This document shows, piece by piece, positions 1 through 27,592 of a DNA stretch of 27,592 bases. Below the pieces are notes generated by a model. The model searched no databases and was not told where the DNA came from. It saw only the letters and a program-made list of their open reading frames with translations. Made by a program: the position numbers and the translations under genes. Origin of the DNA: a virus; IMG/VR virus record IMGVR_UViG_3300042197_003465, positions 1 through 27,592 of that record; one strand, written 5' to 3'. Each line of letters starts with the position of its first letter. The first letter of the stretch is position 1.

Positions 1-63
1 TCTATGTGCCAAGTTCAAGACTCACCATTCTATGAGTCTAAATTTGTGATTGATGGATTGTAG
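1..63 (+). pseudogene. Remnant of an Rnl1-type RNA ligase N-terminus, entering from the left edge
   Basis: Frame 1 reads S-MCQVQDSPFYESK-FVIDGL and then stops at 61-63. This matches residues 19-38 of the intact RNA ligase that starts at 977 (EMCQKNDSPFYEAK-VIVDD): the pattern M-C-Q-x-x-D-S-P-F-Y-E-x-K-x-x-x-D is shared and the order is collinear. The two copies differ at many third positions and several residues, so this is not a fresh duplication. The stop follows directly, and a homing endonuclease gene lies between the two copies. The simplest reading is a ligase gene broken by endonuclease insertion, or a decayed paralogue. How much of it lies left of the window cannot be seen. Confidence 0.6.
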
Positions 64-81
64 CAAAATTAAATTGTGATT

Positions 82-942
82 TTATAAAAGTGATATGAGA
101 CCTTCGTAATCTTTGTCTATCAAATATAAAAAGTTATATCCAAGTGATAAACATTTTTCTTTTTTACATAAATTTTTATCTATATACTTTTCGTAGATAT
201 ATTTTGACTTTACTTCAAGTATAAAATTTTTATCACTCAAGTAAAAGTCACTAAAGTATGTTCTTTTTTTACCATCAAATTCGTATTTAATTGTTGGTCC
301 TCTGCTTATTAATATCTGTTTAGAAAAACAAAATTCTATAAAATCAAGTTCATAGGAACTTTCATAATAAAGTCCGCTAGGTTCATGTATTTTTCTTTTA
401 ATCTTGTTTATTTTCTTGTATATCTCTAGATTTTGTGCCGAATATTCACAACCATACCTTTCCAACATCGTTTTAGTTCTTTTATTATAGACATCAGTGT
501 TAGATAAAGGATACTCACAACCGAACTTTTCTAAATTCTTTTTTATTGATTTTTCTTTAACTTCTTCATTTTGTAGTGCTGATTTGAATCCATATTTAGA
601 TTTATTTGTCCTTTCTTGTACTATTTTAACAGATATAGATTGACTTGGTCTTTTAGTTCCATATTTTTCTAAACTTGTTTTTTCCAATTTGATATTTGAG
701 CATTTTTTACACCCATAATAACCACCTCTTGAAAAGTTAATATTATATTTAGAAAATGAAATTATATTTTTAGATTTACAGATATCGCAAATTGCTGTTA
801 TTTTTGTATTAGATTTCACAGGAAGATCAGAAATTTTGACCTCAACTATTTGACCTTGCTTGAAGTCAGTATATCCCTTATCTTTAAGTAAAGGTATGTT
901 TTTTCCAGAGTATATTACATTTACTTTTTCTTCTAAAATCAT
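82..942 (-). CDS. PD-(D/E)xK-type homing endonuclease with zinc ribbon and repeated YG motifs
   Basis: A 286-residue protein. An N-terminal Cys4 zinc ribbon is formed by C52-x2-C55 and C78-x2-C81. Four spaced repeats of about 30 residues follow (about 90-185), each with a K/R-Y/F-G-x-x-x-x-x-Q/S core, the DNA-reading repeats common in phage homing endonucleases. The C-terminal 90 residues look like a PD-(D/E)xK nuclease: D232 in SDFYL, then E243-V-K245, then a GYNFLYLIDKD strand-helix ending. It is inserted next to the RNA ligase gene, with ligase-like sequence on its other side (1-63). A TTATATATA box lies 5 bases before its start. The family assignment rests on motif pattern only; the cleavage site is probably in or near rnlA. 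Confidence 0.72.
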   Translation of the reverse strand: MILEEKVNVIYSGKNIPLLKDKGYTDFKQGQIVEVKISDLPVKSNTKITAICDICKSKNIISFSKYNINFSRGGYYGCKKCSNIKLEKTSLEKYGTKRPSQSISVKIVQERTNKSKYGFKSALQNEEVKEKSIKKNLEKFGCEYPLSNTDVYNKRTKTMLERYGCEYSAQNLEIYKKINKIKRKIHEPSGLYYESSYELDFIEFCFSKQILISRGPTIKYEFDGKKRTYFSDFYLSDKNFILEVKSKYIYEKYIDKNLCKKEKCLSLGYNFLYLIDKDYEGLISLL

Positions 943-947
943 TATAA

Positions 948-956
948 TATATATAA
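948..956 (-). promoter_or_regulatory. TTATATATA box just before the start of the 82-942 gene
   Basis: On the minus strand, TTATATATA is followed by five bases and then ATG. The same WWATATATA box with a 4-6 base gap precedes several other genes here (starts 11537, 13527, 14421, 16057, 17602, 26395). It may be a phage promoter -10 element or an A/T-rich translation-initiation signal. Confidence 0.35.
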
Positions 957-964
957 TAAATTCG

Positions 965-972
965 TATCTTTG
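965..972 (+). promoter_or_regulatory. TATCTTTG, Bacteroidetes-type -7 box before rnlA
   Basis: TATCTTTG fits the Bacteroidetes -7 consensus TAnnTTTG and lies four bases before the ligase ATG at 977. No matching TTTG (-33) is visible 19-21 bases upstream, so support is partial. If used, the transcript would be almost leaderless. Confidence 0.3.
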
Positions 973-976
973 TCAG

Positions 977-2182
977 ATGAAATACTTAAAGAGATATACT
1001 CTTTTTTTACCATCCTATAACGAATGTGTAGAAATGTGTCAAAAAAATGATAGTCCATTTTATGAGGCTAAAGTTATTGTTGATGATTACCCTATAAGTC
1101 TTTTCAATTACAGATTAGCATCTTCTTCTGATTTTAAAACTTACAAGTCAAGAGAGATGAGAGGAATATGTTTTGTATTCAATAAGGATGGTTCTCTGTT
1201 CGAAAGGTTTATTTTACTTGAAAAGTTCTTCAACTTGAATCAAGTTCCAGAGTCTATGTATTCAATTGTTAAGAATTATAAAATAAAAGCAATTTCAAAT
1301 AAAGAAGATGGTTCCATAGCATCATTTATCAAGCTACCAAGCGGTAAAATTTTTGGAAAATCCAAAATGGGATTTGATAATGAACAGGCTGATGGAATAA
1401 ATAGAATTTATAAAAACAGACAAGACGTAAAAGAATTTGTAGATTGGTGTATAAAAGAAGATATTGTACCAGTATTTGAGTATGTTTCTCCAGCTAATAG
1501 AATCGTTCTAAGATATTTAGAAGAAGATTTGATTTTATTGAGAATGCGAGATAATAAAACCGGAAAACATTTAGATATCAAAAATTATTTAGATAAAATT
1601 GGAACTATTAGAATAGCTCCGTTCGAAGATGATTATAAAGATTTGGATCAATTAATAGAAGTCATTGCTACACAAGTTGATAAAGAAGGAGTAATTGTCC
1701 AAGCTGAAGATGAATCTGGTAAAGATTTTTTCTTTAAACTAAAAACACCTTGGTATATTGAGAGACATGGATTGCTTACAAATGATCTTTACCGTGAACA
1801 TATAATTGTTGGTTATATTTTAGATGATAAAATTGATGATATACTTGGTCAAGTTCCTGAGGATGAAAAAGAAGCTCGTGAAAGAATAAATAAAATCATA
1901 AGAATAATAAAGTCTGAAACAGAAAACAAAAAAATAGAAATATTAAAGTCATATCAGAAATTCTTAGAATTAGATTCTAACCGTAAAGAATACGCTCTGA
2001 ATTTTAGACAAGATCCTAACTTCCATTGGGTCATGAAATTGGCAGGTGGCGCGGATCCTTATGATTTAGCTAAAGACTATATTAGAGAGAAAAATAATAG
2101 ATTATTAATATCAAGAGATTGGTTAAAATCTAAAGACCCTTCACTATTCTTTCAAGAACCTGATCCTGATAAACAAGATTGA
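977..2182 (+). CDS. rnlA: T4 Rnl1-type RNA ligase
   Basis: A 401-residue ATP-dependent RNA ligase that joins 5'-phosphate and 3'-hydroxyl RNA ends. In T4 the homologue repairs tRNA cut by the host anticodon nuclease. Nucleotidyltransferase motifs are in order: motif I K109-EDGS (adenylated lysine), the upstream LEKFFNLNQVP block typical of Rnl1, motif IIIa FEYVSPANRIV (E168), motif IV DKEGVIV (E237), motif V FKLK (K254, K256) followed by TPWY. A helical C-terminal domain follows; T4 Rnl1 has 374 residues, so this is full length. The reading frame is open back to 860, but ATG 977 is preferred: upstream residues are antisense to the endonuclease gene and lack homology, while MKYLKRYTLFLP joins smoothly to the conserved domain. 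A broken second copy lies at 1-63. Confidence 0.93.
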   Translation: MKYLKRYTLFLPSYNECVEMCQKNDSPFYEAKVIVDDYPISLFNYRLASSSDFKTYKSREMRGICFVFNKDGSLFERFILLEKFFNLNQVPESMYSIVKNYKIKAISNKEDGSIASFIKLPSGKIFGKSKMGFDNEQADGINRIYKNRQDVKEFVDWCIKEDIVPVFEYVSPANRIVLRYLEEDLILLRMRDNKTGKHLDIKNYLDKIGTIRIAPFEDDYKDLDQLIEVIATQVDKEGVIVQAEDESGKDFFFKLKTPWYIERHGLLTNDLYREHIIVGYILDDKIDDILGQVPEDEKEARERINKIIRIIKSETENKKIEILKSYQKFLELDSNRKEYALNFRQDPNFHWVMKLAGGADPYDLAKDYIREKNNRLLISRDWLKSKDPSLFFQEPDPDKQD

Positions 2183-2208
2183 TGACATATTGTCATAAAT
2201 TATTTTCT

Positions 2209-2235
2209 AATGCCAAGATTTTAAACTTTGGCATT
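2209..2235 (+). terminator. Possible weak terminator after rnlA
   Basis: AATGCCAA (2209-2216) pairs perfectly with TTGGCATT (2228-2235) around an 11-base loop. There is no clear T-run after it, so it may be a weak terminator or an RNA-stabilising hairpin. A small perfect repeat TGACA-TAT-TGTCA (2183-2195) lies just upstream. Confidence 0.4.
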
Positions 2236-2270
2236 ATTTATGATATAACCTCAATAAAAAAATTAAAAAT

Positions 2271-4154
2271 ATGAGCAAAAAAGAAGTAATTATCGGAATT
2301 GATCTTGGTACAACTAATTCGGCTGTATCTATTGTAGAAAATGGAGAGCCAGTAGTAATAACTAATTCAGAAGGAAAAAGAACTACACCTTCTGTTGTTG
2401 CATTCACAGACAAAGATCGTAAAATTGGAGATCCAGCAAAAAGACAAGCTGTGACTAACCCAAACAAAACAATTTATTCAATCAAACGATTTATTGGAAA
2501 AGATTTTTCAGTTTGTTCTGATGAAATTAAAAGAGTTCCATATAAAGTAGTTAATGGAACGAGTAATGTTCCATCGGTTGAAATTGATGATCGAAAATAT
2601 ACACCACAAGAAATCTCAGCTATGATTCTTCAAAAAATGAAAAAGACCGCTGAAGAATACTTAGGATATGATGTGAAAAAAGCAGTTATTACTGTACCTG
2701 CATATTTTGGAGATGCAGAAAGAACAGCAACTATTGAGGCTGGAAAAATTGCAGGATTGGAAGTAGAAAGGATTATTAATGAACCAACTGCTGCAGCACT
2801 TGCTTATGGTCTTGATAAAAAAGGAAAAGATCAAAAAATCTTAGTATTTGACTGTGGCGGAGGAACGCATGACGTATCAGTTTTAGAAATTGGTGACGGT
2901 GTATTTGAAGTAAAATCCACTGATGGTGATGTTCATTTAGGCGGTGATGATTTTGATAACGCTATAATTAACTGGATGGTTCAAGAATTCAAATCAGAAA
3001 ATTCTATGGATTTATCAAAAGACCCTATGTCACTTCAAAGATTGAAAGAAGCTGCTGAAAAGGCTAAAATTGAATTAAGTTCTACAACAGAATCTGAAAT
3101 TAATCTTCCTTATATCACAGCTAAAGATGGTATTCCACTTCACTTTGTAAAAAAATTAACAAGAGCGAAATTTGACCAATTAACCTCAGAATTAGTTGAT
3201 AGAGCAATCAAATGTGCTAAGACTGCACTTAAAAATGCAAAAATAAAAGCATCTGATATAGACGAAATTATCTTAGTAGGTGGTTCAACTCGTATTCCAA
3301 GTATTCAAGAAGCGATTGAAAAGGAATTCAATAAAAAACCAAACAAATCGGTAAATCCTGATGAAGTTGTGGCCATTGGTGCAGCAATTCAAGGAGCAGT
3401 GTTATCAGGTACAATAACAGACGTTCTATTATTGGATGTGACTCCTTTATCCTTAGGCATTGAAACTATGGGTGGTGTATTCACTAAATTAATTGAGGCA
3501 AACACTACAATACCTACAAGAAAATCAGAACAGTTCTCAACTGCTGCAGATAATCAATCTTCTGTTGAAATTCATGTTTTACAGGGTGAAAGACCTATGG
3601 CTAAGGACAATCGTTCACTTGGTAGATTTCATTTAGATGGAATTATGTCAGCTCCTCGTGGCGTTCCAAAAATTGAATGTACGATTGATATTGATGCTAA
3701 TGGCGTACTTTCTGTAAGTGCAAAAGATCAAGCTACTGGTAAGGAAAACAAGATTCGTATTGAAGGTGGATCTCAACTTTCTAAAGAAGAAATTGAAAGA
3801 ATGAAAATGGAAGCTGAGGCTAATGCTGAATCAGATCGTCTTCAAAAAGAAAAAGTTGATAAACTTAATATGGCAGATAACATGATTTTTCAAACTGAAA
3901 AACAAATCAAAGAGTTTGATGAAAAATTGACTGATGAAAATAAATCAGAATTAAAAGAAGTTTTAGAAAATCTTAAACAAGCTCACAAAGATCAAAATAT
4001 AGAACAAATTGATGAAGTGATACTTAAGTTAAATGAATCATGGTCTAAAATTTCAACTAACCTTTATCAAGACGCTCAAAATACGACTCAAGAAACACAA
4101 ACTGGACAGGACTCTCAAGAACCTGTAGATGTTAGTTTTGAAGAAGTGAAGTAA
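2271..4154 (+). CDS. dnaK: Hsp70 chaperone DnaK (phage-encoded)
   Basis: A full-length 627-residue DnaK. ATPase domain: phosphate 1 loop GIDLGTTNS (9-17), K72 in IKRFIG (catalytic lysine), [13 protein letters not shown] (142-154), [11 protein letters not shown] (170-180), phosphate 2 motif D194-CGGGT199-HD201, HLGGDDFDN (222-230), adenosine motif LVGGSTRIP. The interdomain linker [17 protein letters not shown] and the substrate-binding beta domain follow, then a helical lid and the conserved EEVK C-terminus. The catalytic K, T and D are present. Unusual residues are C195 and H200, where most DnaKs have FDLGGGTFD, and GDAERTAT in place of NDSQRQAT. Overall wording resembles Bacteroidetes DnaK, suggesting capture from the host phylum (inference). 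GrpE and DnaJ are encoded 2.3-5 kb downstream. The gene ends in a strong terminator. Confidence 0.97.
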
Positions 4155-4171
4155 GTAAAGTAATATAACTA

Positions 4172-4200
4172 AAAACCCACTCTAATTGAGTGGGTTTTTT
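4172..4200. terminator. Bidirectional intrinsic terminator between dnaK and the 4199-5449 gene
   Basis: AAAAACCCACTC (4172-4183) pairs with GAGTGGGTTTTT (4189-4200) around a five-base loop, giving a 12-bp stem flanked by A and T runs. It serves dnaK on the plus strand and the convergent minus-strand gene, whose stop codon (4199-4201) overlaps its edge. Confidence 0.9.
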
Positions 4201-5449
4201 ACCATGTTTCATCATCTTCTGGTTCAATTTCATTATAAGTGCCATTAGTATTCTGAAGATATTTATTGGCTTCTATATCTGGAATCCTATTTGATAGCTC
4301 TCCGGTGTATGAGTTCAAATACATCAAAGAATCTAAATAAGGATATTTTTCTAAATTCCAATGTTGTAAATCAACTATCAATATAGGATTACGTTCTAAT
4401 TCTGTGGCCTTAACAATTGTAAAACTATCACCGGAATTTTGATTTAACTTGAACCACCAACCATTTTTCTCAGCAAACTTTTTGAACAAATCTACATCAG
4501 AGTCAAGTGTTGTATAAATTCTATCCATGAATTTACGACCATCTCTACAAGTCCAGAGTAATGCTCTTCCTGTAATTGTGTCTGAAATTAATTTTCCATT
4601 TTGAACTTTACCTTTTTCAGAATATAAAATTACTAGCTGACAAACATCAGTGTTCTTACTGTATAAATTCAAATATTCATTAGGTACTTCTGACATACAA
4701 GAATTAGCTAAAGTTCCTTTATTTCTTACTTCATAATTTTCTTTACTATACCAATGAAGAATATCAGTGTCTTTTACGATGTCAAATCTTGAAAAGGCAT
4801 CTTTTAAAACATTTACCGTAGATTTGTATTGATTTACAAATTTCTCTATTTCAGCATCTGATGATTGAATTTTTGAAGCATTTAAAATTGCTTTTATTAC
4901 TCTACCTATTTTTATTTTATTCCTGTGTGATGTCCAAATTCTATCAAAAGTATCATCAGTGGATTCCAGAGCGTCAATATTTAGAATTGTCCTTCTTCCA
5001 ATTTCACCTTCTTTAGTGCATTCAAATAATACATATGTTCTTCCATTGGTGCCAATTGTTTTTCCTAAAATTTTACCAATAACTCCTGTTTCTGGTTGAT
5101 ACACAGTATCAGTTCTTTCATGATTAAGTCTATCATAGATATGTTGGTTAGATTTTGATCCGGTAAGATATTTACCAGAATTAACAACTTTATATAACTC
5201 TTCTTTATTTGCAATTACTTCTTGAACTTTTCTTTCTGGTGTAAATGATACTGTATCATTTTCTTCGGTTGAATCTATGTAATTATATTGAACATCAACT
5301 TCGTTTCCCTGAAGATCCAAAATTTTTTTTGATAAAGGTGAGTTAATATTCATTAATAAATTAGAAAAACTCTTTGATAAACTTATTTTCGCTTCAAAGA
5401 GTTTTTCTAATTTTTTTTCTAAAATATATTCAGAATAATTTATCATCAT
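4199..5449 (-). CDS. Conserved phage-type protein of unknown function
   Basis: A 416-residue protein with no family I can name firmly. It has a compact, conserved-looking core: GTLANSCM (245-252), VCQLVILYSEKGK (269-281), GRALLWTCRDGRKFMDRIYT (294-313), a D-x-D pair, and GWWFK (330-334). This arrangement recalls uncharacterised proteins of large T4-like phages (memory of the pattern, not a search). No signal peptide or membrane segment is present. The tail is acidic (EPEDDETW). The N-terminus MMINYSEYILEKK resembles the MK-x-F-x-x-F-x-E leader seen on the cassette at 14421-21218, with I-L-E where T4 prohead protease would cut. A TTAATATATA stretch lies upstream. It is convergent with dnaK. 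Confidence 0.8.
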   Translation of the reverse strand: MMINYSEYILEKKLEKLFEAKISLSKSFSNLLMNINSPLSKKILDLQGNEVDVQYNYIDSTEENDTVSFTPERKVQEVIANKEELYKVVNSGKYLTGSKSNQHIYDRLNHERTDTVYQPETGVIGKILGKTIGTNGRTYVLFECTKEGEIGRRTILNIDALESTDDTFDRIWTSHRNKIKIGRVIKAILNASKIQSSDAEIEKFVNQYKSTVNVLKDAFSRFDIVKDTDILHWYSKENYEVRNKGTLANSCMSEVPNEYLNLYSKNTDVCQLVILYSEKGKVQNGKLISDTITGRALLWTCRDGRKFMDRIYTTLDSDVDLFKKFAEKNGWWFKLNQNSGDSFTIVKATELERNPILIVDLQHWNLEKYPYLDSLMYLNSYTGELSNRIPDIEANKYLQNTNGTYNEIEPEDDETW

Positions 5450-5496
5450 GTTTTAACATTTTATGTATATATTAATTCTTGAATTTGATTTGTCAG

Positions 5497-5733
5497 TCAG
5501 CCATAATTACCTTTGGTTTTTGTTTTAGTTTTTTTAGACCTAAAGTTGCCTCTGCTTTTGATTCCTGTATTTTCTAACAAGTTATCTAAAGAAGATATTT
5601 TTTTGTTTATCCAAATTCCTTTTTTTGAATAAAAAATTCTTGCCATAACATAACCTAATTCAGTTATGTAAATTTGCTCTAAGAGGCCTACACCATCAGG
5701 TGTATCAACCTCAGTCTCAATAAGGTTTTTCAA
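5497..5733 (-). CDS. Small basic protein, TTG start
   Basis: A 78-residue ORF. The first half, ETEVDTPDGVGLLEQIYITELGYVMARIFYS, looks like a small SH3-like beta barrel (V-x-T-P-D-G-x-G common in small phage proteins). The second half is lysine-rich and ends KKTKTKTKGNYG. The only start giving the whole ORF is TTG at 5731-5733, because an in-frame TGA lies just upstream; the ATG at 5736-5738 is in another frame and soon stops. A TTG start is unusual here. The first internal ATG would remove the conserved-looking N-terminus. A repeated promoter-like element (5757-5784) lies 24 bases upstream, which supports expression. Function unknown. Confidence 0.6.
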   Translation of the reverse strand: MKNLIETEVDTPDGVGLLEQIYITELGYVMARIFYSKKGIWINKKISSLDNLLENTGIKSRGNFRSKKTKTKTKGNYG

Positions 5734-5756
5734 TTCTCATAATAGTTGTTTTTTTC

Positions 5757-5784
5757 GTTATTTTTAATAATAGTTTATATATAC
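5757..5784 (-). promoter_or_regulatory. Repeated promoter-like element, copy 1
   Basis: On the minus strand this reads ATATAAACTATT followed by ATTAAAAATAAC. Almost the same 24-25 bases occur at 18494-18518 (minus) and a close variant at 22296-22318 (plus), each upstream of a gene. Conservation across unrelated intergenic regions points to a phage promoter or operator. Confidence 0.5.
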
Positions 5785-5868
5785 TAAATTTCAATCAAAA
5801 ATGTCATTTTTATAAAAAAAATATTAATTTTTTTTATAAATTTTTAAAGATTATTTCAAGATGATTAT

Positions 5869-5883
5869 GTATATAAACTTATG
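5869..5883 (+). promoter_or_regulatory. GTATATAAACTTATG, possible rightward promoter box
   Basis: It shares TATATAAACT with the element at 5757-5784 on the other strand and lies about 40 bases before the 5921 gene that begins the grpE-dnaJ run. Together the two would make 5734-5920 a divergent promoter region. The match is short in very AT-rich DNA. Confidence 0.25.
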
Positions 5884-5920
5884 TCAGTTTTTTTGTTATA
5901 AAAAATAAAAATATTTTTAT

Positions 5921-6406
5921 ATGCAAATAAAAGTTTTTCCTACGGATCTCGTAGTTAGATGCTTGTGGGACCACTATGTTTATTATATACTTGGAACAGA
6001 AAAAGAAGCCGAAGAGATACTCAAACAAAATAAAGAATTTGAAATCTCAGAAAGAGACGCACTTGTTATTGGTCTTTTAAAAACAATTGAAACTGAAAAT
6101 TTAGTTCATAAATTTAATACTTATCTTGTGGATTTTCTAGCTAACAAATCCATTAATAATAATTCACAAGTTATGATTAGAAAAAAATCTTTGGAAATAT
6201 TTGTTGAGAAATTTTTAGATAAGTTTCCAGATTATTGGGTACCAAATACCGTGTATAAAAAATCATTATCAGAACTTGTTGATTATATCGAAGATTTTAA
6301 AAATAAAATAGAAAAACTAGAAATTACAAAAATTTCAGACCAATTCGGAACTTACGAGTTCTTAGTTTCAAACAATGTAAAAAAATTATTATCATTCACT
6401 TATTAA
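5921..6406 (+). CDS. Unknown protein at the head of the grpE-dnaJ gene run
   Basis: A 161-residue, mostly helical soluble protein that I do not recognise. It has no signal peptide, membrane segment or cysteine cluster. Charged helical stretches such as EKEAEEILKQNKEFEISERDALV (about 28-50) and a lysine/glutamate-rich segment near 120-145 dominate. It ends one base before the grpE ATG, and the following gene and dnaJ continue with gaps of 2 and 17 bases, so the four genes are very likely one transcript. Linkage to the chaperones suggests a role in the same process, but nothing in the sequence defines it. The leader before it is extremely A/T-rich. Confidence 0.75.
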   Translation: MQIKVFPTDLVVRCLWDHYVYYILGTEKEAEEILKQNKEFEISERDALVIGLLKTIETENLVHKFNTYLVDFLANKSINNNSQVMIRKKSLEIFVEKFLDKFPDYWVPNTVYKKSLSELVDYIEDFKNKIEKLEITKISDQFGTYEFLVSNNVKKLLSFTY

Positions 6407-6407
6407 T

Positions 6408-6899
6408 ATGAAAAAAACAAAAAAACAGGTTACTTTAGAACATCAAGAAAATTCTAATCAAAATGTAGAAACTTTAGTACAAGAAAAATCCGAAGAAGTC
6501 ATTTTATCAGAGCAACTTCAAGAATCAAAAGATAAGTATCTACGATTATATGCTGAATTTGAAAATTATAAAAGAAGAGTTCAAAAAGAAAAAGAAGATT
6601 TGATTTTGAATACAAAAACTTCTATGTTGAATTCCATTCTAGATCTTGATAATGACTTATACATTGCAAAAAAATCAATCGGTGATTCTGAGGGATTAAC
6701 AATAATTTTGAGTAAAGTTCATAATTTTTTGAAGTCTAAAGGAATTGATGAAATACAAACACTGACATATGATGAAGACTTGCACGAAGTGATTTCAGTT
6801 TTAGAAACAGGTGAGACTAAAATTATAGACGTAGTTTCAAAAGGATACTCCATAAACGGAAAACCTTTTAGATTTCCAAAAATTGTTTTATCAAAATAA
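6408..6899 (+). CDS. grpE: GrpE nucleotide-exchange factor
   Basis: A 163-residue GrpE, the dimeric factor that releases ADP from DnaK. A charged, disordered N-terminus (1-35) leads into the long paired helix KDKYLRLYAEFENYKRRVQKE (41-61), which carries the family hallmark AEFENYKRR. A region with LDLDNDL (78-84) follows, then the beta-wing domain with the hallmark H-E-V (126-128), in place of the usual HEA, and GYSINGKPFRFPKIVLSK (146-163). The length is slightly below most bacterial GrpE proteins. It is next to a gene of unknown function on each side and shares the run with dnaJ. Together with dnaK at 2271 it completes a phage Hsp70 system. Confidence 0.92.
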   Translation: MKKTKKQVTLEHQENSNQNVETLVQEKSEEVILSEQLQESKDKYLRLYAEFENYKRRVQKEKEDLILNTKTSMLNSILDLDNDLYIAKKSIGDSEGLTIILSKVHNFLKSKGIDEIQTLTYDEDLHEVISVLETGETKIIDVVSKGYSINGKPFRFPKIVLSK

Positions 6900-6901
6900 T
6901 T

Positions 6902-7447
6902 ATGGAAATAACTTCACTAAAACAACTTGATCATGAACCTACTTATTTCAGCATTTGCAAAGGATTAAAAGATTCCAAAGATATTGAAAAATTGACTTTA
7001 TTGTTTAAGGAAGTTACCACAAAATATTATTATTTTTTTGAATATCCAGAATTTATTGAAAAAAAATATCCAAGTGAAGATAAACCGGAAGGATATAATG
7101 TACTTCAATATATTTTACCAACAATCAGAAGTGTCTATATTAAATTTTTCATAGACACGCCTACACTTTTCAAGTTTAATATACCAGGAAATCATTCACA
7201 ATATCGTCTGGAACTTTTTCAATTACAGTTTAATCTTCTTGAATTTGTTGAGGTATTATCAAAAAAGTATATTCAAAATCACAAAAAATTGAATGATTTT
7301 GAAAACATTGATCAAGATAGTGAAATATTAAGACTAATAGTGGACAATTATGTTTCTCAAAAAGTGCAATTTGTTTTATCAGTTCCTTATAACGATCTAC
7401 AATCTGAGATACGTGATTCAATTATAAATAAACAATTAGAAATCTAA
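6902..7447 (+). CDS. Unknown protein between grpE and dnaJ
   Basis: A 181-residue protein, acidic and aromatic-rich, that I do not recognise. It has clusters such as TTKYYYFFEYPEF (39-51) and a hydrophobic helix around LELFQLQFNLLEFVEVLSKKY (about 103-123), too polar overall to be a clear membrane span. No catalytic motif is seen. It begins two bases after the grpE stop and ends 17 bases before dnaJ, so it is co-transcribed with the chaperone genes. It could be a substrate adaptor or simply a passenger in the operon; the sequence does not decide. Confidence 0.75.
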   Translation: MEITSLKQLDHEPTYFSICKGLKDSKDIEKLTLLFKEVTTKYYYFFEYPEFIEKKYPSEDKPEGYNVLQYILPTIRSVYIKFFIDTPTLFKFNIPGNHSQYRLELFQLQFNLLEFVEVLSKKYIQNHKKLNDFENIDQDSEILRLIVDNYVSQKVQFVLSVPYNDLQSEIRDSIINKQLEI

Positions 7448-7464
7448 ATTATAAAATAAACACT

Positions 7465-8517
7465 ATGGCAAAAGACTATTACAAAATACTTGAAGTTGAC
7501 AGAGCGGCTACTCAAGAAGAAATAAAAAAGGCTTACAGAAAACAAGCTATGCGATATCATCCTGATAAAAATGGAGGAGATCAACAATCAGAGGAAAAAT
7601 TCAAAGAATGCGCCGAAGCATTTGATATACTTTCTGATCCTCAGAAAAAACAACAGTATGATACTTATGGTGAAGTAGGTGATAGAGGAAATCCATTTTC
7701 TGGTGGATTTGGTGGATTTGGTATGGACGATATATTCTCAAGATTTGGAGATATATTTGGATTCGGAGGTGGAAGCTCTCAAAGGCAAACACGCCGTGGT
7801 AATGATCTTCGTATGACATTAAAAATATCTTTGAATGATATAATTAATGGTATTTCTAAAACTATAAAATATAATAGAAACATTAAGTGTAAACCTTGTG
7901 ATGGTCAAGGTGGAACAGACTTCACAAATTGTGGTTCTTGTAGCGGAACTGGACAAAGAAGAATAGTACAACAAACACCTTTTGGTAATATTCAACAAGT
8001 TATGCCATGTAACTATTGTGAAGGTAGAGGAAAAGTTCAAAGAAATACTTGTAATACTTGTAGAGGACAAGGAACTATTCCAAATGAAGAAAGTTTGGAT
8101 CTAAATGTTCCAAAAGGTGCAATAGGTGGAATTTCTTTCGCAATGCAAGAAAAGGGAAATTGGATCAAATCTGGTAGCCCTGGTGATTTAGTAATAATAA
8201 TTGATGAAGAACCCAATGTTCAGTTTAAAAGAGATGGTATAAATCTTACATTTGATAATAATATAACCGTTATAGAAGCAATACTGGGTAAAGAACAAAC
8301 TTTAGACACACCACATGGTAAAATAAAGTTCAATATACAACCTGGTACTCAACATGGAAATATAATTAGAATTCAAGGCAAGGGTATTCCAGATATTCAA
8401 CGTAACGGATTTATGGGTGACTTATTGATAAAAATTGCAATTAAGATTCCTTCTTTAATTTCTAATGAAGAAAAAATGATTCTTGAAGATCTAAAAAATT
8501 CAGAAAATTTTAATTAG
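7465..8517 (+). CDS. dnaJ: Hsp40 co-chaperone DnaJ
   Basis: A 350-residue class A J-protein. J domain 1-70 with the essential HPD at 32-34. A Gly/Phe region (75-105) includes DIFSRFGDIFGFGGG. The zinc-binding domain has four CxxCxGxG repeats: C142/C145, C156/C159, C182/C185, C196/C199. C-terminal substrate-binding domains follow (LDLNVPKGAIGG, PGDLVIII, DTPHGKIKFNIQPGTQHG, GDLLIKI). It is somewhat shorter than the usual 370-380 residues, with a trimmed C-terminus. It stimulates DnaK ATPase and delivers substrates. It is last in the run starting at 5921. Its TAG overlaps the stop codon of the convergent glycosyltransferase gene by three bases, and its terminator lies inside that gene. Confidence 0.95.
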   Translation: MAKDYYKILEVDRAATQEEIKKAYRKQAMRYHPDKNGGDQQSEEKFKECAEAFDILSDPQKKQQYDTYGEVGDRGNPFSGGFGGFGMDDIFSRFGDIFGFGGGSSQRQTRRGNDLRMTLKISLNDIINGISKTIKYNRNIKCKPCDGQGGTDFTNCGSCSGTGQRRIVQQTPFGNIQQVMPCNYCEGRGKVQRNTCNTCRGQGTIPNEESLDLNVPKGAIGGISFAMQEKGNWIKSGSPGDLVIIIDEEPNVQFKRDGINLTFDNNITVIEAILGKEQTLDTPHGKIKFNIQPGTQHGNIIRIQGKGIPDIQRNGFMGDLLIKIAIKIPSLISNEEKMILEDLKNSENFN

Positions 8518-9629
8518 CCTAAACGATCAACCGCAAACTGTAAATTAGATTTTACCCGATCATAATAATGTTCGGGTATTTTTTTTTCTTGTAATAATCT
8601 TTCACAGGCATCCTTTGACTCCTGATACCTTCCTGACCAAAAAGCCACAATAGAAAATTCATCTATTATACCATAATCATAAACCCATTTTTCAGCAAAC
8701 AAAGATCCCTCAGGAAAGTTCAAAGACATAGCGATTTTACCAATCATATATCCTTGATGATTCAAACCATTAGTTCTACAATAATTTAAAGCAGCATAAA
8801 GAGCTTCGGCTCTGTGTGGTAAAGATTCATGTGCGTCCATATATTGTTGAATGATTTGTTCCTTTGGATAATTTAAAGACTTTTTCAAATTTCCAGCAGT
8901 GTAGAGACTAATATAGACTTCTTCTTGCCAAAATCCTTGTTTTGATCTTTCTAAATACTTCTCAATTGATTTTTCATAATGACCAGCATCTCTATAGGAC
9001 TGAGCTAAATAAAATGTATATCTTGAACGAAACCATTCACCACAATCTGGATCTTCTAAAGCTTTCTCAAGTAAAAGTGCATCAGTCATATATTTATTTT
9101 CACTTTTATTTCTGGCACTATCTTGTATTGGATTATTATAGAATCCTCTAGCTGTATCTCTACTTCCACCATCAGACATTGCTAAAAATTCATGAACTAC
9201 ACCTTCATACCTTGATTCTCGTTTATTTGATGTTAAGGTTGGGCGATTATAAGATAAACCACCCATGTGAGTCATAATGTCATAAATATCCGCCCACAAT
9301 TCTGATTTAAATTTGGTAACATCAAAGTTTTCTTCAAAAACAAGTATTTCATCAGCATCAATCATAAGAGCATAATCAATATCTGATTTTTCATGTAATT
9401 TTTTGAGTGCAAATGTGCGATTGTAGGCAAAATTTTTCCACGGTTCAATTACAACTTCACCTCCGATTTGATTACCCATTAACCATTCATTTATAACTTG
9501 TGGTGTATTATCAGTAGAACCAGTATCAACTATTAAGACCCAATCTAAAAGTCTTTTAACTGAATCTAAACAACGAGTAATTACGTGTGATTCATTTTTA
9601 ACAATCATGCAAAGTCCAATAGTTTTCAT
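8514..9629 (-). CDS. Family 2 (GT-A) glycosyltransferase with helical TPR-like C-terminus
   Basis: A 371-residue protein. The N-terminus is a GT2 fold: CMIVKNESHVITRCLDSV (7-24), VLIVDTGSTDNT (31-42) that binds the nucleotide part of the sugar donor, and the metal-binding D91-A-D93 in LMIDADEIL. A middle segment with RYEGVVHEFL is typical of this subgroup. From about residue 185 it is helical and TPR-like (RYTFYLAQSYRDAGHYEKSIEKYLERS), an arrangement seen in protein-modifying or polysaccharide GT2 enzymes. Phage versions may glycosylate virion proteins, modified DNA bases or host surface; the sequence does not say which. It lies upstream of no other minus-strand gene and is convergent with dnaJ. 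Confidence 0.9.
   Translation of the reverse strand: MKTIGLCMIVKNESHVITRCLDSVKRLLDWVLIVDTGSTDNTPQVINEWLMGNQIGGEVVIEPWKNFAYNRTFALKKLHEKSDIDYALMIDADEILVFEENFDVTKFKSELWADIYDIMTHMGGLSYNRPTLTSNKRESRYEGVVHEFLAMSDGGSRDTARGFYNNPIQDSARNKSENKYMTDALLLEKALEDPDCGEWFRSRYTFYLAQSYRDAGHYEKSIEKYLERSKQGFWQEEVYISLYTAGNLKKSLNYPKEQIIQQYMDAHESLPHRAEALYAALNYCRTNGLNHQGYMIGKIAMSLNFPEGSLFAEKWVYDYGIIDEFSIVAFWSGRYQESKDACERLLQEKKIPEHYYDRVKSNLQFAVDRLG
8554..8587 (+). terminator. Intrinsic terminator for dnaJ, located inside the convergent gene
   Basis: ACCCGA (8554-8559) pairs with TCGGGT (8572-8577); after one mismatch a further CAT/ATG pairing leaves a four-base loop. A run of T (8579-8587) follows on the plus strand. 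The hairpin is entirely within the coding end of the glycosyltransferase gene. Confidence 0.75.
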
Positions 9630-9655
9630 TAATAAAAATGTTTTTAGTTATTATA

Positions 9656-11470
9656 TTAATTTTTTAGTATGAATATCCACTTTTTCGAGCCACAGTCAAA
9701 AATTCTATAAATATTCCTCTCATGCATTATCTCTACTTCAGTCTTATCTGGTGAAAATCCTAATTTTACAAGATTACTTTTTCTAAAATTAAATCTATGT
9801 TTCTTTATGCCATCAATTACCCAGTAATAATTTATTTCAGTTTCGGATTGTAAACTAAAACCTAATTTTTGATACATTTCGCCTATTCCTCTTGAATTAT
9901 CGGAAAAACTTATTACTTCTTGTGGTGAATAATTTTCTAAAAAGTATTTAAACATTTTACTTGAACCACCAACTACTATAGTATTTAATTTATTACAAAA
10001 TCTTAACAATTCCCAACTTCCAACTTTTGAATTATATCCAACAGATTTCCTTAGACTACCAAAGGTCATCAAACTTACAAGATTATTGTTATAGAATAAT
10101 CCGATTTTTATTTTAGATGGAACAACACCTTGTATATGATTATTTTCTAAAAAGTCATTTACTAATTTATTATCAGTTATTTCCCTTATTTGACATTTTC
10201 TAGCCCAGATTTTTTCTGATCTTTTTAGCTTGTTCAGAATCATAGATTGTACTATTGATCTTTTAAAATCCCAATCATCTTCCCAAATGTGAATCAGTTG
10301 TATTTCTTTTTTTAAACATTCTTTTGTTTTATTCTGATGATACCACTTATCTTTATACAATTCAGAGTGCCAATACAGGCAGTTAAATTCAAATGCCAAT
10401 TTTAAATCTGGTAGGTAGATATCAAGCTCACCATTTATAACAGATTGTGTATTAGTTACGATTTCGCCGTGGTAATTATCTGAAATAAATTTTAAAATTT
10501 CAAGTTCTCGTCTTGACTTACCAGATAAACTTGGATTACAAATCAAACAGATTTCTTGTTTTGACTGCTTTCTAAAAACAAATAATTGTCTGTTAATTGA
10601 AAAAACATTATTACATGTGGTACAGGAAAACTCTAAAATAGAATCTGTATTATTTTCATTAGATTTTTTATCTAAATAAATCAAATTATCCGGTAATTCT
10701 GTTTTTATTTTTTGAATAATATTTGATTTATAAGACTGAACTCTTTTCTGAATAACTTCTGGACTTTTGAAATGATGTTCTACACCCCAATTATCAAAAC
10801 TAACTTTCTTTATAGCTTCTAATCTATACTGAATAAAGTTTTCATATGTGCCAAAGTTTTCAGATATTGTATTAATCCTTTTCTTATTAATTTCATCTTT
10901 TTCATCTTTAGATTTATTTAATAATGTTTGTCTTCTTGATTGAATAATAGTCAATTTTTCCGCATTATTTTCCCAAGTTATTTTACTTTTTTCTTTTAGT
11001 TCATCGGATTGTTGTGACCACTCAACACCCCATTTATTAATCATCGTTTTCTTGAATTTATCTTGTACCACTTTTGATTTCATATAATGGTCACCCCATT
11101 TATTTTTGATATTTTCTTTTTCTTTTTCAATGATCTGTGATGACTTTTTTGGATTATCTACTCCGAACTTCTCAACACAAGTTTCTTTTCTTTTTTTAAC
11201 ATAACAATCTTTTTCACCACAAGTAGTTCTATATCCATTTTTAAAACCTATAAATTTTTTGTGATTTCCACAATCACATAGCTGCAGAGTGGACAGTTCA
11301 TTTACCCAATAATAAATCTTTTCAGATATTTGAAAATCTTTTATTTCTTTTGGAATGCCATTATTAATAAGTTCTAAGTACTGAATATTATTCGAGTTTT
11401 TTAAAAAAATACACAATGATCCTATATTTCTGTTAGCCATTTCTATTATTAACTCCTTCATAGATTTCAC
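9656..11470 (-). CDS. Hef/MobE-like homing endonuclease with Vsr-like nuclease domain
   Basis: A 604-residue, modular free-standing homing endonuclease. A first zinc site is formed by C65, C67, C84 and C89. Repeats of the EKFGVDNPKKSSQI or NKWGVEWSQQS type run from about 98 to 250, as in other phage homing enzymes. A second Cys4 knuckle is at C283/C286 and C308/C311. The nuclease core follows: GELDIYLPDLKLAFEFN (347-363, with E348, D350, E361), YWHSE (H368), and IQLIHIWEDDW (H394, E397), the Vsr/EDxHD-like pattern. The C-terminal 175 residues (about 425-604) form a GNAT-like module (GSWELLRFCNKLNTIVVGGSSK) often attached to such enzymes. The start has an upstream TATATATATAA stretch. It sits beside two GIY-YIG endonucleases. 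Confidence 0.82.
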   Translation of the reverse strand: MKSMKELIIEMANRNIGSLCIFLKNSNNIQYLELINNGIPKEIKDFQISEKIYYWVNELSTLQLCDCGNHKKFIGFKNGYRTTCGEKDCYVKKRKETCVEKFGVDNPKKSSQIIEKEKENIKNKWGDHYMKSKVVQDKFKKTMINKWGVEWSQQSDELKEKSKITWENNAEKLTIIQSRRQTLLNKSKDEKDEINKKRINTISENFGTYENFIQYRLEAIKKVSFDNWGVEHHFKSPEVIQKRVQSYKSNIIQKIKTELPDNLIYLDKKSNENNTDSILEFSCTTCNNVFSINRQLFVFRKQSKQEICLICNPSLSGKSRRELEILKFISDNYHGEIVTNTQSVINGELDIYLPDLKLAFEFNCLYWHSELYKDKWYHQNKTKECLKKEIQLIHIWEDDWDFKRSIVQSMILNKLKRSEKIWARKCQIREITDNKLVNDFLENNHIQGVVPSKIKIGLFYNNNLVSLMTFGSLRKSVGYNSKVGSWELLRFCNKLNTIVVGGSSKMFKYFLENYSPQEVISFSDNSRGIGEMYQKLGFSLQSETEINYYWVIDGIKKHRFNFRKSNLVKLGFSPDKTEVEIMHERNIYRIFDCGSKKWIFILKN

Positions 11471-11523
11471 TTCTTTTTTATTATATATATAAAATCGGTG
11501 ATTGTTAAGTCAATAAAAAAACT

Positions 11524-11532
11524 TAATATATA
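11524..11532 (+). promoter_or_regulatory. TAATATATA box before the first GIY-YIG gene
   Basis: TAATATATA-GATT-ATGG; the second GIY-YIG gene has TTATATATA-GAAT-ATGG with identical spacing. See the other WWATATATA boxes. Confidence 0.4.
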
Positions 11533-11536
11533 GATT

Positions 11537-12649
11537 ATGGAAAAGTATTATGTTTATTGTTTTTTAGATCCGAGAAAACCAGGTCAATATGTTTGGGAAG
11601 ATTTGCATTTTGAATTTGAACCATTCTATATAGGCAAAGGTAGTGGTTCAAGATTGAGGGCACATTTTTATCCTTCAAATCTAAAGATAAAGAATACTAA
11701 AAACAATAAAATAAAAAGTATCATATCCAAAAATAAATATCCAATTATTAGAATAATAGAAGAAAATCTTAATGAGCAACAAGCATATGATATAGAAGAA
11801 TCATTAGTGGTCAAAATTGGAAGATCAAATATTAAATCAGGTCCACTTTGTAATTTAACAGATGGTGGTAAAGGTGCTATAAATCTTAAAATACCAAAAA
11901 AAAGAAAACCTACTTATCAGTTTTCTTTAGATGGTGTTTTATTAAAGAGATACGAGTCTCTTTCAGAAGCCGCTCAGATTAACAATCTTCACCTTTCAGA
12001 CATTTCTAAATGTTGTAGGAATCAAGCAAAAACACATGGTGGGTTCTATTGGTCATTCAAAGATACAAATAATATTTTTACAAGAAATAAAAAAAATAGA
12101 AAGATACTACATTATGATTACGATGGTAATCAAATAAATGAGTATGAGAGTATAACACATGCTGCTAATTCAAACGGAATAAAATTTTCTACAGTTAGTC
12201 GAATTTGCAAAGGTGAAATTTTACAATACAGGGGAACATATTTTAGATATTATGATCAAGATTTTGAATTACGCGGAAAAAAAATTAGATATAGAGAAGT
12301 GTTGAAAATAACAAATGAAGGTATAGTAGAATTCAAATCTGTTAAAGAAGCAAGTATAAAACTAAATATTTCTACGAAGTCTGTCATTTCAAGATGTAAA
12401 AATAAGAACTTATTTGATGATTTATACCTTATTTATAAAGATGATTATTCAAATGGAATAAGAAAAGATTTTCAAAAAAAAGGAAACGGCGAAAAAAGAA
12501 TAAAAAGAATCTCTATTGATAATTCTGATATAGTTGAGTACGAATCAATTCTAAAAGCATGTGCAGAGGAAAAAATATCAAGATCATATCTCTCGAGATT
12601 GTTAAAAAACAAAAAATTATACAAGAATAATTTGTTCACCTATTGTTGA
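11537..12649 (+). CDS. GIY-YIG homing endonuclease with NUMOD1-like repeats
   Basis: A 370-residue protein. The GIY-YIG nuclease occupies about 1-110: YVY (5-7), YIGKG (31-35), the catalytic arginine R39 in SGSRLRAH, a glutamate at 88/89 in YDIEESLV, and CNLTDGGKG (105-113). The spacing between the two halves is longer than usual because of an insert PRKPGQYVWEDLHFEFE. Four NUMOD1-like DNA-binding repeats follow, each with a Q/D-x-D-G-x-x-x-x-Y-E-S-x-x-x-A-A-x-x-N core (about 126-175, 190-240, 255-300, 325-370). It does not interrupt a visible gene; it lies between the Vsr-like endonuclease (divergent) and a virion-type gene. Confidence 0.87.
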   Translation: MEKYYVYCFLDPRKPGQYVWEDLHFEFEPFYIGKGSGSRLRAHFYPSNLKIKNTKNNKIKSIISKNKYPIIRIIEENLNEQQAYDIEESLVVKIGRSNIKSGPLCNLTDGGKGAINLKIPKKRKPTYQFSLDGVLLKRYESLSEAAQINNLHLSDISKCCRNQAKTHGGFYWSFKDTNNIFTRNKKNRKILHYDYDGNQINEYESITHAANSNGIKFSTVSRICKGEILQYRGTYFRYYDQDFELRGKKIRYREVLKITNEGIVEFKSVKEASIKLNISTKSVISRCKNKNLFDDLYLIYKDDYSNGIRKDFQKKGNGEKRIKRISIDNSDIVEYESILKACAEEKISRSYLSRLLKNKKLYKNNLFTYC

Positions 12650-12679
12650 TACATATTAATATAAAAATAAAAATAAAAA

Positions 12680-13468
12680 ATGAGCAATCTCAATAATTAC
12701 GAGCCTTACAACGATGGATATACAATAGAAGAGTTAATTGACTTCGTGCAAAATGAAATCACTGTTGGTTGTGCGTTACCAAAAACACTTCCAGATTCTG
12801 AAATAAGGAGGATTATTGAAACTAGAGCACTGCCGTGGTTTTATAGAAATTATCAATATGCGGTTCAAAAAATGTATTTTCTAATTCAAAAAGAAGCTTT
12901 TCAAACTGAGGAATTTACTAAATATCGTTATGTTACGGTTCCTTGTGAGATTCAATCTGTATCCTACTTATACGAAGTAAGATCCCAAAGCTTATTACAA
13001 CTTGGAATTAATACACCGAATCTATCTGTAAATTTAGGTGTTACAAATCAACCTTATTTATCATCATATGTTACCACAATTGGTGAGTTGGGTGTTTATA
13101 AAACTGTGTTAGATTCTATGTCGGATATGTTAAACCAATTGAATAAATTCACCTTAAAATATCATTATAATCAACTTCAACATAGATTGCAAATTTTAAC
13201 AAATGTGAAATATGATGTAATTATTGAAGGATATGCAAATATTAGACCTGAGTATCTTTTTAAGGAAGATTTGTTTGTTAAGTATGTTACTGGTTGGTCT
13301 AAAGTGCAATATGGAAATTTAACTGGACGTTATGATTTCACCCTCCCCGGTTCGATTAAGATAAACGCGGCAGACATTACCACACAAGGAAAAGAAGAAA
13401 TTAAAGAAGTCGAAGAAGAAATAAAAGGTCAATCGAACTCAGGATTTTTCTATCTTGTGAAACGCTGA
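12680..13468 (+). CDS. Probable virion (neck or connector type) protein
   Basis: A 262-residue soluble protein. The N-terminus has a helical segment, TIEELIDFVQNEI (14-26), then LPDSEIRRIIETRALPWFYRNYQ (about 37-59), a pattern I associate with structural proteins of large myoviruses. A beta-rich middle (YVTVPCEIQSVSYLYEV) and an aromatic-rich second helical segment (YHYNQLQHRLQIL) follow. The end is glutamate/lysine-rich before GFFYLVKR. No enzymatic motif is seen. It is flanked on both sides by GIY-YIG endonuclease genes, which fits the habit of such elements of sitting next to conserved virion genes. The virion role is inferred, not shown; the leader is A-rich with no Shine-Dalgarno. Confidence 0.6.
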   Translation: MSNLNNYEPYNDGYTIEELIDFVQNEITVGCALPKTLPDSEIRRIIETRALPWFYRNYQYAVQKMYFLIQKEAFQTEEFTKYRYVTVPCEIQSVSYLYEVRSQSLLQLGINTPNLSVNLGVTNQPYLSSYVTTIGELGVYKTVLDSMSDMLNQLNKFTLKYHYNQLQHRLQILTNVKYDVIIEGYANIRPEYLFKEDLFVKYVTGWSKVQYGNLTGRYDFTLPGSIKINAADITTQGKEEIKEVEEEIKGQSNSGFFYLVKR

Positions 13469-13473
13469 CTTGA

Positions 13474-13539
13474 ATGGGCACTTTTAATATGTTACTAGGT
13501 GGAGTTAAGTTTTTTATATATAGAATATGGATACAATAA
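13474..13539 (+). pseudogene. Possible start of a gene cut off by the GIY-YIG insertion
   Basis: ATG at 13474, six bases after the stop of the virion-type gene, opens a 21-codon frame, MGTFNMLLGGVKFF and so on, that runs into the next endonuclease gene and stops. The first dozen codons look like ordinary coding sequence, unlike the A/T leader that follows. It may be the 5' end of the next structural gene, stranded when the endonuclease gene inserted. This is weak evidence from a short peptide. Confidence 0.2.
13514..13522 (+). promoter_or_regulatory. TTATATATA box before the second GIY-YIG gene
   Basis: TTATATATA-GAAT-ATGG, the same layout as before the GIY-YIG gene at 11537. Confidence 0.4.
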
Positions 13540-14417
13540 AATATACTATTTATAAACTAATAGACCCAACAGACAACAGAATCAGATACATAGGACTCAC
13601 TTTTAATGACTTAAAGACAAGATTAAAGTCACATATTTCAGAGCCTGGGAGTTCTCACAAAATTAATTGGATTAAAAAAATTAAAAAAATTGGATTAAAA
13701 CCAATAATTGAATCAGTTGAAGAAGATATTTCTACATACGAGACTGCTTGTGAAAGAGAAATACACTTCATAGATTATTTTAAATCGTTAGGTTGTGATT
13801 TGACAAACATGGCATCTGGTGGTAATAAGAACAGAAAAATGTCAGATGAAACCAGAAAAAAAATGTCTGAAGGTCAAAAAGAAAGATATAAACATTTCAA
13901 ATTAATACATTCAGAAGATACAAAGAAGAAAATAAGTAATTCAACTAAAGAGAGATTTCAAGACTCAAATGAAAGAAAAAAGCTAAGAATTTCTAACAAG
14001 AAATACGAAGACTCCAAGAGCTCAGAACAAAAGTTGAAAGATATTTTGATACAAGATTCCAAAAAAATTTATCAATATGATCATTTGATGAATTTGATAA
14101 GAATTTATCCCTCTATTCGAGATGTTGAGAGAAAAATTAATTTGAAAAGATCTAATATATCCAAATGTTGTAAACATATCGTCACATTTGTTGGTGGGTA
14201 TGTTTGGAGATTTGAAGGTGATTTAACTCCACCAAAATATAAGAATAGAAAAGAAGTGATACAATATGATATGAATCTTAATATTGTATCAGAATTTGAA
14301 AACATCAGAAAAGCAAGTTTAGAGACAAAAGTTAATGATGCACGAATCAGATGTTGTTGTAAAGGTAAATACAAAACAGCAGGTGGATTTATTTGGAAAT
14401 ATAAAGATAATATATAA
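13527..14417 (+). CDS. GIY-YIG homing endonuclease with NUMOD3 and NUMOD1 modules
   Basis: A 296-residue protein. The GIY-YIG nuclease occupies about 1-98: YTIYKL (6-11), RYIGLT (20-25), R32 in TRLKSHI, glutamates E76/E78 in ACEREIHFIDYF, and NMASGGN. Two NUMOD3-type basic helices follow, MSDETRKKMSEGQKERY (105-121) and HSEDTKKKISNSTKERF (128-144), then two NUMOD1-like repeats (about 172-225 and 237-296), each ending GG-Y/F-V/I-W-R/K. It is not a copy of the 11537 enzyme: the nuclease lacks the long insert and only this one has NUMOD3. It ends three bases before the next start codon; that gene's upstream AT box overlaps the end of this coding sequence. Confidence 0.88.
   Translation: MDTIKYTIYKLIDPTDNRIRYIGLTFNDLKTRLKSHISEPGSSHKINWIKKIKKIGLKPIIESVEEDISTYETACEREIHFIDYFKSLGCDLTNMASGGNKNRKMSDETRKKMSEGQKERYKHFKLIHSEDTKKKISNSTKERFQDSNERKKLRISNKKYEDSKSSEQKLKDILIQDSKKIYQYDHLMNLIRIYPSIRDVERKINLKRSNISKCCKHIVTFVGGYVWRFEGDLTPPKYKNRKEVIQYDMNLNIVSEFENIRKASLETKVNDARIRCCCKGKYKTAGGFIWKYKDNI
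14408..14416 (+). promoter_or_regulatory. TAATATATA box before the 14421 gene
   Basis: The 13 bases AAGATAATATATA (14404-14416) recur exactly at 16038-16050. In both places the box contains the stop region of the preceding gene (D-N-I-stop) and lies 4-6 bases before the next start. Confidence 0.4.
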
Positions 14418-14420
14418 GAA

Positions 14421-15809
14421 GTGAAATACCTCAAAGACTATAAAATATTCGAAGAATCAGAAGAATTATTGGATTCATTCAATAAGAATGAAATTGAGTC
14501 TATTATTCAATACTTAGAAACAAAAATGTATGATCTAAAAGATGATGATTACCAAGCAGAAGTTAATAAACAATATTATCAACCAGGTCGTTATTATACT
14601 GCATCTATCCACATAAAAAGTGGTGATAATCAAGTTTTGAATTCAAATCTGTGTGAAACTGTTAAATCAATTTTAGATTATATGGAAAGTATGGATTATG
14701 AATTGCACGCGGGTCATTCAAATAAAATGATGTTACACATACCCGATAAAGATAGGCATAGTTTTGAAAACTACCTTAAAGTTTCAATTGATGACTTAAA
14801 AGATTTGGCTGAAAAAAATACTCCTTTTAAATCATTGATTTGTCATTTTGATCCAATGAATGTTTATTGGGATGATATACATAGAGGAAAATTAAAAGAT
14901 GAATATAAAAAATTTGAAGAACTTGATATAGACATTGATTCGGCATCTGGTCAAAAGATGTTAGAAGAAATATCTAATATCTTTATACATGTTAAAGATT
15001 GTGGATTAGAAGTTGTAGAAGTTTATTCTGGAACTGCCCTAGGACTTGGTGATAAAGATATTGTGACTGATCATAATCAATTTTTAACAGTAATCGGTAA
15101 AAATGGTAGGTGGGAAGATAGTTTTAAAAGTTTATCACTTAGAATGAGAATGGTGCGGGATAATGAATCAGAAAGACTGCAATTTTATATTGATAATGAA
15201 CTTTTTGGTGAATTACAAGACGCGATTAGTCGTATGGAAGTGGCATATAATTTAAAATTAAGTAGTATTTTCTTAACTAAAGGTTCTGGTATTTGGACTA
15301 AAAGTGTAAGTGTGATGAAAAATTATATTGAATCACTGCCGTTTGCGCAAAAAAGTTCTTTAAGGTGGTGCACTTATATGGATATTACATTTAAGGATTT
15401 GAATGAAGATATTGATGATTCTGTTACAGTTAATGAGTCAAGTGATGTTGAACAATTGGAAAAACTGCAATTAGTTTTTGGAAAAGTTCGAGCAGTAATT
15501 AGAGATTTTGCTGAAGATAATGACATTGAGTATGAAATAGATTTTGGTACTTATCATAAATTGTATGAAAAAGAAGATTCGGTTGTATTTGATTCAATTA
15601 ACATTGATATTTGGGATGATAAATATAATTTTTTCATACCGAATGATCTTCTCCTACCAGCTATTAAAACCTTAAAATCTATGTTATTAGAACATGATCT
15701 GAATATAGATATTGAAATGATTGCTGATAATGACTTTTATGGTGTTGATGAATTTTTTGAGGAGTATGGTAGTGAAGAAATACATGATTTGGGAATAATA
15801 ATTTACTAA
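14421..15809 (+). CDS. Unknown protein with capsid-targeting-like N-terminus
   Basis: A 462-residue acidic protein with a GTG start; GTG is the only start that keeps the leader MKYLKDYKIFEES. That leader matches neighbours (MKYLKKFEAVS, MRIKNFKTFESS, MKKVKSFKTFES) and has I-F-E, the (L/I)-x-E form cut by T4 prohead protease. The body seems built from related alpha-beta units: SIIQYLETKMYDLKDDDYQ near 27-45, and DLLLPAIKTLKSMLLEHDLNIDIEM near 411-435. Each unit has strands of alternating I/D residues typical of small ferredoxin-like folds. There is no catalytic motif, membrane segment or signal peptide. It heads the tagged cassette, five bases before the next gene. Function unknown; an internal head protein is a hypothesis. 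Confidence 0.75.
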   Translation: MKYLKDYKIFEESEELLDSFNKNEIESIIQYLETKMYDLKDDDYQAEVNKQYYQPGRYYTASIHIKSGDNQVLNSNLCETVKSILDYMESMDYELHAGHSNKMMLHIPDKDRHSFENYLKVSIDDLKDLAEKNTPFKSLICHFDPMNVYWDDIHRGKLKDEYKKFEELDIDIDSASGQKMLEEISNIFIHVKDCGLEVVEVYSGTALGLGDKDIVTDHNQFLTVIGKNGRWEDSFKSLSLRMRMVRDNESERLQFYIDNELFGELQDAISRMEVAYNLKLSSIFLTKGSGIWTKSVSVMKNYIESLPFAQKSSLRWCTYMDITFKDLNEDIDDSVTVNESSDVEQLEKLQLVFGKVRAVIRDFAEDNDIEYEIDFGTYHKLYEKEDSVVFDSINIDIWDDKYNFFIPNDLLLPAIKTLKSMLLEHDLNIDIEMIADNDFYGVDEFFEEYGSEEIHDLGIIIY

Positions 15810-15814
15810 AAGAT

Positions 15815-16051
15815 ATGAAATACTTAAAAAAATTTGAAGCAGTGAGTGGCAAATCTATGAATAAAGTTTATGACTTGACACGTGGTCGTGGGAAAACTCC
15901 AGAGATTGAATCAGATCTAGAGCAAATGAAGGCAATTTTAAGTGATATTGAAGATTTTAGTGATGTTAAATTTTATATTACAACCTATTTTCCAAGACAT
16001 ATTGATATAATGATAAACAAAGATAATTGGTATCAAGAAGATAATATATAG
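15815..16051 (+). CDS. Small unknown protein with the same N-terminal tag
   Basis: A 78-residue protein starting MKYLKKFEAVSGKS. After the tag there is a basic stretch (TRGRGKTPEIES), one helix (DLEQMKAILSDIEDF) and a strand pair (VKFYITTYFPRHIDIMINK). That is half of an alpha-beta unit like those in the preceding 462-residue protein. It may be a free-standing single-domain member of the family or a shortened one. It starts five bases after the 14421 gene and ends five bases before the 16057 gene; ATG is preceded by the A-rich TAAAAGAT. Confidence 0.65.
   Translation: MKYLKKFEAVSGKSMNKVYDLTRGRGKTPEIESDLEQMKAILSDIEDFSDVKFYITTYFPRHIDIMINKDNWYQEDNI
16042..16050 (+). promoter_or_regulatory. TAATATATA box before the 16057 gene
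   Basis: Part of the exact 13-base repeat AAGATAATATATA also found at 14404-14416; six bases separate it from the ATG. Confidence 0.4.
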
Positions 16052-16056
16052 TTATA

Positions 16057-16764
16057 ATGAAACATCTACGACCATTTAATTTACTTAATGAAAATCATCA
16101 ATCTACAAAAGAAGTTGATTTAATTGTAGGAGTTATGCAAGATTTTTTAGATGATGATAGAAAGATATTATTTCGTTCATCAAATGGCGATATGAATTAT
16201 ACTGATTATGTTGATAAGAATAATAATTATTTGAATTTCAAACCTGTTATAAATAATGGAAAATATATTAGATCACAATTTAGTATAGTTTTTCAAGATA
16301 TTAAAGATTATAAAGATTTTTTATCAATGTTAAATGAAATGCAAGCAGCCATTGGTAGATTAAAAGATAGTGATTGGTCACTATATGATATGAAATTAGG
16401 AACATCAGCACCGCTTTCAAATCAGGGAAATGTTAATTTTTCTTTTTTAGCATTATATTTTTCTAAACCTGATCAAGAAATACAAGGTGGATCATTTGTG
16501 TATCCAACTAAAGAACAATTGGCAGAAGTTTTCAAAAGATGGGGGTTAGTTATTCAGGATTTAGATTGGATGGAAAGCAAAAGACCTAATGAACAAGAAA
16601 GTGAGTTGTGTGTAGAATTTTATACACAAGGCTATCGTGGAGAAGTTCCTAAAAATATTGAAGATTGTTTTGACCTAACTTGTGATAAGTTTGGATTCAA
16701 TTCTTATAACTATGACTTTGGTGAATTGAGAGTTTGGTTTATTTTTAACTTTAATTCCTTTTAA
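16057..16764 (+). CDS. Unknown tagged protein, 3' end fused to foreign DNA
   Basis: A 235-residue protein starting MKHLRPFNLLNEN, a variant of the cassette tag with L-N-E at the possible cut site. The body is alpha-beta with repeats of aromatic/acidic strands; DFLSMLNEMQAAIGRLKDSDWSLYDMKLG (about 88-116) resembles the helix-strand unit of the 14421 protein. No motif of known function is seen. The last residues, FIFNFNSF, are encoded antisense to the M23 peptidase fragment at 16741-16890, so the natural C-terminus was probably lost at a recombination junction near 16740 and replaced by chance sequence. Whether the protein is still functional is unclear. Confidence 0.65.
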   Translation: MKHLRPFNLLNENHQSTKEVDLIVGVMQDFLDDDRKILFRSSNGDMNYTDYVDKNNNYLNFKPVINNGKYIRSQFSIVFQDIKDYKDFLSMLNEMQAAIGRLKDSDWSLYDMKLGTSAPLSNQGNVNFSFLALYFSKPDQEIQGGSFVYPTKEQLAEVFKRWGLVIQDLDWMESKRPNEQESELCVEFYTQGYRGEVPKNIEDCFDLTCDKFGFNSYNYDFGELRVWFIFNFNSF

Positions 16765-16890
16765 AACAGGGTGATCATGTTCTCCAAAGCTACTGCTGAT
16801 AATGCCTTCGGCAACCGGCCAAGGTAGTTTAGATTTATTGGCTGCAAAACTGTTAGATAATTTTTGTGCCTCAGGAGTTTTTATGATGCT
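16741..16890 (-). pseudogene. Fragment of a Bacteroidetes-type M23 (EnvC-like) murein peptidase gene
   Basis: Read on the minus strand, this piece encodes about 50 residues: LSIIKTPEAQKLS, then SFAANKSKLPWPVAEG, IISSSFGEH, DHPVLKGIKVKN. This matches from memory the conserved entry into the M23 domain of Bacteroidetes EnvC-like proteins (TPEA-x-x-LS-x-x-F-x-x-NKG-x-LPWPV-x-x-G-x-I-x-x-x-FG-x-x-x-HPVL-x-GI-x-V-x-N). It stops exactly where the domain should continue with N-x-G-I-D-I, and it has no start and no catalytic residues beyond the first part. The stretch is visibly richer in G/C (GCCTTCGGCAACCGGCC on the plus strand) than its surroundings. It is a stranded piece of bacterial gene, overlapping the 3' end of the plus-strand gene and abutting the minus-strand gene that ends at 16890. 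Confidence 0.78.
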
Positions 16891-17207
16891 TAGTAAAAAG
16901 TATATTTACCATTATCATCGTGTATAACACAATACATTGAAATAGGATAAATCTTTGGAAATTCCCCGATATCTTCAATAATAAATCTACAAGAACCATC
17001 AATAATTTGAGAATTGGTTACTTTAACAGTGGCATTGTTTAAACCTTTAACAACTGTGTAAAAAATATCATCAAGTTCTGGTGTTACCTCAATGAAATTG
17101 TTTTTTGTAAGTAATTTACCTAAATAACCTTCTTCAAAATAAGATTTTCTAATAATATTATCTAATACTTCCACATTTGGGAACTCAAGTTTGATTTCGC
17201 TTTTCAT
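16890..17207 (-). CDS. Small unknown protein
   Basis: A 105-residue soluble protein, MKSEIKLEFPNVEVLDNI and so on, with a mixed alpha-beta pattern and a C-terminus HDDNGKYTFY. I do not recognise it. The C-terminus lies directly on the edge of the M23 gene fragment, so the stop may have been created by the same recombination. It starts 5 bases downstream of the stop of the next minus-strand gene (17213-17563), and the two probably form one transcript driven from 17569-17600. Confidence 0.6.
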   Translation of the reverse strand: MKSEIKLEFPNVEVLDNIIRKSYFEEGYLGKLLTKNNFIEVTPELDDIFYTVVKGLNNATVKVTNSQIIDGSCRFIIEDIGEFPKIYPISMYCVIHDDNGKYTFY

Positions 17208-17212
17208 AAAAA

Positions 17213-17563
17213 TTATAATTCTAAAAGATGTGAAAGTTTTATTTCTCGTTCTTTTTGAACAGTGAGTGGTGTTTTTTCTAAATTTGATACTTCAAATTTA
17301 TAAATCTTGCATTTATTATCTTTAGAACATTCACGAATTAACTGTATTTCAAATTTACATTGCCAGTATTTATCTTTAGAAAAATAAATCACTTCTTTTA
17401 AATCAATATTCTTAATATCAAAGTCTGCGGGAAATTTTATTTTTATACTATGAAATGTAATATTTGACCAATGAGTATTTAGTTGATTTTTAGAAATCGG
17501 ACCACAATATTCAAAAGATTTAATTACATCAAAGAATGCAGTATTTGTAAATTTTATTTTCAT
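17213..17563 (-). CDS. Small unknown protein
   Basis: A 116-residue protein starting MKIKFTNTAFFDVIKSFEY. The frame is open to 17599, but the ATG at 17561-17563 is preferred: the extra residues (MYIFNFLFIFVN) would be encoded within the promoter and have no counterpart in style. The body is beta-rich with WQCKFEIQLIRECSKDNKCKIYKFEV (about 74-99), in which two cysteines flank a turn. No known motif. A good Bacteroidetes-type promoter ends a few bases before the ATG, so this is probably the first gene of a two-gene unit with 16890-17207. Confidence 0.65.
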   Translation of the reverse strand: MKIKFTNTAFFDVIKSFEYCGPISKNQLNTHWSNITFHSIKIKFPADFDIKNIDLKEVIYFSKDKYWQCKFEIQLIRECSKDNKCKIYKFEVSNLEKTPLTVQKEREIKLSHLLEL

Positions 17564-17568
17564 ATTGA

Positions 17569-17600
17569 CAAATATAAATAAAAAATTAAATATATACAAA
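17569..17600 (-). promoter_or_regulatory. Bacteroidetes-type promoter TTTG-N20-TATATTTG
   Basis: On the minus strand TTTG (17597-17600) and TATATTTG (17569-17576) are separated by 20 bases, matching the Bacteroidetes consensus TTTG-N19/21-TAnnTTTG. The start codon at 17563 lies five bases beyond the -7 box, so the message would be leaderless or nearly so. Confidence 0.5.
17573..17580 (+). promoter_or_regulatory. TATAAATA, T4 late-promoter-like box
   Basis: An exact match to the T4 late promoter element TATAAATA, 21 bases before the ATG of the 17602 gene, in the divergent leader. In DNA this AT-rich it could be chance. AAATATATA (17588-17596), five bases before the ATG, is another candidate. 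Confidence 0.3.
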
Positions 17601-17601
17601 T

Positions 17602-18138
17602 ATGAAAATTATAGGATGTAGAATAAATTTCGGAAGCAAAAGGGAACTTTTTGAACTTTTACCAGCTACCATAGTTAGGATTATTGAATCTAACACGGAT
17701 CAAAATTTTGACTTTAAAATTCAAGTCAATGTGAATGGTAGAAATACCTCGGTTATTAAGTCATTTGGACCGGATTTTATTGGCCAAACAGATTTCGAAG
17801 TGCTACGAGGACAAACACTACCAATATTAGGTAATAGAAGCACAATTCATAAATTCGCAAAATTTAATGATAATGGAACTATAGATATTTTAGATCAAAT
17901 TCAAAATGAAGGCGCACTTCCCAGAGAATCAACTGTTAAACAATTGCAGAAAATCAGACAAGCAACTAAATCAACTACAATAGATGATAGAATTCCTAAA
18001 TTAAAAGGTGCAAATTTATCACATGAAAGAAATGTTGTTGATTCTGGTATTGAATCTTATGAAGATTTCCAAAAGAAAAACAAATCTTTTATACCTGGTT
18101 GGAATCTTAAACATCTAACTTCGCCTTATAGGAAGTAA
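17602..18138 (+). CDS. Unknown protein
   Basis: A 178-residue protein. The first 100 residues are beta-rich (KIQVNVNGRNTSVIKSFGPDFIGQTDFEVLRGQTLPILGN), suggestive of a compact barrel. The rest is basic and helical, ending WNLKHLTSPYRK. It lacks the cassette tag, a signal peptide or any enzymatic motif. It is divergent from the small minus-strand genes. It is convergent with the membrane protein gene at 18139-18483, with the two stop codons directly abutting inside a near-palindrome (GGAAGTAATTATTTCC, 18132-18147). I do not recognise it. Confidence 0.7.
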   Translation: MKIIGCRINFGSKRELFELLPATIVRIIESNTDQNFDFKIQVNVNGRNTSVIKSFGPDFIGQTDFEVLRGQTLPILGNRSTIHKFAKFNDNGTIDILDQIQNEGALPRESTVKQLQKIRQATKSTTIDDRIPKLKGANLSHERNVVDSGIESYEDFQKKNKSFIPGWNLKHLTSPYRK

Positions 18139-18483
18139 TTATTTCCAGAAAGCTTGGATAAAAACAATTGTTAAACACAAAACTAAGCAAAGTATATTCT
18201 TGGTGTTTAATTGTTCATTAAGAAAATAATGATTTAGTGCCCAGAAAACTACAATACCCATTACAAATTGTATTATTCTAAGTGACCAAGAATTTCCAAA
18301 TCCTTCAACTCCTAATCTAGTTGAGAAATAATACATTAAGGTAATTGGTATTCCAGATAGAGCAACTAAAAGTATATTTGTTTTGAAAAAATCCCATTTG
18401 AATTGTCCAAACATTTGAAACCAAGTTAGGAGTTGGGCTAAAAATAATATTAAAATACACGAAATAATTTTATATAAATTCAC
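18139..18483 (-). CDS. Four-helix integral membrane protein, GTG start
   Basis: A 114-residue hydrophobic protein with four predicted membrane spans at about 4-24, 35-53, 68-87 and 94-112. Short polar loops lie between (FGQFKWDFFKTN, STRLGVEGFGNSWSLR, LNEQLNTKN). The size, four spans and the LNEQLNTKNILCLVLCL entry to the last helix recall small drug/metabolite-transporter-like proteins, but the conserved membrane glutamate of EmrE is absent, so that is only a resemblance. The start is GTG at 18481-18483; no ATG is in frame upstream. The repeated promoter-like element (18494-18518) lies 11 bases before it. It would be placed in the host inner membrane; its role is unknown. Confidence 0.7.
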   Translation of the reverse strand: MNLYKIISCILILFLAQLLTWFQMFGQFKWDFFKTNILLVALSGIPITLMYYFSTRLGVEGFGNSWSLRIIQFVMGIVVFWALNHYFLNEQLNTKNILCLVLCLTIVFIQAFWK

Positions 18484-18493
18484 TTTTATTGTA

Positions 18494-18518
18494 GTTATTT
18501 TTAATAAATAGTTTATAT
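18494..18518 (-). promoter_or_regulatory. Repeated promoter-like element, copy 2
   Basis: Minus strand ATATAAACTATTT followed by ATTAAAAATAAC, one base longer than the copy at 5757-5784 and otherwise identical over the core. It lies between the GTG of the membrane protein gene and the divergent ATG at 18517. Confidence 0.5.
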
Positions 18519-19059
18519 GTTAAAAAGATACAAAGATTTTGTGAAGAATAGGAGTCAATATCAATTCGGATGTGTTTTAGTTGATTATAATTTTTCTAAT
18601 TGGCAACAATTTTTAGAAGAAATACTCAAAATACAAGATGATGATGTGTATGAAGTTGAAGGTCAAAATTACGGCATTGAGCCAAGGCCACACTTAACCT
18701 TATTATATGGACTTCACCAAGAAGTTTCAAACGAACAAGTGCAATCTTGTTTTACGGGATTCAATATTGATGATTTTAAAGTGCATATAAATGGCATTGA
18801 TATTTTTGAAAATGAGCAATATGATGTTATAAAATTAAATGTTGTTAAAACTCAAAAACTTGAGGAAATTCATCAAAGATTAACAAAACTTCCGAATTCT
18901 GATAAATATCCACAATATAATCCACATATAACTTGTGCTTATGTAAAAAGTGGATTAGGTAAAAAATATATACATGGTGATTATAAACACGAAATACAAA
19001 ACATTAATAAAATTGTTTATACAAGACCGAATAAATCAGAATATATTATAAATCTATGA
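18517..19059 (+). CDS. 2H phosphoesterase (LigT/2'-5' RNA ligase-like), tagged N-terminus
   Basis: A 180-residue protein with the two catalytic H-x-T motifs of the 2H superfamily in hydrophobic strands: H59-L-T61 in RPHLTLLYG and H137-I-T139 in NPHITCAYV, 78 residues apart, as expected. Members cut or ligate 2'-5' bonds, open 2',3'-cyclic phosphates, or (phage Acb1) destroy cyclic oligonucleotide alarm signals of CBASS. The first residues MLKRYKDFVKNRSQ resemble the tag of neighbouring genes, although the possible cut-site glutamate is missing. Its stop overlaps the next ATG (ATGA), so four genes to 21218 are probably translationally coupled. An RNA-repair partnership with RnlA or anti-defence activity are both possible; fold assignment is solid, substrate is not. 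Confidence 0.85.
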   Translation: MLKRYKDFVKNRSQYQFGCVLVDYNFSNWQQFLEEILKIQDDDVYEVEGQNYGIEPRPHLTLLYGLHQEVSNEQVQSCFTGFNIDDFKVHINGIDIFENEQYDVIKLNVVKTQKLEEIHQRLTKLPNSDKYPQYNPHITCAYVKSGLGKKYIHGDYKHEIQNINKIVYTRPNKSEYIINL

Positions 19060-19946
19060 AGGTAAAAAACTATTCTAAATTCCTTGAAAACCAATCACAA
19101 GAATTTTCTATTTACGATTTTTACAATTATTGTGGAGATGTAGCTTGGCATAATGTAAAACTTGATGAAGGTGAATTAAAATCTCATATAGAACATTTTA
19201 TTGGCACAGGCACATGGGATATAATTAATTCACACTTTACAAAAATATTTAATGTTTTACAATCGGTTAATATGGATTTCATAGACGCTAGAATGTATGA
19301 TATATTTGATGAATATTTAAATCACGACGTTAAATATGCAGTAAGATGTGTAGCTTATGGTGATTTTGATAGATGGGATGCAGAACCTGAACGCAGGTAT
19401 AATGGTATGATGTCAGTTAGAACGCCTGATAATCAATCTAAGCTTAGCAATATATCAAGTTTTATAAGAACATTGCTTTATCCGTGTCTTTTTTTAAGTG
19501 ATTTTAAATCTAAAAGTTTAAGTCTTCGTACTACACCAGATGAAATATATGTTAATTCAGATGAGTTTAGTATTAAGAATTTACCAAATACTAAATTACA
19601 AATTGAAGATAATTTTGAGAAAACTTGGTCATTTTCAAAATATTTGCAGTTTGCAAAGGATTTTTCACTTGAAAGATGTTTATCTGTTTCAAAATATTTG
19701 CAGTTTGCAAAGGATTTTTCACTTGAAAGATGTTTATCTGTATATAAGCCAGGTATTTTTATTAATATATCTTCAGATAAATATATGGGATCTAAAATGT
19801 CTTATAATAAAATTATAGGTGAATTTGAAGAACTTTTACCTGCTATTACGGGTGATTTAGATGTTGAAGTTATATGTATGGATAAAAAAAGACCACAAGA
19901 TATGGAAATTTATGATTTTGATGTAAAAATAATTTTGTCTATATGA
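19056..19946 (+). CDS. Unknown tagged protein with an internal tandem duplication
   Basis: A 296-residue protein starting MKVKNYSKFLENQSQ, with the cassette tag and F-L-E at the possible cut site. I do not recognise the body, which is alpha-beta with aromatic strands (YAVRCVAYGDFDRWDAEPERR). Eighteen residues, SKYLQFAKDFSLERCLSV, occur twice in direct succession near 193-230 because of an exact 54-bp DNA repeat (19633-19741). The duplication keeps the frame. ATG overlaps the previous stop, and its own TGA overlaps the next ATG. Confidence 0.72.
   Translation: MKVKNYSKFLENQSQEFSIYDFYNYCGDVAWHNVKLDEGELKSHIEHFIGTGTWDIINSHFTKIFNVLQSVNMDFIDARMYDIFDEYLNHDVKYAVRCVAYGDFDRWDAEPERRYNGMMSVRTPDNQSKLSNISSFIRTLLYPCLFLSDFKSKSLSLRTTPDEIYVNSDEFSIKNLPNTKLQIEDNFEKTWSFSKYLQFAKDFSLERCLSVSKYLQFAKDFSLERCLSVYKPGIFINISSDKYMGSKMSYNKIIGEFEELLPAITGDLDVEVICMDKKRPQDMEIYDFDVKIILSI
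19633..19741 (+). repeat. Exact 54-bp tandem duplication, two copies
   Basis: The 54-base unit at 19633-19686 is repeated base for base at 19687-19740, and position 19741 continues the match by one base. Absence of any substitution implies a very recent event or active maintenance (or an assembly artefact). It adds exactly 18 codons to the 19056 gene. Confidence 0.97.
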
Positions 19947-20632
19947 GAATTAAAAATTTCAAAACATTTGAATCAAGTTCTAAAAATTGGGGAGATATGG
20001 CTAAAAATCTTCTTTCTGGATATTCTAATATTTTAAAACAGAGTAATGATTTGCAATCACAAATTGAACAAGTTAAAGTATTGATTATTGATCTGTCGGA
20101 TATATCAGATCAAACAATATTGGAAGAACAAATGTTTGTTAAAGTGTCTGATAAAGTCAAGACTTCAATTGAAAAAGTTACAGATTCTTGGTCAAATAAA
20201 CAATGGGATCAAATAACTACTGATAAAGATGTTTTTCATACTGTTAAAAAATTAGGTTTATCAAATCATTACTTTGAGCGAGATGCTTACATAAAATATC
20301 TACAAATAAACTCATTTATGAAATTGGCTCAAAACTTTAACAAGATGTGGTTTGGTATTGATATTATATTCAGAAATTGCCAAGGTGGTCATTCACTTGA
20401 TTTTGGAAAATTTTCGGATGATGATCGAATCAAAAGAAATGAAATACTTGAAATATTTAACGAAATAAAATTAGGATTACAATCCAGAGGTTGGTCAATA
20501 AATATGCGTGGATGGGGAGATGATTATATTTTTGATGCCGTTGGTGGATTCAGTTTTGATATAATTAAAGAAGTTGATCCAACTGAAGCTAATGTTTGGT
20601 ATAAAAATAATTTTCAAGATGAAAAAGGTTAA
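19943..20632 (+). CDS. Unknown tagged protein
   Basis: A 229-residue protein starting MRIKNFKTFESSSKNW. The tag is nearly identical, also at DNA level (TTTCAAAACATTTGAATCAA), to that of the next gene (MKKVKSFKTFESK). A helical, coiled-coil-like segment (about 27-60, NILKQSNDLQSQIEQVKVLI) follows, then a mixed region with GLQSRGWSINMRGWGDDYIFDAVGGFSFDI near the end. No recognised domain. It is joined to its neighbours by an ATGA overlap upstream and a 14-base overlap downstream. Confidence 0.72.
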   Translation: MRIKNFKTFESSSKNWGDMAKNLLSGYSNILKQSNDLQSQIEQVKVLIIDLSDISDQTILEEQMFVKVSDKVKTSIEKVTDSWSNKQWDQITTDKDVFHTVKKLGLSNHYFERDAYIKYLQINSFMKLAQNFNKMWFGIDIIFRNCQGGHSLDFGKFSDDDRIKRNEILEIFNEIKLGLQSRGWSINMRGWGDDYIFDAVGGFSFDIIKEVDPTEANVWYKNNFQDEKG

Positions 20633-21218
20633 AAGTTTCAAAACATTTGAATCAAAATATCAAATATCTACTGAATTTCCAGATTTTGAAGTAGTTAAGG
20701 GTTGTTTCTATGAATTTACTGATGAAATAGGAACTTCTATACAAGATTATGATTTGGGTTATATTTTTTTTCCTTCACCTGCTAATCACCGTATATTTTC
20801 AAATTTAAATATTGATATTTTGAATACTGATTTAAGTAATGGTCAATTAGACTATCGTTCTGAACAAATACAATTCAATCATGCTGGTAGAAAAACACAT
20901 CAGAACCGACTTAAATTAATTGAATCTGGTGAAGAACCAGGATATCCATTTTATTATATACAGTTGGAAAATCATCTTTTTGAAAAAAATAAACTACCAA
21001 TTTTAATTGATTGTTTGAAAACTATGTATTTACAAACAGGATTTAGATTAATAAAAAGTTTATGGACAGAAGATTATGTCGATGATGTTTCTGGTGAAGT
21101 AGTGCAATTTTATGGATTTGAAGGAACATTCGTAAAAGTATCAGATCCGGAATATAAAAAACTTTGCCAAATATTTCAACAAGGAGGATCAAGTCCTCTT
21201 TTGACTAAACTTTTTTAA
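20619..21218 (+). CDS. Unknown tagged protein
   Basis: A 199-residue protein. The frame is open from 20574, but ATG 20619 is chosen because it gives the leader MKKVKSFKTFESKYQ, matching the preceding protein, whereas the upstream extension is antisense-free overlap with that gene. The body contains DIGLGYIFFPSP-like beta strands (QDYDLGYIFFPSPANHR), a helix PILIDCLKTMYLQTGFRLI and an aromatic tail. It ends SSPLLTKLF over a hairpin (21181-21202) before gp32. Function unknown; last member of the coupled set 18517-21218. Confidence 0.72.
   Translation: MKKVKSFKTFESKYQISTEFPDFEVVKGCFYEFTDEIGTSIQDYDLGYIFFPSPANHRIFSNLNIDILNTDLSNGQLDYRSEQIQFNHAGRKTHQNRLKLIESGEEPGYPFYYIQLENHLFEKNKLPILIDCLKTMYLQTGFRLIKSLWTEDYVDDVSGEVVQFYGFEGTFVKVSDPEYKKLCQIFQQGGSSPLLTKLF
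21181..21202 (+). terminator. Possible terminator overlapping the end of the 20619 gene
   Basis: AAGGAGGA (21181-21188) pairs with TCCTCTTT (21194-21201), with one G-T pair, around the loop TCAAG, and a short T-run is part of the 3' arm. It lies 16 bases before the stop codon and would separate the cassette from gp32. Confidence 0.4.
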
Positions 21219-21239
21219 CCCACAAAGATATAATATTTA

Positions 21240-21261
21240 ATTGAAACATAAAAATTTCAAT
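21240..21261 (+). promoter_or_regulatory. Hairpin in the gp32 leader, possible autoregulatory site
   Basis: ATTGAAA (21240-21246) pairs perfectly with TTTCAAT (21255-21261) around CATAAAAA. An unpaired A/T-rich stretch runs from there to the ATG at 21285. T4 gene 32 mRNA is self-repressed by gp32 binding from a structured element into an unstructured A/U leader; the layout is similar, but no pseudoknot partner is visible. TATAAT (21229-21234) just upstream may be the promoter -10. Confidence 0.35.
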
Positions 21262-21284
21262 AATAAAAAAAATTAACGGCAATT

Positions 21285-22244
21285 ATGGCAGAATTAAATG
21301 ATGACTTATTCGGCAATTTAGATTCAAAAATGGATTTTTTGAATGAACAAACAAAAACTAACACTGATGGTATTTATCGTATCGATTTATCAAAAGTGAA
21401 AGACAAAAAGAAAGGATATCGCTCAATAGTACGATTCCTACCTAACTTAACAAAAGAAGGTAAAGTAGGTCAAGCGGCGATTGATAAAATCAGTCACTAT
21501 GTGGATATCAAAAATCAAAAAGAACTTTGTGGTTATTTTGATAGTCCAAAAAACTTTGGTGAAAAGTGTGCACTCAGCGATCTTTATTACCAAATGACTA
21601 ATTCAAAAAATGCAATTCTTCAAGAAAAGGCAAAAATGTTGAAGTATTCAAAAAAATACTATTCTTATGTTCTTGTATTAGAAGATGAGCAACAACCTGA
21701 ATTAGTAGGTAAAATTATGATTTTCCAATATGGAAAAACTATTAAAGATAAAATCTCAGCAGAAAAGAATGGTGAAATTTCAGGTGTATCTTGTAATGTA
21801 TTTGACCTTTCAGCTGGTAAAGATTTTGTTCTTTTAGTAAAAGAAATCCAAACTGGTGATGAAACATATCCTGACTATAAAATGTCTATGTTCAAACCAG
21901 AAACATCTTCACTTCCAATTTACTTCAAAGACAAAGGTGTATTTAAAAATGCTCCACTTGGCTCAGATGGTAAAGTAGAAGCATCAGCTCATGGTAAAAT
22001 TAGAGAATTCTTAATGGATCGTGAAAATGAATTAGAAGATTTTGGTCCAAAAAGATTAGACGATGCTCAACAAGGTAAGATCAACGAAATCATTGGTTTC
22101 ATGACTGGTAAAGCTTCACAAAGTTTTGTTTCTTCAAAAGAATCAAAACCACAATCTGAAGACTTTGATTTTGAAGAATCAATGACTGGTTCAAAACCGG
22201 CTAATTCTTCAAAAGAAGAAGAAGATTTTTTCTCTGATTTTTAA
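21285..22244 (+). CDS. 32: T4 gp32-like single-stranded DNA-binding protein
   Basis: A 319-residue protein that coats single-stranded DNA during replication, recombination and repair. The core reads GYRSIVRFLPNL (44-55), H71, C82, C95, KKYYSYVLVLEDEQQPELVGKIMIFQYGKTI, and VFDLSAGKDFVLLVKEIQTGDETYPDYKMSMFKPE, all aligned with T4 gp32. A flexible linker and a strongly acidic tail (EDFDFEES, EEEDFFSDF), which recruits other replisome proteins, close it. T4 gp32 holds zinc with one His and three Cys ending CPVC; here the last pair is C95-A-L-S98, so one ligand is lost or replaced. It is flanked by a leader hairpin and a strong terminator, indicating a single-gene transcript. It starts from ATG after an A-rich leader. 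Confidence 0.92.
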   Translation: MAELNDDLFGNLDSKMDFLNEQTKTNTDGIYRIDLSKVKDKKKGYRSIVRFLPNLTKEGKVGQAAIDKISHYVDIKNQKELCGYFDSPKNFGEKCALSDLYYQMTNSKNAILQEKAKMLKYSKKYYSYVLVLEDEQQPELVGKIMIFQYGKTIKDKISAEKNGEISGVSCNVFDLSAGKDFVLLVKEIQTGDETYPDYKMSMFKPETSSLPIYFKDKGVFKNAPLGSDGKVEASAHGKIREFLMDRENELEDFGPKRLDDAQQGKINEIIGFMTGKASQSFVSSKESKPQSEDFDFEESMTGSKPANSSKEEEDFFSDF

Positions 22245-22263
22245 AAAAGTGTTTCTTTTTCAT

Positions 22264-22296
22264 AAAACCCACCCACTGTTTCGGGTGGGTTTTTTA
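22264..22296 (+). terminator. Strong intrinsic terminator after gp32
   Basis: AAAACCCACCC (22264-22274) pairs without mismatch with GGGTGGGTTTT (22283-22293) around an eight-base loop, followed by more T. The 11-bp stem resembles the dnaK terminator at 4172-4200. Confidence 0.92.
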
Positions 22297-22318
22297 TTTA
22301 AACTTATTTTAAAATAAC
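22296..22318 (+). promoter_or_regulatory. Repeated promoter-like element, copy 3
   Basis: ATTTAAACTTATT then TTAAAATAAC, one base shorter than and otherwise close to the minus-strand elements at 5757-5784 and 18494-18518. It contains a perfect 14-base palindrome TTATTTTAAAATAA (22304-22317). TATAAT follows at 22322-22327 and the ATG of the next gene is at 22350. Confidence 0.42.
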
Positions 22319-22349
22319 TTGTATAATAAAAAAACTACCTCCAAAGATC

Positions 22350-23324
22350 ATGAGTTTTCTAAATAAAATTTTCAAAAATAAACTTACTGGTGATACTTTC
22401 ACAATAATTGATCAGTATCAGAATGTTGCAATAACATCCACCAAAGAAAAAATAGATGCCAATCTATTAAAAAATGATAAAATTTTTATGGAAGTTTCCG
22501 GTGGTACTCAACCTAATATAAGAGAAAGTTTTTCACCGAGACAAGAAGAAATTATTGATCCTAATAAGTTTTTCAGTAATCAATCTACTTATAATGTTTT
22601 TGCTGATAAAATAAAAACCATAGATACTACTAAACTAAAAGACGAACCAATTCAATCATTCACAAATGTTAATGAAAGTAATTCAAGTATTAACTATCCT
22701 TCAAATTTTGGAGTTGCACCAACTACAAATGAAAGTGCTATTATAATGTCTGATCCAGAAGATGAAATAGAAGAGTTAAAAAGAAAATATGGAGCCACAA
22801 CTGTATCCGATAGTATCAGACAACAAAATGAAGTTTTTTCAAGAATTTTAAACCAATCAGAACCTGAATCTGAGCCAGCTATTCAAAGAATAGAGGCAAG
22901 ACCAGAGATTTCACAAATGCCTGAACCACAAGTTATAACTGAACAAGTTGTTATACCAGTTCAACAACAATCTAATCCAGTTTTTGAATTATTTAAAAAT
23001 GTAAAAAGAAATCAAGATTTTAACATTTCTCTAAAAATAGATGGAAAAATACCGAGATTAGATTTTATAGAAATGATGGAAGATTCTTATGAACATTCTA
23101 TTGTTGAATATTTAGCAACAGAATTTACTAATAATTTATTGGCAAATCCTGATAGTATAAAGTCAAAAGTAATAGAAAAAATTAAACAAATGATTACACC
23201 AAAAGATGATTCAAAATCAGTTGTAAAATCAAATATTGAAAATACAATTATTCAAGCTGAGAAACCTGCTGAACTCACAAAAGCACCAAGAAAAAGAGCA
23301 ATAAAAAAATCAACAGTTAAATGA
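22350..23324 (+). CDS. Unknown, probably virion-associated protein
   Basis: A 324-residue protein. The N-terminus, MSFLNKIFKNKLTGDTFTIIDQYQNVAITSTKEKIDANLL, may form a small beta domain. Residues 55-200 are low-complexity and rich in S, N, P, E and Q, thus probably unstructured. A helical domain with FNISLKIDGKIPRLDFIEMMEDSYEHSIVEYLATEF follows (about 225-280). The tail is strongly basic (KAPRKRAIKKSTVK). This folded-linker-folded layout suits a scaffold or tether. Its stop overlaps the next start (ATGA), so the two are co-translated, directly before two large virion-type genes. Function not recognised. Confidence 0.75.
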   Translation: MSFLNKIFKNKLTGDTFTIIDQYQNVAITSTKEKIDANLLKNDKIFMEVSGGTQPNIRESFSPRQEEIIDPNKFFSNQSTYNVFADKIKTIDTTKLKDEPIQSFTNVNESNSSINYPSNFGVAPTTNESAIIMSDPEDEIEELKRKYGATTVSDSIRQQNEVFSRILNQSEPESEPAIQRIEARPEISQMPEPQVITEQVVIPVQQQSNPVFELFKNVKRNQDFNISLKIDGKIPRLDFIEMMEDSYEHSIVEYLATEFTNNLLANPDSIKSKVIEKIKQMITPKDDSKSVVKSNIENTIIQAEKPAELTKAPRKRAIKKSTVK

Positions 23325-23719
23325 TAAATGAAATCTATTTAATTAGAGCTTTAAACATAAGAAAAAAATATATTCAAATTGTTAGTAGTCTTAGTAATTA
23401 CGATAATTACATACTTGATTTATCTAAAGCAATTGATGACACTCAAGTAAAATTAGATGAAACTATTGAGTTAATTGACGATCAAAAGATTGACTCAGCA
23501 ACAGTTGCAAAGGAAAAATTTCTTACAATTCTTTTAGAATTAGAAACAGAGATGTCTAATACTGAAAAATATATGAATAGCTTTGATGAAGAAGTTGAAA
23601 AATTAAGACAAGAAGAGATACAACTTTATAAAGAGTTAAAGGAAAATTATTCTAATATGTCAGAGAATGATTTAAAAAAAGAAGTTCACAATTATTTAAG
23701 TAAATTCAACCTCTCATAA
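23321..23719 (+). CDS. Small coiled-coil protein
   Basis: A 132-residue protein that is nearly all helix, with heptad-like runs from about 10 to 120 (ETIELIDDQKIDSATVAKEKFLTILLELETEMSN, EEVEKLRQEEIQLYKELKENY). No cysteine, signal or membrane span. It may be a tail- or baseplate-assembly chaperone or a small structural rod, judged only from its place. Translation is coupled to the preceding gene; its TAA forms the loop of the terminator hairpin. Confidence 0.78.
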   Translation: MINEIYLIRALNIRKKYIQIVSSLSNYDNYILDLSKAIDDTQVKLDETIELIDDQKIDSATVAKEKFLTILLELETEMSNTEKYMNSFDEEVEKLRQEEIQLYKELKENYSNMSENDLKKEVHNYLSKFNLS

Positions 23720-23732
23720 GAGAGGTTTTTTT
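23708..23732 (+). terminator. Intrinsic terminator with the stop codon in its loop
   Basis: AACCTCTC (23708-23715) pairs perfectly with GAGAGGTT (23720-23727) around ATAA, followed by T to 23732. The stop TAA (23717-23719) of the coiled-coil gene is the loop, so a terminating ribosome would cover the hairpin. Confidence 0.85.
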
Positions 23733-23756
23733 ATATATATTCAAAAAGATTTTTTA

Positions 23757-26381
23757 ATGAAAATATCAAAGTATATTAATATTGATGAGAATATTTTGAT
23801 TGAATACATTCATGATGATTCTAATCTTATAGGTGAGCCATATAATATACTTTACAACACTCAAACTGGTGTGAAAAGTTTTATTTCATCTGATGAACCA
23901 AGACCATCAACTTCTGGTTTAAAACAAACTAATAACGACCTGTACAATCAATTATATAGAGTCAATCTTGTTCAAAATAGATACTCATCAATTCCACTTT
24001 CTACTTTTCCGAATAAAATTAATACAGAGCTTACACCATTTCTACAAGTTCGAAATTTTGCCGCATCAATACCTATTAGATATGATATTATACGAGTGCA
24101 TATTCCAATTGATTATGTTTTTGAAGGAAAAAAGGGATTTTATATTCGTGTTTACACTTACAATTTTGATAACACAAAAGAAGTAGAATTATCAAACTTT
24201 GCCTTTGACATGTCTGATGTCGAGCAAAGTTTTCAGTTAGAATATTCCGCTCCTATTCTTTATTTGAATTCAAGACAGTGGGGTAAATATGTAAATATCC
24301 AAATACCTTCTGTAACTAAAGTCTCGGACCAGAGATTAAGAAATTTACCAAGAGCGAATTCAATTAACTTTAATCTTTCACCAGCAGGAGTTGGTCTTTC
24401 AAAAACATCACCTGTTTTTATAGATTTTCATTATATAGAAAGAATAAATCAAGTCAATCAATCAAATTTCTTTGATTTATCACCAAGAAAAACTGTAGTT
24501 GTTCCACAAACTCCTGAATTTGAAAAACTTGGTGTTAATATTGAAGAATCAACTCAAGGAGATTTCTTTTTGATTTATGGAACATATAATGGTAGTCTTG
24601 GTGATTTTGAAACTTTTATTGAAGATCAATATTTTGAAGGAAATAGATATTATCTAGAATTCAAAGTTGAGATTTTTGAAAGAAATGTACTTGTAAAAAC
24701 AACAACTTTTATAGTTAAAGAAGATTTTGGTGAAGAAATTGAGTATAGACCAATTCTTAAATATACAACTACTACTGCTGTTATTGATGTGACTATGAAA
24801 TTAATAAATTCAGTAGATGCGACTTTTATTGAAAGAAAAGCATCATTTGGTTTTTTACAAGGTGGTGGTGCTAAAATGGGATCTGAACCTAATCCAAGAT
24901 TGAATATTGCTAATGGATCAGGAGGTGCTGGTGATATAGCCAAATATGCTCGTTATCTTAGAAAAATTAATTTATTAAAGTCCAAGAAACAAGATGTATT
25001 TTATATAAAATCATCTCAATTAGCTGACACGGCTTCAACTGGAAATGCTAAAGGTGTTTTAAATTTCAGAAAAATTCCTTTCATACTTTTTTCATTTAAT
25101 TATTATTTGTTAGATGATGATACTAATTTCAGAGTTAATGGTATAAACTACTTAGCAAATAACAAATCACTATTGTATATAACACCATTTGATGATTTTA
25201 TCAAAGTTAAGATTATTAAAACTAATTATTTTGAAGAAATTTTCTTTAATTTAGAAACATTTTCAAACATAAAGTTAACTATTAGAAGTGATCAAAAAAC
25301 TATCAATTTTGATATCTATAAAGATTCTGCTGATAATGTTTATTCAGAAGGTAGATTGGTTTTTAAAATACCACAAGAAAAATTTGCTGATATAAAAATT
25401 ATTTACAATCAAGGATTCAACAATTTCTATATCAATGGTGTAGATACAAACGGTATAAAAAAAATAATTTATACATCATTTTTTATGCCTTGGGATGTTC
25501 CTGATAATTTGAACAAATTACTTCAAAACTACGATCTTGATCAAATTAATAGACGTACTATTTTACAAACAAGTCAAATACCAGCCGATCCAACGATTGA
25601 AGTCATAAATGCTATAGATTCAGGTGAGAATATAGACACAACTGTAAATACCGAACCAGTTAGTGTTGCTGATACAGTATCTCAACAAACAGATAGTTCA
25701 CAATTTAATCCGAGATGGAAAAGTCCATTACAAGCCTTAGAAGTTGCCTTTGGTAACAGAAATACATTCACTATGCCTCTTCGTAGAGATTTACTAATAG
25801 TGGTATCTGAAATACCAGAATTAGGAATAACACCAGAATCAAAATCTAAACAGTTTGAAACACTTGAAAAATCTGAAATTATGGCGACTTCAATGAAAAC
25901 TATAAATGATAGAAAGTTGGATTTAATAATAGGATACTTCAAAGGATTAAATCTTAATCCTATAACTTTTGTTGAATATTGGTTTTTGCGAGATGACCAA
26001 AATGTAAGTAAACAAAGTACACCGTCTCAGCGAGATTTATTATTCTATATTAATACTGGATTAAATCAAATGACATCAGATATGGGCATGGGTCTTCCTG
26101 AAAATGAAGTTCAGATCGGCGAGTTTGTGCCTAATTCTGAACAACTCAAATTTTTAAAATCTCAAGCAAATCCCAAAAATAAAGATATGAACATAAAGAA
26201 TTTAAACATGGATCAAGTCGTGTCACAATCAAAAATGGGTAAAAGTGTTGTGGCAAATGAAGATAAAAAAGAAATATTTTATTCACCTGATCAAATTCCA
26301 GCAAGTGGGTACGCTTTAAGAAATCCACAATTCAATATCACGGGAGCAGCTGGAAGAGGTGGTAATAGAAGAAAAACATAA
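23757..26381 (+). CDS. Large virion-type structural protein, paralogue A
   Basis: An 874-residue soluble protein, mostly beta strands of phage-structural style. The N-terminal 375 residues align with the next gene: YIRVYTYNFDNTKEVELSNFAFDM, GLSKTSPVFIDFHYIERI, IEESTQGDFFLIYGTYNGSL, EYRPILKYTTTTAVIDV. A glycine-rich hinge (about 370-395) follows, then a second beta-rich domain (440-605), a T/S/D/Q-rich linker, and a C-terminal helical region (TFVEYWFLRDDQNVSKQSTPSQRDLLFYINTG) with a glycine/arginine tail. No enzymatic motif. Position and paralogy suggest a tail, baseplate or neck component; the exact part cannot be read from sequence. The start has TTATATATA 17 bases upstream. Confidence 0.75.
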   Translation: MKISKYINIDENILIEYIHDDSNLIGEPYNILYNTQTGVKSFISSDEPRPSTSGLKQTNNDLYNQLYRVNLVQNRYSSIPLSTFPNKINTELTPFLQVRNFAASIPIRYDIIRVHIPIDYVFEGKKGFYIRVYTYNFDNTKEVELSNFAFDMSDVEQSFQLEYSAPILYLNSRQWGKYVNIQIPSVTKVSDQRLRNLPRANSINFNLSPAGVGLSKTSPVFIDFHYIERINQVNQSNFFDLSPRKTVVVPQTPEFEKLGVNIEESTQGDFFLIYGTYNGSLGDFETFIEDQYFEGNRYYLEFKVEIFERNVLVKTTTFIVKEDFGEEIEYRPILKYTTTTAVIDVTMKLINSVDATFIERKASFGFLQGGGAKMGSEPNPRLNIANGSGGAGDIAKYARYLRKINLLKSKKQDVFYIKSSQLADTASTGNAKGVLNFRKIPFILFSFNYYLLDDDTNFRVNGINYLANNKSLLYITPFDDFIKVKIIKTNYFEEIFFNLETFSNIKLTIRSDQKTINFDIYKDSADNVYSEGRLVFKIPQEKFADIKIIYNQGFNNFYINGVDTNGIKKIIYTSFFMPWDVPDNLNKLLQNYDLDQINRRTILQTSQIPADPTIEVINAIDSGENIDTTVNTEPVSVADTVSQQTDSSQFNPRWKSPLQALEVAFGNRNTFTMPLRRDLLIVVSEIPELGITPESKSKQFETLEKSEIMATSMKTINDRKLDLIIGYFKGLNLNPITFVEYWFLRDDQNVSKQSTPSQRDLLFYINTGLNQMTSDMGMGLPENEVQIGEFVPNSEQLKFLKSQANPKNKDMNIKNLNMDQVVSQSKMGKSVVANEDKKEIFYSPDQIPASGYALRNPQFNITGAAGRGGNRRKT

Positions 26382-26390
26382 AAATATATA
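26382..26390 (+). promoter_or_regulatory. AAATATATA box before the last gene
   Basis: It lies four bases before the ATG at 26395 and immediately after the stop of the preceding gene, in the same arrangement as at 11524, 13514 and 14408. Confidence 0.35.
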
Positions 26391-26394
26391 ACAA

Positions 26395-27592
26395 ATGAAA
26401 TCAGAATTCAAGAGACTACATAGAAATGCTTTGATGCAGTTTGTTTATGACAGTAATAATACTATTATAGAGCCTTATAGAATCTTAAAAAATTCTAAAA
26501 GTATTTTAAATTCATATGTCGCAGCAGAATCAACTATTACAAATAATGGTGCTGATAATCAATTAGTGCTTATAGATGATTACACTAATAAATATGGTAA
26601 ATTAGAGACCTCTAAATATAATTTCATTTCAATTTCTGATTACTTACCAACACAACCATTAGTACATGACAAAGTTGAAATATACTTTCCAAGTAATTTT
26701 ACATTTGAAGAGTATCAAGGTATTTACTTGAGATTATACACTTATGATTATAGAAATACTAAGTTTTTTGATATAACTAATTTTTACTTTGATGTAAATG
26801 ATACCTCAAAGAAAATACTTTTTAAAGTATCACCAATTCTTTATCAAGATGTTGTTTGGAATCAACTAATTGAATTGAATGTACCATCAGTTTATTATTT
26901 AGCACTACAAAGAGATTCTGGTTATGCTACTTCTGGTTCGGTAAATTCTAATTTAACAGATGGTTTGGGTTTATCACAAACTTCGCCAATTTTTATAGAT
27001 TTTAGATTTATTACTAGGGTAATAACTATTGGTTCTACAAAGACTTATTTAACCACACAAAAAACAAATCTACAAGTACCACAAATACCTCAATTAGAGT
27101 TATTAGGACTTTATATTGAAGAATCTACCAATGGTGATTATTTTGAAATTTATGGAACTTATGATGGTCTTTTATCAAATTTCATAAATTTTTTAGAAGA
27201 TTCTAGAAATATTAATAAGTTTTATGTTGTTGAGTTTGATGTGACTTTTTTTGAAGAAAATAGACCAGGAAAAACACAAAATTATATAATTAAAGATGAT
27301 TTTGTAGAAATAATAGAATACAGACCAATTGTTAAATATTCAACCGAAATTGGAGTAATAGAAGTCGAAATGCGTCTATTAAATCTCGTTGATGGAACTT
27401 CTATTGTAAGAAAAGCAGCTTACGGATTGAAGCCTGATCAACTATCTAAATATTTGATAAACCTCAAAAAGATCAATGTTAGAGATATTTTTAAACCTAA
27501 AATTTATTCAAAAAATAGATTTATTAAATATAAACCTCAAGAAGAAGGTCGTATTCCTCAACAAATTGATGTTGATGTTCCAACACCAGAAT
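26395..27592 (+). CDS. Large virion-type structural protein, paralogue B (cut by window end)
   Basis: The frame is open from ATG 26395 to the last base, 399 codons, with no stop. It is collinear with residues 1-375 of the 23757 protein: N-terminal NTIIEPYRILKNS versus NLIGEPYNILYNT; IYLRLYTYDYRNTKFFDITNFYFDV; GLSQTSPIFIDFRFITRV; IEESTNGDYFEIYGTYDGLL; EYRPIVKYSTEIGVIEVEMRLLN. Identity is moderate, so the duplication is old. It diverges after about residue 365, where paralogue A has a glycine-rich hinge and B reads KPKIYSKNRFIKYKPQEEGR. The two probably occupy equivalent sites in a virion complex. Confidence 0.8.
   Translation, partial: MKSEFKRLHRNALMQFVYDSNNTIIEPYRILKNSKSILNSYVAAESTITNNGADNQLVLIDDYTNKYGKLETSKYNFISISDYLPTQPLVHDKVEIYFPSNFTFEEYQGIYLRLYTYDYRNTKFFDITNFYFDVNDTSKKILFKVSPILYQDVVWNQLIELNVPSVYYLALQRDSGYATSGSVNSNLTDGLGLSQTSPIFIDFRFITRVITIGSTKTYLTTQKTNLQVPQIPQLELLGLYIEESTNGDYFEIYGTYDGLLSNFINFLEDSRNINKFYVVEFDVTFFEENRPGKTQNYIIKDDFVEIIEYRPIVKYSTEIGVIEVEMRLLNLVDGTSIVRKAAYGLKPDQLSKYLINLKKINVRDIFKPKIYSKNRFIKYKPQEEGRIPQQIDVDVPTPE

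Follow-up and report, generated by a model that had tools for sequence, protein, structure and literature searches.

In mahaphage-type megaphages, a short N-terminal leader found on numerous proteins most probably (we put this at roughly 0.83) represents a hugely expanded version of the capsid- or prohead-core-targeting sequence of the T4 kind: the tag would mimic a repeat of the head scaffold, and cleavage by an S77 protease would free the attached cargo for delivery together with the DNA. Packaging, cleavage and injection, as well as the roles of most cargoes in host take-over or anti-defence, we infer from sequence. The stretch of DNA analysed here, a viral record of 27.6 kb (27,592 nt, hereafter called the window), is a fragment of such a megaphage; its nearest annotated relatives are LR756502, LR745206 and LR756504 (634-642 kb), and its gp32-type SSB, DnaK and DnaJ all have close homologues in LR756502. 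The sizes of these relatives fall within the range of the mahaphage clade, and for its genomes of more than 634 kb Bacteroidetes are the predicted hosts (PMC7162821). Our comparison set consisted of LR756502 (642 kb), the IMG/VR contigs G002 (597 kb) and, in part, G005, the 735-kb genome LR756501 and 67 loci around the SSB gene. Start contexts in these genomes are typically A-rich and a Shine-Dalgarno-based rule for picking starts failed, so that gene starts were taken from our own self-trained model instead. The tag motif model was trained on the N-termini of LR756502 and applied with a score cut-off of at least 8; it is transferable to G002, G005 and the window.

With this model, 164 of the 902 genes of LR756502 are tagged, compared with 2.7 for shuffled N-termini and 2.5 for internal windows, which is an enrichment of about 60-fold over the shuffles. 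Tagged genes number 35 of 813 in G002 and 13 of 177 in G005, and in LR756501 a T4-type regular expression matches 61 genes (4.2 after shuffling). The preliminary description of this DNA had spoken of one cassette of neighbouring genes, a term which proved too narrow because the battery is spread genome-wide. The share of tagged genes varies among relatives, from 18% in LR756502 and about 4% in G002 to none in PA5oct. This T4-like jumbo phage, whose virion proteins are annotated by mass spectrometry, has neither the battery nor the scaffold repeats discussed below and therefore serves only as a negative control; in a 40-kb Lak-C1 region the protease is present, YSEYIAE repeats were not seen and no clear battery was found, hence not all members of the clade have the system. 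Repeats and battery coincide in LR756502, G002 and LR756501, all scanned whole, and both are missing in PA5oct, a pattern fitting the model in what is a small sample.

The layout of the leader, aromatic-x-x-aromatic followed in most tags by (I/L)-x-E as putative cleavage site, is that of the experimentally mapped T4 capsid-targeting sequence, and like the latter it is short (about 10-19 residues), N-terminal and placed on unrelated bodies. In the T4 IPIII leader, residues 4 and 7 (Tyr, Phe) direct targeting, and residues 8 and 10 (Ile, Glu) are needed for cutting (PMC9026906). The same spacing of aromatic residues recurs in the family of the window gene at 19056, whose members share 26-33% identity with the window protein and all keep Y6 and F9; in the 18517 family F8 is invariant and Y5 is kept in at least 90%. 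Applied to T4 (250 genes) as a positive control, the T4-type regular expression retrieved IPII, IPIII and gp61.1. Most LR756502 tags have a distinct form, MKHLKxYKIFE/S or MKHLKKYNE/S (the slash marks the putative cut), and the short form MKHLKKYNES contains a single aromatic residue instead of two. A hydrophobic-x-E triplet closes 129 of the 164 LR756502 tags (69.9 by shuffling), the remaining 35 being without an obvious site, and the P1' residue after the tag is Ser in 40% of them against a background of 8%.

Behind the tags, the bodies are highly diverse: those of the 164 LR756502 proteins fall into 150 groups, 134 of them singletons, with no similarity detectable across groups. Conversely, orthologous bodies may carry different tag types, as in the 18517 family, where most relatives begin with MIIKNYIQFIKE/S and the like and one (L028) with MRNIIKYNLFE/S, or no tag at all: the 2H enzyme from Maribacter phage Colly_1 is untagged, and so are the RNA ligases encoded by G002 and LR756501. 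Four further 18517 orthologues (L001, L030, L043, L045) appeared untagged due to miscalled starts, the tag lying in-frame upstream. Codon usage inside the tag is close to that of the LR756502 genome, with AAA somewhat over-used, and the residues are kept while the codon choice varies. AlphaFold assigns the leader a pLDDT below 50 (residues 1-14 of the 18517 protein, 1-15 of the 19056 protein) and places it outside the confidently folded body.

Within the window, the preliminary description had assigned the leader to seven plus-strand genes (starting at 14421, 15815, 16057, 18517, 19056, 19943 and 20619) and to the minus-strand gene at 4199; all these N-termini are indeed present, and the independent gene model chooses identical starts. 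Five of the 27 window genes (977, 14421, 15815, 16057 and 19943) score at least 8 with the LR756502-trained model, compared with 0.07 for shuffled N-termini, and for 18517, 19056 and 20619 the full tags of their orthologues lend support beyond the motif score. A further tagged gene, overlooked earlier, lies at 977-2182 on the plus strand and encodes a T4 Rnl1-type RNA ligase (PF09511, 3.8e-20) with the tag MKYLKRYT (score 14.9) and a AATATATA element 21 nt upstream; untagged homologues of this ligase begin with MVQFLPTYEECLE and MNKYYIPTYREC. The protein encoded at 4199-5449 (minus strand) has no assigned function; its leader, M(M)INYSEYILE, contains INYSEYILE, which is near-identical to the scaffold repeat INYSEYLAE. 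TTAATATATA is found 17 nt upstream of this gene, and its three LR756502 relatives are likewise tagged, beginning with MNIKKYDDYISE, MVKKYFEFINE and MKINNYIDFISES.

The remaining tagged genes of the window are all on the plus strand. At 14421-15809, a gene with GTG as start codon encodes the tagged protein MKYLKDYKIFE/E, and a late-promoter-like element (ATAATATATAAG, 14407-14418, plus strand) ends 2 nt ahead of it. It is followed by a 78-aa tagged protein (15815-16051, MKYLKKFEAVS) and by a protein with the tag MKHLRPFNLLNE/N (16057-16764, tag score 17.1), which has tagged orthologues and the element 4 nt upstream. The 2H phosphoesterase at 18517-19059 has the leader MLKRYKDFVKN, and three cargoes without assigned function follow: 19056-19946 (MKVKNYSKFLE/N), 19943-20632 (MRIKNFKTFE/S, tag score 10.4) and 20619-21218 (MKKVKSFKTFE/S, with orthologues beginning MKYLKTYKLFE/S). 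A fold search with the 19056 model gave no PDB match. The cleavage triplet described earlier for these leaders is lacking in the window copies of 18517 (FVKN) and 15815.

A gp21-like prohead protease, whose presence the preliminary description had proposed to look for, was not found in the 27.6-kb window fragment; an S77-type match does exist in the relatives, amid T4-like head genes. In LR756502, portal (222545), S77 protease domain (225272) and capsid protein (227452) follow each other in the order of T4 20-21-22-23; the Pfam match of the protease falls under the Pfam cut-off (E ~1e-5), and its genomic position supports the assignment. Beyond the protease domain, the 699-aa ORF extends into a scaffold-like region containing 14-aa repeats (NLDKNISYSEYIAE type), and in the relatives the gp21-type protease is fused to a scaffold with 9-14 tandem YSEYIAE-type repeats. 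The core motif [FYW]xx[FY][ILVM]xE links these repeats to the tags: it occurs at 28 N-termini in LR756502 (1.8 expected) and at 10 in G002 (1.4 expected), and in the proteomes of these two phages only the protease-scaffold contains more than two internal copies (11 and 9, mostly at 14-aa spacing). In LR756501 the same fusion holds 14 motif copies, the core motif stands at 57 N-termini (1.3 expected), and two other proteins have at least three internal copies, one of 1,691 aa (seven) and one of 207 aa (three scaffold-like repeats). Near the N-terminus of the capsid protein lies a conserved INE/NAY stretch, compatible with a hydrophobic-x-E cut. The resemblance between tag and repeated scaffold sequence suggests a route for cargo loading. 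The original proposal, a capsid-targeting leader like that of T4 with cleavage by a protease of the gp21 kind, is thus supported by the S77 protease in the T4-like head block of the relatives, the motif repeats of the scaffold, the roughly 60-fold enrichment and a promoter-like element common to tagged and head genes.

As to this element, ATATATA is found within 80 nt of 48 of the 49 tagged operon-leading genes versus 107 of 296 other leaders (p=6e-18), and in LR756501 (735 kb) ahead of all 26 tagged leaders. The fitted element, TTAATATATA, mostly lies 2-7 or about 19-26 nt upstream of the start codon, and copies are likewise found ahead of the portal, protease-scaffold, capsid, gp25 and terminase genes. 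Before gp43, gp61, gp47, gp32 and one nrdA it is missing or weak; the AATATATA element precedes 27% of the untagged leaders, including uvsX and uvsW. In the window, it was detected upstream of 977, 4199, 14421, 16057 and 17602 and not before DnaK, DnaJ, GrpE or gp32. The T4 late-promoter consensus TATAAATA was not enriched, the element being AATATATA. Its distribution is consistent with a late expression of the tagged genes, coupled to that of the head genes.

Some cargoes seem to be made as fusions. We searched for tagged proteins whose mature body recurs inside a longer ORF and obtained 43 junctions from about a dozen families, not all of them independent: the P1 residue is Glu at 23 of the 43 (3.5 expected), and a full cleavage-type site lies within one residue of 18 of them (3.6 expected). 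The clearest case is L044, with ELPEFNE/AAKVEKTSKK as compared to the separate protein MKHLRKFNE/AAKVEKTSKK, at 96% identity. In the window, 14421 appears to be a fusion of two cargoes, the second following DEYKKFE at residue ~166, as judged by comparison with the junction MKHIKTYNSFKLNE/ELDIDID of a relative (L017). Alignment and junction test also single out the protein at 17602-18138 (plus strand), whose C-terminal domain follows QNE/GALPR and is a stand-alone tagged protein in relatives (for example, MKILKYLDFINE/SLPRQ); the position matches the SLPRQ junction of L024 and L047, where whole internal tags precede SLPRQ.

What the tagged proteins do can be approached by their domain content. 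Between 150 tagged and 150 length-matched untagged proteins, the number of Pfam families differs markedly (20 versus 82), as does that of PHROGs (32 versus 120). It is the untagged set that contains the majority of the recognisable enzymes of metabolism and replication, including tRNA synthetases, thymidylate synthase, a Clp-type AAA protein, SmpB, NAD synthase and RNase H. Had the leader been common on clearly cytoplasmic enzymes, the packaging idea of the preliminary description would have suffered; the comparison, once run, gave the opposite picture. The few domains in the tagged set are GNAT acetyltransferases, lysozyme, Rnl1-type RNA ligase, 2H/Acb1-like esterase, SET, HNH and a Toprim/primase-like match. 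The last of these and the HNH proteins are possible exceptions to an absence of cytoplasmic enzymes. PADLOC matches among tagged proteins were all weak.

One of the cargoes with a known domain is the Acb1-like 2H phosphoesterase at 18517. It matches PF13563 (2.4e-11) and Acb1 PF23474 (3.9e-6), the latter with the lower score and just above threshold (27.1 bits versus a cut-off of 27). Both HxT motifs (H59/T61 and H137/T139) are invariant in the family, the overall pLDDT is 88.6, and the closest PDB folds are the phage BCSR5 phosphodiesterase and Acb1 (7t26/7t27), at a sequence identity of ~17-18%. Acb1-type enzymes counter CBASS, and Rnl1 counters PrrC-type tRNA cleavage. By analogy, the 18517 protein and the Rnl1-type ligase may be regarded as candidate counter-defence cargoes. 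The earlier suggestion of an injected anti-defence battery is thereby supported in part, by these few cargoes, and no further, because most bodies lack a known function.

We propose that every tag imitates a single repeat of the coiled prohead-core scaffold via an aromatic-x-x-aromatic face and that tagged proteins would therefore co-assemble with the scaffold and become enclosed at shell formation. The scaffold-fused S77 protease would cut the scaffold repeats, the capsid precursor and the tags after hydrophobic-x-E, and the cargo, freed within the head, would be delivered together with the DNA. A more far-reaching version, to which we grant slightly better than even odds, holds that the head core consists of scaffold plus more than 100 cargo proteins, repeats and tags (up to ~18% of genes) forming one module, with some cargoes made as polyproteins and a large ready-made proteome being injected. 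The alternative with most weight, in our view still unlikely, accepts targeting to the core and holds that the tagged proteins chiefly serve to fill an oversized head as structural material and are not injected effectors. A head of this size could require material for its core, most bodies are of no known function and T4 IPIII affects head assembly (PMC9026906); against this, several cargoes are enzymes that plausibly act on the host, and the T4 proteins Ip1-3 are injected and inhibit restriction (PMC12373910).

Improbable is a leader which addresses another phage-made compartment, such as a nucleus-like shell, a vesicle or a membrane site, instead of the head. Up to a fifth of all genes is a lot for head cargo, and other jumbo phages do sort proteins into compartments (reviewed in PMC13282480), but the motif fits the scaffold repeats and the mapped T4 leader, and ends in a protease-like site, the tagged genes have a promoter-like element in common with head genes, and clearly replicative proteins are without the tag. 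We see hardly any room for a translation or mRNA element in an A-rich start region with no role for the peptide: starts in these genomes are A-rich and AAA is over-used in the tag to some degree, but the signal is lost in composition-preserving shuffles, residues are kept despite variable codons, with the aromatic positions invariant, and the same peptide turns up again within the scaffold and at the junctions of fused cargoes. Equally hard to defend is the view of the tagged genes as one paralogous family with diverged bodies, recognisable only by the N-terminus. Some of them are mutually related; the 150 separate bodies, however, include unrelated folds (2H esterase, RNA ligase, lysozyme, GNAT, HNH), and the same enzyme occurs with the tag, without it or with different tag types.

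If the core-targeting reading is correct, a rule readable from sequence would give the location and likely delivery route of well over a hundred uncharacterised genes of some of the largest phages, and would mark out a large pool of candidates for injected proteins acting in anti-defence or take-over. It also offers a concrete hypothesis for leader-core recognition in T4, namely that the leader copies the scaffold repeat, which is testable in T4-like systems. Among the papers that our literature searches yielded, none reports such a tagged battery in huge phages. Like the large phages phiKZ and SPN3US, in which numerous head proteins are packed, processed by a prohead protease and ejected, the megaphages would deliver numerous proteins from the head. 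To our knowledge, the inner-body and ejection proteins of phiKZ and SPN3US, which have their own processing sites, share no short N-terminal leader of the T4 type, and neither do the head proteins DarA and Hdf of P1. Similar to the cargoes proposed here, the latter are head-associated and act against restriction (PMC12810830). The 18517 protein resembles Acb1 (T4 gp57B) in its 2H fold with both HxT motifs and differs from it by the packaging-type leader. The closest parallel is provided by the T4 capsid-targeting sequence with IPI-IPIII and Alt, where a short N-terminal leader likewise sits on unrelated bodies and a gp21-class protease is found in the same gene order. T4 has three internal proteins and the related T-even phages together have at least ten (PMC12373910), whereas these megaphages have dozens to ~164 tagged proteins; T4 gp22 is without the tandem YSEYIAE repeats which in the megaphages sit in the protease-scaffold fusion, and in the latter, unlike in T4, internal sites join fused cargoes.

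The distance from the 3' end of AATATATA, the late-promoter-like element upstream of tagged genes and head genes, to the start codon is often just a few nucleotides, as seen in upstream regions of the megaphage genome LR756502 and in the window at 14407, 16041 and 5464; if this element is a -10 box, the late mRNAs would therefore be leaderless or almost so. The tagged operon is immediately preceded by a GIY-YIG/NUMOD homing-endonuclease-like gene (13527-14417), which together with another of this type (11537-12649) flanks the stretch 12680-13468 on both sides. Elsewhere, the window encodes a chaperone set, comprising DnaK (2271-4154), a GrpE-like protein (6408-6899) and DnaJ (7465-8517), and homologues of DnaK and DnaJ were found in each of LR756502, LR756501 and the 597-kb contig G002. 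Two DUF7487 proteins, both on the minus strand (82-942 and 9656-11470), have several relatives in the other megaphages compared.

Within the tagged cargo gene 19056, an 18-residue tandem duplication, SKYLQFAKDFSLERCLSV, is present at about 19620-19740, which orthologues lack. In two SSB-gene loci (L025, 7266-8558; L028, 4323-5615), a 3'-5' exonuclease-like domain is fused with the 2H esterase, the junction reading K(V/L)NE|N (bar, predicted cut). A 207-aa protein of LR756501 (619760-620383) carries three internal scaffold-type repeats, YAEYLAEQ, YQEYIAEQ and YSEYVAEH, and is possibly a core protein tagged internally. In T4, gp61.1, annotated as hypothetical (gene 61.1, AF158101 18966-19130), begins with a capsid-targeting-like leader, MKTFKEFIKED.

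Follow-up and report, generated by a model that had tools for sequence, protein, structure and literature searches.

A 140-bp scrap of a Bacteroidota envC-like gene between two convergent genes of a Mahaphage-like phage, a probable case of host DNA capture

The stretch of DNA analyzed here, called the window in the following, is a viral record of 27.6 kb (27,592 nucleotides; IMGVR_UViG_3300042197_003465) and represents a fragment. Two phage genes converge within it, and between them lies a 140-bp segment of bacterial character, the insert (Table 1). Besides the homologue in L058, the plus-strand gene has weaker ones in G006, LR756502 and LR745206; its homologues end no more than a few codons away from residue 228, where sequence of the bacterial donor starts. 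The last codons and the stop codon of this gene therefore now lie in antisense donor sequence. The minus-strand gene on the other side has homologues of 35-70% identity in eleven related contigs (L049-L051, L053-L057, L060-L062). The initial annotation had proposed a recombination junction between plus- and minus-strand parts at this place, and this is supported by an insert with sharp ends between genes of opposite orientation.

Table 1. Features of the insertion site, of the corresponding site in a relative, and of the remaining window
Feature	Position	Strand	Remarks
Phage gene, function not assigned, MKxLKxF paralogue	16057-16764	+	residues 1-228 are 50% identical to L058
Left junction	16725-16745		phage ...GAGAGTTTGGT / donor TTATTTTTAACTTT; at last codons of the plus-strand gene
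Putatively captured envC-like M23 piece	16739-16878	-	internal; 140 bp; donor codons 293-338 plus 2 bases
Right junction	16872-16890		donor ...CTCAGGAGT / phage TTTTTATGATGC
Conserved phage gene, function not assigned	16890-17207	-	convergent with the plus-strand gene; untouched by the insert
IMPDH/GMP-reductase gene of a relative	L049:13151-14095	-	about 30% identity with the genes that other relatives have in the slot
DnaK-GrpE-DnaJ chaperone set (Pfam HSP70, GrpE, DnaJ)	2271-4154, 6408-6899, 7465-8517	+	conserved in relatives
Two DUF7487 proteins, possible endonuclease type	82-942, 9656-11470	-	near two NUMOD/GIY-YIG genes
NUMOD/GIY-YIG genes	11537-12649, 13527-14417		
2'-5' RNA ligase-superfamily protein	18517-19059	+	conserved in L049, L050, L061, L062
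Perfect 54-bp tandem duplication	19633-19741	+	within gene 19056-19946; adds 18 residues in frame (SKYLQFAKDFSLERCLSV twice)
Two adjacent genes, function not assigned	23757-26381, 26395-27591	+	both align to the same regions in LR756502 and LR745206

Read on the minus strand, the insert translates without a stop codon into TPEAQKLSNSFAANKSKLPWPVAEGIISSSFGEHDHPVLKGIKVKN, one open stretch that contains the motifs listed in the initial annotation in the order given there. The block had then been placed at 16741-16890, which is close to its true location but overshoots the right end by about 12 bp. A blastn alignment with the best-matching bacterial locus (L002:3001-3140) shows 139 of 140 identical positions, with E = 2e-67 among the 47 loci fetched and E = 4e-66 against the whole MAG. 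The sole difference, at position 16798, is silent (ATC in the phage, ATT in the donor), and all 46 encoded residues are identical to residues 293-338 of the donor protein. Identity of this degree at the DNA level rules out that the motifs arose by chance in a GC-rich stretch. The block is indeed richer in G and C than its surroundings, as had been noted: its GC content is 37.1% as compared with 29.8% and 25.4% in the flanking 500 bp, and only 3.1% of all 140-bp stretches in the window are equally rich. At both ends identity to the donor stops abruptly.

Searches of Pfam, NCBIfam and PHROGs returned no convincing match for the insert piece, the best NCBIfam match being at chance level (E = 0.14). 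The family libraries are blind to it because it ends where the Pfam M23 domain begins, at donor residue 338, in line with the earlier remark that the sequence breaks off at the entry to this domain. Taken as an EnvC-like protein, the insert lacks the complete C-terminal M23/LytM domain (PF01551), of which it reaches just the first residue, as well as a start codon and export signal, all donor residues before 293 being missing. Its minus-strand frame contains no open reading frame of at least 50 amino acids starting from ATG, GTG or TTG. A gene or domain belonging to the phage itself was considered and ruled out, given that Pfam, PHROGs, phage records and plasmids all failed to yield a match.

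Scanning bacterial and archaeal genomes with the insert yielded 47 loci, all but one of them labelled Bacteroidota, and in these the corresponding region sits in longer genes. As the initial annotation had anticipated, the best match is to an EnvC-like M23 gene of Bacteroidota: L002, with 100% identity over 46 residues, comes from the Bacteroidia MAG HJW.53 (JALRAS010000007.1), which carries an intact envC-like gene. Two further genomes of the same family (L003, L004) differ from the insert at 23 of 140 positions, i.e. they match it to 84%, and the remaining genomes of that family match to 73-76% or not at all. In a phylogenetic tree the insert piece clusters with HJW.53 within the Bacteroidota. 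The neighborhood of the gene in this MAG is ordinary chromosomal, with a TPR protein and lipoprotein-like, radical-SAM-like and acyltransferase-like proteins, named by inspection of their translations.

The donor protein was tested in a reading of 436 residues and matches PF01551 (M23) at residues 338-429 with E = 8.9e-18. It also matches the solved EnvC chains 8hd0 (E = 2.6e-11) and 6tpi (E = 1.2e-9) as well as 8i6o, an EnvC-like membrane-bound metallopeptidase, and resembles solved EnvC in combining a coiled-coil N-terminus with a LytM domain. The captured residues 293-338 form the approach to the M23 domain, not the domain itself. Active LytM/M23 enzymes bind zinc through the ligand motifs HxxxD and HxH, whereas degenerate activators of the EnvC type lack the usual metal ligands. 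At the expected places the donor reads, as judged by eye, NNGID and EMHFE. Since these seem to replace the canonical motifs, the donor is more likely to be an EnvC-type amidase activator than a peptidase. The designation as a piece of an EnvC-like M23 gene is thus upheld, but the term murein peptidase had been too strong, as the piece precedes the domain and the ligands seem to be missing from the donor. With EnvC/NlpD-type LytM (M23) proteins such as the murein hydrolase activator EnvC the donor shares the long coiled N-terminus and the C-terminal M23/LytM domain; the phage, in contrast, has only 46 internal residues with neither a start nor the core of the domain. Taken together, these data support the view that the insert is a scrap from an EnvC-like M23 gene of Bacteroidota that has become stranded in phage DNA.

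The direction of transfer appears to have been from bacterium to phage. This is supported by the longer bacterial genes into which the insert region fits and by its absence elsewhere: no match was found in phage records, in plasmid records or, by exact pattern, in IMG/VR. Bacterial DNA entering the phage had been claimed from the start, and the nearly complete match to a bacterial contig, together with the absence of the insert from related phages, agrees with this. The insert is not conserved there as part of any phage gene, and it was absent from the related phages that can be compared at the slot. An exact empty-site relative was not found, and protein and DNA patterns run against IMG/VR revealed no near-identical phage with or without the insert. 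The near identity to the donor indicates that capture was recent relative to phage divergence.

The junctions are informative about how the insert may have arrived. To the left of 16739 window and donor diverge at once, and on the right they diverge at 16879, which leaves 11-12 bp before the minus-strand gene reaches its stop. No long word is common to donor and window at either junction. The coding density of the window is 96%. Of points chosen at random, only 4.9% lie outside genes or no more than 15 nt from the 3' end of a gene, as both ends of the insert do.

The same slot is filled differently in the relatives. An IMPDH/GMP-reductase gene follows the homologue of the minus-strand gene in L049, L050, L051, L054, L061 and L062, in several of them directly. 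L053 carries a small gene and L060 other genes; in L055-L057 the slot holds a hairpin followed by a T-run, with a NUMOD/GIY-YIG-type gene beyond it in L056 and L057. The hairpin (AAAAACCAGTC..GACTGGTTTTTT) lies directly 3' of the homologue of gene 16890-17207 and would terminate transcription from both sides. At the convergent junction of the window there is no such terminator but the host scrap. With five relatives lacking the IMPDH/GMP-reductase gene at this position, the slot is variable. The window also lacks this gene. In a tree of the adaptor protein it groups with L049 and L058 (97/94) and then with L061; the contig of L058 ends exactly at the insert site, and L049 and L061, the closest relatives whose sequence covers the slot, both carry the gene. 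By parsimony this suggests that the lineage of the window lost the gene by deletion and bears the host scrap in its place. The version in L049 is so distant from the others (Table 1) that replacement, as well as loss, seems to occur at the slot.

The SSB of the window is 74-75% identical to those of LR756502 (642,428 bases) and LR745206 (634,780 bases), its head-tail adaptor is about 77% identical to the adaptors of these two Mahaphages, and its gene order is largely common to them and to 12 IMG/VR contigs of up to 597 kb. By SSB, adaptor and gene order its core genes are thus close to Mahaphage genomes of 634-735 kb, and the likeness to LR756502 and LR745206 includes the order of genes around the slot; unlike the window, both have an IMPDH/GMP-reductase gene there and no envC piece. 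Most knowledge of the huge phages in the Mahaphage clade stems from metagenomes, with hosts inferred at the level of phylum. LR756502 (642 kb) and LR745206 (634 kb) fall among these phages, and the study that described them predicted that its genomes larger than 634 kb replicate in Bacteroidetes (PMC7162821). The earlier statement that the fragment names the host phylum fits these predicted hosts (PMC7162821), but the phylum is something we infer rather than read from the fragment; neither a CRISPR spacer nor co-occurrence was found that would link phage and host independently. The near-identical donor scrap and the predicted hosts of the clade together point to a Bacteroidota host, and close kin of the donor, of the same species or genus, may well be the host of this phage. 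The scrap, 99.3% identical to its donor, would narrow the likely host to one family-level group of Bacteroidia, with HJW.53 as the nearest genome found, and would date the contact between phage and donor as recent.

Phages can pick up short pieces of host DNA by illegitimate recombination or by filler insertion during break repair. The insert resembles such acquisitions in being a short foreign piece with abrupt ends and little microhomology at a deletion-prone site. It differs from general host-DNA pick-up in that the donor gene is identifiable almost to the letter and in that the insert is far shorter than a gene. We consider it likely that a huge Mahaphage-like phage of Bacteroidota recently captured the insert, through non-homologous repair, as a dead fragment of its host's chromosome. 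The phage genome would have been broken during infection in the variable slot between the two convergent genes, and the IMPDH/GMP-reductase gene of the slot would have been lost or resected. The infected Bacteroidia cell would then have supplied a short stretch of its envC-like gene, which was either joined to the ends of the gap, with microhomology scarce or absent, or copied into it by template switching. Closure of a break with host DNA, or template switching, is suggested by the sharp ends, the foreign donor and the gene-swapping nature of the slot. Of the hallmarks of break repair with filler, abrupt ends and foreign origin are seen directly, and the flanking deletion is deduced from the relatives. 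Likewise, a single event of gene loss and insertion, and the mechanism of repair, are our reading of the comparison. As no gene is disturbed, the scrap could persist without function. The NUMOD/GIY-YIG and DUF7487 genes of the window are of homing-endonuclease type and could cause breaks, which we mention as a lead only.

Alternatively, the joint between bacterial and phage DNA might have been made while the library was prepared or amplified, or in the course of assembly, resulting in a contig of mixed origin. The insert is known from one metagenomic record only, its 140 bp are near the length of a short read, a co-assembled bacterium would be expected to yield just such a nearly perfect match, and the break of the L058 contig at the same place indicates a spot that is hard to assemble. 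The phage flanks nevertheless belong together, as genes from the two sides have homologues in L049 whose order is unchanged; both ends respect gene boundaries in a genome that is 96% coding, for which the chance is about 5%; and the junctions, sharing no long word with the donor, are not easily explained by a plain k-mer collision. We therefore regard an artefact as unlikely. Transfer of a larger host segment, by homologous recombination or on a mobile element, with subsequent erosion to 140 bp would be compatible with the variability of the slot and with the several homing-endonuclease-type genes in the window. However, with one silent change in 140 bp there would hardly have been time for erosion, near-identity to the donor genome is absent from the remainder of the window, and no plasmid matches, so that this route is very improbable.

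Elsewhere in the window no near-identity match to the donor genome was found, and significant similarity is confined to diverged dnaK/dnaJ (66-74%). Additional host scraps in the window, L049 and L061 were likewise considered and rejected, strong similarity to the donor family being limited to diverged conserved genes (dnaK, dnaJ and nrdB, 65-80%) and all other matches being short and weak.

The insert is likely inert. A function is improbable because there is no start codon, domain, RNA structure or terminator, nor a promoter above shuffle level. A structured RNA or terminator was ruled out by a fold at shuffle level, the lack of an Rfam match and the absence of a terminator-like site. The insert could in principle have been kept as an antisense RNA against the envC-like mRNA of the host, so that a septum or cell-wall factor would be reduced in the infected cell, because read-through from the plus-strand gene into the block would produce a perfect antisense transcript and no terminator-like site occurs in 16000-17700. 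Against this, the target would be codons 293-338, well within the coding sequence and distant from the ribosome site, promoter signals stay at shuffle level, the RNA folds no better than shuffled sequences (z -0.10 and 0.30), Rfam provides no match and the insert was not found in other phages. We hold such a functional capture to be extremely improbable.

Capture and repair, as favored here, would provide a concrete case of how variable slots change in huge phages: a gene is lost and the gap is closed with host DNA. We see in it a good single example of captured host DNA whose donor can be identified, and not a new system. In the literature on short host fragments in phages we found no relevant report. 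A broader proposition, namely that host scraps regularly serve as repair filler at hypervariable slots of these huge phages and could thus preserve past hosts almost to the letter, or that the present one is a retained antisense element, appears quite doubtful at present. If such scraps were common, they would offer a signal for host assignment that is independent of CRISPR spacers.

Several other features of the window deserve mention. The DUF7487 protein encoded at 9656-11470 has two homologues in L060. The two copies of the 54-bp tandem duplication are identical, which argues for a recent origin. The adjacent genes at the right end of the window are apparently a tandem gene duplication, since both match the same regions of the two Mahaphage genomes. 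Finally, the 2'-5' RNA ligase-superfamily protein shows a borderline match to the anti-CBASS protein Acb1 (PF23474), with a score at the cut-off.
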